Origin: Paludibacteraceae bacterium
Lineage (GTDB): Bacteria > Bacteroidota > Bacteroidia > Bacteroidales > Paludibacteraceae
Direction of reading: 5' to 3'
Assembly (NCBI GenBank): GCA_024401455.1
Contig: JAKSLA010000007.1
Location: 1-64,000, forward strand
Length of the DNA stretch: 64,000 bases
Part shown: positions 1 through 64,000 of the stretch, in pieces
Numbering within the stretch: position 1 is the stretch's first letter
Layout of the letters: each line of letters opens with the position of its first letter
Made by a program: the position numbers and the translations under genes
The notes under the pieces: generated by a model
Told to the model about the DNA's origin: nothing
What the model saw: the letters and a program-made list of their open reading frames with translations, nothing else
The model's database searches: none

Positions 1-84
1 GGTAACCAACAATGGTCAGGCGTAAAAGAACTTTTTAGTAGAAACAATCTACAATTTCGTGAAAGTAATAGTACTGATCCTTAA
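1..84 (+). CDS. C-terminal-looking coding fragment, cut by the window edge
   Basis: The frame is open from base 1 to a TAA at 82-84 (27 codons, ending ...FRESNSTDP). It is the same frame as the 905-codon gene that begins at 124, and only 13 sense codons separate them. Those codons (beginning KIASLFVIAIKDEL) read as ordinary protein sequence and contain no ATG, GTG or TTG. This may be the end of an upstream gene. I think it more likely that it is the N-terminal part of the 905-codon gene, separated by a nonsense mutation. No domain can be recognised in so short a piece. Confidence 0.45.
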   Translation, partial: GNQQWSGVKELFSRNNLQFRESNSTDP

Positions 85-123
85 AAAATTGCATCTCTTT
101 TTGTCATTGCAATAAAAGACGAA

Positions 124-2841
124 TTGTTGAATAATAACTGTATTAGAACAGATTTGGATTACATCAAATATTTGAAGTTCCATTCTGTATTAACCCCAGG
201 TAGAAGAGATGTTTTTGAAGGTGTTTTGTATGACCACAACATTAATTTTTCTGAAGATATTAAATACAACGACATTAGAAATTGGATATGGAGAGTTACA
301 TCAAGAACAACACTAAACAATTTTAAAGACGAATTGCTAGATAATGCAAATAGACAGTATTTTGAGACCATTATTAAAACATTTGATAGAGAGGAATATC
401 GAGAGAAGAAACTGACGACTCTAAGTAAACAGACAAAAGTTGCAGAACGTTTGGATGGAAAGTTCCGTTTTGTCATAGACGCAGAAACACAAAGTCTGTC
501 GGTATGGGTTGAAGGTATTAAAGTTAACCAGGTGCTTCGTAATGACAGAATAAAAATAACTCCAAATTATGTACTTCCCGATAATTACATTGCAGATGTG
601 CCTGATTTGAGTTGGAGTGGATATGCTAGTGAAGGTCTTCAATATAAGGAGTCTGGTATTTGCATAAAGTCTACGCCCTGCAAATCTTGTTATTATTTTG
701 AGATAGTAAATAATAGATGGCTAGTGGAGGTTGCAGAACCTGACAGATTGGCTAATTGTAAATGCTTTTTTGTTACTAATGGCTACAATGATGAACTTGT
801 AAATAGGCATAATGCAAAAGAGGTACCTGTAAATCATGTGTTGAGAAGTTTTTTCCCTAATAACTGGCATATGTATGCAACAAGTTCATATGTTTTGGAA
901 GCTATTGATGAGAATGATGCGGTTAAGGATTCGTTAAATACTAAAACAACATTTGCCCGTGTTGCAATAGATGATGCGATAAGAGCAAATGTTAATGGAA
1001 AGTTATGCTTTATTGCAGAAATGTTCCCTTATATCGTTTTTGAGGGAATAGAATATGAAAACATAAAAATAAAAGCTTTTGATTCAATCGATAAGCACCC
1101 TATTAACTTTAAACAGAAAAATATTGGTGAAAAGATTTATCTCTATGATATTGCGAAGGTACAATCAGGTGAGATGATCTTGGAAATTTACGATAAGGAA
1201 AATAACCGCATTGATTACAATGTAAAAGAGAAGTCGCACTTCCTGATTCGTAACGCTTGTGATGTGCCCGCATATCACGATAAAGAATATGTAAAATTTG
1301 ACAAGTGGTTCTGTTTGACAAATGACGAAGAAACATATTATTCTAATAATCGAGTTTATCCATTAGCAGATAAAACGATTTCTTGGGAAGCAACAACTCA
1401 AAAACCCGTCCAGTCTGAACGCCAAAGTTATTCCAGATTAATGGCAGTGCTTCATGCTATAGGAGATGCGCGTGAACATAACGGTAGAAAAGCAATTCCA
1501 AATTCCGTTTTAGAAAGTGTTCTCAAATATGAGGCAGACTTTAATGAGATCTCGTTGGATAAGTTTCAAATGTATCGTTTGAAAAATGCACTCTGTGAAT
1601 TGGGTGTATTGACGCACTATTATGAAGGGGGGCATTATTATCAGACCAATTCTGCATGTCTTATACCAACAGGTAAAAGATATGTAAAGAATGCCTTATA
1701 TTTTAACGACAGGGGAACTTTTTTTTACATTTTAAGTGGAGCATATAGTAAAATGGATTATGAAATGGCAATAAATAGTGCAGAATATTTTGAATATGTA
1801 CATCAACAAGATCCTTTATACTCTCTACTTCCTCCTGTAGTAAAAGTTGGATTTAAGGATAATGAGGAGTATTCACTCTCAATTCCAGTCAACAAAGATT
1901 GTACATATGATAGCTTGCTTGGTTTTGCGGGTAATATAAATAATTTTGAAACTATCTCAGCTTATACAGATATAAGATATAGGGAATCTTATTCTGACAG
2001 TAATACTACAATGGTTCCATGTATCATTCCAAGAATATCATGCCGAGGAGGAAGACCGGAACAATTACGAATAAATCAAGAGTTAATATTAACTAATCCT
2101 AATCTACCTTTAGCATTACTTCGTAACTATGTTAATTATAAGCATAATAATCCGATCTGGTTTGAGAGCGAGAGAGGAGACATATTTATAAAAGAAGAAA
2201 AAGCAATTCCGTTCTTTGCAAAAAGAGCATTAAACTCCTATTCTGGCAACTTGTCAAAAGAAGTTTACGTGTTTGGAGTTGACAACATTATAGGTGGTTG
2301 TGAAAAACGTTTATTTGAAAGATTAATAACATATACGTTGCCGACTGGAGGAGCAAGAAACAATGTTCTCAGAATGTTAAGCAAGGTATTATGTGGGGGA
2401 ACTGCGCCAATTTCAGAAGTTACGATCCCTAAAGAGAACAGATTGAAGAATCTAAGTTTGTTTGTTTATAAAACAAAGGTCTCTGATGTTGATATGTGGT
2501 GGTTGGAACTATCATATAAGAACAATGTGGTTTGTTTTTCTGATCCGTATAGCAGAGAAATATATTGTATGTATGATGATGGTTTTCACAGAATGATACG
2601 AACAGATGAGCGCAATGTCGAGATAAATGACTCTCACTCGTTTAACGAACGTTTCTCAAAGGTCATAAAGCTATATGATGACTGTTATAATTTCAATGTT
2701 CAGGATTTATATGTTGTGAAAGATGAAAAAGGTAACGTAGTAAAGGATCGTTCTATAGAACTTGATTTATCTTCTGACATGGAACTGCCATCAAATAATT
2801 ATGAATCCAAATTTAAGAATGAAGTAATAATACTGAGATAA
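124..2841 (+). CDS. Unrecognised ~905-aa protein, partner of the DUF1998 helicase
   Basis: I do not recognise the family. The protein is soluble-looking, with no signal peptide or membrane segment. A helical stretch around residues 430-500 (QSERQSYSRLMAVLHAIG...) resembles a winged-helix region. The C-terminal third is beta-rich, with many Tyr, Trp and Cys residues. The only start codons near the 5' end are TTGs at 124 and 127; the first ATG is codon 250 (871), so the annotated start is doubtful and the frame may continue upstream through the TAA at 82-84. The helicase gene follows after 3 bases, so the two are almost certainly co-transcribed. A large unknown protein beside a DruE-like helicase is the layout of type III Druantia (DruH-DruE), but the match is by position only. 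Base composition is clearly more AT-rich than the housekeeping genes later in the window, which suggests horizontal acquisition. Confidence 0.7.
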   Translation: MLNNNCIRTDLDYIKYLKFHSVLTPGRRDVFEGVLYDHNINFSEDIKYNDIRNWIWRVTSRTTLNNFKDELLDNANRQYFETIIKTFDREEYREKKLTTLSKQTKVAERLDGKFRFVIDAETQSLSVWVEGIKVNQVLRNDRIKITPNYVLPDNYIADVPDLSWSGYASEGLQYKESGICIKSTPCKSCYYFEIVNNRWLVEVAEPDRLANCKCFFVTNGYNDELVNRHNAKEVPVNHVLRSFFPNNWHMYATSSYVLEAIDENDAVKDSLNTKTTFARVAIDDAIRANVNGKLCFIAEMFPYIVFEGIEYENIKIKAFDSIDKHPINFKQKNIGEKIYLYDIAKVQSGEMILEIYDKENNRIDYNVKEKSHFLIRNACDVPAYHDKEYVKFDKWFCLTNDEETYYSNNRVYPLADKTISWEATTQKPVQSERQSYSRLMAVLHAIGDAREHNGRKAIPNSVLESVLKYEADFNEISLDKFQMYRLKNALCELGVLTHYYEGGHYYQTNSACLIPTGKRYVKNALYFNDRGTFFYILSGAYSKMDYEMAINSAEYFEYVHQQDPLYSLLPPVVKVGFKDNEEYSLSIPVNKDCTYDSLLGFAGNINNFETISAYTDIRYRESYSDSNTTMVPCIIPRISCRGGRPEQLRINQELILTNPNLPLALLRNYVNYKHNNPIWFESERGDIFIKEEKAIPFFAKRALNSYSGNLSKEVYVFGVDNIIGGCEKRLFERLITYTLPTGGARNNVLRMLSKVLCGGTAPISEVTIPKENRLKNLSLFVYKTKVSDVDMWWLELSYKNNVVCFSDPYSREIYCMYDDGFHRMIRTDERNVEINDSHSFNERFSKVIKLYDDCYNFNVQDLYVVKDEKGNVVKDRSIELDLSSDMELPSNNYESKFKNEVIILR

Positions 2842-2844
2842 GTT

Positions 2845-5800
2845 ATGAAAAATAATTATGAAGAGTTGCTTCCTGTTGATCCAATAGGAGCACTCAACAA
2901 GATTAAAGAAAACTACAAACGTTATTTCAATACGTTTTATCGTTTCAATGATAGCGAATTGGAGCAGAAGAAACGCGAGGCATTTGAATCGCCCAAAGAC
3001 AAGGTGGCATATCGTGAACCATATGTGGAAATGCTACCAGAATACCAATCTTGTGGTAATTTGCTGGAGGATTACATTGCCAATGATCCAGATCTGAACA
3101 GAGCATTTGAGAATTTCCCTGAATATGCAGAGTTCATAAAAAGGGGATTAATGAATTATAAGCCTTATCAACACCAGGTGGATATGCTGAAGAGTGCATA
3201 TGTTGGTATCAATGGCAAACATAATACCATCATCACTTCTGGTACCGGTTCTGGTAAGACTGAGTCATTCATGCTTCCATTGCTTGCTTCGTTGCTACAC
3301 GAAGTAAAGCAAAGAAATGCAAATGGTCAGACACAGTCATACCCAACAGATTGGATGAATAAGGATGAGTATGATAAACCATATCAGCGCCAGAACGAAA
3401 CAGATGGTCATGCAGCTATCCGTGCACTTATCATGTATCCTATGAATGCACTAGTTGAGGACCAGTTGACACGTCTGCGCGAGGCTCTTGATTCAGATAA
3501 GGTTCGTTCTTATCTTGATGGTACTTTCGGAGGTAACCGAATATTCTTTGGACAATATAATGGATCAACCATTGGTGGTGGGAAAACGATAGCTGATTAT
3601 GCTGCATTAGGTACTAAAAAAGCAACAAAGGCGTTTGAGGGTATTGCAAACCAAGTAAAGTCTGTAAAGGCAGAATATGATGCTCTTGTTGCACATATTG
3701 CAGAAAAAGAAACTGCAATGAATAATGCAAAAGCTGCTTATGGTGAAACGTCAGACGAATATAAGAAAGCAAAAAAGGACTATAAAAAAGCAAAAAGTGC
3801 AAGGTATATCTCACCAAGGTTAACTGATCAAGTGGCATGTTCCGAGATGATCACTCGCTGGGATATGCAGGCATGTCCACCTGATATATTGATCACCAAC
3901 TACTCTATGTTGAGCATCATGATGATGCGCCACACAGAGAAGGATATGATAGAGAAAACCAGAAAATGGTTCACCGCTGAAGATCTGCCAGAGGATCAAC
4001 GAGAAGAAGCAAAGAAAGACAGAATCTTCCATCTGGTTATAGATGAGTTGCACCTTTACCGTAATACTTCAGGTACCGAGATAGCATTCCTTATCAGAAT
4101 GTTCTTGGAGGCAATAGGCGTGCCACCAACAATCGTGGATGCTACAGGAAAACATATTCCTAACCCTCAACTCCGTATCTTGGCATCAAGTGCATCATTT
4201 GGTGATGGGGAAAAAACAGAAAAGTTTGCTAGGCAGTTCTTTGGAACATACTATGATGACACCGTGGACCCAAGCGATGATCCAAAGGAGTTTGTATTCA
4301 ACATCGTAAATGGAATAGACTATAATACAGGCAGCAATAATCCAAGTAGTATAGACTATAATGACTTTGCAGTATTTGATAGTTCATATATAGTTGCAGA
4401 TGACGCAGAAAAGAAAGTTATTAAAGATGGCTTACTATCTAAATATAGTTGTACTTCTATACAAGAATTCATAAAGAAATATGCAGATGGAATCTTTAAC
4501 GATTTCCGTAAAGCAATGACCCGAAATGTCGGTGGCGAGGAAAAAGTATGCCCTGTAGATATTGAAAAATTATACACGGGTCTTAATTGCACGGAAGAAG
4601 CTTTAAGAGGATTCTTTATTTTCAGAGCAGACGAGGAGGTTAATGAATATTGCTCTGATCCATATTCGCAGAAGTTGCCTCGATTCCGTTTCCATCAGTA
4701 TTTCCGCTATGTTGATGGACTATGGGGTGAACTGACACCACCTGTTGCTCGATCTGGTAAGAATGATAGTGTGATAGGTGATGTTATGTTCCATGCCCGT
4801 CCAATACACAATCAACATAGAGTTCTTGAACTTATGCGCTGTGAATGTTGTGGAGAATTATTTGTTGGAGGTAATGTTCCACTTAATATAAATAGAAGCA
4901 AGAAGGATGTTACGTTCTCTTTGAACTGCCCTGAGTTGGATAAGATACCAAATCGCAATCCGACTCCGATGGTTCAGAATAAGAAATACAAAGAGTATGC
5001 TGTGTTCTGGCCAACAACACAAGACAAAGATATTAAATATAAAGAAGACAAGGATAACAAACTTAAAAACTATCCACATAAAGGAGGTGATAGAAGTCTG
5101 GGAAATGTAAAATGGGAAAAGGCCTGGCTTAATCCTTTTGATGGAACATGTTCTGTGTTAAACGATAGAGACCATCAAAATTGGATTGAAGGCTATTTAT
5201 ATATTACAGATGCAAGTGAAGATGTCCCAGCTCTTCCTGCAGTGTGCCCTCATTGTGATAAAGATTATCGCAAGCGTCAGTATACTTTCTCGCCAATACG
5301 TAACTTCCGTACTGGTATCAAGCGTAACAATCAGATATTGTCAAAAGAATTGATCTACCAGCTTCCTGCTGATGATAGAAAACTCATCGGCTTCTCTGAT
5401 AGCCGTCAGGATGCAGCAGAGCAGGCTCAGGGTATTGCCTTGGAGCATTATCGTGATATGGTGCGCTTGCTCTTTATGCAAGAGGTTGATAATGGAATGC
5501 AGAACGATTCTGTTGCATTGGCCGACTTCAAAAATTCGATAAAGGACTATGGTATTGGAAGAAGAACAAAACAAAATGTTGTAGATAGCAATACTTTGAC
5601 AAGCGATGAAAAGACTGAGATATTAAACATTCTCAATGATACTGTTCTCGATGATGATGCTAAGGAAAATGCAATATCCGCTATTAGTGTTGCTAAATCA
5701 GACATTCCATTAGATACTTTCGTTAAAGAGATTGGTGAAACTGGGCCTGATGGTTTATTAGTTAATGCACTGAAAGGTCTCGGAATCAATCCTGCTGGAT

Positions 5801-8800
5801 CTGCGCATAAGATGCAGGATTTTGGTGGGAGACATTGGTCTGAGCATTTCTTTACGGCAAATCCTATAAATAATTACTATCAAGCTCATGTGAAGATTAG
5901 GAATAGATATGTTGATTATACGGAAATGGTAGCAAAATTGTTGGAGGCAGCAATATGTAAAAACTCTTTTGGACAATTTATGGGTGTTAGTTCTGAAGAG
6001 GTCGGTTTGGGGTATATCACATATGTATTCAAGAGTGATGCTTTGAATAGTTTGCAGAGATGGAGATATGATAACGATGCACAGGAAATGATGTCAGCTA
6101 TTATTCGAGTGTTAGGTGACAACTACCGATATGAAGATCCAGAAGGATTTGCTGACACAACCAGTTTTTCTTTAAGTGGTTCCGAAGCAAATGCATTCAA
6201 AAGAGTTTTGGCCAAGTATCTTGAAAAAAATGGTGTGTCTAGAGATGAAATATATGGACCGCAAGGTGGATTGTCCAACCCTGGGCCTGATTTGACAAAT
6301 TTCCTCAATGTCATTTCAAATATTTTGGATAGCGCAACTATAAAAGTCAATAATGTAGACAAACCATTGTTCAGACAAAGTGATGCTAATAGATATATAC
6401 AAGGTGTACAATTGCCATTATCTCATATGGTATTCCATAAAGTGAATGCTGAAGACAATTATTATGTGTGTGACACGTGTGGACGAGTTCACTTACATAA
6501 AGGTTTGGGTGTATGTACTAATTCGCAATGCAAAAAAGGCAAGTTGATTTTTGCAACTGATGATAGTGGTAGACTACTGACAGTAAAAGACTTGCGTGCC
6601 GACAACTATATTGCATACGATATAGATATGGAGCCTCGCAAGGCTTATAGATTGCATACAGAGGAGTTGACTGGTCAAACTGATGAACAGGGAGAACGTT
6701 TGCTTCAATTCAAGGGTGTGATTGTAAATAATAGTAATATACCACCTGAAAACAAGCAGAACATTGCAAAAGCAAAAGAGATAGACATGCTTAATGTAAC
6801 CACGACAATGGAAGTTGGTGTGGATATTGGTAGTTTGCTTGCTGTCTATCAAGGTAATATGCCACCTACACGATACAACTATCAACAGCGCGTTGGTCGT
6901 GGCGGTCGTCGTGGTCAGGCTTTCTCTGCTGCTGTAACATTCTGTAGAGGTAAGAGTCACGACTCATATTACTACAACGAAGGTATTGATGAAATGACTG
7001 GAGGTAAGCCTGCTACCCCGAAGCTGGCTGTATATCAATGTGCAACGAATGATACTATCGTAAAGCGCGTAATCGCTAAAGACATATTGCAGAAGGCATT
7101 TGCTAAGTGTGTGCCTTATGATGTGGTTCATTATACTCTTGAAAATATCAATGATACCTGTGGTGAATTTGATACTGTTGGTGCTTGGAACTCACATAAG
7201 GCAGATATTCAGAATTGGATTAACGCGAACCCTGAAATCATTAATAAGGTTGCAGAAACATATCTGAAACAATATGCCGATTCAAGAAGTATCACTAACA
7301 TTGTCAACTGGGTTAAAAATGATCTTGTTGGCTTAATAGATGGAGCATACGATAACGCTCATTCTACAGACATGGGATTGGCTCAATGTTTGGCTGAACA
7401 GGGAATCTTACCAATGTATGGAATGCCAAGTTCTATTCGTGAGTTTTATCATGGATATAAGAAAGGCCGTAATGATGAAAAAAATGGCGAATTCTTATCT
7501 ATTGATAGACCTGTTGAACAATCCATAACAGAGTTTGCACCTGGTGCTATCAAAACTAAAGATCATGGCGAATACATGTCCAATGGTTTAACTGTGCCTG
7601 CTATGACCAAGAGAGTTAATGATCCTTCTGCATTTACTTTAGATGAGAAAAAAAGATGGGATGCTTTGGAACATTCTTTCCTTTTGATAAAGGATGCCGA
7701 CGGAACAATTAATGACATTAGACCTAAAGACGACAATATGAACTTTAGTGATGATGGAATGGATATGAGTAGATTACGCCTAGTCGTTCCTAAAGCATAC
7801 CGTAGTAGTAAGTTGAAAGACAACAATGGTGATGTTAAGGACAATGACGACAGAGGCAACTATTCTCAAGCAATACTATGGGCAAAGGATTCTGGATCAG
7901 CCTCTCCTCAGAAGTTTGGTAATGTAGAAGTGCGGTATTGGCCAAGTGGACAAGGCTCTGAAAATGGTGTGTGGTATGTCAATGACAACAATGGTGAACT
8001 TTTCGAGGGTCGTCAGCAGTACACACATACTATAGAAGACATAGACCCTGTAAAGTTGATAAATAACAGGGGTAGATATGTATTAGATAATAGCATTTCC
8101 GATAAAATTAAGGATGAAATCGCAAAGATAGCTCCAAATTTTATTGTTGGAAGAGAAGGCATTCCAAGTGCAAAATTTGGTGATACAATGAAAATCGCCC
8201 TGGGTGCTAATAAGCGTACAGAACTCTTGAAAATAGCAGTATCATCTGTTAATCCAAATGTTTGCCTCAATACAACTATTGGCAACCGTCCTGCTATTAT
8301 TGCTGCATTCTACTCTGCTGCGGCATTGATACAGCGTGTCTTTGCTGATGAGATGGATATTGTTCCTGAGGAGTTGGAAATCACCGAAATAAAGATTGGT
8401 GAAGATGATGTCCCTTCAATATATCTTAATGATGCATTGGTAAATGGTTCCGGCTATGTAAATATGCTCGTATCCGCATATGTTGATTCCAATGGAAAGT
8501 CATGGGATACTATGCTCGAATATATAATGAATAAGATCATTAATTTTGAGGGTACATTCATGCGGAGCATAAAGAACCATCAAAAAAATTGCCAAACAGC
8601 ATGTGTTAAGTGTCTACAGACTTTCTATAATGCAGGATATCATCATGTATTGGATTGGCGATTGGGTGTGGATTTGATAAAACTAATGCTTGATCCTGAT
8701 TATACGATGGGAGTTGACGACTACAGCACCCCATATGGCGATTTGGCAGATATTATTGATGTTGCTGGTCAAGGAGCAGATCATGCAGATTCTTCGGTTT

Positions 8801-8964
8801 TTTATGATAACACAAAGAAGGAACTTACGTTTAATAGATCAATTGTAAAAGTCGTACATCCTCTATGGACGAATAATGGAGGCGCTTCGCAGGATTTCTT
8901 TACGATATTACGTAAAGGATTTGTAAAATCCAATAATTCCGGTGGCAACATTTTAGGAATTTAA
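2845..8964 (+). CDS. DruE/DrmB-like SF2 helicase with DUF1998 (MZB) zinc domain, 2039 aa
   Basis: Very large DEAD/DEAH helicase of the DUF1998 group used in anti-phage systems such as Druantia (DruE) and DISARM (DrmB). Walker A GTGSGKT lies at residues 133-139, the DExH box is DELH at 400-403, and motif VI is QQRVGRGGRRG from 1347, just after TTMEVGVDIGS. The MZB zinc site is C1916, C1920, C1923, followed by LDWRLG. Extra Cys pairs (RCECCG, CPHCD, CDTCG with a later CTNSQC) suggest further zinc knuckles between and after the helicase lobes. The N-terminus (DPIGALNKI...YREPYVEMLPEYQS) has the layout seen in DruE-type proteins, and the length fits DruE (about 1800-2100) better than DrmB. It probably moves along or remodels invading DNA. 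It starts 3 bases after the 905-aa gene and ends at a strong terminator, so it is the last gene of its operon. Confidence 0.85.
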   Translation: MKNNYEELLPVDPIGALNKIKENYKRYFNTFYRFNDSELEQKKREAFESPKDKVAYREPYVEMLPEYQSCGNLLEDYIANDPDLNRAFENFPEYAEFIKRGLMNYKPYQHQVDMLKSAYVGINGKHNTIITSGTGSGKTESFMLPLLASLLHEVKQRNANGQTQSYPTDWMNKDEYDKPYQRQNETDGHAAIRALIMYPMNALVEDQLTRLREALDSDKVRSYLDGTFGGNRIFFGQYNGSTIGGGKTIADYAALGTKKATKAFEGIANQVKSVKAEYDALVAHIAEKETAMNNAKAAYGETSDEYKKAKKDYKKAKSARYISPRLTDQVACSEMITRWDMQACPPDILITNYSMLSIMMMRHTEKDMIEKTRKWFTAEDLPEDQREEAKKDRIFHLVIDELHLYRNTSGTEIAFLIRMFLEAIGVPPTIVDATGKHIPNPQLRILASSASFGDGEKTEKFARQFFGTYYDDTVDPSDDPKEFVFNIVNGIDYNTGSNNPSSIDYNDFAVFDSSYIVADDAEKKVIKDGLLSKYSCTSIQEFIKKYADGIFNDFRKAMTRNVGGEEKVCPVDIEKLYTGLNCTEEALRGFFIFRADEEVNEYCSDPYSQKLPRFRFHQYFRYVDGLWGELTPPVARSGKNDSVIGDVMFHARPIHNQHRVLELMRCECCGELFVGGNVPLNINRSKKDVTFSLNCPELDKIPNRNPTPMVQNKKYKEYAVFWPTTQDKDIKYKEDKDNKLKNYPHKGGDRSLGNVKWEKAWLNPFDGTCSVLNDRDHQNWIEGYLYITDASEDVPALPAVCPHCDKDYRKRQYTFSPIRNFRTGIKRNNQILSKELIYQLPADDRKLIGFSDSRQDAAEQAQGIALEHYRDMVRLLFMQEVDNGMQNDSVALADFKNSIKDYGIGRRTKQNVVDSNTLTSDEKTEILNILNDTVLDDDAKENAISAISVAKSDIPLDTFVKEIGETGPDGLLVNALKGLGINPAGSAHKMQDFGGRHWSEHFFTANPINNYYQAHVKIRNRYVDYTEMVAKLLEAAICKNSFGQFMGVSSEEVGLGYITYVFKSDALNSLQRWRYDNDAQEMMSAIIRVLGDNYRYEDPEGFADTTSFSLSGSEANAFKRVLAKYLEKNGVSRDEIYGPQGGLSNPGPDLTNFLNVISNILDSATIKVNNVDKPLFRQSDANRYIQGVQLPLSHMVFHKVNAEDNYYVCDTCGRVHLHKGLGVCTNSQCKKGKLIFATDDSGRLLTVKDLRADNYIAYDIDMEPRKAYRLHTEELTGQTDEQGERLLQFKGVIVNNSNIPPENKQNIAKAKEIDMLNVTTTMEVGVDIGSLLAVYQGNMPPTRYNYQQRVGRGGRRGQAFSAAVTFCRGKSHDSYYYNEGIDEMTGGKPATPKLAVYQCATNDTIVKRVIAKDILQKAFAKCVPYDVVHYTLENINDTCGEFDTVGAWNSHKADIQNWINANPEIINKVAETYLKQYADSRSITNIVNWVKNDLVGLIDGAYDNAHSTDMGLAQCLAEQGILPMYGMPSSIREFYHGYKKGRNDEKNGEFLSIDRPVEQSITEFAPGAIKTKDHGEYMSNGLTVPAMTKRVNDPSAFTLDEKKRWDALEHSFLLIKDADGTINDIRPKDDNMNFSDDGMDMSRLRLVVPKAYRSSKLKDNNGDVKDNDDRGNYSQAILWAKDSGSASPQKFGNVEVRYWPSGQGSENGVWYVNDNNGELFEGRQQYTHTIEDIDPVKLINNRGRYVLDNSISDKIKDEIAKIAPNFIVGREGIPSAKFGDTMKIALGANKRTELLKIAVSSVNPNVCLNTTIGNRPAIIAAFYSAAALIQRVFADEMDIVPEELEITEIKIGEDDVPSIYLNDALVNGSGYVNMLVSAYVDSNGKSWDTMLEYIMNKIINFEGTFMRSIKNHQKNCQTACVKCLQTFYNAGYHHVLDWRLGVDLIKLMLDPDYTMGVDDYSTPYGDLADIIDVAGQGADHADSSVFYDNTKKELTFNRSIVKVVHPLWTNNGGASQDFFTILRKGFVKSNNSGGNILGI

Positions 8965-8980
8965 TTGTTGTGATATATTC

Positions 8981-9018
8981 AAAAAAAAAAGCATCGTCAA
9001 GATTGGCGATGCTTTTTT
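8981..9018 (+). terminator. Rho-independent terminator after the helicase gene
   Basis: A perfect stem, AAAAAAGCATCG (8985-8996) with CGATGCTTTTTT (9007-9018), has a 10-base loop and a run of T. It lies 17 bases after the helicase stop. The A-run on the left arm would let it work in both directions. Confidence 0.9.
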
Positions 9019-9118
9019 GAACGTAAGCCTACGTGGGAAGTCTGAGAAAAAGTAGCAGTTCTTGTGCATAGTACGAGACTTCAACTATAATTAGTTAGTA
9101 AGACATTAGTAAGGATTT

Positions 9119-9375
9119 CTATTTACGAGGGACCAAGTTCTTCCAATTTCTCGGCAAAAGTTCTGACAAGTCCTTGTTCTCCTGTTGTCTATGTTTATCC
9201 TTCCGTCGTTGACATACCTCGACAACCTTGGGAGCAGCGAGTAGGTGTATGCCTCCTTCTCGACTTTGTATAGGAGGGCGATCATGTTGACGGCCTCGCT
9301 CGCGTGGGCCTTGTCCTCGTCCAGGGCATCCACGAACTTCCGTCGGGCGTACGCCCAACATCCACAGACAGTGAT
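9119..9375 (-). pseudogene. IS66-family transposase remnant
   Basis: The minus-strand translation gives ITVCGCWAYARRKFVDAL followed by an AVNMIALLYKVEKEAY segment, which is the conserved GCWAHxRRKF...LYxIE part of IS66 transposases. It then jumps to SRYVNDGRINIDN, a C-terminal motif normally some tens of residues further on. A different frame continues with ELLPRNWK, which resembles the family C-terminus. The piece is therefore internally deleted and frameshifted. A TAA lies in frame a few codons upstream of the preserved part. Its GC content is visibly higher than that of the helicase operon. A GTAAGCCTACG sequence just after the terminator (from 9024) could be an eroded IS66 end, since IS66 termini begin with GTAA, but no matching opposite end was found. 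Confidence 0.75.
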
Positions 9376-9447
9376 CCTACTAAAGCGTTATAGAGAATCC
9401 GGAAATACGGGGAGCACCGTAGGCATACGCATGAAGTAGATGGCTGA

Positions 9448-9555
9448 TATGTCTATTCCAACATCAGCAACGATACAAAGGCTGATGACTTGAAACGAAT
9501 TTCTAAGTTCTATAAGTTAGGTTTGAAAGTAGAGGAAGGTAAGCCCAATACATAA
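9448..9555 (+). pseudogene. Short C-terminal gene fragment
   Basis: The frame is open after a TGA at 9445-9447. It encodes ISNDTKADDLKRISKFYKLG-type sequence and ends in a TAA, with a good terminator 20 bases later. It has no ATG. The terminator suggests it was once the 3' end of a real gene. The family is not identifiable. Confidence 0.35.
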
Positions 9556-9574
9556 TTGACTCTCCACCGCACCA

Positions 9575-9614
9575 AACTCCACCTCCGTCCATCGTGATCG
9601 AGGTGGAGTTTTTT
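9575..9614 (+). terminator. Rho-independent terminator
   Basis: Stem AACTCCACCTC (9575-9585) pairs with GAGGTGGAGTT (9600-9610), followed by TTTT. It lies between two gene fragments of the degraded island. Confidence 0.75.
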
Positions 9615-9649
9615 CGTCTCCTCCGATTGAGGAAGGAATTTGTTATGTT

Positions 9650-9757
9650 TTCACCCAACAAAAGGCGTATTCCGAAGAGCGTGAAATCGACCGCCTCGTC
9701 TATGATCTCTATGGTTTGACGGAAGACGAAATCGCGATAGTGGAAGGAACAAAATAA
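9650..9757 (+). pseudogene. C-terminal remnant of a restriction-modification DNA methylase
   Basis: The frame ends REIDRLVYDLYGLTEDEIAI then VEGTK and a TAA. The pattern ReIDxLVYeLYGLTeEEIxIVE is the usual extreme C-terminus of Eco57I/type IIG-like and other N6-adenine methylases. The frame is open only back to a TGA at 9557-9559, and the terminator at 9575-9614 lies inside the 5' part. The catalytic and specificity domains are absent, so this is a relic. The next start (MATLKEL..., 9770) follows 12 bases later, as if the next gene of the same R-M operon once began there. Confidence 0.6.
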
Positions 9758-9769
9758 CACATCACAAAT

Positions 9770-9856
9770 ATGGCTACACTAAAAGAACTATACACCACAT
9801 TAAAGTCACTCAAGGACATGAACCTCCCCGTATCTATGTCTAAAAGGTCACAATAA
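9770..9856 (+). pseudogene. Truncated gene start, MATLKEL copy 1
   Basis: ATG opens a 28-codon frame, MATLKELYTTLKSLKDMNLP and so on, that looks like the N-terminus of a longer protein cut short by a TAA. It sits directly after the methylase remnant. A second, diverged copy of the same start lies at 11358, on the other side of the ATPase gene. Over the first 22 bases the two copies differ at only two third-codon positions. The parent family is not certain. Confidence 0.45.
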
Positions 9857-9857
9857 G

Positions 9858-9916
9858 CAATGCGCAGTCGGGCCAAAAACGACGACTTTTTATATTTTTG
9901 GCCCGACTGTGCATTG
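9858..9916 (+). repeat. 22-bp inverted repeat upstream of the ATPase gene
   Basis: The left arm, 9858-9879, includes GCGCAGTCGGGCC. The right arm, 9895-9916, includes GGCCCGACTGTGC. They pair over 22 bases with a single G-T exception and enclose a 15-base loop. T-runs follow on both sides, so it could be a bidirectional terminator. It could equally be the recognition end of a mobile cassette or an operator, since the ATPase start codon is only 30 bases away. The right arm overlaps a TATTTTTG (9893-9900) that fits the TAnnTTTG -7 box. Confidence 0.7.
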
Positions 9917-9945
9917 TTTTTCAATTTTATTACGTACCTTGCAGT

Positions 9946-11355
9946 ATGGAAAAAATAATAGGAAGACAAGAAGAGTTCGCTAAGTTCTCGAAGTTCATGG
10001 GAAGCGGCAGAGGTGAATTTGTCGCTGTGTATGGTCGCAGACGTGTTGGAAAAACATTTCTGATACGTCAGTACTTCAAGGATAAATTTGATTTCTACGT
10101 CACGGGAATCATTGACGGTTCGCGTGACGAAGAAATGGCTGTCTTCAATGAGGCCCTAACAGAGTATGGCCACAAAGGAGAAAAAGCGAAGACATGGATG
10201 GAGGCATTTGGATTCCTAGCCAATCTTTTGCAATCGAAGAAGAAAAGAGAAAAACGTCTGGTGGTGTTTATTGACGAGCTACCTTGTTTCGACACCCCTA
10301 ACGCACGATTCGTACATGCGCTGAGTCATTTCTGGAACAGCAAGGGCGCATGGATTGACAACTTGTTTTTTGTGGTATGTGGTTCTGCTACTTCATGGAT
10401 GATAAAGAATGTCATTGATAACCATGGAGGTCTGCACAACCGTATTACTCACGAAATACATTTGCACCCTTTTGATTTGCATGAGACAGAGGAGTATCTC
10501 AAAAACAATGGTATGCGCTGGAATCGTCTGTCAATTATTCAGATATACATGGCTTTGGGAGGCATCCCCTATTACCTTGGAATGTTGGACAGAACAATGA
10601 GTGTGGCAGAAAACATCGATACCCTGTTTTTTAGTGATGATGCGGAACTGAGAAAAGAATATCCTCGCCTTTTCAAATCTCTTTTCAAAGATCCCGAGAA
10701 TTACGTTACACTCGTCAATGTACTAGCTGAATGCAAACAAGGAATGACCCGGAACGAAATAGCAGAACTGCCTCAATTCAAAAGCAATGGCCATCTGACT
10801 GTAATGCTGGGGAACCTAGTCAGCTGCGACTTTGTTCGTCTATACAACAATGGTACAAAGCAGAATGGTGGCATCTATCAGTTGACGGATTTCTATACAT
10901 TGTTCTATATTAACTTCTGCAAAAGACGTACGACGGATGACCACTATTGGCGCAATCATCTTGATACCACCACGATGAACAATTGGTATGGACTCGCTTA
11001 CGAAAGAGTATGTATGTACCATTTCAGAAACATCATACGTGCGCTGCGACTCGACTCCATTCATACGGAGTTCTATTCATGGAGAAGCAAAACAAGTTCT
11101 CCTGGTGCACAGATAGATATGGTAATAGATCGCTCTGATAATGTTGTGACAATATGTGAAGTGAAGTATTCCAAGGGCGACTACCTACTCAAGAAATCAG
11201 AATACGAAAAAGTACTCAATCGCATCAGTACATTCGAAGACGAGAAGAAGAGTCGAAAGGCCATCCACCCCATAGCAATTACAACTTTCGGAATAAAGCA
11301 AAACGAATATTCCGATGTTTTTCATAAAACCTTGACAATGGACGATTTATTCTAA
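9946..11355 (+). CDS. AAA-like ATPase with DUF234 C-terminal nuclease-like domain
   Basis: 469-aa member of the ATPase_2/DUF234 family, common in Bacteroidales and archaea, often in many copies, with no settled function. Walker A is GRRRVGKT at residues 30-37 and Walker B is VVFIDELP with D110/E111. The middle contains a winged-helix-like region (GMTRNEIAELPQF...). The C-terminus carries D391 (AQIDMVID) and E405-V-K407 (ICEVKYSKGDY), the D-(x)n-ExK pattern of the PD-(D/E)XK fold. I chose the ATG at 9946 (MEKIIGRQEEF) rather than an upstream TTG inside the inverted repeat, because the family begins at IGRxxE. It is a stand-alone gene, flanked by the inverted repeat and by two copies of a foreign gene start, which suggests insertion as a cassette. 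Confidence 0.85.
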   Translation: MEKIIGRQEEFAKFSKFMGSGRGEFVAVYGRRRVGKTFLIRQYFKDKFDFYVTGIIDGSRDEEMAVFNEALTEYGHKGEKAKTWMEAFGFLANLLQSKKKREKRLVVFIDELPCFDTPNARFVHALSHFWNSKGAWIDNLFFVVCGSATSWMIKNVIDNHGGLHNRITHEIHLHPFDLHETEEYLKNNGMRWNRLSIIQIYMALGGIPYYLGMLDRTMSVAENIDTLFFSDDAELRKEYPRLFKSLFKDPENYVTLVNVLAECKQGMTRNEIAELPQFKSNGHLTVMLGNLVSCDFVRLYNNGTKQNGGIYQLTDFYTLFYINFCKRRTTDDHYWRNHLDTTTMNNWYGLAYERVCMYHFRNIIRALRLDSIHTEFYSWRSKTSSPGAQIDMVIDRSDNVVTICEVKYSKGDYLLKKSEYEKVLNRISTFEDEKKSRKAIHPIAITTFGIKQNEYSDVFHKTLTMDDLF

Positions 11356-11357
11356 CT

Positions 11358-11432
11358 ATGGCTACCCTCAAAGAACTATCTACACTCAAAGAATACTACG
11401 CTACCCCGTATCATAGCCACCTACCATTCTAA
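11358..11432 (+). pseudogene. Truncated gene start, MATLKEL copy 2
   Basis: A 24-codon frame (MATLKELSTLKEYYATPYHS...) starts 2 bases after the ATPase stop. Its first 22 bases match the start at 9770 at all but two positions, and both frames later contain CCCCGTATC. It looks like a second, decayed copy of the same gene 5' end. Confidence 0.4.
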
Positions 11433-11437
11433 AAACC

Positions 11438-11474
11438 AAAAAAAGATGATGTTTACCAAACACCATCTTTTTTT
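11438..11474. terminator. Bidirectional terminator between ATPase and porP
   Basis: Arms 11438-11454 and 11458-11474 pair over 17 bases with one mismatch. A7 on one side and T7 on the other frame the stem, so it can end the + strand ATPase transcript and the - strand porP transcript. Confidence 0.9.
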
Positions 11475-11509
11475 GCTATGATTAAATTCGATGTTTAGCG
11501 TCGTTCTGC

Positions 11510-12412
11510 TTACCGTTTTGCAAATCCGTATGAAAGGATGATCTCGTGCGTACTTGCTGACAATCGATCCATTGAGCCTAAGCCCAAATCATACGAATAA
11601 CCGAATCTAACTTTGTACCACTCCAATCCTAATGTCATCACCAACATGGAAGGGTTGAATCCATTGTTCAAATCGGGACGGAGCGTAAGGCCTCCCCAAA
11701 CAAAGCGATCATAGAACGCCAATGAACCTACTTCCATCACGTTCGTGTTGTTCCTGTGCATATATGAAATGGTAGGTGCCAATTCCCACGTTTGGTTAAG
11801 TGGGATAAGAGAGGTTCCGTAAAGATAAAAGTGACGCTCGGGTTCAAAGGTTGTCATCTCCCCTCTCGTCAAGTGCGTGACTGAGGCTCCAACCGTCCAA
11901 AGCGGATTTGACAACTCTAAACCAAAATCAAAATCGGGCGAAATCTTCGTCTCTTTTTGTTCCGGATAGGTCTCATCTCCAAATTCTGTCATATCTTCCA
12001 ACTCATTGCAATAGGAGTTGTAATAGCCCCAATTGACACCTGCGCCCAATCCCATGGAGAGGACATACTTCTCAGACAAATCAATATGGTAGGCATAGAC
12101 CACTTTCATGTTGGTGGTATGGTGAGCCACTCCCATCTTATCGTAAGAACAAGTCAGTCCCATTCCCGACTTTATCTTGTCAACATAATTGGTGACATTA
12201 AGCACACCCGTACGAGGTCCGTTGTCTATGCCAGCCCATTGAATACGTCCATGAAGGAATATGTCTATGTCCTCTGTATTACCTGTGGCTGCAGGATTCT
12301 TGTTGACACGAGAGAATATTTCCTGCGACAACATCAAGTCTTGTTGGGCATAAACGGTTTGAAGCCCAAACATCACACAGAGGCAGTATGCTAATAATTT
12401 TATCGTTTTCAT
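11510..12412 (-). CDS. PorP/SprF family T9SS outer-membrane protein
   Basis: 300 aa with a signal peptide ending ...QTVYA and the family N-terminus QQDLMLSQ...NPAATGN. The rest is a run of amphipathic beta strands ending in an aromatic-rich C-terminus (EIILSYGFAKR). PorP/SprF proteins are outer-membrane barrels that associate with the T9SS. SprF in Flavobacterium is needed to export the adhesin SprB. The start overlaps the stop of the OmpA-like gene (ATGA), so the two are translationally coupled. The operon order is adhesin (738 aa), OmpA-like, PorP, matching sprB/sprF-type loci, so this protein probably serves the 738-aa cargo. Confidence 0.85.
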   Translation of the reverse strand: MKTIKLLAYCLCVMFGLQTVYAQQDLMLSQEIFSRVNKNPAATGNTEDIDIFLHGRIQWAGIDNGPRTGVLNVTNYVDKIKSGMGLTCSYDKMGVAHHTTNMKVVYAYHIDLSEKYVLSMGLGAGVNWGYYNSYCNELEDMTEFGDETYPEQKETKISPDFDFGLELSNPLWTVGASVTHLTRGEMTTFEPERHFYLYGTSLIPLNQTWELAPTISYMHRNNTNVMEVGSLAFYDRFVWGGLTLRPDLNNGFNPSMLVMTLGLEWYKVRFGYSYDLGLGSMDRLSASTHEIILSYGFAKR

Positions 12413-13683
12413 TGTTGTGAATTGTCAAGTTTGATGATTTCTACACGACGGTTCTTCTGATGCTCGTCGTCGGTAGTTGCGTTCTTAATATCAAGTTGTT
12501 TTTTACCGAATCCTTTAACGGTCATTCGATTCTTGTTGACTCCCATCTTTACAAGACGATTGTAAACCATTCTTGCACGGTTTTCAGATAGAGGCTGATT
12601 GTATTCATCACTACCCCTCGCATCGGTATGTCCATTGATGGAGAACTTGCTATCTGGGAATGCATTAATGAAATCATAGATATATTCAAATTCCTTATCG
12701 TATGAATCAATGAGCGTGGTTTTATCGAAGTCAAAATAGAAGACACACGTATTGTAATCCTTCATAACCACGTTCGTTGGGGTTGTATCGGTAGCCGCCG
12801 AATCAACGGGAACTGATTCTGCCGAAGAAACTACCAATCGGGCAGGACGGTAAATGTCAGCATCTCCATTCCTGTCTGAAATAAGGAATGGACAACCATT
12901 GGCCACTACGAAATTGGCATCCGAACCGTTCGAGTTGAACTCTGCAGCCAGCATGACGGGAGCATTATTAGCCTTCAACGACGTCTTAAAGATGTTTGAG
13001 CCGCCTAACGTATCAGGTCTTGTCGATGAAAAGTAGAAGGCGGTATCGCCAGCCAAATATGGAAAATCCTCATCACCCTCGGAATTGACTCCTTTCAGAT
13101 TCTGGGGAGCCGACCAACTCTTTCCGTCCGGTTTTCTATCAGAATACCAAATGTCCTTACCTCCCACTCCATCTTTCAAATCAGCCACATAATAGAGTCT
13201 TCTACCATTCTTTGTAATGGCAGGATTATAGAGCCCAGTTACTGTAGGAATTTTGTATGTCCATCTTCTTGCAGCAAAGGAGGTTCCGCGGACAGCCGTT
13301 CGTCCACCGCCCAAGCCTTCGATGTTCAATTTTTGGGCATTTCCCCATTTCTTGTTGACCAACTCGGCCATGTAAAGTACGCCGCCTTTGGAGAAGATGA
13401 TGGTCTTTCCGTATTGTGCAAATTGTCCCTCCATGCCCAAATTACTGAGATCTGGCATTGCTGTCAACGACTGGATATCCAAACTGTCGTTTTGCTCGGC
13501 AACATAAACAGTATCATTTCTTGAGAAAGCCAACTTATTGTCCAACAACGACAAGCCTCCTTCTGCACTGCGGTTGTTGATGCGCGATGATTTTATCGTG
13601 TAGCCATCGATAAACTTACGTTCAACAGCCTGCACGCCAACGACTACCATCGCCATTATTGTTATAAAAAATATCTTTTTCAT
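12409..13683 (-). CDS. OmpA-like outer-membrane/peptidoglycan anchor with PD40-type repeats
   Basis: A signal peptide (MKKIFFITIMAMVVVGVQA) is followed by a beta-propeller-like part with PD40 signatures (RRLYYVADLKDGVGGKDIWY, then DFPYLAGDTAFYFSSTR). The C-terminal OmpA domain contains INGHTDARGSDEYNQPLS, ENRARMVYNRL and KKNRRVEI, which bind diaminopimelate in peptidoglycan. The family resembles the OmpA-PD40 proteins found in Bacteroidota T9SS adhesin operons. An upstream in-frame extension is rejected because a perfect ribosome-binding site (13691-13698) lies just before the double ATG at 13686/13683. It starts 16 bases after the adhesin stop and overlaps porP by 4 bases. Confidence 0.85.
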   Translation of the reverse strand: MKKIFFITIMAMVVVGVQAVERKFIDGYTIKSSRINNRSAEGGLSLLDNKLAFSRNDTVYVAEQNDSLDIQSLTAMPDLSNLGMEGQFAQYGKTIIFSKGGVLYMAELVNKKWGNAQKLNIEGLGGGRTAVRGTSFAARRWTYKIPTVTGLYNPAITKNGRRLYYVADLKDGVGGKDIWYSDRKPDGKSWSAPQNLKGVNSEGDEDFPYLAGDTAFYFSSTRPDTLGGSNIFKTSLKANNAPVMLAAEFNSNGSDANFVVANGCPFLISDRNGDADIYRPARLVVSSAESVPVDSAATDTTPTNVVMKDYNTCVFYFDFDKTTLIDSYDKEFEYIYDFINAFPDSKFSINGHTDARGSDEYNQPLSENRARMVYNRLVKMGVNKNRMTVKGFGKKQLDIKNATTDDEHQKNRRVEIIKLDNSQQ

Positions 13684-13690
13684 CATTTCG

Positions 13691-13698
13691 ACCTCCTT
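13691..13698 (-). promoter_or_regulatory. Full-length Shine-Dalgarno AAGGAGGT before the OmpA-like gene
   Basis: The minus strand reads AAGGAGGT four bases before the first ATG (13686) and seven before the second (13683). Such a complete match to anti-SD is uncommon in Bacteroidota. It decides the start and suggests high translation of the anchor relative to the adhesin upstream. Confidence 0.75.
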
Positions 13699-13699
13699 A

Positions 13700-15916
13700 T
13701 TATTTATACACTTCAATAGAGCCCTTCACTTTTCTGCCATCTTTTAAAAAGACGGTGTAAATATATACTCCCGGATCGGCCACCTTACCTCGGTAATAAC
13801 CGTCCCATCCTTCCGTCGAATGGCATACCAAATTGCCGTAACGGTCATAGATGTAAACTTCATAACCGAGCATAAAGAAATCGTTCTTTCCTTCACGGTG
13901 ATGAGGAGTGAACACATCCGGAATGGCTATATCGTCTGGCTCAACAGGAGGTTCAGCCACCGTAAGAGCCAAATTCACAATACTATCACAACCATATTGG
14001 TTGGTCAATTTGATTTGATGAGCAAAAATGCCCAATTCGGTTTGCGCAGGCAATTCAAAGCCATTTTCGCTGTACTCTTCACCTAAGAAAGTTTTGTCGG
14101 TTATATGTCCTTCGCTGGTAGGAAGAACAACCAACGATAGAGAGACAACGCTATCACAACCATATTGTGTCTTACCATTAAAATTGTATATACCCGTTTC
14201 CGTCAACTCTTTCTGGTTCCATGAGTACGATTCGCCTTGACAAATGGAAACTGAGACATTCTCTGTCGGCAAACTACAAGAAGTAACCTCCAACATCAAA
14301 TTAACCGTACTATCACAACCATATTGGTTGGTCAACGTGATCTGATGCGTAAATGTTCCAATCTCGGTCTGCTTTGGCAAATCAAATCCATTCTCTTTAT
14401 AATCCTCGCCAAGAGAAACGGAGGCCGTGACATACTCCAAACTTAGTGGAAGTACCGACAACGTAAGTTTCACCAAACTGTCACAACCATTTTGCGTCTT
14501 GCCGTTCAACATATAGACGCCTGCTTCCGTTAAATCTCGAGTTCCCCAACTATACGATTTTCCTCTACAAATGGAAGCAATCACATCCTCCGTAGGAACA
14601 CTGCAAGGGTTAACTGTCAATGTCAAATCAACGATGCTGTCACATCCATATTGGTTGGTCAACTTAATCTGATGAGTAAACGTACCAACCTCCGTCTGTA
14701 TAGGTAAATTGAAACCTTTCTCCTTGAACTCCTCCCCTACAGAGACGGATGCCACAATATGCTGCGAACTTTGCGGGAGCACCGACAACATAAGTGTCAC
14801 CAAACTGTCACAGCCTGCGGCGTTCAATAATTTGCACTCGTACACACCGGCTTCCGTCAACAATTTACCTCCGAAAGAATAACTTCCTCCGGCACAGATC
14901 GTATCCTTGATTAACGTGTCTGTCGGCATACAGTCACAGGTTTTGAGTTTTATCTCAATGATATCAGATGACGAGTTGCACATGTTGAAGGAACCCTCCA
15001 CACCTGCAGAAGAAACAAAGACTTTGTAATAACCTTCATCGATGGATGACAAGTGAGGGAATGACAAAGACGAACCCGTTTCAATCTTTGTCCATCCTTG
15101 CTCGTTGTAGTTCTTTTGCGTATTCTTGAACCACGTATATGTCAACGGTTCAACGTATGTATTATCTGTGTTTGCAAAGAAAGCATTCATCTTAAAGTCG
15201 GAACCCACGCAAAGGCTGTCGTCTGGTTCGTTTACCTCAACCGGAGCCTTACACAAACGGACTTCTATATCGTCCAAAGCGAGGTCTCCTCCATTTCCAC
15301 CTGCTCCTGAGAATACTTTATAGACGATGGAAGTTTCACCCTCTGGCACGGAAAAAGGAAGTTCGAAACGGCTCCAGGCATAAACAGAACTGCTGAGCGT
15401 AAACTGCTTTTGAGCCAATACTTTTTCAGAGAGATCTTCGATAGTGATGGTGACCGGCGCACTTGAACTTGCATTGAGGGACCTTCCCCAGAAAGAGAAA
15501 GTTAAGTTTGTGTTTTCACACAAATTATCGACCCTTGTTTTATAAAAAGTAGCCTCTTCATAATCCAAATCCACAACCATAAAATAACCTCTCGTAAGGT
15601 CATCTTCATACGTGTGGTCGCCGAAATCAGCATACCACCCTGCATAAATGTGATTGTGAGGGTTGGAATCACGACGTCTAATGGCCTCTTTTCGTATATC
15701 ATATCCGTTTTTCAATTTTGCCCATTCATGGTCGCAAAAAGGAAGGGATACTAAGCCATCTGGCAATGCGGGACCCAAAGCCGGATCTGACACGCTATTT
15801 CCGCCAAAATCTTCACGAAACAGTATGGTTCCGTTTGAACATTCGGAATCATCAGCAAATGCAGAGAAAACATTAAATACCAATAATAAACTCCACAAAA
15901 GTTTTCTACAATTCAT
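13700..15916 (-). CDS. T9SS type-B cargo: repeat-containing surface protein, 738 aa
   Basis: Signal peptide MNCRKLLWSLLLVFNVFSAFA. A jellyroll-like N-terminal half (ILFREDFGGNSVSDPALGP...LALDDIEVRLC) is followed by an Ig-like segment. Three tandem units of about 108 residues come next, each beginning CxxPT(D/E) and containing a TICxGxSYSxG-like motif, LTEAGVY, GCDSLV and LTNQYGCDS. The C-terminus is a CHU_C domain (DVFTPHHREGKNDFF, YDRYGNLV, GWDGYYRGK, DPGVYIYTV), the type-B sorting signal. The protein is probably exported by the T9SS and displayed on the cell surface as an adhesin. It is first in an operon with the OmpA-like and PorP genes. No clear promoter was seen in the 133 bases upstream. 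Confidence 0.85.
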   Translation of the reverse strand: MNCRKLLWSLLLVFNVFSAFADDSECSNGTILFREDFGGNSVSDPALGPALPDGLVSLPFCDHEWAKLKNGYDIRKEAIRRRDSNPHNHIYAGWYADFGDHTYEDDLTRGYFMVVDLDYEEATFYKTRVDNLCENTNLTFSFWGRSLNASSSAPVTITIEDLSEKVLAQKQFTLSSSVYAWSRFELPFSVPEGETSIVYKVFSGAGGNGGDLALDDIEVRLCKAPVEVNEPDDSLCVGSDFKMNAFFANTDNTYVEPLTYTWFKNTQKNYNEQGWTKIETGSSLSFPHLSSIDEGYYKVFVSSAGVEGSFNMCNSSSDIIEIKLKTCDCMPTDTLIKDTICAGGSYSFGGKLLTEAGVYECKLLNAAGCDSLVTLMLSVLPQSSQHIVASVSVGEEFKEKGFNLPIQTEVGTFTHQIKLTNQYGCDSIVDLTLTVNPCSVPTEDVIASICRGKSYSWGTRDLTEAGVYMLNGKTQNGCDSLVKLTLSVLPLSLEYVTASVSLGEDYKENGFDLPKQTEIGTFTHQITLTNQYGCDSTVNLMLEVTSCSLPTENVSVSICQGESYSWNQKELTETGIYNFNGKTQYGCDSVVSLSLVVLPTSEGHITDKTFLGEEYSENGFELPAQTELGIFAHQIKLTNQYGCDSIVNLALTVAEPPVEPDDIAIPDVFTPHHREGKNDFFMLGYEVYIYDRYGNLVCHSTEGWDGYYRGKVADPGVYIYTVFLKDGRKVKGSIEVYK

Positions 15917-16049
15917 AAGTTTTATATGTATAAGAAATTTTTTTTGTATTTCTATTTTTAAGTCCTTTTCTTAAAATCGTCTATGATGGGGGAACATGAA
16001 AAAATTTCACTAATGGACGAATGTTTGCGAATCTTTTTTTGCAATCCGC

Positions 16050-16613
16050 TTATACCCAATGTTGCATAGCTGCAAATTTCCATAAAGGAGCCACCATCAT
16101 GGCTTGATGAAATTCCCCATTTTTCAACATGCGAATAACGTCCTCCTTTTCCAGTAAAACTATTTGTATATCCTCAGAAACTTCTAAATGTTGTTCGGAA
16201 ACTTGCTCTACACCAAGTGCCACATAGGTGTGGCTATAGTTGGTACATGCGCCCGCATTAGGGCTAATTGTCATAAAGTGACTCCATTCGCCACCAGCAT
16301 AACCGGTCTCCTCGTATAACTCACGTTGGGCTGCCGCCAAAGGATCCTCTCCCTTCTCGACACACCCAGCAGGAATTTCATAGGCTGTTAAGCGTTGGGC
16401 ATGACGATATTGGCGTTCCATGAGGAATTTACCGTCCTTGGTAAGGGCAATGACATTACAGAAATCTGGATATTCGAGTATGTAAAAATCTCTGATTTCT
16501 GCTCCCGTCGGCAACTTCACATGCTCGCGTCTTGCTGTAAGCCAAGGCCGTTGGAATAGATATTCGCTTTCCAACACCTGCCATTCCATTGAATCTTTTT
16601 GTTGTTGGGCCAT
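16050..16613 (-). CDS. Nudix hydrolase, ADP-ribose pyrophosphatase-like
   Basis: The Nudix box GCVEKGEDPLAAAQRELYEE then TGY is complete (G-x5-E-x7-REUxEExGU), preceded by AYEIPAG as in ADP-ribose/ADP-sugar pyrophosphatases (NudF-type). An N-terminal beta-rich region (REHVKLPTGAEIRDFYILEY) fits that subfamily. The enzyme would hydrolyse ADP-ribose or a similar nucleoside diphosphate sugar in the cytoplasm, using Mg2+ bound by the REUxEE glutamates. The start used is MAQQQKDSM at 16613; MEWQ at 16589 is equally possible. The 11-residue longer version is less likely. The gene stands alone, with a -7 box about 100 bases upstream. Confidence 0.85.
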   Translation of the reverse strand: MAQQQKDSMEWQVLESEYLFQRPWLTARREHVKLPTGAEIRDFYILEYPDFCNVIALTKDGKFLMERQYRHAQRLTAYEIPAGCVEKGEDPLAAAQRELYEETGYAGGEWSHFMTISPNAGACTNYSHTYVALGVEQVSEQHLEVSEDIQIVLLEKEDVIRMLKNGEFHQAMMVAPLWKFAAMQHWV

Positions 16614-16709
16614 GGGGCTATGATTAAGGGACCTTCCATAACTCACCCAACCAAATTGGTTAGAAGATAGAGGTCACATTGTCATATATAAAAAACAATT
16701 TTTAAAATG

Positions 16710-16717
16710 CAAAAGTA
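16710..16717 (-). promoter_or_regulatory. Putative -7 box (TACTTTTG) for the Nudix gene
   Basis: The minus strand reads TACTTTTG, a match to the Bacteroidota TAnnTTTG element, about 100 bases before the start codon. No good -33 TTTG is visible at the usual spacing. Confidence 0.35.
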
Positions 16718-16799
16718 ATAAATAAAATCCACATTATCCATTTTTTATGTTATGCAATATAAATTCTCATCTACTCGCATGGTCTAACCTTCTATATGC

Positions 16800-17288
16800 C
16801 TATGATTTTCGCAAGGAAGAAATCAAAACGACCCTTCTCTCCAGTTGCCGTTTGGGGCGAAGAACAACATAAGGATTTAAACTCAACGCCTCCATAACCT
16901 TTAGATCAGCCCGAGAAAGTTTTATAAGTTCGTCGGCAAGCGAAAAATCACATGTTTCGATTGCCTTATCAATAGCCTCCATCCTCGTCCGTAACTTCAC
17001 GGCAATGGCCTTTATCTCCTTTTTGAATTGGTCTGCATTCAAAAGATTATTCAACAATCGGTTGTCTCGCTCATCCAATCGCTCACCCTCTTTTTGCGAC
17101 GGCTTACTTGTCACATGCCAAGCGCAGCAGAAAGGACAATAGTAACTCCTAACCGGAGCCTTTCCAGTCTTTTCCAAGATTTCTTCCGCATTGAATCGAA
17201 TAAAGGCATCTGCCTTCTCTTTCGTTTGAAAGAGGGTCTTGGACTTTCCACTTGCTCTACAAAAAACAAGGCTTTTGGTTGGTTTCAT
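16800..17288 (-). CDS. Small zinc-ribbon-like protein of unknown function
   Basis: 162 aa from the ATG at 17288 (MKPTKSLVF). A YYCPFCCAWHVTS motif at about residues 50-62 gives a CPxC plus His arrangement like a half zinc ribbon. The preceding pattern (KTLFQTKEKADAFIRFNAEE) recalls short proteins that convert or recognise forms such as R.YxCPxCxGWHLT. The rest is helical, with basic residues, and probably forms a short coiled coil. No signal peptide. I see no functional partner: it lies between the terminator of the 2534-aa adhesin and the Nudix gene. A longer start at 17330 would overlap that terminator. Confidence 0.65.
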   Translation of the reverse strand: MKPTKSLVFCRASGKSKTLFQTKEKADAFIRFNAEEILEKTGKAPVRSYYCPFCCAWHVTSKPSQKEGERLDERDNRLLNNLLNADQFKKEIKAIAVKLRTRMEAIDKAIETCDFSLADELIKLSRADLKVMEALSLNPYVVLRPKRQLERRVVLISSLRKS

Positions 17289-17304
17289 GCAGTCGTCGAA
17301 TCTA

Positions 17305-17338
17305 TAAACAAAAGCGGGATGCTTTCGCACCCCGCTCT
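17305..17338 (-). terminator. Rho-independent terminator of the 2534-aa adhesin gene
   Basis: On the minus strand AGCGGGGTGC (17336-17327), a GAAA tetraloop and GCATCCCGCT (17322-17313) form a 10-bp stem with one mismatch, followed by TTTGTTTAT. It begins 6 bases after the stop codon. Confidence 0.85.
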
Positions 17339-17341
17339 AAA

Positions 17342-20300
17342 CTATTTCATATAAACAACCTCTATCGAACCTTGGAAAGATCGGGTGTTCAACTGAACAT
17401 CATAGAAATAGACTCCAGGATCGACACGGCCTCCCGGTGTAGTACCATCCCATCCATCATTTCCATCAAAAACTCTCTGTCCGTAACGGTCGAAGATTGT
17501 CACCTTTCTACCCTTCATAAAGTAGTCATTTAGACCATCCTTATTAAACGGAGTGAATGCCGTCGGCAACTTATCCATAACATTCAATCGGTAAACATTT
17601 GAAGGCATTGCAGGACAAACGCCATCACCAATTAAGACATAATACAAAGAAGAATCTTCAGCCGCAAAACTAAGTTCATTCTTTCTATCAACATCATCCA
17701 TATAAACAATGACATCTTCCTCGTCTGTTGACAAACTATCAATCCTTTCACCATACTTATCGTATGCATTAGGACGAACACCGTCATATTTACCGTTTAC
17801 TTCCATCCAAATATAGAATGAAGGGTTGTAAGGTGTGCTTACCTTAAATGTAACCTCGTCGCCAACCCAGATTGAATTTGACGGCAATTCCGAAAGTGGA
17901 GCAAGGAATATGCTATCAGACGAATATCTTCTATTAATAATAAAGACAATACTATCTTTAGAATGAAGTTCATCCTTTCTCCACAACTCCAAATCGCGTT
18001 CAGAACCGACCAACATCAAAGAGTCATGTTTGGTCTTTGGCGTTGAATCTGCACAATATGTAAAGTAACTATCATAAGTAGTTGTGCGTCCACACTCATT
18101 TTCTGCGAAGTAATACATTGTTTGCGGTTTACCGACATAAGGGAGAGGCGTTCCCTCCTCATAATCCACTCCATTGATTACCCAACCCGTCTTAGTGATA
18201 TCCAATCCCATTGCATCGAGACAAACATCATGATCAAAGTACAAATCATCAACATCCAACGTGTCGTTTTCACAATGATAGAACGTATCACAAAGCATTG
18301 CCAAGCGAGGGCGCTCGTTAATCGTCAAATATGCAGAAGCCGTATCCTTACATTGTGTAATCGTATCCTCAACCACGAAATAATAAAGTCCCGTTTGAGC
18401 CTTCTTCCTAAGATTAACTCTCGACTTATAAATTGAGTCACGCACTGCATTATCAGGGTGAGCGAATTTATGAGCATACGTTCTTGGGTTATTACTATAA
18501 ACCAAAGTTTGCTCAGAGATAGACTCCTTATAACAATCATACCTGAAGACGCTTGGCGCTGTTTGGAATTCGTCAGATGACTCATCATCATAGTGAACCT
18601 TACCTACGGCAAAACGAACTTCTTGTGACATCAAGTTGACAGATGAAGTATCTGAACCACACAACACCAACGACGTTGCTTCCAAGCTTACGATGTTCTC
18701 TACCTTATCCACAAAGACAACCAATTTCACCGAATCTTTGTTACCACACAAATCGGCAGCATAAATGTGGACAGTAGTCGTCTCTTTCAACTTTACTCCT
18801 GCACTTGGCACCTGCCATATACGGATGTCATCAGGCTCCGTACATCCATCCGTAACATGGTCTTTCAACAAATCTGTCAAGATAGGCATTTCCATCTCAC
18901 AGTTTTTAACGTTGTTAGCCAAGACCGTATCGCGCCAATTATCAGGCAAAGTGAACTTAGGTGCAGTCGTATCAACAATCATTACCACCTGAACCAAAGG
19001 AGCACTTACATTACCACAACTGTCGATAGCCTTCCAAGTTCTCCAAATCTTATAGCTGTTATAGTCACAAGATCTTGGATCAGAAGATCTATTATTGGTT
19101 TCGCTATAATCAATCTTAATCTTATCGACAGCAGTACAGTTATCTGTAACTGAAATTTCAATCAAATCAGGAGAAGGAATCTCTTGATCACAAGCCACCG
19201 TCAACGTATCCAAAGTCGTTGAAATAACAGGAGCAGTAACATCATGGATAATGAACTCCTGATCACAAGTTATCAAAGAATCACGCACATCTTCGACAAA
19301 ATATGTACGAATCAAATGGTAATCACATGGTGCAGAGCCTTGCTCTCTCTCCTTGTATCCAAACGAACCTGGCTTGTATTTTTGAATCTCAGAAATAGAT
19401 CCGCCTGCTGCTTGGAACTCCTCGAACGTCTGGTAAGGTGTAGGAATCTCACCATAGCACTCATATGTCGTATTAGTCAATTCAGGACAAATCAATACTG
19501 GAGGAACCATATCTTGGATGTCCACAACTTGCGTACATACCTTTTGGTCGCCAAACACATAGTCGAACGTCCAATATACTTTAGTTAATCCGATTTGATA
19601 ATCATCTGTCATCGACAAATTATCAGAACGAGAGAATGAAAGCGTTGCCGCGTTGCAAGTATCGATTTCAATCTGAGGCTCCTTCAAACCTGCCAAACGT
19701 ACCTCATCGGCCGTTGCATAGAACTTCTCCAACAAATTAACCGTAATGGTATCAGCAAGGACGGAGCAATCGAACAATTCTGTCTTCACAATCAACGTCT
19801 TTTCACATGAGTCCTTCATAACACCCAACTTGTCAACAAATATCCAACGGATATCCGTTCTTCCAAGAGGGAAATCTTGCGAATCCCATGCAATAGGCAT
19901 ACCGTTTGCATCCACCACCAACTCTCCATTAAACCTTCTCTCTACGCGTGGGATGACATACTCTTCATCACACATATCGTATGCCGTTGGGAATTTCATG
20001 TGAGCCTCCAATTCTGAAGCAGGCAAACTACACTCTCCCTTCGGCAAGGTTACAATCTTCATCTTGTCTATATCGCAATCAGACAACACCAAATCCACTG
20101 AATCGGCTACTGTCAAAGCCATATTACAAGAATCTTGAAGGCCAGCCTTGTCTGTATAGATCCAAACGAAATCGTGTGTACCTACCGGATAGCGAGCAGA
20201 CAACAACTCATCATCCGTGTAAACAATAACGGAACCGTCCTTTTGCTTAACACGAGCGATAACCTTTGGATACAATATTCCGTCACAAGGGTCATCTACG

Positions 20301-23300
20301 GTTGGATTCTCCAATCCCAAAGCATTATAATCAACAGAACACTCTACTGTAGCATAGACTGTCTTTGTTGGGTCTTGACAATTGTGAGGTGTTGGAGGAG
20401 TAACATCCTTAACCTCCAAGCTTTGGTAACAAACTTTAGTGTTACCTTCATTATCTGTAAACACCCATGAAATCAAATATACAGTATCCTTCTTGAAGAA
20501 CTCAGGCAAATCAATATAAGACGAATCGGCCAAAGTCATCATCGGCACACCAATAATCTTACCATCACAGTTGTCCGTTCCCTCACGAGTACCCAAATTC
20601 TTACGAACATACTCTTCAGAAGCGGCACATGAATCAGCATCCAATTCAATAACAATAGGATCCAAGTCGCCACAGTCTGGAACAAATGGCGGAATTGTAT
20701 CTATCACTGTCACCAATTGTTCACATTGCGCTATATTCTGTGCTGCATCCTCAAATGTCCAAATAATCAAGGTCTCTCCCTTAGGATATGGATCTGTATA
20801 AAGATTTTTACCATCAGGAGCCCATGCACCATTTATCATTATATGACGGACACCGACAGCCTTAATTGAATCTCCGGTTGGAGAACAAGGGTCATCCTTT
20901 GCTCTCGGAGTTGACTTGTCTGTAACAACCGAGTCAGCAGGAGCCTCACAGTTCTCATTAGCATATGCAGTTATTGGCTTCAATGATTTACAATCAAAGA
21001 ACGGAGGCAATGTATCAAGAACTGTAATTGTCTGAACACATTCGCTTGAATTATTTGACTCATCCGTTACTATCCAAGTGATAGTTGTCTTTCCCAATGG
21101 GTAAGCAGCCTCAAGAGTCGGCACATTAGCACCTTCAAATTTACGGACCCATTCGATTTTAATATGACTTGGATCAGAGCAATTGTCTGAAACATTCAAC
21201 GAATCGACATTAGGAATTCGGAGGGCAACCTTTTCTGAAGGCACGACACAAGTAGTATCGCAATAGAAGAACGACTCCTCACCCCACTTTCCACAATTCT
21301 TTGTTGGTGGGATGGTATCCAAGACCGTGAATTTAGTCACACAACTATCCAAGACACCTTTACCATTATCAAAATACCATACCACAATATGACGGCCTTT
21401 GCCAAACGGATCGGTCACACAAGCAGGCAATTCCGTAAAGTTGTTCACTTTCAACTTCATCGTCTCAATCTCGTCTTTCTTACAGATTGACTTATCCGGA
21501 TTTCTATGGTGAACCTCCTTAACCGGAACATTGTCATTTTCAGCAAATACATTCTCACAATCAGAGACTACGGTCGAATCCTTAATGGATTTCCAATTCT
21601 CATCCAAGAAACTGTAACGACGGACCATATAAGGATAACCCAACGTATCATATGTCTTTGACAACTCTGCACTCATGCCCAAAGAGTTGTAGTCATAAGA
21701 AGAACCACCTGAACAATTATCATATATGTATTTTACCTCTTTAAAGTAAGGAATGGTAGCCGTAGGGACTTGGTTCAATGTAATGTTCCACTTTACCAAA
21801 CAATCATCATCAACATAAAGCGTCGTATCCTTAGGACAGTCATTTGGCTCTGGCGCATCCTTAGAAGCGACAATCACCTTTTGACCACATATCAAAGTAT
21901 CTTTCTTGCCTCTTACGGTATCATTATCCGTAACAAAACGATACGTAATCTCAGTCAAACCAACTGGGAACTTATGTTTCAAGAAATCGGCATCGGACAC
22001 CAACGAATCTACAGCCACCGCAATCACATCTCCGTTATCGTCGATACACTCACCCGTAATCAAGATATCCAACTTCACCTCGCCACAATATGAAGCATTA
22101 GGAGTTGGCACTTTCAAGACATCAGCCAACATATACTTCGTATCTGGATTAGGCGTTTTTTGCGCCATAGCGGATGCATAATGATATTGCAAACCGGCCT
22201 TGCTTTCATTGACTGACGTACGAATATCTTCCAACGACTCACATTTAAACACATCGCCCTCGTTAACTACCGTTACGCTGCTATGACAGTAGGATGCCAA
22301 CCCAGAAGGATCTTCGTACTTCCATAATATATATGTCACACCTTTCTTATACGGTGCATTCAAATCAACCGAAGTTGAATACTTGGAAGGATCGAGTCCA
22401 GGATCCTCTTCTGGATTCACTTCTGAACGACCAGCATACTTACCTTCTATGATAATAACGGTATCAGTGAATGTCAAATCTCTCAAAGGCTTTGGCTCCA
22501 AATTTGGAAGTTGAGGATGAGTACCAGGTTTAGCCTCACAACCATCCTCCTTAGTGATAGATACATGATAACTATCTATCTCGTCACAATTAATGCGTGG
22601 ACGTGTGGTATCAACAACCGTCAAATCTATCTGACATGTCGCATGTTTGCCACAACCATCAACCAAATCATATTTTACCGTACCCTTACCTGCAAACAAA
22701 TTAAACTTCAAGTTCTCTTTGTCTGAAATTTGAGCATTGTGCAATACAAATGTTGAGTCCAAATTATGAATTGGCTCCGCGCCCCTATAAGAGATAACCA
22801 CATTCAACGCTGGGTCATCGTCACAACTTGTAGCATACTCCGGAATTGGAAGATAAATTAGCGTATCCAATTGAGAAGAGCGTAACTCGTACGTGTTAGG
22901 CGAAGATAATTTGTCACAATTGATTGTCGGGTCATCCGTTGATTGAACATAGAACGTATCCTTTATTTCCGACTTACATACATTATTCACGACTTCTAAT
23001 GCCACAGGGAAATTAGCATTGGTTGAATTACACAAAGCACCCTTGTTGTAGCCATTCAAGTGGATTACGCCGTTTGCATCCATTGTCGCTCCCGTGAAGT
23101 TCCATACATAACCAGCAATATCTTCCTTGTTTTGAAGTATAATCGTATCTGAAGATGTAGCCGCACAAATGGAGTCTTCTCCTCGGCGAGTCACAAAGTT
23201 GAGACGAGATACATTTGGTTTGTCATACACCCAAAGAGTTATCGTATCTGCACCCGAAGGTTTGGCTGCAACTGTATTGCCATTTATATTATGTACACCC

Positions 23301-24946
23301 AAAATCAGACGATAAGGTTGATCTGGAGTAAACTTATCACTGGTCAAAGGGTTTTCATTCACCCTAACGGTTGCTTTCTGTCCATTCTCTGATTCAATAA
23401 CCTCTATATTGGTAGGCGTTGTAACAGGAACAGAAGGCTCTATCTTCCATTTGAAAATATAATCTTTTCCATACCCACCCAACCAATCAACAATAGAAGG
23501 ATCTCGAGGAGAATAGGTTTGCTCATAAGGAAACTCCGTAATACAAACATTCTTATTTCCATCAATTCCAGGACCTACGACTTTACAGTCGCGACCCACC
23601 AATGAGAAATAGACCGGATCACTACCACCGTTAGACACCGTATAATAGAAAGCGCCTGCCTCCTTCATCACAATATCTGCTTGGGAAGGTTTTCCGAATT
23701 GGTCATAACGATAAGTAACCTCATTTTCAGTCCAAGGAACCACCGTCGTATAAGTATTATCCGAGTAACGCTGCCACAAATAATTCGCAGAACGAGGGAA
23801 ACCTGCAGCATTGACAGTAATAGCATCACCGATACATGCAGAACGAGGCGTCACACATACAGATTGTGCCTCCGCACTGATGTAGTCAATGGCAATTGTA
23901 ATACAATTATTAAACTGCTCAAAATACGTATTAAATGTGTATTCGCCAGAGTGGCTTGAAGGCAAGAAACCAAAATACACGACTTCAAAACGGAGCACTC
24001 GGGATGTATCCACATAAGGTCTTATGTCGTCCCACAATTTATAACGAGCCACGTCAGGCGAATTATAAACCGTTCTTTCGGCAATCAACTTATTGTTCTT
24101 ATCATCATACACACGAATATCCATCGTATCCTTAGTGGCTTGTCCGTGTCCAGTTCTTGCCATGATACTCATATTAGGATCATAATGGCAGCCCGGCTTT
24201 GGAAGTCCATGCTCATCATACTCAGTCTCAGGAAGAATCATATAATAACGCATTGTAAATCGATAATAACTATCGACAAACAATGCTCTCGGGAACCTGA
24301 TGTTAAACAAAGAGGCATTGGCACCTTCCACCACATAAAAACTATTGTTAGGATTAACGCCCAAAGAATCATCTATGTACAAGTCCACACCAAGATCCTT
24401 CTGATTTTTAATGGAACTGTTTATTCCGTTATCACCAGAAAAGCGAATACCTTGCTCGGAGAAAAACTCTTCCAAATTTGACGGTGGTTCTTGAGACCAA
24501 TCAATCGCTCCATCACCCGTCTTATTAAAATCCGTACCTCCATAATATTCACCAGTGGTTGTTTGGTGACAAATTTTAGAAGCACAGTTTTCCGCCCTAT
24601 TAACGGTCACCACGTCACTGACTACTATTGGTTCGCCTTCAGAAACACATTCCACTTTCAGTGAAACATCATTATCCGGCATATCCCAAGCAAAAGTATT
24701 GGTACCATAAACGCCAGAAAGCTTCCACGTCTCACCTTCTAACAGATACCACCTATAAGTCGGATTTACTAAATTCTTTGACGCCACTGCCGAAAACGAC
24801 AACGGATCGCCAGGGCACGCATCCATCTGCGTAGCATTGATTGAGAGCGTATAACTCTGCGCTAATATATCCACTTGGAAAAACGACAAAAGAGCAAAAG
24901 CCACAATCAGTTTTGCCCAATGTTTTTTATTATCCAATGTTTTCAT
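17342..24946 (-). CDS. Giant T9SS type-B surface protein with HYR-like domain array, 2534 aa
   Basis: The signal peptide MKTLDNKKHWAKLIVAFALL... ends in ILAQ. An Ig-like domain and a lectin- or jellyroll-like segment follow. Next come about a dozen HYR-like modules of roughly 90-130 residues, each opening with a DTxPPxxxC-type linker (VLDTIPPTKNC, VIDTIPPFVPDC, VKDVTPPTPHNC, IHDVTAPV, IVDTTAP) and closing with a W/Y-rich strand such as TITWIVTDESNN. The C-terminal CHU_C domain (TAFTPFNKDGLNDYF, IFDRYGQRVFDGNDGWDG, DPGVYFYDVQL) is a type-B T9SS sorting signal. Paired Cys in most modules suggest disulphides. It is likely a long adhesive filament or stalk on the cell surface. It lies downstream of a PorP/SprF gene and a second type-B cargo, but a 505-base gap precedes it, so it probably has its own promoter. 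Confidence 0.9.
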   Translation of the reverse strand: MKTLDNKKHWAKLIVAFALLSFFQVDILAQSYTLSINATQMDACPGDPLSFSAVASKNLVNPTYRWYLLEGETWKLSGVYGTNTFAWDMPDNDVSLKVECVSEGEPIVVSDVVTVNRAENCASKICHQTTTGEYYGGTDFNKTGDGAIDWSQEPPSNLEEFFSEQGIRFSGDNGINSSIKNQKDLGVDLYIDDSLGVNPNNSFYVVEGANASLFNIRFPRALFVDSYYRFTMRYYMILPETEYDEHGLPKPGCHYDPNMSIMARTGHGQATKDTMDIRVYDDKNNKLIAERTVYNSPDVARYKLWDDIRPYVDTSRVLRFEVVYFGFLPSSHSGEYTFNTYFEQFNNCITIAIDYISAEAQSVCVTPRSACIGDAITVNAAGFPRSANYLWQRYSDNTYTTVVPWTENEVTYRYDQFGKPSQADIVMKEAGAFYYTVSNGGSDPVYFSLVGRDCKVVGPGIDGNKNVCITEFPYEQTYSPRDPSIVDWLGGYGKDYIFKWKIEPSVPVTTPTNIEVIESENGQKATVRVNENPLTSDKFTPDQPYRLILGVHNINGNTVAAKPSGADTITLWVYDKPNVSRLNFVTRRGEDSICAATSSDTIILQNKEDIAGYVWNFTGATMDANGVIHLNGYNKGALCNSTNANFPVALEVVNNVCKSEIKDTFYVQSTDDPTINCDKLSSPNTYELRSSQLDTLIYLPIPEYATSCDDDPALNVVISYRGAEPIHNLDSTFVLHNAQISDKENLKFNLFAGKGTVKYDLVDGCGKHATCQIDLTVVDTTRPRINCDEIDSYHVSITKEDGCEAKPGTHPQLPNLEPKPLRDLTFTDTVIIIEGKYAGRSEVNPEEDPGLDPSKYSTSVDLNAPYKKGVTYILWKYEDPSGLASYCHSSVTVVNEGDVFKCESLEDIRTSVNESKAGLQYHYASAMAQKTPNPDTKYMLADVLKVPTPNASYCGEVKLDILITGECIDDNGDVIAVAVDSLVSDADFLKHKFPVGLTEITYRFVTDNDTVRGKKDTLICGQKVIVASKDAPEPNDCPKDTTLYVDDDCLVKWNITLNQVPTATIPYFKEVKYIYDNCSGGSSYDYNSLGMSAELSKTYDTLGYPYMVRRYSFLDENWKSIKDSTVVSDCENVFAENDNVPVKEVHHRNPDKSICKKDEIETMKLKVNNFTELPACVTDPFGKGRHIVVWYFDNGKGVLDSCVTKFTVLDTIPPTKNCGKWGEESFFYCDTTCVVPSEKVALRIPNVDSLNVSDNCSDPSHIKIEWVRKFEGANVPTLEAAYPLGKTTITWIVTDESNNSSECVQTITVLDTLPPFFDCKSLKPITAYANENCEAPADSVVTDKSTPRAKDDPCSPTGDSIKAVGVRHIMINGAWAPDGKNLYTDPYPKGETLIIWTFEDAAQNIAQCEQLVTVIDTIPPFVPDCGDLDPIVIELDADSCAASEEYVRKNLGTREGTDNCDGKIIGVPMMTLADSSYIDLPEFFKKDTVYLISWVFTDNEGNTKVCYQSLEVKDVTPPTPHNCQDPTKTVYATVECSVDYNALGLENPTVDDPCDGILYPKVIARVKQKDGSVIVYTDDELLSARYPVGTHDFVWIYTDKAGLQDSCNMALTVADSVDLVLSDCDIDKMKIVTLPKGECSLPASELEAHMKFPTAYDMCDEEYVIPRVERRFNGELVVDANGMPIAWDSQDFPLGRTDIRWIFVDKLGVMKDSCEKTLIVKTELFDCSVLADTITVNLLEKFYATADEVRLAGLKEPQIEIDTCNAATLSFSRSDNLSMTDDYQIGLTKVYWTFDYVFGDQKVCTQVVDIQDMVPPVLICPELTNTTYECYGEIPTPYQTFEEFQAAGGSISEIQKYKPGSFGYKEREQGSAPCDYHLIRTYFVEDVRDSLITCDQEFIIHDVTAPVISTTLDTLTVACDQEIPSPDLIEISVTDNCTAVDKIKIDYSETNNRSSDPRSCDYNSYKIWRTWKAIDSCGNVSAPLVQVVMIVDTTAPKFTLPDNWRDTVLANNVKNCEMEMPILTDLLKDHVTDGCTEPDDIRIWQVPSAGVKLKETTTVHIYAADLCGNKDSVKLVVFVDKVENIVSLEATSLVLCGSDTSSVNLMSQEVRFAVGKVHYDDESSDEFQTAPSVFRYDCYKESISEQTLVYSNNPRTYAHKFAHPDNAVRDSIYKSRVNLRKKAQTGLYYFVVEDTITQCKDTASAYLTINERPRLAMLCDTFYHCENDTLDVDDLYFDHDVCLDAMGLDITKTGWVINGVDYEEGTPLPYVGKPQTMYYFAENECGRTTTYDSYFTYCADSTPKTKHDSLMLVGSERDLELWRKDELHSKDSIVFIINRRYSSDSIFLAPLSELPSNSIWVGDEVTFKVSTPYNPSFYIWMEVNGKYDGVRPNAYDKYGERIDSLSTDEEDVIVYMDDVDRKNELSFAAEDSSLYYVLIGDGVCPAMPSNVYRLNVMDKLPTAFTPFNKDGLNDYFMKGRKVTIFDRYGQRVFDGNDGWDGTTPGGRVDPGVYFYDVQLNTRSFQGSIEVVYMK

Positions 24947-25451
24947 ATGTATAACAATTAACTATTTTTCTTACTCATCAATAGATGTATATTCAAAACG
25001 CTTATAAAGAAACCACTCATAGGATTTTAGCACACCAGACTCAGCATGACCATAAACTATCTTCTTTCTCATGGCATAAAAAAATAGGACTACCACAATT
25101 TCTCTGACAAAGGAAACATTTTATCAATTTAAATTCTCAAAAAAAACAACGAATAGATAAAAAAACATTTCCCATTCAGCGATCTTTTTGGTATAGTTAT
25201 TGCACATACAACAAAAACTTCTTCCATTAAACGCCAATCCGCCACAAAATCAACCCCACTACGAAGATAAAAAGTTATTTCTTTAAGTACTATCTTTACG
25301 GCCACAAATTTACAATAATATTTTTAGTTTAAAACACTTCATTTGTTTTTCTTACATTAAGAATGGTTCAACACACACCATAAAAACATATTTTAACATT
25401 TCAACATCAACTGACATCTATATATCTAACATTTTAATCAACAACCTGTCT
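24947..25451. other. 505-base gap upstream of the giant adhesin
   Basis: No ORF, RNA gene or convincing hairpin is seen. It is very AT-rich. The minus strand has a TAAATTTG at 25312-25305 that fits TAnnTTTG, but it lies about 360 bases from the adhesin start and has no -33 partner. A long leader or an unrecognised promoter is likely here. Confidence 0.4.
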
Positions 25452-26429
25452 TTACCAATAAGTCACCGGACAAGGGTATTTCTCTGTTTTCTTATACACA
25501 TATATGAAATTAATCTCATGAGACCAAGAGCCGTTTTTCTTTGACGAGGTAAACAAATCATATACATAATAGACCTGCAAGCCTTTAAAATGACCTCCTA
25601 ACATAAATGCGATAATATTCACTTCATCCAAGTTGTTCTTATCAGAGACACCTAAAATCAACGGATCCCAGGCCACACCCACGCCTGCATTGAGTTGCTG
25701 ATAGACATCTTGATTTTGATAACTTACATTAGAAAAGAAGTAGTTATCCGACAAATCTGCCCTACCCCACAATCCATTACTATATTGCAAATCCTGGAAA
25801 AAACTAAGATGCCCGACAAATTTTCTCCGGAGTATGTTCTCCTCCAATTCGACAAAACCATTGCTTGGCTCGGCTATATGATAAACAGAGGCTCCGACCG
25901 TCAACCTATTCTGAATGACATAGGCTGCTCCTGCAGAGAAATCAAAAAATGCACGTGAGTCATTATCGAAATTCTCCAATGTCTCCAACGTCGGTTTTCT
26001 TGTATTTCTGTCATACTGGTCACCATACTTGATTCGATCCCAACCAAATTGATTGATGAAGACGGTAGCCTGCAATCCCAAGCGCAAAAACATCTCGTCC
26101 TGCAATTTCATCGTATGCGCATAGGCCAACGACAACTCGTTCACGCTATAGACACTGCTTGCCATATTATCATAAGCATAGGCGAAACCGACGGAACACA
26201 TCTGCTTATAGAAATTCTGGTCATAAGAGGCTCTGAATGTATGATAGTTATTGCCCAACGCCATCCACTGTTGACGATAGTTCAACCCTACACGAATGGC
26301 ATTTGCATTTCCAGCCAAAGCCGGGTTCAGACTAAAAGGAGTAAGATTATGATTGACCATGGAGAAATCTTGGGCCAACAACGTTCCCCCAAACAAACTC
26401 ACTATCAAAAGAAACAACCACTTTTTCAT
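25452..26429 (-). CDS. PorP/SprF family T9SS outer-membrane protein (second copy)
   Basis: 325 aa. The signal peptide MKKWLFLLIVSLFGGTLLA is followed by QDFSMVNHNLTPFSLNPALAGN, the NPAxxG N-terminal signature of the family. A beta-barrel with repeated aromatic strands ends in INFIYVYKKTEKYP. It starts 16 bases after the stop of the 1515-aa cargo gene, so it is co-transcribed with it and probably helps export or anchor it. The 2534-aa cargo lies next downstream. Compared with the copy at 11510 it is diverged, not a recent duplicate. Confidence 0.85.
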   Translation of the reverse strand: MKKWLFLLIVSLFGGTLLAQDFSMVNHNLTPFSLNPALAGNANAIRVGLNYRQQWMALGNNYHTFRASYDQNFYKQMCSVGFAYAYDNMASSVYSVNELSLAYAHTMKLQDEMFLRLGLQATVFINQFGWDRIKYGDQYDRNTRKPTLETLENFDNDSRAFFDFSAGAAYVIQNRLTVGASVYHIAEPSNGFVELEENILRRKFVGHLSFFQDLQYSNGLWGRADLSDNYFFSNVSYQNQDVYQQLNAGVGVAWDPLILGVSDKNNLDEVNIIAFMLGGHFKGLQVYYVYDLFTSSKKNGSWSHEINFIYVYKKTEKYPCPVTYW

Positions 26430-26445
26430 ATTGCCTTATCTGTTT

Positions 26446-29400
26446 TTAGCGAATTAGTGTTACAAATCCTTTTCTCTCGCCATCTTTATTGATGCCCATA
26501 TAATGGCTCTTGTAATTTGCCACCCAGCCGTAAACACCCCACGGACATGGCTCTCCATTAAGTGTTCCATCCCATTCATCATTGATGCTGTTTCCAGTAA
26601 AGACAATCTCGCCCATACGATTATAAATGATGTAATGGAACTCATCCATATATTCTCCACCAAAGAATTTAAACGTGTCATTCAACTCGTCTCCATTCGG
26701 AGTGAAACCTTCTGCACCCCAAAAATCCATCCAAGTATAGACAGACGCTCTACCTTCATATTCACAACCGAATTTATCAACCGCATACACTTTCACCTCA
26801 AAGGAGTCGGCCTTAGTAGGATCATAGTAATGCGAGGCACTTACCCCTTTTACATCTTCCGACCCGTCACCTGGTTCCCAAGTCCAAACGCCATCCTTAG
26901 GAGAGACTCCGACAAAACGGACATTCGAACTTCCCACTTCTATAAAGTTAGGTGCCACAGAAAAATCAATCTCCTGACGAGGCATCAGTTCTAATTCACG
27001 CTCCGCCGTTCCCACACATCCATACGCATCAATACCCTCTACCTTAACAAGCGTCGGTTCATCAAATGTCGCCGTAATATCAGAAGCGAAACCTGCAGCA
27101 GACACACTCACGTTAAATGGCTCACTGGTCCATTTATACAATTGCGCCCCTGTAGCAGAAAGACGAACCGTATCAGGTCGGTTCAGACAACCCGATTGTA
27201 GCCCCTTCTCTATCGCTATAAATGGAGCAGGGCGAACCATAACGATATGACTCTTGCTCGATGTACACCCGTACTCGTTTGTACCATAAACAGTATATTC
27301 AGAAGTGGAACTTGTCACATGGGAGATGGAGGAAGTCTCATCTCCTGTATTCCACTTATATGTTTCCGCACCAGAGGCATAGATTGTGAAACTATCCCCC
27401 AAGCAAACGGCCGTATCACCCGAAATGAACAATGCAGGAGGAGTCAACACGACAATCTGAATATCAATGGAAGACGGACAATTTCCCACGTCACTTCCTG
27501 TCATTCTTATCACAGTATTCCCTTCGGGTTTAACATTAAAAGAGGCACCTGTTCCTTGATTCACGCCATCGTCCCAAGTGTAAACCAACGCCCCTTGACC
27601 TTGAAGGGTAGTCGCTTCGCCTTGACATACGGTTGTCTTTCCTACGAATGACAAGGTAGGAGGATCGACCAATGTCACTTGGTGTATAGCCGAAGCCCGA
27701 CAGCCATACTTATTCTCTCCAACAACTTCAAAAGTCGTATTGTCCAAAATCACAGGATTGATGATTGAACCATAACTTCCATTTGACCAAATGAAATTAG
27801 GTGTTTCATTGTTTGCATCATAGGCCTCTATCTTAACCACAGATTCAACACAAGCCTTTATATCGCCCTTGGTGTAAATCATAGGACGAGGATTTACTTT
27901 CACAGGCACTGAAATCATTGCCTCGCACCCCATCTCCGAATATCCATAGAGCGTATAACTTGTAGATGCTGCCGGTACAAACGTTATCGTATCCGTTTTC
28001 TCTCCGTTGGCCCATTGGTAATGATGAGCACCATGAGCGATTAATGTCGCCGTACTGTCAGGACAGACTCCCGTAATAGCAGTACCCGAAGCCCACAACG
28101 AAGGGACTGGCAACGTTTTTACCGGAATCAACAATTCAGAAGTACATCCATCAATATTACCGACAACCTTCAACTCTTCATCTGCCGTCAAAATCTCGCT
28201 ATACACTGAGGTTCCATTACCGTTATGCCACTTGTAGGTATTCGCACCAGAAGCGGTAATTGTCAAAATCGAACCCGAGCAAACCGCAACATCTCCCGTA
28301 TAAGAGAGGACGGGCCTCTCCTTCTTAGTGATGGTCCAAGGCACTTCAGCCTCACATCCATTTCCGTCAACGCCTCGCACCGACAACGATTCGTCCTGAT
28401 AGATATTCATTGAAAGCGTAGGGCCATAAGCATTGTTACTCCAAAAGAACTCATTGGCGCCTGTTGCCGTTATGGTTGCCACGTCTCCTTCGCAAGCGAA
28501 TGCGTCGCCCGTCACTTTTATAACCGGAGAATCATTGACTATAACTCGAATCTTATTGGTTCCCACACAACCTGTAGTAGTACCTGTCACTGAATATTCT
28601 GACGTTGTAAATGGTGCAACCACAATCGAATCCTTCTCACTCGAATTGTTCCATTGGTACGACTCTGCACCCCTTGCATACAAGACAACAGAATCGCCCT
28701 TACAAATAGATGAAGAGGCGGCGTCAATCCAAACATACGGAGCACTCAACAGTTTCACACTAAATTCAGCATAGCCTCGACATCCGTTGGAGAAGCCCTC
28801 TACCCAATAAGTGGTATCCTGGGAAGGTATTCTGGTAATGGTTGTCACATCCGACCCATCATACCAATTTATATTAGAACTAACGCCTGAAACGGTTAAT
28901 TTCAAGGCTCGGCCTTCACATATCACAGAATAGCCCAAAATGTTCAACTCAGGCAAAGGTTTCACTTTGACGGTGACAGATTGAGGCAAAGACTTACAAC
29001 CCAACGAATCCACACATGAAACCATATAAGAAGATGTCGTATCAGGCATAACTGTTCTCACTTTACCACTATAAAGATCAGACCAAACGTAAGTAACAGG
29101 TCCATTCGAAGAGACGACATTCGCCTCCAAATCAGTCATTTCTCCCTTACAAATGGGATCAACATTGGCAAGTGAGACCACTGGCAATGGATTCAATCGG
29201 ACAAAGACGCTCTTCGTCGTTGCGCATCCGTTCTTATATAAACCTGTAACCGAATATTCCGTACTATCCTTCAATGGACGAGCGCGCATCACATCCGTTG
29301 TGGCTCCTGTATTCCAAACATATGAGATGTCATTGCCTGTCGTATAAGCGCGCGCGGTCAGTTCCACCGTGTCATTCAAGCAGACGCTTTTGTCGCCCAT

Positions 29401-30993
29401 AATAGTAAATTCGGCACTTGGTTTCACCACGATCCAATAGTTCTCTTTGTATGTGCAGAAATATTCATCCTCCACTTCCAACTCAAAATTCTGTGAACTG
29501 GTCATTTTATGTTTGATCGTCTGAGTAGTGTCTCCCGTACTCCAATGGAATTTACTTCCGACCGAAGCCTCCATTGCGGTCAACTCCACATCGGTTCCGT
29601 AACAAACTGAATCTGCCGCACTAATCTTCAAATGCGGGAAATAACGCACATTAATTTTCTTCGAGTCCGTCTTTGAACAACCCATTTTAGTCCTTACCGT
29701 CATTGCTACATTATGGACACCAGGTTCCATGTACTTCGCCTCTGGATTTTCCAAAGAAGAAAAGGTGCCGTCTCCGAAATCCCAAGTAAACCCTACGATT
29801 TCGTCTCCACTGATAGTAGTCTTATTCGTAAAGAATACACGACCATCGCAAGTATCTCGTGTAGAAAAATCTATATTAACGCCAACCTCATCCAATTCAG
29901 TCTCCAACTGTAGTGCAGTACAGCCGCTCACATCCATCATCTTACACGAGTAAGAAACACCCGCCTTTATCAACTCGGGCGGAATAAGGGCAACCGATGA
30001 TTTGTTTTTCATGGTCTCGACACCTAATCCATCCGAACGGCTCCATTCATACGATTCGAAACCTTCCGGCGCTATAATCTGAGCAGTATCCAAGCCACAA
30101 TTTTTCACCTTCAATTCCAACTTCTTCGTCTCAGCCCAGAAATAGCCATAAGCACGGTGACCTCCAGGCCCAATCTTTCCATTGCTCTCCCGCAAACAAT
30201 CATGGACAATAATAGTGATTGTTGCCTCCTTGCCCACATGCTGGGACAAATCAAGGGTTCCATAAGTCCATGGGCGATAAGCAAATTGAGTAATCAAACC
30301 TGCAGCCGCCGAACCACGACAAACTTTATTTGGCTGGTCGTTGACCAACTCCAAGGAATAGGAGTTCTTGCTGTCGGCACTAACGGTAAATGCACCACAA
30401 GGCAAATTGGTTTCCAATTCAGTCGTAGGGTCATAAAAATCTACCGACACATGAAACGAAGGCAATTGTTCGCCTATATGTTCAGAGCGCGCTCCATTCC
30501 CTCTGTTTACCAAATCCGGACAATGTAAAACTGCCGCAAAACGATAAGTCAACAAAGTCGTGTTTTCCGTCACTTTGAATTTATAGACCAATTTCTCTGC
30601 CATAGCCGCCTCCTTATTGCCCGTAGAGCCAGACTCACACTCAGTCGTTCCCGTTGATCCAATCCTTACTGGCGTGATTCCATCCGGATTGGTTGGAAAA
30701 TCCCAACAACTAATGATAGGGTCTTGACTGGTAGGGAAACCATTCACAATACCTATTTGCCTATTATTGGTCACTTCCTTCCACTCCTCGTAATAATAGG
30801 TACTATCAATGGGATTAAAGCAGAATCCACCCACATATTGTTTCCAATACTGAAGGTTACCGTTTTCAAAACTTAAGTTTGGAGTGTCAATGTTTTCATT
30901 CTGAGCCCAAATACTATTTAGGCAAAGAAAGGACATCAACAATAACAACACAGTACGCCTACTTTTATTCACGGCATATAAATATAAGGTCAT
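26446..30993 (-). CDS. T9SS type-B cargo with PKD and Ig-like repeats, 1515 aa
   Basis: The signal peptide ends LNSIWAQ. The N-terminal domain (LSFENGNLQYWKQYVGG...) looks like a carbohydrate-binding jellyroll. A PKD domain follows (GFTWDFGDGTFSSLENPEA, then YMEPGVHNVAMTV). About a dozen Ig-like modules of roughly 80 residues come next, each with the pattern xxCxGxxxxLxAxGAxxYxWxxG. A second PKD-like module (GVWTWEPGDGSEDVKG) lies before the C-terminal CHU_C sorting domain (GFTPNGDELNDTFKF, IYNRMGEIVFTGNSINDEWD). Probably a surface adhesin that binds glycans or other cells. First gene of a pair with the PorP/SprF gene at 25452. No strong promoter could be identified in the 255 bases upstream. 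Confidence 0.88.
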   Translation of the reverse strand: MTLYLYAVNKSRRTVLLLLMSFLCLNSIWAQNENIDTPNLSFENGNLQYWKQYVGGFCFNPIDSTYYYEEWKEVTNNRQIGIVNGFPTSQDPIISCWDFPTNPDGITPVRIGSTGTTECESGSTGNKEAAMAEKLVYKFKVTENTTLLTYRFAAVLHCPDLVNRGNGARSEHIGEQLPSFHVSVDFYDPTTELETNLPCGAFTVSADSKNSYSLELVNDQPNKVCRGSAAAGLITQFAYRPWTYGTLDLSQHVGKEATITIIVHDCLRESNGKIGPGGHRAYGYFWAETKKLELKVKNCGLDTAQIIAPEGFESYEWSRSDGLGVETMKNKSSVALIPPELIKAGVSYSCKMMDVSGCTALQLETELDEVGVNIDFSTRDTCDGRVFFTNKTTISGDEIVGFTWDFGDGTFSSLENPEAKYMEPGVHNVAMTVRTKMGCSKTDSKKINVRYFPHLKISAADSVCYGTDVELTAMEASVGSKFHWSTGDTTQTIKHKMTSSQNFELEVEDEYFCTYKENYWIVVKPSAEFTIMGDKSVCLNDTVELTARAYTTGNDISYVWNTGATTDVMRARPLKDSTEYSVTGLYKNGCATTKSVFVRLNPLPVVSLANVDPICKGEMTDLEANVVSSNGPVTYVWSDLYSGKVRTVMPDTTSSYMVSCVDSLGCKSLPQSVTVKVKPLPELNILGYSVICEGRALKLTVSGVSSNINWYDGSDVTTITRIPSQDTTYWVEGFSNGCRGYAEFSVKLLSAPYVWIDAASSSICKGDSVVLYARGAESYQWNNSSEKDSIVVAPFTTSEYSVTGTTTGCVGTNKIRVIVNDSPVIKVTGDAFACEGDVATITATGANEFFWSNNAYGPTLSMNIYQDESLSVRGVDGNGCEAEVPWTITKKERPVLSYTGDVAVCSGSILTITASGANTYKWHNGNGTSVYSEILTADEELKVVGNIDGCTSELLIPVKTLPVPSLWASGTAITGVCPDSTATLIAHGAHHYQWANGEKTDTITFVPAASTSYTLYGYSEMGCEAMISVPVKVNPRPMIYTKGDIKACVESVVKIEAYDANNETPNFIWSNGSYGSIINPVILDNTTFEVVGENKYGCRASAIHQVTLVDPPTLSFVGKTTVCQGEATTLQGQGALVYTWDDGVNQGTGASFNVKPEGNTVIRMTGSDVGNCPSSIDIQIVVLTPPALFISGDTAVCLGDSFTIYASGAETYKWNTGDETSSISHVTSSTSEYTVYGTNEYGCTSSKSHIVMVRPAPFIAIEKGLQSGCLNRPDTVRLSATGAQLYKWTSEPFNVSVSAAGFASDITATFDEPTLVKVEGIDAYGCVGTAERELELMPRQEIDFSVAPNFIEVGSSNVRFVGVSPKDGVWTWEPGDGSEDVKGVSASHYYDPTKADSFEVKVYAVDKFGCEYEGRASVYTWMDFWGAEGFTPNGDELNDTFKFFGGEYMDEFHYIIYNRMGEIVFTGNSINDEWDGTLNGEPCPWGVYGWVANYKSHYMGINKDGERKGFVTLIR

Positions 30994-31248
30994 AACTCAA
31001 TAATTTTACCTACAGAAAAACCATCATCAACAAGAGAAACGAAGAAACAGAATGCAAAACATTCTAAATCATTAATGAATTATTAGGTACAATCAACTAC
31101 AAATAATTCAGATAATGGCTTATCAAAAAACTATTTTACACGTACAAATATGAGAATTTATCCCACAAACGCCTAAAATTCATTGACATTTTTTATGAAA
31201 TTTCAACGAACGGACGATTTTTCCCTACAAACGACAAACTTCTGTTTT

Positions 31249-32475
31249 CTATAGATAACGCAAGCAGGACAACTGATCTTCGGCAAAGACTTCATTAGCC
31301 ACTTCCAACAAATCAGAAGGCGTCACTTTGTCCAAGCAACGACATATATCCTCCATACATTCATACTTATCAAAATAAAGAAAACTCTTTCCGATATTGA
31401 TTGACAAAGACTCTTTACTCTCCTGCGAAATGGCCAACTGGCAAATCAACTGCTTTTTCGCCTTCATCAATTGAAGGTCGGAGAAACGTTCGGTGCGCAA
31501 TTTCTTGAGTTCGGCAAGAACCAAATGTGCGCTCTTCTCCAAATTCTTCACATCCGTTCCGAAATAAATGGAGAGAATGCCAGAATCTGAATAAGACGTA
31601 TAGTTAGACTCAACACTATAGGCAATTCCATTTCGTTCGCGCAAAGCAACATTCAAACGGCTATTCATGCCTGGACCGCCTAAGATATTGTTCAGCAAAT
31701 ACAATGATAGCCGTCGGTCATCCGACAATTGGTAGGCACGGCCCCCATAGACGACATGAGCCTGATGCGTACTTCTGTCCATCACCTTCTGACTTGGAAC
31801 ATAAACGGACGGGGCTATGCGGGGCTTATGAGAATGCGATTCTGGGACATCACCAAAATAGCGTTCTGCCCATCGTGCAATCTTCTTGAACGGCACGTTA
31901 CCCAATGAAAAAAAGACAATCTGGTCGGTTGCATAATTTCGCTTTACGAAACGAATGGCATCCTCCGTCCTATACTTCTTCAAAACTTCTGCATCACCCA
32001 ATATATTTCTACCCAATGGGTGATCGGCAAAAACCATATTCTCAAAATCGTCAAATATCAATTCTGAGGGTGTATCGTTGTAGGAATTGATCTCATCAAT
32101 GATGACATCAACCTCCTTTTCTATTTCATTTTGAGGAAACACAGAATGAAAGACAATATCGGCGCATAACTCCATAGCCCGCTCAAAATCAGCAGAGAGA
32201 ACCGTGGCATAAACAAAAGTCTCCTCTTTCGTTGTATAGGCGTTCAACTCGCCACCCACGTTCTCAAGTCTATTCAAGATATGCCAAGAGCGACGTTTTT
32301 CCGTACCTTTAAAGAGCATATGCTCTATAAAATGCGCCAAACCCGACTCCTGTTCCTCTTCATCACGGGTTCCGACATTGATATCTATATCACATTATGA
32401 CACGGTACTCAAATCCGGCTTGTGCACCACTCGGATACCGTTGCTCAATGTTAATCTTTCTATCTGGCTCTCCAT
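31249..32475 (-). pseudogene. M16 zinc peptidase gene interrupted by one in-frame TAA
   Basis: The whole 408-codon frame from ATG at 32475 is intact apart from TAA at codon 27 (32397-32395). It begins MESQIERLTLSNGIRVVHKP, then DLSTVS-stop-CDIDINVGTRDEEEQESGLAHFIEH. Family members normally have an aromatic residue (often Tyr) at the stop position, and TAC or TAT differ from TAA by one base. The zinc site HxxEH is H48, E51, H52, with the third ligand E128 in IDEINSY. The C-terminal half contains the usual second M16 domain. Such proteins process peptides or secreted proteins, usually as dimers. The stop is either a recent nonsense mutation, an assembly error or read through. A restart at the TTG at 32340 would lose the first strand of the domain. 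It starts 8 bases after the DUF3109 stop. Confidence 0.8.
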
Positions 32476-32483
32476 TTCACCTT

Positions 32484-33080
32484 TTATTTTGACGGATGCT
32501 TTACCATCCCGCTTTTATATAGTTCTTCTGCTGCAAGTTCCAACTCGGCATACCAATCTTCGCCAAACTTGCGAATAAGTGGACCTTTTAAAAATTGATA
32601 GACAGGCGTCCCATTCTTCTTGCCCAACTCAAACGCCGCCTTACAGACTTTCCACTTATGGAAATTGACAGCCGTATAAGTCGCATATTTTCCTAAACGG
32701 ACAGGATACAAATGGCAAGAAATCGGTTTATAAAAATCGGTTTTACCTGCTCTACATGCCTTTTCTATGGCACACTTACAATTTCCATCTTCGTCGATAT
32801 ACGAGAAGACGCACTCCCCATTTCCGACAATCGAGGTTACTAAATCACCTTCAATATCACGATAGGCAACGCCTTGCGCTTCAATGACAGCCTTGGATTT
32901 GTCCGACAAGTCGTCCCATATCACAGGGAGCAACTCTTTAATGATCTCCACTTCTGACTCTTCCAAAGGCGCTCCTGAATCACCCTCTACACAACACTGC
33001 CCTTTACAAGCTGAGAGGTCGCATATAAACGCCTTCTCCAACATATCGAAACTTACAATCGTTTCACCTATCTGCAACAT
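32484..33080 (-). CDS. DUF3109 family cysteine-rich protein
   Basis: 198 aa with the family signature FICDLSACKGQCCVEGDSGA (C20, C25, C29, C30). A second cluster, ECVF...GNCKCAIEKACRAG and ISCHLYPVR, completes a probable metal or Fe-S site like that of YkgJ/CxxxC proteins. DUF3109 proteins are conserved in Bacteroidota and have no proven function. Cytoplasmic: no signal peptide. It is followed after 8 bases by the M16 peptidase gene, so they share a transcript. Confidence 0.85.
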   Translation of the reverse strand: MLQIGETIVSFDMLEKAFICDLSACKGQCCVEGDSGAPLEESEVEIIKELLPVIWDDLSDKSKAVIEAQGVAYRDIEGDLVTSIVGNGECVFSYIDEDGNCKCAIEKACRAGKTDFYKPISCHLYPVRLGKYATYTAVNFHKWKVCKAAFELGKKNGTPVYQFLKGPLIRKFGEDWYAELELAAEELYKSGMVKHPSK

Positions 33081-33166
33081 AGCTATCTATAAGGGGGATT
33101 CTTCCAACTCCCCGATTTTAATATTTAACATTTAGGCACTCCCAGAAACCTACTGCAAAGCAAATT

Positions 33167-34225
33167 TTAGAAGTCTCCTCTCTTAATCCAAGCACGAGCC
33201 GCCTCGATGATCGTATCAATACCATTGGCAGCATCCTCATCAGTCATATCCACTCGGACATCGGGATCAATACCAAATTCCGTATATTTCTTGTGAATAT
33301 CCAAATATGGAGAAACAGAAAGCCTGAAACTCCATCCGATAGGCAACTCGCTCGACATTGGCATTCCTGCGCCACCTCCCGTACGGTCTCCAAACTGCAT
33401 TACGTTAGGCAACGCCTTCATCGTCTGTACAAAATTATTCGTAGCACTATAACACCTGCGATTGGTCAACAATGCCACTTTCTTGTAATACGAAATATTA
33501 TCGGATGGTTCCAAATACAAAGGCTCCGGCTCCGACAAATCGGCGTGCCCCTTTCCCGTCTTATGCTGCCAATAACCGACCAAAGTCTTTTTCCGGGCAA
33601 AACGAGAAGCAAAAACATCTACCAACGAGGCATATCCGCCACCATTATTTCTAAGGTCTATGATAAGACCGTTCGTATCTTCGAAATATTTCAAGACATA
33701 ATCCAAATTATCGTCCGAAAAAGAGTTGCTAAAATCCGAGTATGAGATATAACCGATCCTATCTTCCAACAGTTTGTACTTCAACCCGCCAGCAGCCCTA
33801 TAATCCGTTCCCAAGTAATGAGACTTACGAATTATCTTGCTATCATAATTGTCGGGAGAATCACCTTGCACATCATAACGGGAGACATCAAACGCAGAGA
33901 CCAAATTGACATGTCCGTCTTTCAACTCGTTCAACATATCCGCAAAAATATAGAAAAGATCCATTCTCTTTCTGCAAGCCTCCACCCTTGGGTAATACTC
34001 AAGATACACCTCATTCCAATTCTTGATGCTATCCTTTTTATATTCGAAAAAACAGTAGTTTTCATCCACTATTTTCCAAAGCATCTCAAAATTCTCAACG
34101 GCATTGCTCGTCTCCACTTCCAAATCCTTGTCACAAGAAGAGAATGCAAAAACCATTGCGCACGAGAGCAACAAAAACTTTGATTTTCTAATGTTGCCCA
34201 ATATATTTGAAACGAATTCTTTCAT
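33167..34225 (-). CDS. S41 family (tail-specific-type) lipoprotein protease
   Basis: 352 aa. The lipobox is AFSSC with Cys31, so it is a periplasmic or surface lipoprotein. The S41 core shows the strand DTNGLIIDLRNNGGGYASL (about 183-201), the nucleophile S260 in TNRRCYSATNNF, and a GDRTGGGAGMP loop. No clear PDZ domain is present, as in many short Bacteroidota S41 members. These enzymes cleave proteins from their C-terminus or act on damaged envelope proteins. It lies 18 bases downstream of the barrel-like gene and is probably the last gene of the corA-containing operon. It is separated by 86 bases from DUF3109. Confidence 0.85.
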   Translation of the reverse strand: MKEFVSNILGNIRKSKFLLLSCAMVFAFSSCDKDLEVETSNAVENFEMLWKIVDENYCFFEYKKDSIKNWNEVYLEYYPRVEACRKRMDLFYIFADMLNELKDGHVNLVSAFDVSRYDVQGDSPDNYDSKIIRKSHYLGTDYRAAGGLKYKLLEDRIGYISYSDFSNSFSDDNLDYVLKYFEDTNGLIIDLRNNGGGYASLVDVFASRFARKKTLVGYWQHKTGKGHADLSEPEPLYLEPSDNISYYKKVALLTNRRCYSATNNFVQTMKALPNVMQFGDRTGGGAGMPMSSELPIGWSFRLSVSPYLDIHKKYTEFGIDPDVRVDMTDEDAANGIDTIIEAARAWIKRGDF

Positions 34226-34243
34226 AAAGCATAAACATTAAAA

Positions 34244-35176
34244 TCACTCAACTGGGTTTCTATAATCGGCAGGGATTGCCTTCGTACCCTTGAAAGTATT
34301 GAAATTATAAACCAATCCCAACATGGCGGAGACATTCATCGTACGAGTTTCCAAAAGATTGACCTCCGTCACCGAACGCTCGGCCAACACACCAAAACGG
34401 AACGTACAAATCTTTATCGGCAAATCGAGAGAAAGCTTATTTCTCCACTGCCAACGAGAGCCAAAGGTCGTGACAGGGTAAACGCCATCGTAGTTATGTA
34501 AACTAAAGATCTCGTAATAGGTCTGCTTATAATTCGGAGAGAACATTACGCCCACAAAAGGGGTAGAGAAATGGTCGCGCAACGTCAACGTCTTATTTCT
34601 CAATCGAATATGATAATAACACATGACAGAAGCCCAAAGATTTGCATCCAACACCAATGAAGCCGGATTGTTCTGGTTGACCATACTATAACGTAGGCCA
34701 GCCTCTCCATTAACCAAACCTCCTAACAAAAGGTTCATATTCTTGATAGGACGCAAATGATAATGTACACCCGTAACCCCTTCTATCGTAAAATATAACA
34801 TGCTCGCCGTCTCTGCCGGATTGGACATGGCAGCAAACGAGGTATTCATCTCGTAATAACGGCTCAGTTTGTCCATATTCTTAGTCATCATCTTAAGACG
34901 CTCGTCCATCCACTTCAATCCGCCACCTTTATACAACAAAGGCGAAAGATAGGAGTCGTACGCACGCCACGGTCCCATTGACAAGGTTACCGCCCGATTG
35001 GTCAAATTATAGTTACAGGTAGGCGTTTTCACCTTCCTCTCAACCGTATAGTGAGCAACCCGCTCGCCTGCAAGGGTTTCCGATTCGATGGGGTCTTGAG
35101 TATCTACAGCCTTCACACCTGCCTGCGACGGCAAGAATAGCAATACTGTAAATAAAACTGCAAAAATTCTCTTCAT
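34244..35176 (-). CDS. Outer-membrane beta-barrel-like protein, possibly DUF3316
   Basis: 310 aa from the ATG at 35176. A signal peptide (MKRIFAVLFTVLLFLPSQAGVKA) is followed by alternating amphipathic strands rich in Tyr, Trp and Phe, for example LSPLLYKGGGLKW, LLLGGLVNGEAGLRYS, and SRWQWRNKLSLDLPI near the end. The layout is that of the Bacteroidota DUF3316 family, to which it may belong; I cannot confirm this by eye. It probably sits in the outer membrane. It starts 12-18 bases after the corA stop and is followed 18 bases later by the S41 protease gene. Confidence 0.7.
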   Translation of the reverse strand: MKRIFAVLFTVLLFLPSQAGVKAVDTQDPIESETLAGERVAHYTVERKVKTPTCNYNLTNRAVTLSMGPWRAYDSYLSPLLYKGGGLKWMDERLKMMTKNMDKLSRYYEMNTSFAAMSNPAETASMLYFTIEGVTGVHYHLRPIKNMNLLLGGLVNGEAGLRYSMVNQNNPASLVLDANLWASVMCYYHIRLRNKTLTLRDHFSTPFVGVMFSPNYKQTYYEIFSLHNYDGVYPVTTFGSRWQWRNKLSLDLPIKICTFRFGVLAERSVTEVNLLETRTMNVSAMLGLVYNFNTFKGTKAIPADYRNPVE

Positions 35177-35194
35177 ACACAAAAACTTAAAAAA

Positions 35195-36148
35195 TCACAA
35201 CCACCTTTTCTTTTTGAAAATAAACAAAGTCAGTGCAGAACAGAATATCATCAGTACGATGGAGAACAAATAGCCATACTTCCAATCAAGTTCGGGCATA
35301 TACTTAAAGTTCATACCATACATACTCGCAATAAGAGTCGGTGGCAAGAAGATTACAGAAACGACTGTAAATATCTTGATGATTTTATTCTGCTCAATAT
35401 TAACCAAACCGAGGAACGTATCCTGCAAATAGTCCAAACGCTCAAAACCAAACTTGGTGTGCTCAATCAGTGAGTTAATATCCTTAATAACCAAACCTAA
35501 CTTAGGCTTCAAATCATCGGGAATCAAATCACTACGCATCACACTGGAAACCACACGATGCTTATCGATGATGTTCTCACGAAGGTGCATCGTCTTTTCC
35601 TGAAGGTTCTTAATCTCAAGCAAATCATTTTCATTGACCGAATTGGCAATGGTCAACTTCTTACTCAAGCGACTAATCTCTTTGGTTGCATCCTCGATCA
35701 TATCGGCATCATACTCCACTCGCGTCTCCAACAAAGCCACGAAAATATGATAACCGGTCGGATAGTTTCGAGGGTTGGCAAACATCTTCTTGATCGTCTC
35801 ATCGAACGACTTCAAATTGGAGTCGCGCACAGAAACCAAGATTCCATTTTTCAAGATGAAAGAAACAGGTTCTTTCTCATAAGAATCCAACAAGAAATTG
35901 GAGTTGGCAACCAATGTATCTTCCGTCTCTATGAAACGAGAAGAAATCTCGATTTCTTCGATCTCCTCCTCTTCCTGGATATAGATTTTGAGGAACTGCT
36001 CCAATTCTGACTCCGTTTCCGGCGTAACATTATTTAGGTCCACCCAGACGAAGTTGCTCAATGGAAGCGTCTTCAATATATTTATGTCTTTTGCAATTTT
36101 AAGTCGGCCATTCTCTATGTAGAATAGTTTTACTTCCGAAGGTCTCAT
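35195..36148 (-). CDS. corA: CorA-type magnesium/cobalt transporter
   Basis: 317 aa. The signature YGMN is at 277-280 (ASMYGMNFKYMPELDW), between two C-terminal membrane segments (VSVIFLPPTLIASMYGMN and YGYLFSIVLMIFCSALTLFIF), and the tail is basic (KKKRWL). The long N-terminal cytoplasmic domain is helical, with the stalk helix (RENIIDKHRVVSSVMRSDL...). It imports Mg2+ as a homopentamer with the GMN loop as selectivity filter. First gene of an apparent operon with the barrel-like and S41 genes. Confidence 0.95.
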   Translation of the reverse strand: MRPSEVKLFYIENGRLKIAKDINILKTLPLSNFVWVDLNNVTPETESELEQFLKIYIQEEEEIEEIEISSRFIETEDTLVANSNFLLDSYEKEPVSFILKNGILVSVRDSNLKSFDETIKKMFANPRNYPTGYHIFVALLETRVEYDADMIEDATKEISRLSKKLTIANSVNENDLLEIKNLQEKTMHLRENIIDKHRVVSSVMRSDLIPDDLKPKLGLVIKDINSLIEHTKFGFERLDYLQDTFLGLVNIEQNKIIKIFTVVSVIFLPPTLIASMYGMNFKYMPELDWKYGYLFSIVLMIFCSALTLFIFKKKRWL

Positions 36149-36248
36149 TTTTAATACTGAATAAAAAAATAATTAATCGGTTAGCTACCACATGCGACAC
36201 CAACTTTAGGTGCCACCCAAAGCGGGATGTACTCCCCTGCCGACATCA

Positions 36249-37034
36249 TTAAGGAACTTTGTTCTTCTCGACGATATTGGTCAATTCCACGAACTCCGCC
36301 ACGCTCAACTGCTCTGGACGTTTGGTGAACAATGGCATCTGATAGACAGGGTTATCCTTGCCTAATATCGGCTGAAGGGAATTGCGCATCATCTTACGCC
36401 TCTGATTGAAACCCGTCTTCACCACTTGCGTAAAGAGAACTTCGTCGCAATCCAGTTTAGAGACAGAATTACGCTTCATCCTTATCACGGCAGACTTCAC
36501 CTTGGGAGGTGGGTCGAATACATATTCATGGACAGTAAATAGATACTCAATATCGTAAAAGGCTTGCAACAACACACTAAGTATGCCGTAAGTTTTTGAA
36601 CCAGGAGTTGCTGCGATACGTTCAGCCACCTCCTTCTGTATCATACCGGAACAAACAGGAATATGATCCCTGTTTTCCAAAACTTTAAAAAATATCTGGC
36701 TTGAAATATTATAGGGATAATTGCCTATCACAAACAAATCCCCCTCCCCGTACAATTTGGAAAGATCCATCTTGAGGAAATCTCCTTCAATGACTCTACC
36801 TTCCAATGCAGGAAAATTATCATGCAGATAGACGACGGACTCCCGGTCCAATTCCACCACCTGCAAATCTATGTTCTCATTTTGCAAAAGGAACTGAGTC
36901 AAAACTCCCATTCCCGGACCAATCTCCAAGACCTTGGTAGGCTTGGTAATCTCCAAACTTTCAGCTATGCTGCGGGCAATATTGAGGTCCTTTAAAAAGT
37001 GTTGCCCTAAGAATTTCTTGGGCGTAACTATCAT
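36249..37034 (-). CDS. rsmA: 16S rRNA dimethyladenosine transferase RsmA (KsgA)
   Basis: 261 aa. It opens PKKFLGQHFL, the KsgA N-terminus. SAM-binding motif I is VLEIGPGMGVLTQFLL and motif IV is NYPYNISSQIF (NxPY). The C-terminal helical domain has FNQRRKMMRNSL. It dimethylates two adjacent adenosines in helix 45 of 16S rRNA during small-subunit maturation. Divergent from the flippase-like gene, with a -7-like TAACTTTG on its strand about 130 bases upstream. Confidence 0.95.
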   Translation of the reverse strand: MIVTPKKFLGQHFLKDLNIARSIAESLEITKPTKVLEIGPGMGVLTQFLLQNENIDLQVVELDRESVVYLHDNFPALEGRVIEGDFLKMDLSKLYGEGDLFVIGNYPYNISSQIFFKVLENRDHIPVCSGMIQKEVAERIAATPGSKTYGILSVLLQAFYDIEYLFTVHEYVFDPPPKVKSAVIRMKRNSVSKLDCDEVLFTQVVKTGFNQRRKMMRNSLQPILGKDNPVYQMPLFTKRPEQLSVAEFVELTNIVEKNKVP

Positions 37035-37166
37035 AATCCATATACTCCTTATACTTTATCTGGGCATGCTCTTTCCAACACTCCCCTTTATTCGTAATTA
37101 AGCGGTGTAACATCGCCTTAGGAAATTTATTAACAAGCCATCCTCAAAACGGCATGCTAAACACGA

Positions 37167-37174
37167 CAAAGTTA
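37167..37174 (-). promoter_or_regulatory. Putative -7 box (TAACTTTG) for rsmA
   Basis: The minus strand reads TAACTTTG, matching TAnnTTTG. A TTTG (37192-37189) lies 14 bases upstream, closer than the usual 19, so the -33 assignment is weak. Confidence 0.35.
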
Positions 37175-37237
37175 AGAATTTTTATCCACAAAGTAAACAT
37201 ATAAACAATTAAAATACCACGAATAGCATATTTTGAC

Positions 37238-37245
37238 TACTTTTG
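37238..37245 (+). promoter_or_regulatory. Putative -7 box (TACTTTTG) for the flippase-like gene
   Basis: TACTTTTG matches TAnnTTTG and lies 45 bases before the ATG at 37291. No -33 TTTG at the normal spacing. Confidence 0.45.
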
Positions 37246-37290
37246 TAAAAACAAACAGACAAATAACTTGTCACTCTAATAACAACAACA

Positions 37291-38286
37291 ATGAATAAAG
37301 AAAAGGTAAAAACGGCCCTCCAAGTCATCGGTTCGTTCTTCATCAGTTTCCTTATTTTTTATTTGGTATATAAAGACCAAGATCCGACAGCCATAAAAAA
37401 GGATCTCAGCCAATGTAATATATTATGGATCTTATTCTCCATCCTATTAGGAGCGCTAAGCCATTTCATTCGTGCTCTACGATGGAAACAACTCATCGAG
37501 CCGCTCGGCAAGAATCCAAAATTGAGTTCTACATACATTGCCGTCATGATCGGCTATTTTGCCAACTATCTCATACCGAGAGCAGGTGAAATGGCCCGTT
37601 GTGGGGTTTTAAAGAAGACGGACGACATCTCCTTCTCGGAACTTCTCGGAACCGTCATCGCCGAAAGAGTTTTCGACCTTATTGTGCTACTGCTATTCGT
37701 GGGAGCCGCAATTCTTTCCCAACTCGACCTGTTCACACAAGTATTTTCTGCAGAATCGCCCATAGGTGAAAGCCTAAAGCAAATCATATCCAACCCATTC
37801 ATTTGGATGGCAGTGGTTATCGTCTGCTCTTTGCTATTCTTCTTCCGAAAAAAGATCATAGCATCCAGCCTATGTCAAAAAGGCATTGAGTTGTTTAAAA
37901 ATGTGATTAACGGCGCAAAAACCTTCTTCAAGGTGAAAAACAAACCGTTGTTTATCATTTATACCCTTCTCATCTGGCTATTCTACTTTAATATGACCTT
38001 CCTCTGTTTTCAAGCGTTTGAGTTCACGAGGAACTTAACTCTCAACGTCGGACTCTCCACCTTCGCAATTGGAAGCATGGGCATCGTTGCTCCGGTACAA
38101 GGTGGCATCGGGGCTTGGCATTGGCTCACATCGCAATGCCTACAGTTCTACGGCATCGGCATTGAACAATCGTTGTCTTTCGCCTTTGTGGTCCATCTCG
38201 CCCAAACACTTATGATTTTGGTCATCGGCTTCGTCTGCTTCATAGCGTTCTCCTTTATCAAAAAAGGGGCAATAGAAACAAAATAA
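37291..38286 (+). CDS. Lysylphosphatidylglycerol synthase TM-region-like (UPF0104) membrane protein
   Basis: 331 aa with seven to eight predicted membrane segments. It carries the family motifs ALSHFIRALRWKQLIEPLG, YIAVMIGYFANYLIPRAGE and, near the end, GIVAPVQGGIGAWHW. Without a catalytic domain these are flippase-like proteins, often beside glycosyltransferases, as here: the GT gene starts 7 bases later. Its likely job is to move or protect a lipid-linked substrate in the inner membrane. The exact substrate is unknown. Confidence 0.85.
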   Translation: MNKEKVKTALQVIGSFFISFLIFYLVYKDQDPTAIKKDLSQCNILWILFSILLGALSHFIRALRWKQLIEPLGKNPKLSSTYIAVMIGYFANYLIPRAGEMARCGVLKKTDDISFSELLGTVIAERVFDLIVLLLFVGAAILSQLDLFTQVFSAESPIGESLKQIISNPFIWMAVVIVCSLLFFFRKKIIASSLCQKGIELFKNVINGAKTFFKVKNKPLFIIYTLLIWLFYFNMTFLCFQAFEFTRNLTLNVGLSTFAIGSMGIVAPVQGGIGAWHWLTSQCLQFYGIGIEQSLSFAFVVHLAQTLMILVIGFVCFIAFSFIKKGAIETK

Positions 38287-38293
38287 CAAAGAC

Positions 38294-39391
38294 ATGGAGA
38301 CAAAAGGGAGAATCATCATCACCGTGACCAACAATTTGGAGGGAGACCAACGCATCAACAAGGTGGCATCCTCCCTCCACAACCAGGGTTATGACATCAC
38401 AGTTATCGGCTCCCAAAGCAGAGAGTGCCATCCCTACTCCCGCCCCTACAAAACCAAACGCCTGCCCGTATTTTTCAAGAAGGGCTTTCTCTTCTACGGA
38501 GAGTTCAACATACGACTGTTCTTCAAGTTACTTTTCGCCCCATGCGACTTGATGCTTGCCAACGACACAGACACCGTCGCTGCCGTTTATTTGGCCAGTA
38601 AACTGAGGAGGAAAAAGTTTGCCGTCGATTTGCACGAACTATTTCCCGAAGTGCCTGAAGTCGTCAATCGCCCTTTTGTCAAATCCTTCTGGACAAAAAT
38701 AGAAGACATCATTTTCCCGCATATAAAACACGGATATACGGTTTGCCAATCCATAGCCGATTACTACAAAAAACGCTACGGCATTAACCTCGGCGTGGTA
38801 CGCAACATTCCAAACAAAAAAGCGTACGAAGGAAGAAACAAAAAATTAGATTACGGCGATAAAAAAATCATCCTCTACCAAGGTGCGGTCAACATAGGCA
38901 GAGGCATCGAATGGATCATCGATGCTATGCCATTGATAGACAATGCCGTGTTTGTAATCATCGGCAATGGCGACATCAAGGCCGAAATGGAGAGGAAAGT
39001 ACAGGAAATGCAACTCAACGACCGTGTCTTTTTCTTAGGCCACATGCCATTTGACAAACTTTCCGAATACACACGCTCTGCCGACTTAGGCGTTTGCTTG
39101 CTAAAAAACCAAGGGCTAAGTTACTACTTTTCGCTTCCCAATCGTGTATTCGACTATATGCAACAGCACGTTCCCCTGTTAGCCACGGACTTTCCTGAAA
39201 TAGCCAACATTCTCCGCACCCATGGAACAGGCGTATTAATCGACCATTACGAACCTCAATATCTTGCACAAACCATCCAACAAATCCTCGATACACCTAT
39301 CGACCATGAGAAATACGAAAAGGCTTGTGAACAATTCAATTGGGAGAACGAAGAGAAAACGATGCTAAACATCATACAATCAGCATTATAA
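38294..39391 (+). CDS. GT4-type glycosyltransferase
   Basis: 365 aa with two Rossmann halves. The N-terminus is RIIITVTNNLEGDQRINKVA and the acceptor lobe contains the VDLHELFPEVPE motif. The donor lobe has ILYQGAVNIGRGIEWIIDA, VIIGNGDIKAE, VFFLGHMPFDKLSEY and the EX7E-like stretch SYYFSLPNRVFDYMQ. It probably transfers a sugar from a nucleotide-sugar in cell-surface glycan synthesis. Paired with the upstream membrane protein in a two-gene operon. Confidence 0.88.
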   Translation: METKGRIIITVTNNLEGDQRINKVASSLHNQGYDITVIGSQSRECHPYSRPYKTKRLPVFFKKGFLFYGEFNIRLFFKLLFAPCDLMLANDTDTVAAVYLASKLRRKKFAVDLHELFPEVPEVVNRPFVKSFWTKIEDIIFPHIKHGYTVCQSIADYYKKRYGINLGVVRNIPNKKAYEGRNKKLDYGDKKIILYQGAVNIGRGIEWIIDAMPLIDNAVFVIIGNGDIKAEMERKVQEMQLNDRVFFLGHMPFDKLSEYTRSADLGVCLLKNQGLSYYFSLPNRVFDYMQQHVPLLATDFPEIANILRTHGTGVLIDHYEPQYLAQTIQQILDTPIDHEKYEKACEQFNWENEEKTMLNIIQSAL

Positions 39392-39441
39392 GAACGCATT
39401 ACCCTTCATTCAAACAAATCAGGCAAGGAGCAAACGAATAA

Positions 39442-39475
39442 AACGAAAAAGGGCAACCCAACCGAGTTGCCCTAA
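39442..39475 (-). terminator. Terminator of the yegP-like gene
   Basis: Stem AGGGCAAC (39450-39457) with GTTGCCCT (39466-39473). On the minus strand it is followed by TTTTTCG. It can also end the convergent + strand glycosyltransferase transcript. Confidence 0.75.
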
Positions 39476-39496
39476 AACAATGTAACCTATAAAAGA

Positions 39497-39877
39497 TTAT
39501 TCAAGATTCTCAACGATTTGAGCCTCAGGCGCATTTCTCTTGATAGAATCGATACCGTTCATCAAGCTTGCCTTCGCCTTGTAACCCTCACCAATAGCAA
39601 TGTTCTCACCGTTTGTAGCCTTCAAACGGAAACGGAACTCACCTGCCTTATCTTTATAAACCTCCCACTTAGGGTTCTTCTGAGTCTCAAAACCTTCAAC
39701 TGTTTGATCCTCCATGTTTGCCACCAAACAATTCTTTTGAACACTTGCGATACCGTTCTTGCAAGCTGCCAATGAAGAATAACCTTCTGTTCCTGTAGCA
39801 ATGATTTCGCCGTTACCTGCTTTCAAATTAAAACGGAATTCTCCTTTTTTGTCCTTTTCAATAACAAATTTTCCCAT
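39497..39877 (-). CDS. YegP-like protein with two DUF1508 repeats
   Basis: 126 aa made of two similar halves. Residues 3-50 (FVIEKDKKGEFRFNLKAGNG...GYSSLAACKNGIASVQKN) and about 70-118 (WEVYKDKAGEFRFRLKATNG...GYKAKASLMNGIDSIKRN) are each a DUF1508 unit. The family is widespread, small and of unproven role. No signal peptide. A good terminator follows. Confidence 0.92.
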   Translation of the reverse strand: MGKFVIEKDKKGEFRFNLKAGNGEIIATGTEGYSSLAACKNGIASVQKNCLVANMEDQTVEGFETQKNPKWEVYKDKAGEFRFRLKATNGENIAIGEGYKAKASLMNGIDSIKRNAPEAQIVENLE

Positions 39878-40367
39878 CTTTTATGTTTTTAAAGTTAATC
39901 AATTCATTTTTATATAGCGAATATAATATATTTCATTTGGAAAATCAAACAAAAGTTCAAAATTTCACGCTCGTCTTTATCAGAATTTTCTTGGATATTT
40001 CTCTAACCTCTGAAATTTCTATATCAAAGACACTAAGATTTACACAGATATCAGTCAGACGAACTTTGTTTTTCACTCTATAAAGACACAGAAATCAACC
40101 CATCACAACTCATAGAGTATCAAGATCTTAAAATTCATACTATAGGCTCATTTCGTTTTCATTTTATAACTTTTTGGAAAAACGTCCCCATAGTTTTTTC
40201 TGGTGCTTCCTACTTATACAGTTTTTTCTCAAAAAAATGTTCCACTTTCACATATCGACAGACTTTTAGTTAGAAACTCACCCAAAAATCACTTGTGAAA
40301 CTTGAGTTTTTTTAACTATATTTGAAAATCAAAAGTTGAATAGCCTCAACGGCATCAGCTCAACTAA
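39878..40367. other. 490-base AT-rich intergenic region with one visible promoter
   Basis: No ORF or RNA gene was recognised. The right end carries the promoter at 40293-40324. For the divergent yegP gene no TAnnTTTG is obvious. Confidence 0.4.
40293..40324 (+). promoter_or_regulatory. Bacteroidota-type promoter of the BspA-like gene
   Basis: The -7 box is TATATTTG (40317-40324), a perfect TAnnTTTG. A TTG at 40293-40295 lies 21 bases upstream as a possible -33 element. It would give a leader of about 50 bases before the start at 40380. Confidence 0.55.
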
Positions 40368-40379
40368 ATGGTTTTTATC

Positions 40380-42005
40380 ATGAAAAACAAAATTCACTTT
40401 CAGAAGGGCAGTTCTCTGCTCGTCAGTTTACTTGCATTAACACTGACTCCGACCTCGCTTTACGCGAAGACATTTTCCGTCAAAAACGCATCTGGTGTTG
40501 AGATTACCTACACCACATCTGACGAGAACCCACAAAATGCAAAAGTTGCGAGCAACAGCATTGACAAAGAGACCGTCACCGAACTGCAAATTCCAGAAAC
40601 CATAACTTACAATGGTGCCAACTATACAGTCACGGGCATATCAGACAGCGCATTCATCTGGTGCGACAAATTGACCTCCGTCCGCCTTCCTCAATCCATC
40701 CAAACCATTGGCGACAATGCTTTTGAAGACGCACTAAGTTTAAAGGAGATTGAGATTCCGAACGGAGTGACAACCATCGGGCAAAAAGCCTTCTACGATT
40801 GTCACAAACTGACCAAAGCCGCTCTTCCAAAATCATTGATTTCCATAGGGAACGACGCATTCGCATTCTGCGGAAGTTTGGAAGAAATTGAACTATCCAA
40901 CAACATTAAATCAATCGGTGCAGGTGCTTTTTACGATTGCCAAAAGTTAAAGAGCATAACCCTACCCAACAACATAACTGAAATTGGGGCCAACACTTTC
41001 TACAAATGTCACGATTTGGCCGAGGCCAACATTCCAAGCAAAGTCACCAGCATAGGCGATTATGCCTTCTTCGAATGCGAGAGCCTCACTAAAATAAAAT
41101 TGCCAAGCAGCCTCACCAAAATTGGAGATGGTGCTTTTTCAAAATGCGCTGCCATCAAGGCCATCACCATTCCCAACAGCGTAAAGGAGTTAGGAGAAAG
41201 AGTATTCCACGAATGCGAAAACTTGGAAGAGGTGAAATTGACCAACAAAGTGACCTCCATTCCTAACGGCACATTCTTCGGTTGCTCTTCTTTGAAAAAA
41301 AGCGCGATTCCGAACGCCATCACCACCATCGGCGATTATGCGTTCTATCAATGCACCAGCATGACCGAGGTCGAAATCAGCGACAAAGTGGAGAACATCG
41401 GAGACCACGCATTCAATGCCTGCAACTCCCTTGTTGCCATCACCGTTGACAAGGGCAACAACAACTACAGCAGTCAAGATGGCATCCTTTACAACAAGGA
41501 GATGACAGATTTAATCCAATATCCAGCCAACAAAGCAGACAAATCTTTCACCATCCCAGACGGGGTAAAAAAGATAATGGACAATGCTTTCTACAAATGC
41601 AAGAACATCGAAAATGTGACAAGCCCCAATAGTTTGACCGAGATCGGGAAATTTGCATTCTACTATTGCAACGGCATCACAAAAGTCGTCATTCCTCAAT
41701 CTGTCAAAACCATAGACAATGGAGCCTTCAGCATGTGCAGAAACTTAAAAGAGATAAACTTGCCGAAAGGACTGACAGAAATTGCGATGGGAACATTCAG
41801 CGGTTGCACCAACCTCAACAACGTAATCATTCCAGAAGGAGTCACTTCCATAGGAAACCTTGCATTCTATAAATGCACGAATCTCAGCCACTTGGAACTT
41901 CCGACAACCATCTCAAGCATAGGTAAGAATGCCTTCATCGGCACAAAAACAATCTATGCCGAGGAGGATGAGTCGAACCGATTCAAAGACAGCATAACAT
42001 TCTAA
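40380..42005 (+). CDS. BspA-like leucine-rich-repeat (LRR_5) secreted protein
   Basis: 541 aa from ATG 40380 (MKNKIHFQKGSSLL); an ATG 12 bases upstream is also possible. A signal peptide ends ...TSLYA. After a short N-terminal cap come about 18 LRR_5 repeats of 23 residues with the pattern ITxIGxxAFxxCxxLxxVxIPxSV, the BspA/TpLRR type. BspA-like proteins bind fibronectin or other cells. Unlike the large cargo proteins here, it ends in a last repeat (SSIGKNAFIGTK) with no CHU_C or Por sorting domain, so how it is held on the cell is unclear. The stop overlaps the cobQ start by one base (TAATG). Confidence 0.9.
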   Translation: MKNKIHFQKGSSLLVSLLALTLTPTSLYAKTFSVKNASGVEITYTTSDENPQNAKVASNSIDKETVTELQIPETITYNGANYTVTGISDSAFIWCDKLTSVRLPQSIQTIGDNAFEDALSLKEIEIPNGVTTIGQKAFYDCHKLTKAALPKSLISIGNDAFAFCGSLEEIELSNNIKSIGAGAFYDCQKLKSITLPNNITEIGANTFYKCHDLAEANIPSKVTSIGDYAFFECESLTKIKLPSSLTKIGDGAFSKCAAIKAITIPNSVKELGERVFHECENLEEVKLTNKVTSIPNGTFFGCSSLKKSAIPNAITTIGDYAFYQCTSMTEVEISDKVENIGDHAFNACNSLVAITVDKGNNNYSSQDGILYNKEMTDLIQYPANKADKSFTIPDGVKKIMDNAFYKCKNIENVTSPNSLTEIGKFAFYYCNGITKVVIPQSVKTIDNGAFSMCRNLKEINLPKGLTEIAMGTFSGCTNLNNVIIPEGVTSIGNLAFYKCTNLSHLELPTTISSIGKNAFIGTKTIYAEEDESNRFKDSITF

Positions 42006-43441
42006 TGGATATGGGGAAGAACACCCGGCTCCGACCAATCATGTTAGCAGGGACTGGCAGCGATGTAGGCAAAAGCATCATCGCTACAGCCCTCTGCCGC
42101 ATTTTCCTACAAGACGGATATGCGCCAGCACCCTTCAAGGCGCAAAACATGGCCCTCAACTCCTTTGTCACGCCTGACGGGAAAGAGATCGGCCGTGCGC
42201 AAGCCGTACAAGCAGAAGCGTGCCGTCTGAATGCGGAAACGGACATGAATCCCCTATTACTGAAACCAACCGCCGAGCACACGACTCAAGTCATACTCAA
42301 CGGAGTTCCCATAGGCAATCGCTCTGCATACGACTACTTCAAAAAGGAGAATCGCCAACATTTACGGCAGGAAGTATGTCAAGCGTTCGACCGCCTCAAC
42401 ACCCGATTCAACCCTATTGTCTTAGAAGGTGCCGGAAGCATTTCCGAAATCAATTTACGGGAAACAGACATCGTAAACATGTCAATGGCGAGACACGCAA
42501 ACGCCAATGTCATACTGATAGCAGACATCGACAAAGGGGGTGTCTTTGCCTCCTGCTACGGAAGCATTATGCTACAAACGCCCGAAGACCGGGCTTTGAT
42601 AAAAGGAATAATCATCAACAAATTCCGAGGCGACATCAGACTATTTGAGAAGGGCAAGCAAATGATGGAAGAGATATGTGGCATTCCTGTACTTGGTATC
42701 GTCCCCATGTTCGACCACATCGCCATCGACGAAGAAGACAGCGTTCAACTACGGGGAAAGAGGCATACCCTATCCCATGACAAAGTTAACATTGCCGTCG
42801 TTCTATTGCGCCACATCAGCAACTTCACAGACTTCAACGTGCTGGAACGTGACAACCGCGTAAACCTATTTTACACCAACTCCCCAAAAGACATAGAAGC
42901 AGCAGACATCATCATCCTCCCTGGAACAAAATCCACGCTTGACGACCTTTACGAACTGCGCAGAAACGGATTGGTGAGCAGCATCATTCGTGCCCACAAA
43001 GCAAAGAAAACCATCATTGGCATTTGCGGAGGCTTCCAAATATTGGGGCAAGCCATACACGACCCATTGGGTATAGAAGGCAGCATACAAAGCCTACCCG
43101 GCATCGGCTTACTCTCCATCGAAACGACGATGGACGCAACCAAAAAGACGCGACAAGTGGAGTTTGAATTTGGCGGAACTCGTTGCAAAGGCTATGAAAT
43201 TCATCAAGGAGTAAGTACAACCGATCAACTAATTTTACAAGAGGGGTCATGTATTGGCACCTACCTGCATGGCTTTCTCGACAACCCTTCCGTCATCGAG
43301 TATATATTAAAAGACAAAGTGAAAAAGGAAAGCGAAACATTCAATTTAGAAGATTTCAAAGAGAGGCAATACGACCTCTTAGCAGAACACATACGAAAAC
43401 ATGTGGACCTTCCTAAATTATACGAAATAATGAGAGTATAA
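42005..43441 (+). CDS. cobQ: Cobyric acid synthase (glutamine-hydrolysing)
   Basis: 478 aa. The N-terminal ATPase (PIMLAGTGSDVGKSIIATAL, P-loop) contains KAQNMALNSFVTPDGKEIGR, typical of CobQ. The C-terminal type-I glutamine amidotransferase has the nucleophile Cys in IGICGGFQILGQ and His in GTYLHGFLDN. It amidates four carboxylates of adenosylcobyrinic acid a,c-diamide in B12 synthesis. No other cob gene is nearby, and it is coupled to the upstream LRR gene by a TAATG overlap. Whether the rest of the pathway, or only salvage, exists cannot be told from this window. Confidence 0.95.
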   Translation: MDMGKNTRLRPIMLAGTGSDVGKSIIATALCRIFLQDGYAPAPFKAQNMALNSFVTPDGKEIGRAQAVQAEACRLNAETDMNPLLLKPTAEHTTQVILNGVPIGNRSAYDYFKKENRQHLRQEVCQAFDRLNTRFNPIVLEGAGSISEINLRETDIVNMSMARHANANVILIADIDKGGVFASCYGSIMLQTPEDRALIKGIIINKFRGDIRLFEKGKQMMEEICGIPVLGIVPMFDHIAIDEEDSVQLRGKRHTLSHDKVNIAVVLLRHISNFTDFNVLERDNRVNLFYTNSPKDIEAADIIILPGTKSTLDDLYELRRNGLVSSIIRAHKAKKTIIGICGGFQILGQAIHDPLGIEGSIQSLPGIGLLSIETTMDATKKTRQVEFEFGGTRCKGYEIHQGVSTTDQLILQEGSCIGTYLHGFLDNPSVIEYILKDKVKKESETFNLEDFKERQYDLLAEHIRKHVDLPKLYEIMRV

Positions 43442-43450
43442 AGACCACCT

Positions 43451-43482
43451 AAAAAGGCCGTTCGTTACAGAACAGCCTTTGT
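43451..43482. terminator. Terminator between cobQ and DUF4112
   Basis: AAAGGCcGTTC / GAACaGCCTTT form a stem of 10 pairs around GTTACA. The minus strand ends in TTTTT, so it serves the DUF4112 gene best. Confidence 0.7.
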
Positions 43483-43486
43483 CTTA

Positions 43487-44026
43487 TCATCGATTGGTGA
43501 AATAACTAATGAGCCAATACACCAAAGCAAACATTCCGGCAACAATAAAAAAGCCTGATATAGAGATGATATTTACCAACCGAATCTGTTTCTTATCGTG
43601 GTCAACAACGCCTTGAATCATATTTCGGCAAATATAACTGGCTGGAAACACAATGTCAAACGCAGTACCTATGACAGGGATGAATCCAATCAGCAAATCC
43701 GTCAGGAGAACAAAAAGCACGGCTAACGACAATCGCAAATGACGCACCACGAAAGCACTAATATAGACATAGCCTAAGCCTACGACAAAAGATAAAGCAT
43801 CCCCAAAAAACTCAAAGATGCCCAAAAACGCATCCAAAATATCGAAGCCGATAGCGCCACTTATCAATATACGGTAACTCTTGGACTCTCTGATACGCTG
43901 GCTGATGCGTTCCTTTTCTTCCCTTCGCTTTCGCTCCTTCTCAATTGCCTCAAGTTGCTTTTGTTGATCATTTTGGGAATCGAAACCCAACCGTTCTCCC
44001 GTCTCCCTTCTTCTCTGATTTGACAT
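43487..44026 (-). CDS. DUF4112-type small membrane protein
   Basis: 179 aa. An N-terminal charged coiled coil (QQKQLEAIEKERKRREEKER) is followed by three hydrophobic segments. One includes LLTDLLIGFIPVIGTAFDIV, the DUF4112 signature, and the last is IISISGFFIVAGMFALVYWL. The function is unknown and the location is the inner membrane. Separated by 58 bases from the stop of the coiled-coil gene upstream. Confidence 0.75.
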   Translation of the reverse strand: MSNQRRRETGERLGFDSQNDQQKQLEAIEKERKRREEKERISQRIRESKSYRILISGAIGFDILDAFLGIFEFFGDALSFVVGLGYVYISAFVVRHLRLSLAVLFVLLTDLLIGFIPVIGTAFDIVFPASYICRNMIQGVVDHDKKQIRLVNIISISGFFIVAGMFALVYWLISYFTNR

Positions 44027-44084
44027 GACTCTTTATTTTGATGAATGGGGAATTGCCCAAAGACAATTCCCCATTTGTCCCTCT

Positions 44085-46229
44085 TTAAATTTCCAACACC
44101 TTTGTTCCTGAAAGGAATGCATCGAAATCGGCATCATTCCAATCGGAAGCCGAACCTCCGGCAAGGTCAATCAATGCTTTGCGAAGATCCTCCTTGTCAA
44201 CCGCCAAGTTTGCACGACGCAACGCCTCTTGAATCACTTCACTCTTCTTGTCCAACAAAGAAATTTCCTTTTGGAATTCATCCTTCAAACGAGCCATTTC
44301 CGAAACATAAACATCATTGTTCAACTTAGCCTGCAACTTCATAGCCTGCAAGCGTGTCCAACTATCAAATAGCGTAGCAGTCTTATCAACAGCAGCGACC
44401 AATTCAGCCTTCATTGTCGCATCCGTTTGGAAATCTTTGGACAAATCTTCGACAACGGCATCAGCGATGCTGCCACTATTCTGACGAACCTGCTGAGACA
44501 AACTATCCGTGAAGTTCAACACGCGTTGTTGAATATCCGTTGGCAGAAGCGCATTTTGCTCTTTGGCCAAAGTTGTCGTTCCAGTCAAATTCTCATTCAA
44601 TCCCAACTGCATCACCTGCTTTGCCGCATGAAGCAAAGATACGATGTCTTTCAAGTGCTTTGCCACGCGAAGACGCAACTCAGGAGAACATTGTATGCGG
44701 TCGGCCATCTTCTTGTTCAACTCCTTCAGACGCTTGATTGAGAAATCATATTCCTTCTTGTTCTTCTCCAATAATTCGTCGTGGCTCCTACGATTCTCCG
44801 TTGCTTCGGTCACATCCAACATGGCATTCTCATACTCCGTGACAAAAGCCCCATAGAGGTCAGACCAATCTGTGATGTTTTCCTCGTACTTACGTTGCGT
44901 ATAGCCGAATGTAAGGAGTTTCATTATCGCATTAGGCTTAGACGGCTTCTCTTTTTTTGCCTTTTGGTATTGCCCCTTCTGCGTATCAATCATATTCTTC
45001 CAATCCTCAATCTGATAATCGAACAAGGCGATATTCTCCTGATGATCATTGATGCTCTCTTCCAATTCTTTACAACGTGCAAGCAACGCATCGCGCTCCT
45101 TTTTCAACTCCTGCACATCATCGCCCGAATATATTTCACGCAACAACTGTTCGAAATCATCAGAAAGCACTCCGTTGCTCAAACGAGCAAAGGCATCTGC
45201 CTGTGGAATATAATGATCATTCAACGTTTTATGAATAATTCCCAAACGCTTCAAATCGGCACTCACCTTCAATTTGTCACGTTTCACACTATCCTCAAAG
45301 CGAACATACTGCTCAGTCAGTTGCGTCTTTTTCGCATTCGAATCCAAGACGTGGTTCAGACATTTAACCAACTGAACAGCCAATAAGCTATAAATGCCAG
45401 CCTTACCGACACCGCCTTTTCCTCCCAACTTTTTCAAAGCCACCGTCGAAGAGGATGCACCGTCCAACATTTTGTTGAAACTCTCCGAAATTTCGCCCAA
45501 CAAAAGCGTACACTTCGAATCCAACTTATTGTACTCCAACTTGGCCGTTTTCTGCATAGCAGAGACATCCAGCCATTTGACCGAATCGAAATCGAACAAT
45601 TCAGGAGCGACGACCTTCACCGAGTCACCGAATATATCTACCAAAGTACAAGCATTCTGCATAAAAATAGAATTGACGCAACTTCTCAACTCCACAAAGT
45701 CATGGATATCACGCTTCACGCCATTTTCCGCCTCATAATAGTCTTGCACCATACCCTCATAGTGGGTCATCAATGCGCTACCTTTCGAGCGAAGTTCCTC
45801 AATGCCATTCGTACCTTGCAACCATTTATAGACAGAAGCAGCCTCTTCCGTCAACTCGACGATAAATTCACTTTTCAAACTGTTGGCCGATTCTATCAGG
45901 CGCGCTTCCGTCTCTTTCAAATCTTTAGCGACAATGGACAACAAAGCACTACTGATACCATCTTTACCCAGTGATTTCATATTAGCCTCATCTACTACAG
46001 AAGAAGCACCGTCGTTGGAGACAATCATATTGCGGATCACATCAGCCATACCAAATTTTTGGTACGCCTCATAGACAAGACGCTCCAGTTCGACACCATC
46101 TATACTATCCAACCCTAATTTCTTGCAAAGGATATAAGCCAAATCATCGCGCTTAATAGGATCATTCTCCCTCTTCTGCTCCTCTGCTATCGTTTTAATT
46201 AGGTCGTACATTTTCTCATCATTTCTCAT
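44085..46229 (-). CDS. Large coiled-coil protein of unknown function, 714 aa
   Basis: Starts at MRNDEKMYDLIKTIAEEQ (46229); the longer frame to 46322 is a non-coding, Phe-rich stretch. The protein is almost entirely helical, with long heptad regions (about 400-500, QELKKERDALLARCKELEES; and 505-560). A Gly-rich KKLGGKGGVGKAGIYSLLA segment near residue 290 looks like a turn before a hydrophobic helix. No signal peptide or enzyme motif is seen. An architecture of helical bundle, hydrophobic hairpin and coiled coil occurs in alpha-helical toxins and in scaffolding proteins. That is only a resemblance and I do not assign it. Confidence 0.75.
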   Translation of the reverse strand: MRNDEKMYDLIKTIAEEQKRENDPIKRDDLAYILCKKLGLDSIDGVELERLVYEAYQKFGMADVIRNMIVSNDGASSVVDEANMKSLGKDGISSALLSIVAKDLKETEARLIESANSLKSEFIVELTEEAASVYKWLQGTNGIEELRSKGSALMTHYEGMVQDYYEAENGVKRDIHDFVELRSCVNSIFMQNACTLVDIFGDSVKVVAPELFDFDSVKWLDVSAMQKTAKLEYNKLDSKCTLLLGEISESFNKMLDGASSSTVALKKLGGKGGVGKAGIYSLLAVQLVKCLNHVLDSNAKKTQLTEQYVRFEDSVKRDKLKVSADLKRLGIIHKTLNDHYIPQADAFARLSNGVLSDDFEQLLREIYSGDDVQELKKERDALLARCKELEESINDHQENIALFDYQIEDWKNMIDTQKGQYQKAKKEKPSKPNAIMKLLTFGYTQRKYEENITDWSDLYGAFVTEYENAMLDVTEATENRRSHDELLEKNKKEYDFSIKRLKELNKKMADRIQCSPELRLRVAKHLKDIVSLLHAAKQVMQLGLNENLTGTTTLAKEQNALLPTDIQQRVLNFTDSLSQQVRQNSGSIADAVVEDLSKDFQTDATMKAELVAAVDKTATLFDSWTRLQAMKLQAKLNNDVYVSEMARLKDEFQKEISLLDKKSEVIQEALRRANLAVDKEDLRKALIDLAGGSASDWNDADFDAFLSGTKVLEI

Positions 46230-46369
46230 TAGCCTAAGATTTTTTAGTAAGACATATTCAAATATAAAAAAAGAGGTGAAGATGGACAAAGAATAAAAGT
46301 AAAAAAAATAAAAACACCCCAAAACTTGTCTTTATTGGCCCAAACGCAACTTTTTTAAAAGATTATGTA

Positions 46370-46377
46370 TATATTTG
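46370..46377 (+). promoter_or_regulatory. Putative -7 box (TATATTTG) for iorA
   Basis: TATATTTG matches TAnnTTTG, 78 bases before the iorA start. No convincing -33 TTTG at 19-21 bases. Confidence 0.45.
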
Positions 46378-46454
46378 TCAATAAGTTCAAGACTAATGTT
46401 ACTATAACCCAAAGGTATTGATAAAACAACCTTCTTATAATTAACAGCAAGGAA

Positions 46455-48053
46455 ATGCAGAAAGAATTACTGTTGGCAGATGAAGCCATAGCACAAGGTT
46501 CAATTGATGGAGGCTTATCAGGTGTATATGCCTACCCGGGTACGCCCTCAACTGAAATAACAGAATATATTCAAAATTCCAAGCAAGCGAAAGAGAGAAA
46601 CATCCACAGCCACTGGTCGTCCAACGAGAAAACTGCCATGGAGGCTGCATTGGGCATGTCATACGCCGGGAAACGTGCTCTGGTTTGCATGAAGCATGTG
46701 GGAATGAATGTAGCGGCAGACTGTTTCATCAACACGGCAATGACCGGAGTAAACGGAGGCATGATGGTACTGGCCGCCGACGACCCTTCTATGCACTCCT
46801 CTCAAAACGAGCAAGACTCACGCTTCTATGGCAACTTCGCCATGATACCTATGTTTGAGCCTTCCAACCAACAAGAGGCTTACGACATGGCATACAACGG
46901 ATTCGAACTTTCCGAAAAATTGGGTTACCCCATTCTCATGCGTGTAGTCACTCGTTTGGCCCACTCTCGTTCTGGTGTGGAGCGCAAGGCCGCCAAAGAG
47001 GAGAACAAAAACAGTTTTCCAGACGATCCACGTCAATTCGTGCTTCTTCCTGCCATAGCCAAACGAAGATATCAAACATTGTTGGACGCCCAAGACGCCA
47101 TGCTGAAAGCGTCCGAGGAATCCATCTACAACCAATACATCGACGGGGAAGACAAAACAATAGGTGTCGTCGCTTGTGGCATCGGCTTCAACTACCTCAA
47201 CGAAACCTTCCCTAACGGGTGCCCTTATCCCGTAGTGAAAGTTTCCCAATACCCTTTGCCCAAGAAGATGATTGACAAATTGGCCGCTGAATGTGGGCAA
47301 ATCATCGTTTTGGAAGATGGTTATCCATTCGTAGAGAACCAACTAAAGGGATTTTTTGACAATACGAAAATAAAAGGACGGTTGGACGGGACTCTGCCTC
47401 GTTCGGGCGAATTGGACCCTGACAACGTAGGCAAAGCTTTTGGAAAGACAAACGCCATTACATATACTGTTCCATCAGTTGTCAAGATGCGACCACCTCA
47501 AATGTGCCAAGGTTGCGGTCACCGCGACATGTATGAAGCGCTCAACGAGGTTTTGAAAAGTTACGACAACAGTAAAGTATTTGGCGACATTGGTTGCTAC
47601 ACGTTAGGTGCGTTGCCTCCATACAGTTCCATCAACTCTTGCGTGGATATGGGTGCCTCCATCACGATGGCCAAGGGAGCAGCAGATGCTGGACTCTTCC
47701 CTTCCGTTGCCGTAATTGGCGACTCGACATTCACCCACTCGGGAATGACCGGACTGCTTGACGCTGTGAACGAGAATTCGAACATTGTGGTCATCATTTC
47801 CGACAACGAAACGACGGCTATGACCGGAGGACAAGATTCTCAAGGAACAGGAAAAATCGAGTCCATTTGCCAAGGCTTAGGCGTTCATCCTGAACACCTC
47901 CGCGTATTCGTCCCTTTGAAAAAGAATTTCGAAGAGATGAAGCAAATCATCAAAGAAGAGATTGAATACAAGGGCGTTTCCGTAATCATTCCACGACGCG
48001 AATGTATCCAGACCGCTTCAAGAAAGAAAAAAATGGCAAGCATTCAAAAATAA
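46455..48053 (+). CDS. iorA: Indolepyruvate ferredoxin oxidoreductase alpha subunit, no ferredoxin domain
   Basis: 532 aa. The N-terminal pyrimidine-binding part (VYAYPGTPSTEITEYIQN) and middle domain (SSQNEQDSRFYGNFAMIP) are followed by the thiamine-diphosphate part with QMCQGCGHRDMYEAL, DIGCYTLGALPPY and GDSTFTHSGMTGLLDAV. The enzyme makes acyl-CoA from arylpyruvates, transferring electrons to ferredoxin. The protein ends at RKKKMASIQK with no CxxCxxC cluster domain, which is about 60-80 residues shorter than the usual IorA. The beta subunit gene is not next to it: an exonuclease gene follows after 6 bases. The partner may be elsewhere in the genome. Confidence 0.9.
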   Translation: MQKELLLADEAIAQGSIDGGLSGVYAYPGTPSTEITEYIQNSKQAKERNIHSHWSSNEKTAMEAALGMSYAGKRALVCMKHVGMNVAADCFINTAMTGVNGGMMVLAADDPSMHSSQNEQDSRFYGNFAMIPMFEPSNQQEAYDMAYNGFELSEKLGYPILMRVVTRLAHSRSGVERKAAKEENKNSFPDDPRQFVLLPAIAKRRYQTLLDAQDAMLKASEESIYNQYIDGEDKTIGVVACGIGFNYLNETFPNGCPYPVVKVSQYPLPKKMIDKLAAECGQIIVLEDGYPFVENQLKGFFDNTKIKGRLDGTLPRSGELDPDNVGKAFGKTNAITYTVPSVVKMRPPQMCQGCGHRDMYEALNEVLKSYDNSKVFGDIGCYTLGALPPYSSINSCVDMGASITMAKGAADAGLFPSVAVIGDSTFTHSGMTGLLDAVNENSNIVVIISDNETTAMTGGQDSQGTGKIESICQGLGVHPEHLRVFVPLKKNFEEMKQIIKEEIEYKGVSVIIPRRECIQTASRKKKMASIQK

Positions 48054-48059
48054 AAATCC

Positions 48060-48800
48060 ATGCAGAATCCAAACAAAATACTATTTCTCGACATAGAAAC
48101 GGCTCCTCTCACAGCCACATTGTCGGAAATGGATCCAACGCTCGCTAAACTCTGGAATGAAAAAACCGAGCAGATGAAAAGCAGGGCTCCAGAACGATAT
48201 GGAGAGGATTGTACCGGAGAGACCGTATTTCAAGAAGCAGGCATATTTGCCGAGTTCGGACGAATCGTCTGCATTTCAGTAGGCTTTATCGCAGGCGAGG
48301 GTGAAAATATGGTTCTGCGGGAAAAATCATTCTATGGCACAGACGAGAAGAAACTATTGTCAGATTTTGCAGCGCTTCTGAACGGTTATTACCAAGATGC
48401 GAACAGTTACCTTTGCGGACACAATTCCAAAGAGTTCGATTTTCCGTTCATCGCCCGCAGAATGCTGATAAACGGCATTGCCCTACCAAACATCCTTAAC
48501 GTAGCCGGCAAAAAGCCTTGGGAGACACGATTCCTCGACACAATGGACATGTGGAAGTTTGGCGACTACAAACATTACACCTCGCTCAAATTACTATGTG
48601 CAATTTTCGGCATTCCAACGCCTAAGGATGATATTGACGGCAGCCAGGTTGCCAACGTCTATTACAATGAGAAAGACTATGACCGCATAGCCAAATATTG
48701 CGAAAAAGACGTTCTTGCCACCGTCCAAGTTTACCTCCGTATGAATGGACAAGAGACCATCAAGGAAGGGAATGTAATAGGAACATTCACAAATAAATAA
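48060..48800 (+). CDS. DEDDy 3'-5' exonuclease, PolB-exo2-like
   Basis: 246 aa. The ExoI motif is FLDIET (D11, E13), ExoII is the GHNSKEFDFPFIA stretch, and ExoIII has Tyr in KYCEKDVLATV, so it is the DEDDy type. A basic or aromatic HYTSLKLLC segment is as in the predicted PolB-like exonuclease family. It likely removes nucleotides from single-strand DNA ends during repair. Separated by 6 bases from iorA. Confidence 0.85.
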   Translation: MQNPNKILFLDIETAPLTATLSEMDPTLAKLWNEKTEQMKSRAPERYGEDCTGETVFQEAGIFAEFGRIVCISVGFIAGEGENMVLREKSFYGTDEKKLLSDFAALLNGYYQDANSYLCGHNSKEFDFPFIARRMLINGIALPNILNVAGKKPWETRFLDTMDMWKFGDYKHYTSLKLLCAIFGIPTPKDDIDGSQVANVYYNEKDYDRIAKYCEKDVLATVQVYLRMNGQETIKEGNVIGTFTNK

Positions 48801-48827
48801 CTTATAAATCTTTTAAAATTATTCGAA

Positions 48828-49418
48828 ATGAAAAAAACATTATTTATGTTAGTAGCATTTCTCTGCACTATGTTTGCAGCGAATGCAGCAGCACCAAAAG
48901 TGGAAGGCGATCTCAAATGTTTGAAAGGCCAAGAGGCTGTAGCCACGAAGTTCACTTACAACAACATGACTGTTGGTAAGATGACTGAGCAAGCTTACGT
49001 TGACAAGAAGGTATCAGAGTACAACGAAAAGAAGGCCGGCCGCGGTGACGAATGGTTTGCCATGTGGGAGAGCGACAAGGAAAAGGTTTACCCTGTCACT
49101 TTCAGCGAGTTGTTTGAAAAGCACAGCAAAATCAAGACAAACAACTTGGAGGCACAAAAATACACGCTTGAGGTTAATACTGACTTCTTCGAGCCAGGAT
49201 TCAACATCGGTATCGTAAGACAAGACGCTTACGTTAGCGTCACAGTAAAGGTTTACGAGACAGCTGCACCTGACAAGGTTTTGGCTAAGGTTACTATCCT
49301 TAAGGCTCCTGGTAGAACATTCAGCGGTAACGACTACGCTATCAGCGACCGTGTAGGCGAGGCTTACGCTAAAGCAGGTAAGGAGTTGGCTAAAGTGGTT
49401 GCTAAAGCCATTAAGTAA
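48828..49418 (+). CDS. Small secreted protein of unknown function
   Basis: 196 aa. Signal peptide MKKTLFMLVAFLCTMFAANA, then a mixed alpha/beta domain (LKCLKGQEAVATKFTYNNMT; VNTDFFEPGFNIGIV; APGRTFSGNDYAISDRVG). It resembles periplasmic DUF4410-like or other beta-sandwich proteins, but I cannot name the family. It starts 27 bases after the exonuclease stop and ends at a strong terminator. Codons such as AAG and GTT are favoured more than in neighbouring genes, possibly a sign of high expression. Confidence 0.7.
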   Translation: MKKTLFMLVAFLCTMFAANAAAPKVEGDLKCLKGQEAVATKFTYNNMTVGKMTEQAYVDKKVSEYNEKKAGRGDEWFAMWESDKEKVYPVTFSELFEKHSKIKTNNLEAQKYTLEVNTDFFEPGFNIGIVRQDAYVSVTVKVYETAAPDKVLAKVTILKAPGRTFSGNDYAISDRVGEAYAKAGKELAKVVAKAIK

Positions 49419-49439
49419 TAAACATTACGCAAAAAAGAC

Positions 49440-49480
49440 AACGCCCCCGAAAGTGGTGAATACTTTCAGGGGCGTTTTTT
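49440..49480 (+). terminator. Rho-independent terminator
   Basis: Stem AACGCCCC-GAAAGT with ACTTTC-GGGGCGTT, one mismatch (C against A), loop GGTGAAT, then TTTTTT. It ends the iorA-to-secreted-protein transcript. Confidence 0.9.
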
Positions 49481-49640
49481 ATACCCGCCAACAGTCACTT
49501 AGCGTGAAACAACCTACAACGGAACCATATCCTTTACAATTGCCCAACCGCTATCCATTGGCCTTGATTTTTGAAGCCGGTTGGAACCTCTTGCAAATGT
49601 AAGGGTTAAGGATTTGAAATATCAGTCGATAACATTGACC

Positions 49641-50114
49641 TTACTTTGCTTTTTCCATATTTTCTTTTCTGAGCATTGCTCTTTTATAATAGTATTCTAA
49701 ATGACCGGGCTCAGTGTAGTATTCTTTATCTCTGTTTAGAATAGAGTTGATGCTATCTTTTAGTTCTGCAGAGTTATAGAAGTCCAAGCATTTCATTAGT
49801 AATAATGGATTATCATATTTACTCGCATAATATTTAGTAGCGTACTTTGTTGCTAAACTATCTAACATTATAGCATCATCAATGTCTATATCTACGACTT
49901 CAAAATAGCCAGCTGCACTTCCATCATTGGAAACAAATTCCTTTATGATTGTGGAATCTTTGCTGTTAGAGAGGTAAAGGCAGCTACAGAATGCAAAATC
50001 TTTCAAACCACTTTCTATATACTCTCTCGCTATAGCCAAGGAATCTTGGGAGAAAACATTTGCGTTAAAACATAGAAGTACGACAAGTGCAAGGAATGAC
50101 TTTATTGTTTTCAT
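49641..50114 (-). CDS. Tai4/Rap1a-like T6SS amidase immunity protein (periplasmic)
   Basis: 157 aa with a signal peptide ending ...VFSQ. The pattern KDFAFCSCLYLS, GSAAGYFEVVDI, KYYASKY and LLMKCLDFYNSAELKDSI matches the layout of Tai4/Rap1a-like immunity proteins, which bind and block type VI amidase effectors in the periplasm. The paired Cys (CSC and KC) may form disulphides. No effector or T6SS gene is nearby, so this looks like an orphan immunity gene, as often acquired by gut Bacteroidales against neighbours. The family assignment rests on motif order only. Confidence 0.55.
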   Translation of the reverse strand: MKTIKSFLALVVLLCFNANVFSQDSLAIAREYIESGLKDFAFCSCLYLSNSKDSTIIKEFVSNDGSAAGYFEVVDIDIDDAIMLDSLATKYATKYYASKYDNPLLLMKCLDFYNSAELKDSINSILNRDKEYYTEPGHLEYYYKRAMLRKENMEKAK

Positions 50115-50183
50115 GTCTGCAGTATTTATTTGTGAACGTCTAATATATTATATTAATTACATCTACAAATATAGTATATGAAC

Positions 50184-50220
50184 GCTATAAAAAAATAGAA
50201 TCAGCCCGAAGGCTGATTCT
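50184..50220 (-). terminator. Terminator of the GH95 gene
   Basis: AGAATCAGCC (50197-50206), loop CGAA and GGCTGATTCT (50211-50220) make a perfect 10-bp stem. On the minus strand it is followed by ATTTTTTTA. Confidence 0.9.
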
Positions 50221-50261
50221 AAATCTCGTTGACTCCGTTTGGTGTCAGTGAATGAAATCTA

Positions 50262-53243
50262 CTACTGAACATTGATTTTCACTTGCTGCTTGCCGTTGGT
50301 TCCATTCATCACGATGAGGTACACTCCCTTAGGAAGCGGCGTATAATCACCGAAACGGAGGAACTTGCTTCCCTTGCTGATGAGCGTTGAAAGTTCTTTT
50401 CCATCCATACTAAAGAGAGAAACGGTATAGACCTCCTCATTCTTTGTGTCAACCAGCAAATCGACCTTACCATTCTCAATTGAAACAACCTTCAATCCAG
50501 AAGCATCAGCCACTTCTTCCACAGAGGAAAAGGAGCCCAAGTCCGCCTTCAACTCCCACCAATCGACATTCATCAAAAAGGCACTTTCGCCACTGAAACT
50601 TAAAGTCAACTTCTGAACACCCTTCGTCAATTGAGCCTCCGACTCCTCTTCATACCAATCATTCCAGCCTGACGTCTTTTCAGGACTAACTGTAATTTTG
50701 CCCAAAACCGTACCAAGCGAATCAAGGAGCGAAATCGTACTTGGCTCTTCGGCGGCCGATGCTACCCGCGCACGGAAGGTGTATGTTGCGTCAGCAGGCA
50801 CATCCACCAGATAGTTAGTCCAGTCTCCATCGTTAATCCAACCCACATTAGGTTCACCTTCAGTATCAGGCTCCACTTGCACACCCATCATTGTCATATA
50901 GTCCTCTGCCTGAATTCGAGCAGGAATAACAATCGGATCAAACGGTTGGTTGGTCAATTTCAAATTCGAATCAAACTCATACGTTGCACCAGCCTTCGTC
51001 TCCACGGAAACTTGGTTGCTGCCATAAGTGACATTCAATGTCCCGCCACATTCAGAAGTGATAGCAACAAATTGCATCTTACCGCCGTTCCATGCCATTG
51101 AGTCAATGGTAAAACCACCGCGCGCACGAATACCTGCCACACTACCAGCAGACCATTTGGACGGCAACGCCGGAAGTATTTGAATCTTGTTGTTGTGGCT
51201 CTGAATCAACATTTCGTTGATGCCAGAAACAGCACCAAAGTTTCCATCAATTTGGAACGGAGGGTGCGCATCAAACATATTGTTATACGTTCTATCTGGC
51301 GTCAAAAGCATGCGAATAAGGTTGTATGCATGATTGCCATCGTGTAAACGTGCCCACAAATTTATCTTCCAAGCAAGTGACCAACCCGTAGCCAAATCAC
51401 CGCGCTGCTTCAAGGTATTCTTAGCAGCCTCCGCCAATTCAGGAGTCTCGTCCACCGTGATTTGAGCACTTGGGAACATTCCATACAAATGAGAGACATG
51501 ACGGTGGTCACTTCGTGGGTTATCCCAGTCCTCGAACCACTCTTGCAACTGATCGTATCTACCGATTTTGTGTGGAGGCAAACGCTTCACAGCCGCCTGC
51601 ATCTTTGTTCGCAAATCTTCGTCAACGCCTAATATTTCAGAAGCCCTAATCGTGTAGTTCCACACATCCCGAATAATCTGATTATCCATCGTAGGGGCAA
51701 AGCAGACATTGTAGCCGCCATGATCATTCTCAGGCGAACAACTTGGAGCTGTAACCAGATATTTATGACCAGAAACAGGTTCTTCCACCATACTATTCAA
51801 AAAGAAGAGAGCAGAACCCTTAATGGTAGGATAAACATCCGCCAAATAAGCCTTATCCGTAGGGTTGAAAAGGAAGTGTTCCCAAAGGTGAGTACACAAC
51901 CATCCTGCACCCGTAGGCCACATACCCCATGCGCCATCAATCGGAGCACAGCGGTTCCACAGGTCAGTATTGTGGTGTTCCACCCAACCTTCGTTCACTC
52001 CCCAGTGGACTTTTGCCGTCTTTTCGCCTTGCGGAACCATTGATTTCACCTTATCAATCAAAGGAATTGCACATTCTGAAAGATTTGCAGACTCGGCCAA
52101 CCAGTAGTTCATCTCCAAATTGATGTTAGTCGTATATTTACTACCCCAAACAGGATTGGTGTCTTTGTTCCATATGCCTTGCAAATTAGCAGGCTGACCA
52201 CCCGCACGCGAACTGGCAATCAACAAATATCTACCGTATTGATAGTATAATTCTACAAAATCGGGATCGTCCGTAGAATTGAAGTTCTTAACACGAAGCG
52301 TGGTAATGTCACCCGCACTGGCATGAGCCTCACCCAAATCCAAACGGACACGATTGAATATCGATTGGTAATCCTTCAGATGGTCAGCCAAAATATCCTC
52401 ATACCTCTTTCCTCTCACCTTTTCCATTATTGCCTTGGCACGAGCAGCAGGGTCGCCACTTACATCTGCAAACGAGTTGAAGTTGGTGGCCGTCGTCAAA
52501 ATCAAAGTGGCGCTATTGGCACCCGAAACATTCAATTTATTATCAGTCAAAGAGGATGTACCACCCTCAGCCACCACCTCCAAACGATTTTCAAACTTAA
52601 TGTCATTAACCGTCACATCATGCACCAAAACAGGGCCTTCGCCATGCAGATAATTATTTCGGTGAGGAGTTGACATCGTTGCATTGAACGAAATCTTACC
52701 CGGCTTATCGGCCGTAAGCCGAACTACTATAATATGGTCCGGATAACTGGCAAAATATTCTCTCGTATATTCTGTTCCATCGTGAACGTATGTAGTTTTG
52801 GCCATCGCCCGCGACAAATCCAACTCACGATAGTAGTTGGCCGCACCATAATGAGGAAAATTCAGTTCCAAATTTCCGACTGGCTGAAAACTTGCAGGTC
52901 CCCACCCTATCATACGTTCGCTGACAATGGACTCTGCCGCTGCATAATTTCCAGAAAAGAGAGCACTACGCGCATCATTCAAATAGTTGGCAGCACCTGC
53001 CTTGTTATTGTCGCCCGGGCCTCCCGACCAAACGGTACTTTCGTTAAGTCCGATGATGTCTTTCACAACACCACCATAGACCAAGCCTCCCATATAACCA
53101 TTTCCGATAGGAAGAGCATCAGTGAAACTGTCTCCAGCATCCTTATCATACCAAAGCACCATCGGACGGGCTTCGGCAAAAATTGAGGAGGCAGCCCAAA
53201 GCAACGCTCCACAAACCAGTTTAATAACTTGACGTGTTTTCAT
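50262..53243 (-). CDS. GH95 alpha-L-fucosidase with CBM6 and T9SS type-A sorting domain
   Basis: 993 aa. Signal peptide MKTRQVIKLVCGALLWAASS... The GH95 catalytic domain starts at LWYDKDAGDSFTDALPIGNGYMGG. Catalytic residues by analogy with the Bifidobacterium AfcA enzyme are N373 and N375 in TNINLEMNYW, E568 in LQEWFEDWD and D666 in PPFQIDGNFG. It removes alpha-1,2-linked fucose from host or milk-type glycans by inversion. A CBM6-like module (about 775-885, IQAEDYMTMMGVQVE, NVGWINDGDWTNYLVDVP) and a Por-type C-terminal domain (VSLFSMDGKEL...LPKGVYLIVMNGTNG) show it is exported through the T9SS and kept on the surface. It is a single-gene unit with no SusCD pair nearby, so it may act outside a classical PUL. 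Confidence 0.93.
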   Translation of the reverse strand: MKTRQVIKLVCGALLWAASSIFAEARPMVLWYDKDAGDSFTDALPIGNGYMGGLVYGGVVKDIIGLNESTVWSGGPGDNNKAGAANYLNDARSALFSGNYAAAESIVSERMIGWGPASFQPVGNLELNFPHYGAANYYRELDLSRAMAKTTYVHDGTEYTREYFASYPDHIIVVRLTADKPGKISFNATMSTPHRNNYLHGEGPVLVHDVTVNDIKFENRLEVVAEGGTSSLTDNKLNVSGANSATLILTTATNFNSFADVSGDPAARAKAIMEKVRGKRYEDILADHLKDYQSIFNRVRLDLGEAHASAGDITTLRVKNFNSTDDPDFVELYYQYGRYLLIASSRAGGQPANLQGIWNKDTNPVWGSKYTTNINLEMNYWLAESANLSECAIPLIDKVKSMVPQGEKTAKVHWGVNEGWVEHHNTDLWNRCAPIDGAWGMWPTGAGWLCTHLWEHFLFNPTDKAYLADVYPTIKGSALFFLNSMVEEPVSGHKYLVTAPSCSPENDHGGYNVCFAPTMDNQIIRDVWNYTIRASEILGVDEDLRTKMQAAVKRLPPHKIGRYDQLQEWFEDWDNPRSDHRHVSHLYGMFPSAQITVDETPELAEAAKNTLKQRGDLATGWSLAWKINLWARLHDGNHAYNLIRMLLTPDRTYNNMFDAHPPFQIDGNFGAVSGINEMLIQSHNNKIQILPALPSKWSAGSVAGIRARGGFTIDSMAWNGGKMQFVAITSECGGTLNVTYGSNQVSVETKAGATYEFDSNLKLTNQPFDPIVIPARIQAEDYMTMMGVQVEPDTEGEPNVGWINDGDWTNYLVDVPADATYTFRARVASAAEEPSTISLLDSLGTVLGKITVSPEKTSGWNDWYEEESEAQLTKGVQKLTLSFSGESAFLMNVDWWELKADLGSFSSVEEVADASGLKVVSIENGKVDLLVDTKNEEVYTVSLFSMDGKELSTLISKGSKFLRFGDYTPLPKGVYLIVMNGTNGKQQVKINVQ

Positions 53244-53662
53244 GATCTTATATTTTTGGAACTCCTAAAAATTGTCATGCAGGAATTTTGAAGATTTTGC
53301 ACGCAAAAAAATCTTAGAGAGCACCTAATGTTATACGTTAAAAACCGAAGTATTTATCGAAAAACTCCTAAAACGTAAAATACTACCAAGGGGGAACAAA
53401 CTACTTAACAGAGCCTCAACCACATCCGAACTCGTTCATAAGTATAAAACAAGCAATGCGACAAGACATAAAAAACCTGTCTGCACAGAGCAAAATACGA
53501 TTTTCTCTTACTTACTATTTGTTCATTCTGCGTTTTAGCCTCGCCAATCACGGCGATCATTAAGTGCTTTATAGTTCCCTTAATGGGATATATTCATTCT
53601 TACCCTACAAAAATAGCACTATTTTCTTCAATAACAAACAGACTCAACCATTTTCCCAAAAA
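53244..53662. other. 419-base gap upstream of the GH95 gene
   Basis: No ORF, RNA or firm hairpin seen. A minus-strand TATTTTTG (CAAAAATA, about 53607-53614) is the only clear TAnnTTTG match. It is far from the GH95 start and its role is uncertain. The promoter of GH95 must lie here. Confidence 0.35.
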
Positions 53663-54421
53663 TCATTCCAAATAAACTTTCACTGCCCCAATCTTAATCT
53701 TCGACTCCACCAATACAGGAATCTGATGAACATCATCCGTAATCCATACATAGACGGGGGCTCCCGACTCAAACATTGTACCAGCCACTACCGTAGCCGT
53801 ACATTTCAGGCAATCAAACTCTTTGCCTTTTCTTGTTTTTATACGCTCTTTTCCTAAAACAGCCCCATATACCGTGTAAACCGAATCATTGAACATCACA
53901 TTGAATGGGATTTTATTCGGGTCAGGATAATTGCGTACATCCATAGAACGAGCCACATATACCGCATTAATGATGTCCCAAGAACAAGGGGGATGTGGCA
54001 AATCCTTCAGATGCTGGCAATCATTATTTTTCAACCAATACGTTTTATGAATCACATCATCATCATATACATAATGGTCTCTTGAGAATCGCCCGTTCTC
54101 ACTGGTGGAGGCCGTCATATAGATGGGTTTGAAATCACGCGTCACGGAAGCCGTATGTCGGGAATGTAATGAATATAACCATTCCCATTTCGGCAGATTG
54201 TCTGCCACGACAGAAAACTTGTAGTTACCATTCTCCTCCTCCACAGAGAATGTGGCCACGCCAGCCTTTACCCAGACTAAACCCAAGTTATAATAAGCCG
54301 CATAATTGAGCACCTCGCCCACTTCAAAAGCGCGTGTCTCCTTCACACATTGAGCATCCGCCCACCAAGAGGAGGGAAGCGTGAAAAAAAAAGCGATGAT
54401 TATACGGCACCATCTTCTCAT
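53663..54421 (-). CDS. DUF3108 domain periplasmic protein
   Basis: 252 aa with a signal peptide (MRRWCRIIIAFFFTLPSSWWADA). The family core is FEVGEVLNYAAYYNLGLVWVKAGVATFSV; later motifs are NDCQHLKDLPHPPCSWDIINA and the MFESGAPVYVWITDD strand. DUF3108 proteins occur in the envelope of Bacteroidota with no proven function, and are often near lipid A or glycosyltransferase genes, as here. It begins 2 bases after the GT2 stop, so it is part of that operon. Confidence 0.85.
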   Translation of the reverse strand: MRRWCRIIIAFFFTLPSSWWADAQCVKETRAFEVGEVLNYAAYYNLGLVWVKAGVATFSVEEENGNYKFSVVADNLPKWEWLYSLHSRHTASVTRDFKPIYMTASTSENGRFSRDHYVYDDDVIHKTYWLKNNDCQHLKDLPHPPCSWDIINAVYVARSMDVRNYPDPNKIPFNVMFNDSVYTVYGAVLGKERIKTRKGKEFDCLKCTATVVAGTMFESGAPVYVWITDDVHQIPVLVESKIKIGAVKVYLE

Positions 54422-54423
54422 AC

Positions 54424-55443
54424 TTAAAATTTTAATGTCGAGAAAAAATGGCGTTTCCTAAGATAGAAATCAAAGATCAAACTTCGGTTGTATATCTCCT
54501 TGATGGTAGGATTGACCGTCTGCTTCAGATTCTCGGCACGCTTCTCGGCGAAACGGCGTTTCATCTTCGAATACTCCGAACGAGCTTTGAACACAGCCTT
54601 GAAGTTGCCCACCTCACCCTTCAATAAAAAGACAAAGGCAGAGAGATAATCCAAGAAAAAGCGAGCGAAAAGCATTTTGTTCAGACGCTCAGGACCTGCA
54701 TTTTTATATATCATCAACAAATTGTTGCGAAAATTCAGATAAGTTTTGCGTGGATTAGTTGCATTAAGCGTACCGCCTCCAACATGATAAACCACACTTT
54801 GAGGAACGCAAACAATACGGTAGCCACGACTTCTCATTCGCCAACAGAGGTCAATCTCCTCCATATGGGCAAAGAACTCGGCATCCAATCCACCACACGA
54901 ACGATAAACCTCCGAACGCACAAAGAAAGCAGCCCCCGTCGCCCAAAACAAATCCTTCATCGTATCATACTGTCCCTTGTCCTCTTCTAAAACAGAGAGA
55001 ATACGTCCGCGACAGAAAGGATAACCGAACTTATCCATAAAGCCGCCCGAAGCACCGGCATGTTCAAATGAGTTCTTGGCATAAAAGGCACGGATCTTAG
55101 GCTGACACGCCGCCACATCAGGATGAGCATCCATATAAGAGACAATCGGTTCAATCCAATCCTCCGTCACTTCAACGTCTGAGTTGAGCAAGACGAAATA
55201 GTCGGCCTCCACTTGTGCCAACGCCCGGTTATATCCTTCAGCAAAACCGTAGTTTTTATCCAGAACTATCTGACGCACATTCGGATAGTTGGCAGAAAGG
55301 AACGACAGAGAATCGTCCGTCGAAGCATTATCGGCCACAACTATCTCCACATCATCCTGCTGCGAATAACGGCAAACGGAAGGCAAGAAATCCTCCATCA
55401 TCTTCCGTCCGTTCCAATTCAATATGACTACAGCCACCTTCAT
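54424..55443 (-). CDS. GT2 family glycosyltransferase
   Basis: 339 aa from ATG 55443 (MKVAVVILNWNGRKMMEDF). Motifs are VADNASTDDSL, NYGFAEGYNRAL, YFVLLNSDVEV (the DxD-like site), and HMEEIDLCWRMRSRGYRIV. It would transfer a rhamnose- or other-type sugar in surface glycan assembly. The start codon overlaps the stop of the acyltransferase gene (ATGA), so translation is coupled. The tail (about 260-339) is helical and may be membrane-associated. Confidence 0.9.
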   Translation of the reverse strand: MKVAVVILNWNGRKMMEDFLPSVCRYSQQDDVEIVVADNASTDDSLSFLSANYPNVRQIVLDKNYGFAEGYNRALAQVEADYFVLLNSDVEVTEDWIEPIVSYMDAHPDVAACQPKIRAFYAKNSFEHAGASGGFMDKFGYPFCRGRILSVLEEDKGQYDTMKDLFWATGAAFFVRSEVYRSCGGLDAEFFAHMEEIDLCWRMRSRGYRIVCVPQSVVYHVGGGTLNATNPRKTYLNFRNNLLMIYKNAGPERLNKMLFARFFLDYLSAFVFLLKGEVGNFKAVFKARSEYSKMKRRFAEKRAENLKQTVNPTIKEIYNRSLIFDFYLRKRHFFSTLKF

Positions 55444-56342
55444 TGAGCATCCTCCCTCTTGTGTTTCCAACGCTTGTGCGACCACAACCAATAAGCAGGA
55501 TCGCGACGTAACGTCTTTTCAAAAAGAGCCACATATTGGTCGGTAATCTCATTCTCCTTCGTATTCTTGGCGTTCTCCGTAAGGAGCACCAAATCGCAGT
55601 TATAGTAACCTCGCTTCACCTTGCTGACATCGAAGTAAATCACCGCATAGCCGTTCTTTTGTGCAATGCGTTCCGGACCATTCAAAAACGGAGTGTCTTG
55701 ATTCAGAAATTCAGTCCAATAGTGCAAATTATTCTTCGACGGTGTTTGGTCGGCAATGAAGCCTAACGCAAAATTCTTCTTCTCCCGCTTAAAATTAGCA
55801 ATGGCTCTCAACGCATCGTTCTTAGGAATATTGAATGTACCAAAACGTCCTCTCAACTTCAAAAAGAAATCGTCAAAGTATTTGTTCTTCATCGGTCGAT
55901 ACAACTCACCGGCAATATAGCCTTTTGCTCCTATAAATATGGAAGGGATCCATTCCCAGTTGCCATAGTGGCCCAACAAAACGACAGCACTATTATTCTG
56001 ACAAATATTGTGCATCACTTCCGGATTCGAGAAGTGCATACGCTTTTGTATCTCTTCGTCCGAAACGTGCATCAACTTCACTGTCTCAAAGAAAAGATCC
56101 GTCAAGTGTAAATAGAATTGTCGCTCTATACGACAAATTTCCTCTTTGCTCTTCTCTGGGAATGAGTTCGTCAAATTCGTGCGAACCACTTTTCTCCTAT
56201 ACCTAATCACATAATAGGCAAGAAGATAAATCACATACGAAATGCCATACAACAATTTGAACGGCAGTCTGGAAATCACCCAAAGAATCGAATATAAAAA
56301 ATAAAAGAGAACAGCCATAGTAGTGATAAATAGGGGCTTCAT
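55440..56342 (-). CDS. LpxL/HtrB-like lipid A acyltransferase
   Basis: 300 aa from ATG 56342 (MKPLFITTMA); the 302-aa version starts with TTG. An N-terminal membrane anchor (FYFLYSILWVISRLPF) is followed by the HX4E-type motif HYGNWEW, GFIADQTPS and the C-terminal PAYWLWSHKRWK. It adds a fatty-acyl chain to lipid A at the inner membrane. It lies in an operon between engB and a GT2 gene, as in many Bacteroidota genomes. Confidence 0.92.
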   Translation of the reverse strand: MKPLFITTMAVLFYFLYSILWVISRLPFKLLYGISYVIYLLAYYVIRYRRKVVRTNLTNSFPEKSKEEICRIERQFYLHLTDLFFETVKLMHVSDEEIQKRMHFSNPEVMHNICQNNSAVVLLGHYGNWEWIPSIFIGAKGYIAGELYRPMKNKYFDDFFLKLRGRFGTFNIPKNDALRAIANFKREKKNFALGFIADQTPSKNNLHYWTEFLNQDTPFLNGPERIAQKNGYAVIYFDVSKVKRGYYNCDLVLLTENAKNTKENEITDQYVALFEKTLRRDPAYWLWSHKRWKHKREDAQ

Positions 56343-56392
56343 CCGCAAGACACCACAAGGGAACGTCTCGACGAATTTATCCCGACGTTTAG

Positions 56393-57016
56393 TTATTTCT
56401 CGCCTTCTTCCTTCTCCTCTGCGATAGAATTATTAATTGATTCGATGTAATTCAAGATATCATCCCTACCCATCTTGGTTTCAGCCGAAGAGACAAAAAT
56501 CGGAGGCAACTCTTCCCACTGCTCGAACAATTTATCTCGATAAGCAGAAACATTCTCATGCAACTTAGAGGCAGAAAGCTTGTCTGCCTTGGTAAAGATG
56601 ATGGAGAACGGAATATGATTCACGCCCAAAAATTCGAAAAACTCCAAATCAATCTTCTGTGGCTCCAATCGAGCATCCACCAAAACGAAAAGGTTGGTCA
56701 ACGAATCTCGGTTCATCACATACCCTTTGATAATCTTATCCAACTTGACCAAATCAGTCTTGCTAACCTTGGCATAGCCGTAACCTGGCAAATCGACCAA
56801 GAACCAATTTTTATTAATCAAAAAGTGATTGATGAGCAATGTCTTTCCCGGTTTGGAGGAAGTTTTCGCCAAATCCTTTCGTTCGCATAGCATATTGATC
56901 AAAGAGGATTTTCCCACATTTGAACGGCCAATAAATGCGTATTCCGGCAAATTATGCTTCGGACACTTGTACACTTCCGAATTACTAATTATAAATTCTG
57001 CTGACTTAATATTCAT
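56393..57016 (-). CDS. engB: Ribosome-biogenesis GTPase EngB (YihA/YsxC)
   Basis: 207 aa. G1 is [13 protein letters not shown]3 is DLPGYGYA and G4 is TKADK; the N-terminus [14 protein letters not shown] is typical. It binds GTP and helps mature the 50S subunit in the cytoplasm. Second-last housekeeping gene in the amn-holA-engB operon. Confidence 0.97.
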
Positions 57017-57055
57017 TTCTAATCTATATAATTTGAGAGGAATCCACCTCTATTT

Positions 57056-58069
57056 TCAATGTAAAATTCTATATATCAACTCCTTTAAAAGTTCACCATC
57101 AGAAACGCCAATGCTATCGACACCTTTAGATTTAGCATCATAAATACGAAGAAGGGAAATGATTTCCATCGTCTTCCATCCGTTATACTTCGAAGCCGCC
57201 GTTTGATAATCTTTGGCGAAATAGACATTGACACCCAACTCTTTTGCTACATTATACGGTGATTTGTCGGGAATATAATAATAAAGCATCAGATTGGAGA
57301 AGAAATTGAACAGAACGGTTATCGTCAACACCAAAGGGTTGTTTTTGGGGTTCTGCTCAAAATAGCGGGCTATCCGATAAGCCTTCATTACATCCTTATT
57401 GACCAAGGCACTCAGCAACTCAAAGTTGTTGAAGTCCTTGTTGATGCCCACATTTTCGCTCACAACGTCCGCTGTCACCAAATTGTTCGGCAGTTTGGAA
57501 ATACAAAGTTTATCCAACTCGTTCACCACCTTAGAAAGATCCGTACCCAACAAATCGGTAAGCAACTGCGTCGCCTTAGGGTCAATATTCAGACCTTTTT
57601 CCTTGAGGTAATTGACAATGAATGGAGGCACTTGATTGTCATACAACTTCTTCGATTCGAAAAGGACACCCACCTTTTCCAAGTCCTTGACAAACTTCTT
57701 TCGGCTATCCACTTTCTTATATTTATGACAAAAACAAAGAATAGTGGAGGTCTGAGGTTTCTGAAGATAAAAGGAGAGCAAATCCAAATCAGAAAGGTTT
57801 TGAGCCTCCTTGACAATGATAACCACATATTTAGACATCATCGGGTATCGACGCGCCATTGTTATCACCTCCTTGGTTGTCGTCGAATCACCATAAACGA
57901 TGACCTGGTTGAACTCCCGTTCTTCCTCCGACAACACATTGTTTTGTATATAATTACTGATTTCGTCAATATAATACGATTCCTCGCCCATCAAGAAATA
58001 GACAGGCAGATAACGCTTCTGCTTCAAATCAGAAAGGATGGTCTGAAAATCGTTTGCCTTAGCAGCCAT
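57056..58069 (-). CDS. holA: DNA polymerase III delta subunit
   Basis: 337 aa from ATG 58069 (MAAKANDFQTIL). It carries LPVYFLMGEESYYIDEIS, YGDSTTTKEVITMARRYPMM, VVIIVKEAQNLS and a C-terminal collar domain (NNFELLSALVNKDVMKAYRIA). It opens the beta clamp for loading on DNA. The Walker-like loop is degenerate, as expected for delta. Followed by engB after 39 bases. Confidence 0.92.
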   Translation of the reverse strand: MAAKANDFQTILSDLKQKRYLPVYFLMGEESYYIDEISNYIQNNVLSEEEREFNQVIVYGDSTTTKEVITMARRYPMMSKYVVIIVKEAQNLSDLDLLSFYLQKPQTSTILCFCHKYKKVDSRKKFVKDLEKVGVLFESKKLYDNQVPPFIVNYLKEKGLNIDPKATQLLTDLLGTDLSKVVNELDKLCISKLPNNLVTADVVSENVGINKDFNNFELLSALVNKDVMKAYRIARYFEQNPKNNPLVLTITVLFNFFSNLMLYYYIPDKSPYNVAKELGVNVYFAKDYQTAASKYNGWKTMEIISLLRIYDAKSKGVDSIGVSDGELLKELIYRILH

Positions 58070-58082
58070 AGACAATCAATGC

Positions 58083-58856
58083 TTAATCTGACACCAAATG
58101 TTGTATAGAGACATCACCATTTTTAAGCAATTCCAACGCTTGGATGCCAAGATGAATATGCTCTTCGACAAACTTGCTCGTCACCACCTTGTCGCTCGCC
58201 TCCGTCTTCACACCCGACGAAACCATCGGCTGGTCAGAGATCAGCAACAGAGCGCCCAACGGGATGCGGTTGGCAATGCCCACCAAAAAGAGCGTGGCCG
58301 TCTCCATATCAATTGCGGTAGCACGCGTACGGACAAGATACGCCTTAAAGTCGTCGTCGTGCTCCCAAACTCTGCGGTTGGTCGTATATACAACGCCTGC
58401 CGAATAGTCGTGCCCCGCATTACGCACACAAGTGGAGATGACCCTTTGAATACCGAACGAAGGGAGTGCAGGCACTTCTGGCGGCATATAATCGTTAGAG
58501 GTACCCTCTCCCCTGATAGCCGCCGAAGGGACGATGTAGTCACCCAACGAGTTCAACGGACTGAGGCCACCACACTTGCCCAAGAAGATGACCCCCTTAG
58601 GATTGATAGCGGAAAGCAAATCCATAATGATAGCCGCATTCGGACTACCCATACCGAAATTGATAATGGTAATGCCGTTGGCCGAAGCATTTGGCATATT
58701 GCCGTCGCGCCCATAAACAGGCACACCATTCCACTCTGCGAACAACTCCACATAGTTGTTGAAGTTGGTCAACAAAATGTAAGGCGTAAACTCCGACAAA
58801 GGTCGCTTCGTATAACGAGGCAACCAATTCTCTACTATCTCACCTTTTGTTTTCAT
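58083..58856 (-). CDS. amn: AMP nucleosidase
   Basis: 257 aa from ATG 58856 (MKTKGEIVENWLPRYTKRPL); the track start at 58862 is TTG. It is of the PNP/UDP phosphorylase fold: INFGMGSPNAAIIMDLLSAI, GKCGGLSPLNSLGDYIVPSA and ATAIDMETATLFLVG. It splits AMP into adenine and ribose 5-phosphate and belongs to the short Bacteroidota form. A TATTTTTG box ends only 8 bases before the start codon, so the mRNA should have almost no leader. Confidence 0.9.
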   Translation of the reverse strand: MKTKGEIVENWLPRYTKRPLSEFTPYILLTNFNNYVELFAEWNGVPVYGRDGNMPNASANGITIINFGMGSPNAAIIMDLLSAINPKGVIFLGKCGGLSPLNSLGDYIVPSAAIRGEGTSNDYMPPEVPALPSFGIQRVISTCVRNAGHDYSAGVVYTTNRRVWEHDDDFKAYLVRTRATAIDMETATLFLVGIANRIPLGALLLISDQPMVSSGVKTEASDKVVTSKFVEEHIHLGIQALELLKNGDVSIQHLVSD

Positions 58857-58863
58857 ATTCAAT

Positions 58864-58893
58864 CAAAAATATCTATTTTTGTAGTTGTGCAAA
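58864..58893 (-). promoter_or_regulatory. Promoter of amn (TTTG-N18-TATTTTTG)
   Basis: On the minus strand TTTG (58893-58890), 18 bases, then TATTTTTG (58871-58864): the best match to the Bacteroidota consensus in the window. The predicted transcription start lies within a few bases of the ATG at 58856. Confidence 0.65.
58874..58881 (+). promoter_or_regulatory. Putative -7 box (TATTTTTG) of the recR operon
   Basis: TATTTTTG on the + strand, 22 bases before ATG 58903, lies inside the amn promoter. The nearest TTTG is 24 bases upstream (58846-58849), longer than usual. Confidence 0.45.
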
Positions 58894-58902
58894 TATAATA
58901 AA

Positions 58903-59376
58903 ATGTTGGAACTTAACTTACCAAAATACTCCTTTAAGATAAAGGAAACGGAAGGCAAAAGGACGATTTTCGACCGTTGCCGCAAAAAATTCGTTGCCCT
59001 CACTCCCGAAGAGTGGGTCCGCCAAAATATGGTCGAGTTCCTCATCCGAGAGAAAGGCTTCTCCGAAGCGCTTATCGGCAACGAAGTCCTTGTTAAGGTA
59101 AGCGACATGCACAAACGATGCGACACCGTCATCTACGGGCAGGAAGGACAACCCATTCTAATCGTCGAGTACAAGGCACCTCACATCGAAATCACCCAAA
59201 AGACGTTCGACCAAATTGCCATGTACAACTTCAAGTTGAAAGTCTCATTCCTCATCGTCTCCAATGGTCTGAAACACTATTGCTGCGAAGTGGATTACGA
59301 AAACAACCGATACAATTTCCTGCGTGAGATTCCAACACGGGAACTAATATACAACAAAATAAACGAAAAACGATGA
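58903..59376 (+). CDS. Stand-alone HsdR N-terminal (HSDR_N_2)-like protein
   Basis: 157 aa from ATG 58903 (MLELNLPKYSF). It has the PD-(D/E)XK-like pattern of the type I restriction R-subunit N-domain: IGNEVLVKVSDMHKRCDTVI, then the LIVEYKAPHIEI strand (ExK) and QIAMYNFKLKVSFLIVSNG. Bacteroidota carry such single-domain proteins widely outside R-M systems; the role is unknown, perhaps nucleic-acid end processing. It overlaps the next gene by 4 bases (ATGA). Confidence 0.85.
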   Translation: MLELNLPKYSFKIKETEGKRTIFDRCRKKFVALTPEEWVRQNMVEFLIREKGFSEALIGNEVLVKVSDMHKRCDTVIYGQEGQPILIVEYKAPHIEITQKTFDQIAMYNFKLKVSFLIVSNGLKHYCCEVDYENNRYNFLREIPTRELIYNKINEKR

Positions 59377-59870
59377 AGTTCAAGATTATTACTTTCATTA
59401 TCCTCAGCTTGCTTCTCTCTGCAGCTGGATTTCTCTATTATCGCTACTACTTCGTATTCGGAACTGGCATCAAAAGTGGCGAATTGAACCAAATCGTCAA
59501 GAAGGGCTATATCTTCAAGACTTACGAGGGACGACTCATCCAGGCCGGATTCAAAGGCACTCAACAAAACACCATCCAATCCTACGAATTCAATTTCTCG
59601 GTTGAGGATGAGGAAATTGCTAAAAAACTGGAGCGCCTGGGCGGAAAGAATCTTGAATTACACTACAACGAATATATGAACGTACTCCCTTGGCGCGGAA
59701 ACAGCGTCTATATCGTAGATAGCATCGTCGCCATCAAAGACGAGGAGCACTCCAGCCAACCTGCAAAGAAAGCAAAACAGCAAGAGACAGCCGAGTCGAA
59801 TGGCAATGCAGAAGAGGAAGAATACGATGAAGTGTTCAAATCGTTAGAATACTACAACAATGAACGATAG
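59373..59870 (+). CDS. Small membrane-anchored protein, conserved Bacteroidota family
   Basis: 165 aa. One N-terminal membrane segment ([21 protein letters not shown]) is followed by [20 protein letters not shown] and [11 protein letters not shown], which is the conserved family core, then an acidic, low-complexity tail ([14 protein letters not shown]). Some homologues are mislabelled 6-phosphogluconate dehydrogenase; nothing here supports that. Its end overlaps recR by 11 bases. Confidence 0.8.
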
Positions 59871-60486
59871 TCAATTCTCGTCCAGCCTGTTGGAGAACGC
59901 CATCAGCGAATTTGCCAAACTTCCGGGCATCGGACGTAAAAGCGCTCTGCGTTTAGTGCTTTACCTTTTGAGACAAAGCAACGAAGAAGTAACCAATTTC
60001 GGCAACGCTTTCATTAGACTGCGCAACGAAATCAAATACTGCAAATGCTGCCACAACATCTCAGACACCGAGGTTTGTGCCATCTGCTCCAACCCTAAAC
60101 GCGATGCAAAAACCATCTGCGTGGTGGAGAACATCAAGGATGTGCTCTCAATCGAAAACACGCAACAATTCCACGGTCTTTACCACGTCTTGGGCGGCGT
60201 CATCTCCCCCATGGACGGCATCGGCCCGAGCGACCTCAACATCGCCAACCTTGTGGAACGTGTAGGCAACGAAAAGCCGGACGAAGTGATTCTTGCCCTT
60301 AGCCCGACAATGGAAGGAGACACGACTAATTTCTACATTTACAAGAAGTTAATCGCAAGCGATTCGACGATAAAAGTAACGACCATTGCAAGGGGAATTG
60401 CCATCGGCGACGAGTTGGAATATGCCGACGAAATAACCCTTGGCCGCTCCATCGTCAACCGAACACCTTACCAAGAAAACGTATAA
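59860..60486 (+). CDS. recR: Recombination protein RecR
   Basis: 208 aa. The HhH region has [18 protein letters not shown]. The zinc finger is [16 protein letters not shown] and the Toprim domain has [35 protein letters not shown]. It forms a ring around DNA with RecO/RecF in gap repair. It overlaps the membrane protein gene upstream by 11 bases, a translational coupling signal. Confidence 0.97.
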
Positions 60487-60506
60487 ACTCTAATAAATAA
60501 TTCAGA

Positions 60507-61085
60507 ATGGAAGCAAATCAGAAAGAGAAAATAGATTTCTACAATTCATCGACAAAACTTACATACTTTGCCATACTCATCGGCGGAATTTTAGCCACTT
60601 TCTTATCTTATAAATTTGACAAGGTAGGCTCTTTCGAACCCGCTACGATCATCATGTTCCAGAGCATTTCAATGCTCCTTATGCTTGCCGTAATCCCCCT
60701 ATCGCTAAAGTATTATAAAAAGGCATGCGGGGACATTTCGGCACTTCCTCACGAAGAAAAGGTGCCCACTCTTTTAAAGGCATTCACAATAAGAATTTTG
60801 GCCAATACGATTGTGCTCCTTCTATTAAACATAGTGTTTCTGTTCACCAAGGACACTTCCATCTTCCTTTGTGAAGTGATTTCCCTCATTGTCATTTTAT
60901 TCTTCTGCAAGCCAACCCATTTGGCGGAGGAGGACCTTATTGAGGAAGAAGTGATCATAGAAGACGAGCCGGCGGAAGAAGAAACAAATGTTCAGTCTGA
61001 CCCTGAAGAGGAAGCGGCCCCAAAGTCTGAATCTGAAGAAGAGCCCAATTCTTCCGCTTCAACGGAAGAGAGTAAAGGCGAATAA
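60507..61085 (+). CDS. Membrane protein with acidic C-terminal tail
   Basis: 192 aa with four hydrophobic segments (YFAILIGGILATFLSYKF; TIIMFQSISMLLMLAVIPL; ILANTIVLLLLNIVFLF; IFLCEVISLIVILFF). A tail of about 60 residues follows, dominated by Glu and Ser (EEEVIIEDEPAEEET...). No family recognised. Co-transcribed with recR, 20 bases away. Confidence 0.7.
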   Translation: MEANQKEKIDFYNSSTKLTYFAILIGGILATFLSYKFDKVGSFEPATIIMFQSISMLLMLAVIPLSLKYYKKACGDISALPHEEKVPTLLKAFTIRILANTIVLLLLNIVFLFTKDTSIFLCEVISLIVILFFCKPTHLAEEDLIEEEVIIEDEPAEEETNVQSDPEEEAAPKSESEEEPNSSASTEESKGE

Positions 61086-61107
61086 ATAACCCATAAAAAT
61101 ACCCATC

Positions 61108-61578
61108 ATGAAAATCGCTGTAGATTTTGACGGAACAATCGTCACACACGAATACCCACAAATTGGCAAGGAAAGACCTTTTGCCATCGACGTGCTCAAA
61201 CGCCTGCAAAAAGAGGAGCATCACCAAATCATCCTTTGGAGTGTCCGAACAGGTGAACTACTTGACGAGGCTGTCGCTTTTTGCCGCGAACGTGGATTGG
61301 AGTTCTACGCCGTCAATCAAAACGACCCCGAAGAAGTTTACTCTCCTGAGATTCCCCGTAAACTGAACGTAGATATGTTCATCGACGACCGCGACATTCA
61401 CGGAATGGCCGATTGGACCTACATCTACAAGAAAATCAAAGGAGAAGAGACGAATCCCTTTGGCATTGGACCCGAAGAGAACATAAGAAGGATACGAAAC
61501 AAGCGTAACAACATCATCCTTCGATTCGGAGAATGGTTGGACAGATTGGTCAATGAAATGGACAAGCGCAGATACTAA
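61108..61578 (+). CDS. HAD-superfamily BT0820-like hydrolase
   Basis: 156 aa. It begins MKIAVDFDGTIVTHEYPQIG, with the HAD DxDGT motif (D7, D9), then IILWSVRTGELLDEAVAFC. The acidic DMFIDDRDIHGM motif is at about 90-101. Matches the BT0820-like group of Bacteroidota, a small HAD protein of unknown substrate. Last gene of the recR operon. Confidence 0.85.
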   Translation: MKIAVDFDGTIVTHEYPQIGKERPFAIDVLKRLQKEEHHQIILWSVRTGELLDEAVAFCRERGLEFYAVNQNDPEEVYSPEIPRKLNVDMFIDDRDIHGMADWTYIYKKIKGEETNPFGIGPEENIRRIRNKRNNIILRFGEWLDRLVNEMDKRRY

Positions 61579-61596
61579 CAAAGGACAAAGCAAGTG

Positions 61597-61643
61597 TAGA
61601 ATAGTGTAGAAATCCCCAAAATCCTGATTTCCTCACTATTCTA
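61597..61643. terminator. Long interrupted hairpin between convergent genes
   Basis: TAGAATAGTG (61597-61606) pairs with CACTATTCTA (61634-61643). Inside it, GAAATC (61609-61614) pairs with GATTTC (61626-61631) around an 11-base loop. With two mismatched bases per side the stem has 16 pairs. There is no strong T-run, so it may be a bidirectional terminator or simply a structured transcript end. Confidence 0.55.
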
Positions 61644-61657
61644 TCTCGTCTGCGACT

Positions 61658-62083
61658 TCATTTCATATATTCATCCTTAGTAAGGAAATACTCCTTAATC
61701 AAGGAGCCATCTCGCCGCAAATATACATACCCCATCGAGAAATCGGCCAAACTCAGTTGTAGGAGCATCGGTTGAATAGCCACATCCGAAGACAAAGCAG
61801 ATGCCAAAGTAGCCCGGGCCTCATCGTCATTAACCTCTGCCAAATAGTTCTCCAACTCTTCGAACTCAACATCTTCCGAATAAGAGTAATAGAATGAAAC
61901 ATTCTTTTCTTTCATATGAGGGACTACCGAATCACATATAAGCCCATTGCCTGCATTGACAGGACATCTCAAATTTTCTCGAACAGCCCAAAATAGAATG
62001 CTATTTTTTGCTTGATATTCACAAGAAGCAAGCCACAAAGGCAATACTAAAAACAGAAAATATTTACGCATAAATTCTATCAT
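61658..62083 (-). CDS. Small lipoprotein, paralogue of the gene upstream
   Basis: 141 aa. The lipobox is LASC in the signal MRKYFLFLVLPLWLASCEY, so an alternative start is at 62071. The domain runs LRCPVNAGNGLICDSV...VSFYYSYSEDVEFEELENYL...GYVYLRRDGSLIKEYFL and aligns with the first half of the 257-aa lipoprotein at 62080 (FACPKSLDGRLFMDSI...VRYCFSYAG...VAFLYADGTPIRE). The genes overlap by 4 bases (ATGA). Function unknown, probably periplasmic-facing. Confidence 0.75.
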   Translation of the reverse strand: MIEFMRKYFLFLVLPLWLASCEYQAKNSILFWAVRENLRCPVNAGNGLICDSVVPHMKEKNVSFYYSYSEDVEFEELENYLAEVNDDEARATLASALSSDVAIQPMLLQLSLADFSMGYVYLRRDGSLIKEYFLTKDEYMK

Positions 62084-62853
62084 TCTGCTTCCACTAACAA
62101 ATCATCTGCATCAATAGAAAATGAGAAAAGCGGACTTCCTTGATAGGTATAATTAAACTTAAACTTACCATCAAACGACGTACACAAGCAATAATCGGCT
62201 ATATCAAAATGCTCAATTCGCTCTGCTTTTAATGTATCACTGAGTTGATCCATTTTGTCAACATCGATCTTCTCATCATGAATAGTGTAATGATAAGTAA
62301 ATTGCCTGGACGAAGCATCGCAGACAATGCTGTCAAGCGTTCTGCCATCATCCAAAACCAAGGGAAGGTTTTTCCTTAGATTTTGCAAAGAACTGTCCAT
62401 TTCCATGAGATAATGAAGCTTCACTTCGTCTTCGGAAAAAGCACAATCGCCCGTATTATATCGGCACTCACGTATGGGTGTCCCGTCTGCATAAAGGAAA
62501 GCTACTTCAATACCGAACTTAGCCAATGACACTAATTGCACAAAGTCATTGTGGTCTGCGTCAGAGATCAATTCCAACCAATAGAGATGGTGTATAACAA
62601 AGGAGTCTATGTTCGCAATGTCATTTTCCAACACTTCCCTGTATTCATCCGTTGCACCTGCATACGAAAAACAATAACGCACCTGCTTCTCACTTCCTTT
62701 ATACAGAATGGAATCCATAAACAATCTGCCGTCAAGCGATTTGGGGCAGGCAAAATTCGCCATCGTAACGGCAACAAACAACTCTCTCTTGGCCCCTATT
62801 TCACAGGAGCAAAGAGAGAGTATCATTAGAAAACAAACGAATAATTTACGCAT
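62080..62853 (-). CDS. Two-domain lipoprotein of unknown function
   Basis: 257 aa with lipobox LCSC (MRKLFVCFLMILSLCSCEI). It holds two related units. The first (about 25-130) has FACPKSLDGRLFMDSILYKG, VRYCFSYAGATDEYREVLEN and FLYADGTPIRE. The second (about 160-257) has LVLDDGRTLDSIVCDASS, FTYHYTIHDEKIDVDKMDQL and FKFNYTYQGSPLFSFSID. The single-unit lipoprotein downstream is a third copy. It begins 8 bases after the flippase stop and may belong to the same transcript. Confidence 0.75.
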   Translation of the reverse strand: MRKLFVCFLMILSLCSCEIGAKRELFVAVTMANFACPKSLDGRLFMDSILYKGSEKQVRYCFSYAGATDEYREVLENDIANIDSFVIHHLYWLELISDADHNDFVQLVSLAKFGIEVAFLYADGTPIRECRYNTGDCAFSEDEVKLHYLMEMDSSLQNLRKNLPLVLDDGRTLDSIVCDASSRQFTYHYTIHDEKIDVDKMDQLSDTLKAERIEHFDIADYCLCTSFDGKFKFNYTYQGSPLFSFSIDADDLLVEAE

Positions 62854-62861
62854 AACTTATA

Positions 62862-64000
62862 TTATTTTTTCTTTAAAACCTCCATCACCTCATCGAAGAC
62901 TGTCGCACCTACCATATTGAGTACGAGACAATAAACCACCGCTCCGACCCCCAACTGCAAGGCCGCCGTTAGATACACATTCAAGCCTAACTGAGGGATG
63001 AAATACATCACCAACGCCATCAGGAACGAAACGGCCATATAGGGAAGAATGTCCTTTATTTGCTCCCAAATGCTATACGGCAATATTCGACTGACGAAAA
63101 AGCCACTTATGAAATAAGCAGCCAAGTAGGTCAAAGAGAAACTGATCAACATATTAGTAATGCTATCCAAACAGAAAAGCAAAGTCAATAGCACTAACGC
63201 ATTTCGCACCATCTCGATGGAGAACGAACGCTTAGGAAAACCCTTTATCGTATTGAGCGTGATATTCATCGTATGAAGCGGAAAGAGTATTGCCGCCACG
63301 CACAATATACGGAAATACGGAACAATCGGCAACCATTTGTCCGTCAACACGATGGAAACCAAATTGTCGAAAGAGACAAACAACCCCATCATCACAGGGA
63401 ATATGCAAAAGGCGGTCACACGAATCAGTTTTCGAAAGTAGTTCAATTGCATTACTTCGTCATTATTCAAGCTGGACAAAACCGGATAGGCAACACCCGA
63501 AATCGTACCTGAAACCACATTGCTCGGTATCTGATGAAACTTGAATGCCTGCGAATAATATCCCAAATCTTGACGATGGAAATTATGCCCAATCACCAAA
63601 TTATAGACATACTTGACGATGGTAACCAATACACCCGAAAGGATCAAAGAGAAACTGAAACTGAAGAGTTCCCGTATCACACGAAAATCAACGGAAGAAA
63701 CTGGTTTCCACGAACTTAACACCCACAAGAACAAAGATTTAAAACCGACTTGCATCAAAATTTGCGCTGCCAATGCCCAATACCCGAAATCGAAGTAGAT
63801 CATCACGATGGTCAATACGCCGGAGAGCAGAGCCGAAAGCAGACTGGACAAAGACAAGACCTTAAATTCCAATCGTTTAGTCAAAACTATCGTTTGTACG
63901 ATACCCACCGAATTGAGTATAATCGCCAAGAAAAGGAGTCTCGACAGCCATAACAATTCGGGCATATTGAAATATTCCGATATAAAAGGGGCAGAAATAT
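62862..64000 (-). CDS. Polysaccharide flippase (MOP/PST, Wzx-like), cut by the window edge
   Basis: The frame runs from the right edge, so the N-terminal part is missing. The first visible codons read ISAPFISEYFNMPELLW, typical of the loop between the early membrane helices in lipopolysaccharide or capsule flippases. About ten hydrophobic segments follow (for example VLSLSSLLSALLSGVLTIVM). Motifs are LGYYSQAFKFHQIPSNVVSG and VAYPVLSSLNNDE. The tail ends EVMEVLKKK. It exports lipid-linked O-antigen or exopolysaccharide units across the inner membrane. The visible ATG at 63965 is internal. The next genes downstream are the two lipoproteins. Confidence 0.9.
   Translation of the reverse strand, partial: ISAPFISEYFNMPELLWLSRLLFLAIILNSVGIVQTIVLTKRLEFKVLSLSSLLSALLSGVLTIVMIYFDFGYWALAAQILMQVGFKSLFLWVLSSWKPVSSVDFRVIRELFSFSFSLILSGVLVTIVKYVYNLVIGHNFHRQDLGYYSQAFKFHQIPSNVVSGTISGVAYPVLSSLNNDEVMQLNYFRKLIRVTAFCIFPVMMGLFVSFDNLVSIVLTDKWLPIVPYFRILCVAAILFPLHTMNITLNTIKGFPKRSFSIEMVRNALVLLTLLFCLDSITNMLISFSLTYLAAYFISGFFVSRILPYSIWEQIKDILPYMAVSFLMALVMYFIPQLGLNVYLTAALQLGVGAVVYCLVLNMVGATVFDEVMEVLKKK

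Follow-up and report, generated by a model that had tools for sequence, protein, structure and literature searches.

A putative Druantia-family operon with an upstream nuclease-helicase gene at a contig edge in a Paludibacteraceae genome

How Druantia systems vary in gene content bears on a locus at the start of a 64,000-nucleotide stretch of Paludibacteraceae bacterium DNA (the window; contig JAKSLA010000007.1). From sequence comparison, we consider it likely that this locus represents the 3' portion of a three-gene, presumably antiphage operon of the Druantia family, ordered NH (nuclease-helicase), druF/L fusion, and druE. Our best reading is that in the clade of this operon, NH would stand in place of DruK and there would be no dedicated methylase. 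The original prediction had been a two-gene system, either Druantia III-like or new, and the pair of open reading frames separated by 3 bases was as described (124 to 2841, 905 aa, and 2845 to 8964, 2039 aa). The window, however, starts where its 77,039-bp contig starts, at base 1, in a genome of 90.3% completeness and 5.28% contamination, and the partner gene apparently runs upstream onto another contig of that genome, C111. Thus, a two-gene system is not established, and the picture of two genes with an unfamiliar 905-aa partner is partly an artifact of the contig edge. What survives of the prediction is a Druantia variant with a DruE-type helicase and a defense-type partner; the type III assignment does not, nor, probably, does the two-gene content. 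The features are as follows.

1 to 2841, + strand: druF-druL-like gene, 3' part, about 945 codons (open reading frame call, contig start, L041 alignment, and C111 overlap).
82 to 84, + strand: in-frame TAA in the partner frame (frame 0); the overlapping C111 copy is open here.
2845 to 8964, + strand: druE, open frame for a 2039-aa YprA/DruE-type SF2 helicase (Druantia II/IV branch; PADLOC DruE models).
3241 to 3261, + strand: DruE Walker A, GTGSGKT, residues 133 to 139, invariant in three complete clade rows.
3607 to 3804, + strand: DruE insertion, about residues 255 to 320, Lys/Glu/Ala-rich, in part missing from G101 (alignment).
4042 to 4053, + strand: DruE motif II, D-E-L-H, residues 400 to 403 (clade alignment).
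6886 to 6915, + strand: DruE motif VI, QRVGRGGRRG, residues 1348 to 1357 (translation and clade alignment).
8590 to 8613, + strand: DruE C-terminal Cys-x3-Cys-x2-Cys, MZB-type zinc site, residues 1916 to 1923, invariant in four aligned clade members.
9898 to 11355, + strand: neighboring DUF234-type ATPase (PADLOC PDC-S27, 608.6 bits; Pfam DUF234, 20.6 bits).

By its model scores, the 2039-aa protein is a DruE of the Druantia II/IV branch and not of type III. PADLOC gave 1361.4 and 1285.5 bits with DruE2, 1148.4 with DruE4, 456.3 with DruE1, and 172 to 230 with DruE3, and the solved chain 9wae_A matched at 559 bits. The SF2 helicase character reported earlier is borne out by Pfam domains, with 44.4 bits for DEAD and 24.3 bits for Helicase_C. 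The proposed MZB/DUF1998 site fared less evenly, as the cysteine motif is present and the DruE model match extends to residue 2011, but Pfam found no DUF1998 at an E value of ≤1. The PADLOC score and the cysteine motif together indicate the helicase with a C-terminal zinc module that defines Druantia. Judged by eye, the insertion at about residues 255 to 320 looks like a coiled coil, and the RecA1 domain of Druantia II is reported to contain a coiled-coil insertion (PMC12458937).

The partner is probably a divergent DruF-DruL-like protein, of which the C-terminal ~85% is present here, rather than a new family. The frame at 124 to 2841 is an internal fragment of a longer gene, as the contig begins at base 1, the start is TTG, no in-frame ATG occurs before codon 250, and C111 appears to supply a continuation. 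The tail of C111 overlaps window positions 1 to 144 without gaps and in the same frame (82.6% identity over 144 nt), with 25 mismatches distributed 9/11/5 over codon positions and thus without third-position bias. C111 apparently holds the 5' end of the gene, with 156 codons ahead of the overlap.

The partner had been said to match no family, and indeed no PADLOC, Pfam, or NCBIfam model matched it. PADLOC DruF models matched neither this fragment alone nor the C111 piece, the G101 piece reached an E value of only 0.022, and a four-sequence DruF-N model matched none of the four clade stretches at an E value of ≤1e-3. So divergent a protein is recognizable as DruF-L-like only through a complete relative. 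Residues 13 to 757 of the partner align with residues 205 to 939 of a 1079-codon frame upstream of the L041 DruE (790 columns; E = 6e-17), and the complete L041 protein matches DruF4 (E = 2.9e-6); through it, the DruF feature of Druantia IV is present. A profile of the partner family scored 93.9 against DruF-L over 787 columns (24.2 reversed; 24.6 for the best of 50 shuffles), and the alignment also covers the DruL region, ending at column 901 of 938. That score depends on L041, as the partner and the G101 C-terminal piece without it scored 21.6, no better than shuffles. Adding two N-terminal pieces lowered the score to 55.5 (probability, 78%). A structure check suggested with the original prediction gave no usable fold (pLDDT 40). 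The partner was less conserved than DruE in all 36 locus pairs among nine loci, and DruH is likewise reported to be less conserved than DruE (PMC13192584).

A third gene, encoding a putative DNA-cutting helicase, probably lies just past the contig end of the window. Upstream of druF-L on C111, in G101, and in L041 is NH, in which a PD-(D/E)xK-like nuclease and a UvrD-like helicase of SF1 form one protein. NH, druF-L, and druE share one contig in L041, and the same three genes are recovered in G101 when contigs C22 and C80 are joined by an exact 127-bp overlap. The motifs DxDxxxxG..[IV]E[LIV]KxH, GxxGxGKT, and DE[AG]QD occur in all six aligned NH rows, although the PD-(D/E)xK assignment has no backing from any nuclease model. 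On C111, NH is split by a frameshift into two open reading frames of 459 and 193 aa.

The DruE clade of the window includes L041, G101, and a fragment in G037 (support, 100/100), and a long stem of ~1.6 to 2.1 changes per column sets it apart from 11 sister loci. Those four-gene relatives (DruF-L, DruE, DruK, and DruM) resemble the clade in having a sister DruE lineage and DruF-L followed by DruE. Unlike the clade, in which NH lies upstream, they encode DruK (11/11, versus 0/4 clade stretches) and DruM (10/11, versus 0/4). No DruK was found in the whole genomes G000, G101, and G037, and the L041 genome gave one weak match (E = 8.9e-4) inside an 878-aa frame, while both comparison genomes gave strong ones. 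DruM-grade matches (>470 bits) occurred only in G143 and G417. The clade draft genomes held only generic C5 methylases (≤126 bits) on other contigs, with none in G037.

The same three components are found beyond this clade. On Shinella and Alisedimentitalea plasmids, both alphaproteobacterial, genes for a DruF-like protein, DruE, and NH adjoin in that order, which differs from the order of the clade, and in Sinorhizobium, components of the NH trio lie beside a broken DruE (one record examined of three with equal scores). The plasmid DruE proteins form a DruE branch separate from that of the window, the DruF-like proteins match the canonical DruF profile and not that of the clade, and a C5 methylase is next door. 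We regard it as an even question whether these loci and those of the clade represent a further Druantia type, composed of DruF-L, DruE, and NH, found in Bacteroidales-type metagenome-assembled genomes and Alphaproteobacteria in two gene orders and on two DruE branches. In such a type NH would have replaced DruK, DruM would also be gone in the clade of the window, and a fast-evolving sensor, rather than a dedicated methyl mark, would distinguish self from non-self.

Perhaps instead the locus is an ordinary, merely diverged Druantia IV to which NH is an optional accessory, a reading that we consider unlikely but credible. PADLOC type IV is DruE with DruF and DruL and without DruM and DruG (PMC8565338). 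In its favor are a high DruE4 score, the L041 match to DruF4, and no DruM in the clade stretches. DruG models matched none of the clade operon proteins scanned (window, L041, C111, and G101, with part of the flanks). DruE2 outscores DruE4, however, as it also does for G143. Moreover, the same clade proteins gave no DruL-model match; DruF and a DruL-like part are here fused, and the fusion is extended at its C terminus. The long stem and NH in place of DruK also weigh against type IV, and NH is not named for type IV in the part of PMC8565338 available. Druantia II, equated with type IV CoCoNuT in PMC12458937, is similar in its DruE model and RecA1 insertion but differs in that the clade lacks DruM and no DruG was found among the proteins scanned.

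Alternatively, DruF-L and DruE could be a minimal two-gene Druantia and NH a separate neighboring defense gene, which we think improbable. DruF-L and DruE are a tight pair, 2 to 11 nt apart in G101, the window, and L041. NH was not found in G037 (85% complete), and it resembles proteins of other systems (PADLOC Nhi, NERD+UvrD, and GajB models; E = 5e-10 to 2e-4 for three NH copies, mostly over the helicase part). Against this, the gap between NH and the druF that follows it is 13 nt in L041, 8 nt in G101, and 7 nt on C111, the trio recurs in another order on the two plasmids and beside the broken Sinorhizobium gene, and NH occurs in three of four genomes of the clade and in none of 14 other DruE genomes.

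Equally improbable, in our view, is that the locus is a decayed remnant whose genes are pseudogenes in this strain. The split NH and the TAA at 82 to 84 do suggest possible decay of this copy. The DruE frame (2039 aa) and 905 partner codons are nonetheless open, and the TAA lies at a contig end, among mismatches without third-position bias, where the C111 copy is open. The TAA is perhaps a consensus fault of the contig end or a strain difference; a contig-end fault does not explain the NH frameshift, which sits ~1.2 kb inward of the C111 end. Finally, a Druantia III-like pair (DruH-DruE) is scarcely credible and is disfavored, for despite two adjoining genes, a large helicase and a large, fast-evolving partner that perhaps share the same division of labor, the DruE branch is another one (DruE3, ≤230 bits, versus DruE2, 1361), and the DruH comparison proposed earlier found no match in the partner (E ≤ 1) or the complete L041 protein (E ≤ 0.1).

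How a three-gene NH, DruF-L, and DruE system might act can be tentatively proposed, at slightly less than even confidence for the scheme as a whole. The rapidly diverging DruF-L would sense infection or carry specificity and license DruE, which, as an ATP-driven SF2 helicase, would load on and remodel phage replication DNA. NH would then unwind and cut that DNA, performing the task of the separate PD-(D/E)xK nuclease DruK in sister systems. Because there is no dedicated DruM, self might be spared by infection-triggered activation and not by methylation.

Elements of the scheme have parallels. A YprA-type helicase is accompanied by a NERD nuclease in TALON and by a GajB-like UvrD helicase in ARMADA II (PMC12458937); here, the other genes of those systems (PglX, BrxHII, TPR-CSD, and TBP) were not seen among the proteins scanned, and NH is one fused protein. 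NH differs from Nhi, NERD+UvrD, and GajB-type proteins in that its matches to them are weak and it is operonic with DruF-DruE. In the portion available, the domain table of a 2023 review assigns UvrD and NERD to other systems, with no entry of either for Druantia (PMC10952713). No description of the NH, DruF-L, and DruE set was found in literature titles and abstract openings, which is weak evidence of absence.

The surroundings had been described as an AT-rich island with restriction-modification, IS66, and DUF234 debris. GC content is indeed low over positions 1 to 9000 (0.34 to 0.41 per kb, versus mostly 0.40 to 0.47 in the rest of the window). A DUF234-type ATPase is also present, at a Pfam score slightly below the 22.5 cutoff, but its frame is open and not debris; it lies outside the operon as far as seen. 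No restriction-modification genes were found by Pfam among 13 window frames, and IS66 left only a subthreshold trace (E = 0.092 at 9106 to 9330).

Druantia II and IV are poorly understood, both in how DruE finds phage DNA and in what the partner does and which protein cuts. Model-based defense finders would miss the partner of this clade, as no PADLOC, Pfam, or NCBIfam model matches it, and would leave the third gene unconnected with that partner. If NH does swap for a separate nuclease and methylase, then which gene senses, which gene cuts, and whether methylation is needed would become directly testable.

The two genes that open the window are adjacent, and both ORFs lie at the predicted three-base spacing:

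124-2841, partner ORF, 905 aa, TTG start
2845-8964, DruE ORF, 2039 aa, ATG start

The AT-rich surroundings were also borne out, with 34 to 41% GC over the two-ORF stretch. The larger protein had been taken for an SF2 helicase of the DruE type, and indeed, it contained DEAD and Helicase_C domains (Pfam) and matched the PADLOC DruE models at 1361 and 1285 bits for DruE2, 1148 for DruE4, 456 for DruE1, and 172 to 230 for DruE3. By sequence, we conclude that the helicase belongs to the II/IV branch of DruE; the Druantia III branch, one of the options in the original prediction, is contradicted by the DruE3 scores against the 1361 bits of DruE2. Among solved structures, the protein matched 9wae_A at 559 bits (a 1970-aa chain with seven entries, called simply "Helicase") and the helicase 9tu7 at 84 bits. 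Elsewhere in the window, a large protein with domains that look repeated by eye (17342-24946) adjoins a PorP/SprF type IX secretion gene (25452-26429), and a BspA-type leucine-rich repeat protein is encoded at 40368-42005 (Pfam LRR_5, 630 bits).

The partner had been assigned to no familiar family, which held for the protein alone, as it had no match among the models of PADLOC, Pfam, and NCBIfam at an E value of ≤1 and none in the first sequence collections searched, but not for the protein seen through a relative. Locus L041 encodes a 41% identical DruE and, directly upstream, a 1060-aa protein that aligned with the partner at 21% over 790 columns (E = 6e-17) and that PADLOC names DruF4 via its N terminus (residues 7 to 52, E = 2.9e-6). 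A profile of the L041 protein, the partner, and a piece from genome G101 was compared with ten canonical rows of DruF-L, a fused DruF-DruL-like protein (two rows were DruF and DruL joined end to end, and some were partial), and scored 93.9 over 787 columns with 96.8% probability; the reversed control scored 24.2 and the best of 50 column shuffles 24.6. The profile from the partner and G101 without L041 scored only 21.6, and with two N-terminal pieces added to the profile, the score was 55.5 (78%; best of 50 shuffles, 23.6). Membership of the partner in DruF appears good through the complete relative, and a DruL half is likely; no DruL model matched the clade proteins scanned.

The partner gene seems to lack its 5' end. 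Window base 1 is base 1 of contig C87 (77,039 bp; the genome has 119 contigs, with completeness at 90.3% and contamination at 5.28%), and thus, the region upstream is invisible in the window. The first ATG in the partner frame is only at codon 250, and alignment to the L041 ORF starts only at L041 residue 205. When searched in their own genome, the first 127 window bases matched the very end of another contig, C111 (9,382 bp), at 82% identity; the remaining matches were short (E > 0.3). The two contig ends overlap over 144 nt, ungapped, with 25 mismatches (9/11/5 by codon position), nine of them within window positions 37 to 47, at a T-run of C111. Judged by this pattern, the mismatches look like poor contig-end consensus and not an evolved allele. 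C111 carries the following:

6788-8167 and 8182-8763, two parts of a putative nuclease-helicase gene (NH), frameshift between, together matching a 655-aa protein of L041
8771 (ATG), DruF-like ORF in the same frame as the partner, open where the window has TAA (82-84)

The N terminus of the DruF-like ORF resembles DruF of L041 (E = 2.6e-5), and its resemblance to the canonical profile is weak (hhalign, 54%); the ORF had no PADLOC match.

The NH ORFs of C111 matched the L041 protein, which is encoded directly upstream of DruF, at 39% (E = 1e-92) and 45% (E = 1e-47). Two GTPase genes, by sequence presumably era and der, precede them, and thus, the island seems to begin at this point. NH contains AAA_19 and UvrD-helicase domains (Pfam) and matched the NERD+UvrD, Nhi, and GajB-like models of PADLOC, chiefly over the helicase part. 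Three motifs recur in all six rows of an alignment, namely, DxDxxxxG..[IV]E[LIV]KxH, a Walker A box, and DE[AG]QD; the first reads as a PD-(D/E)xK-like signature, which no nuclease model confirms. Among 18 DruE genomes searched, NH was found in the window's own, G101, and that of L041 and was not found in G037 or 14 others. In G101, NH on contig C22 is followed after 8 nt by a DruF-like N terminus (E = 1.7e-11 to L041), and the end of C22 overlaps exactly, by 127 identical bases, the start of the DruF piece on contig C80. Thus, G101 is an independent case of NH-DruF-DruE. The order is on a single contig in L041 only, spans an exact overlap in G101, and spans an imperfect one in the window's genome. 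A two-gene system had been proposed; the pair is adjacent, but NH lies upstream of druF in L041, G101, and C111.

Among 300 genomes of the family, 6 had a relative of the helicase (E ≤ 1e-30); at E ≤ 1e-60, the counts were 4 of 295 for the order, 8 of 395 for the class, and 7 of 395 for the phylum. These samples overlap, and each counts the window's own genome. A contig scan gave three loci, L041 being the only one beyond G101, which belongs to the same family as the window, and G037. The tree, built from 16 DruE rows, placed the window with L041, G101, and the fragmentary G037 row in a clade with 100/100 support. The 11 sister loci all have DruK, 10 have DruM (the exception is G520), and 9 have a DruF-type N terminus (the contigs of G183 and G719 are cut within DruE). 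Neither DruK nor DruM was found in the four clade stretches, and whole-genome searches, for which G143 and G417 provided the positive comparison, agreed with these counts. The clade genomes are all drafts, metagenome genomes among them, and 85 to 90% complete where a figure is given. The sixteenth row, G894, falls outside both groups and has a DruF-like gene and neither DruK nor DruM.

Several loci had other features. The L041 contig is titled Erysipelothrix rhusiopathiae (MAG), but its DruE groups with Bacteroidales rows, indicating transfer or a wrong label. McrB-like AAA and McrC-like genes, possibly a type IV restriction pair, are convergent with DruE in G101 (L017:3829-6697), and an AbiP2-type reverse transcriptase (PADLOC, 556 bits) lies directly 3' of DruE in G037 (L021:2029-3735). 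An Mrr-type endonuclease gene lies behind DruF-DruE-DruK-DruM in G143 (L018:18190-18882), and several sister loci are flanked by genes that look Vsr-like by eye. G894 and G449 (L053:7646-17263 and L078:6551-15808) carry a further DruE branch of about 1700 aa beside a DruF-like protein, with proteins of 576 to 601 and 294 to 298 aa, no DruL or DruK match, and a single weak DruG match (E = 0.006); they are possibly another Druantia arrangement.

NH was present in 6 of 72,556 plasmid records. Plasmids of Shinella oryzae (read from ORFs, as the record is without gene annotation) and Alisedimentitalea scapharcae have the order DruF-like, DruE, NH, the DruF-like protein being 1035 aa long in the former (model E = 1.8e-13) and 1013 aa long in the latter (E = 3.8e-18). 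Their DruEs were not sisters of the window clade, on long branches that make exact placement unsure. Both alphaproteobacterial loci adjoin a C5-methylase gene, and thus, lack of a methylase is limited to the window's clade. In Sinorhizobium, NH follows a DUF1998 gene of DruE disrupted around an IS3 element (in the one record examined of three with equal scores), and in Emticicia, NH is present in part only, with no DruE annotated within the 16.9 kb examined.

Druantia type IV is defined by DruE, DruF, and DruL in the PADLOC paper (PMC8565338). None of the titles and abstract openings searched in the literature described a Druantia set that includes a nuclease-helicase, which is weak evidence of absence. 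On sequence grounds, we place NH-DruF-L-DruE as a putative new Druantia variant.

How the set may act is suggested by analogy. Nine loci, two of them with only a fragment of the partner, gave 36 pairwise comparisons, and in all 36, DruF-L was more divergent than DruE. Between G143 and G621 (L018:7117-15989 and L037:7015-16002), DruF-L was 32% and DruE 76% identical, and the partner gene was possibly swapped. DruH is likewise less conserved than DruE according to PMC13192584, which argues that DruH is probably the sensor, with DruE working as a helicase-nuclease on replication intermediates. On this analogy, DruF-L would be the sensor, DruE would be the DNA engine, and NH would be the cutter. 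Druantia I and II helicases terminate in a predicted inactivated Vsr nuclease, according to PMC12458937, and an end of this kind would be compatible with a separate cutter.
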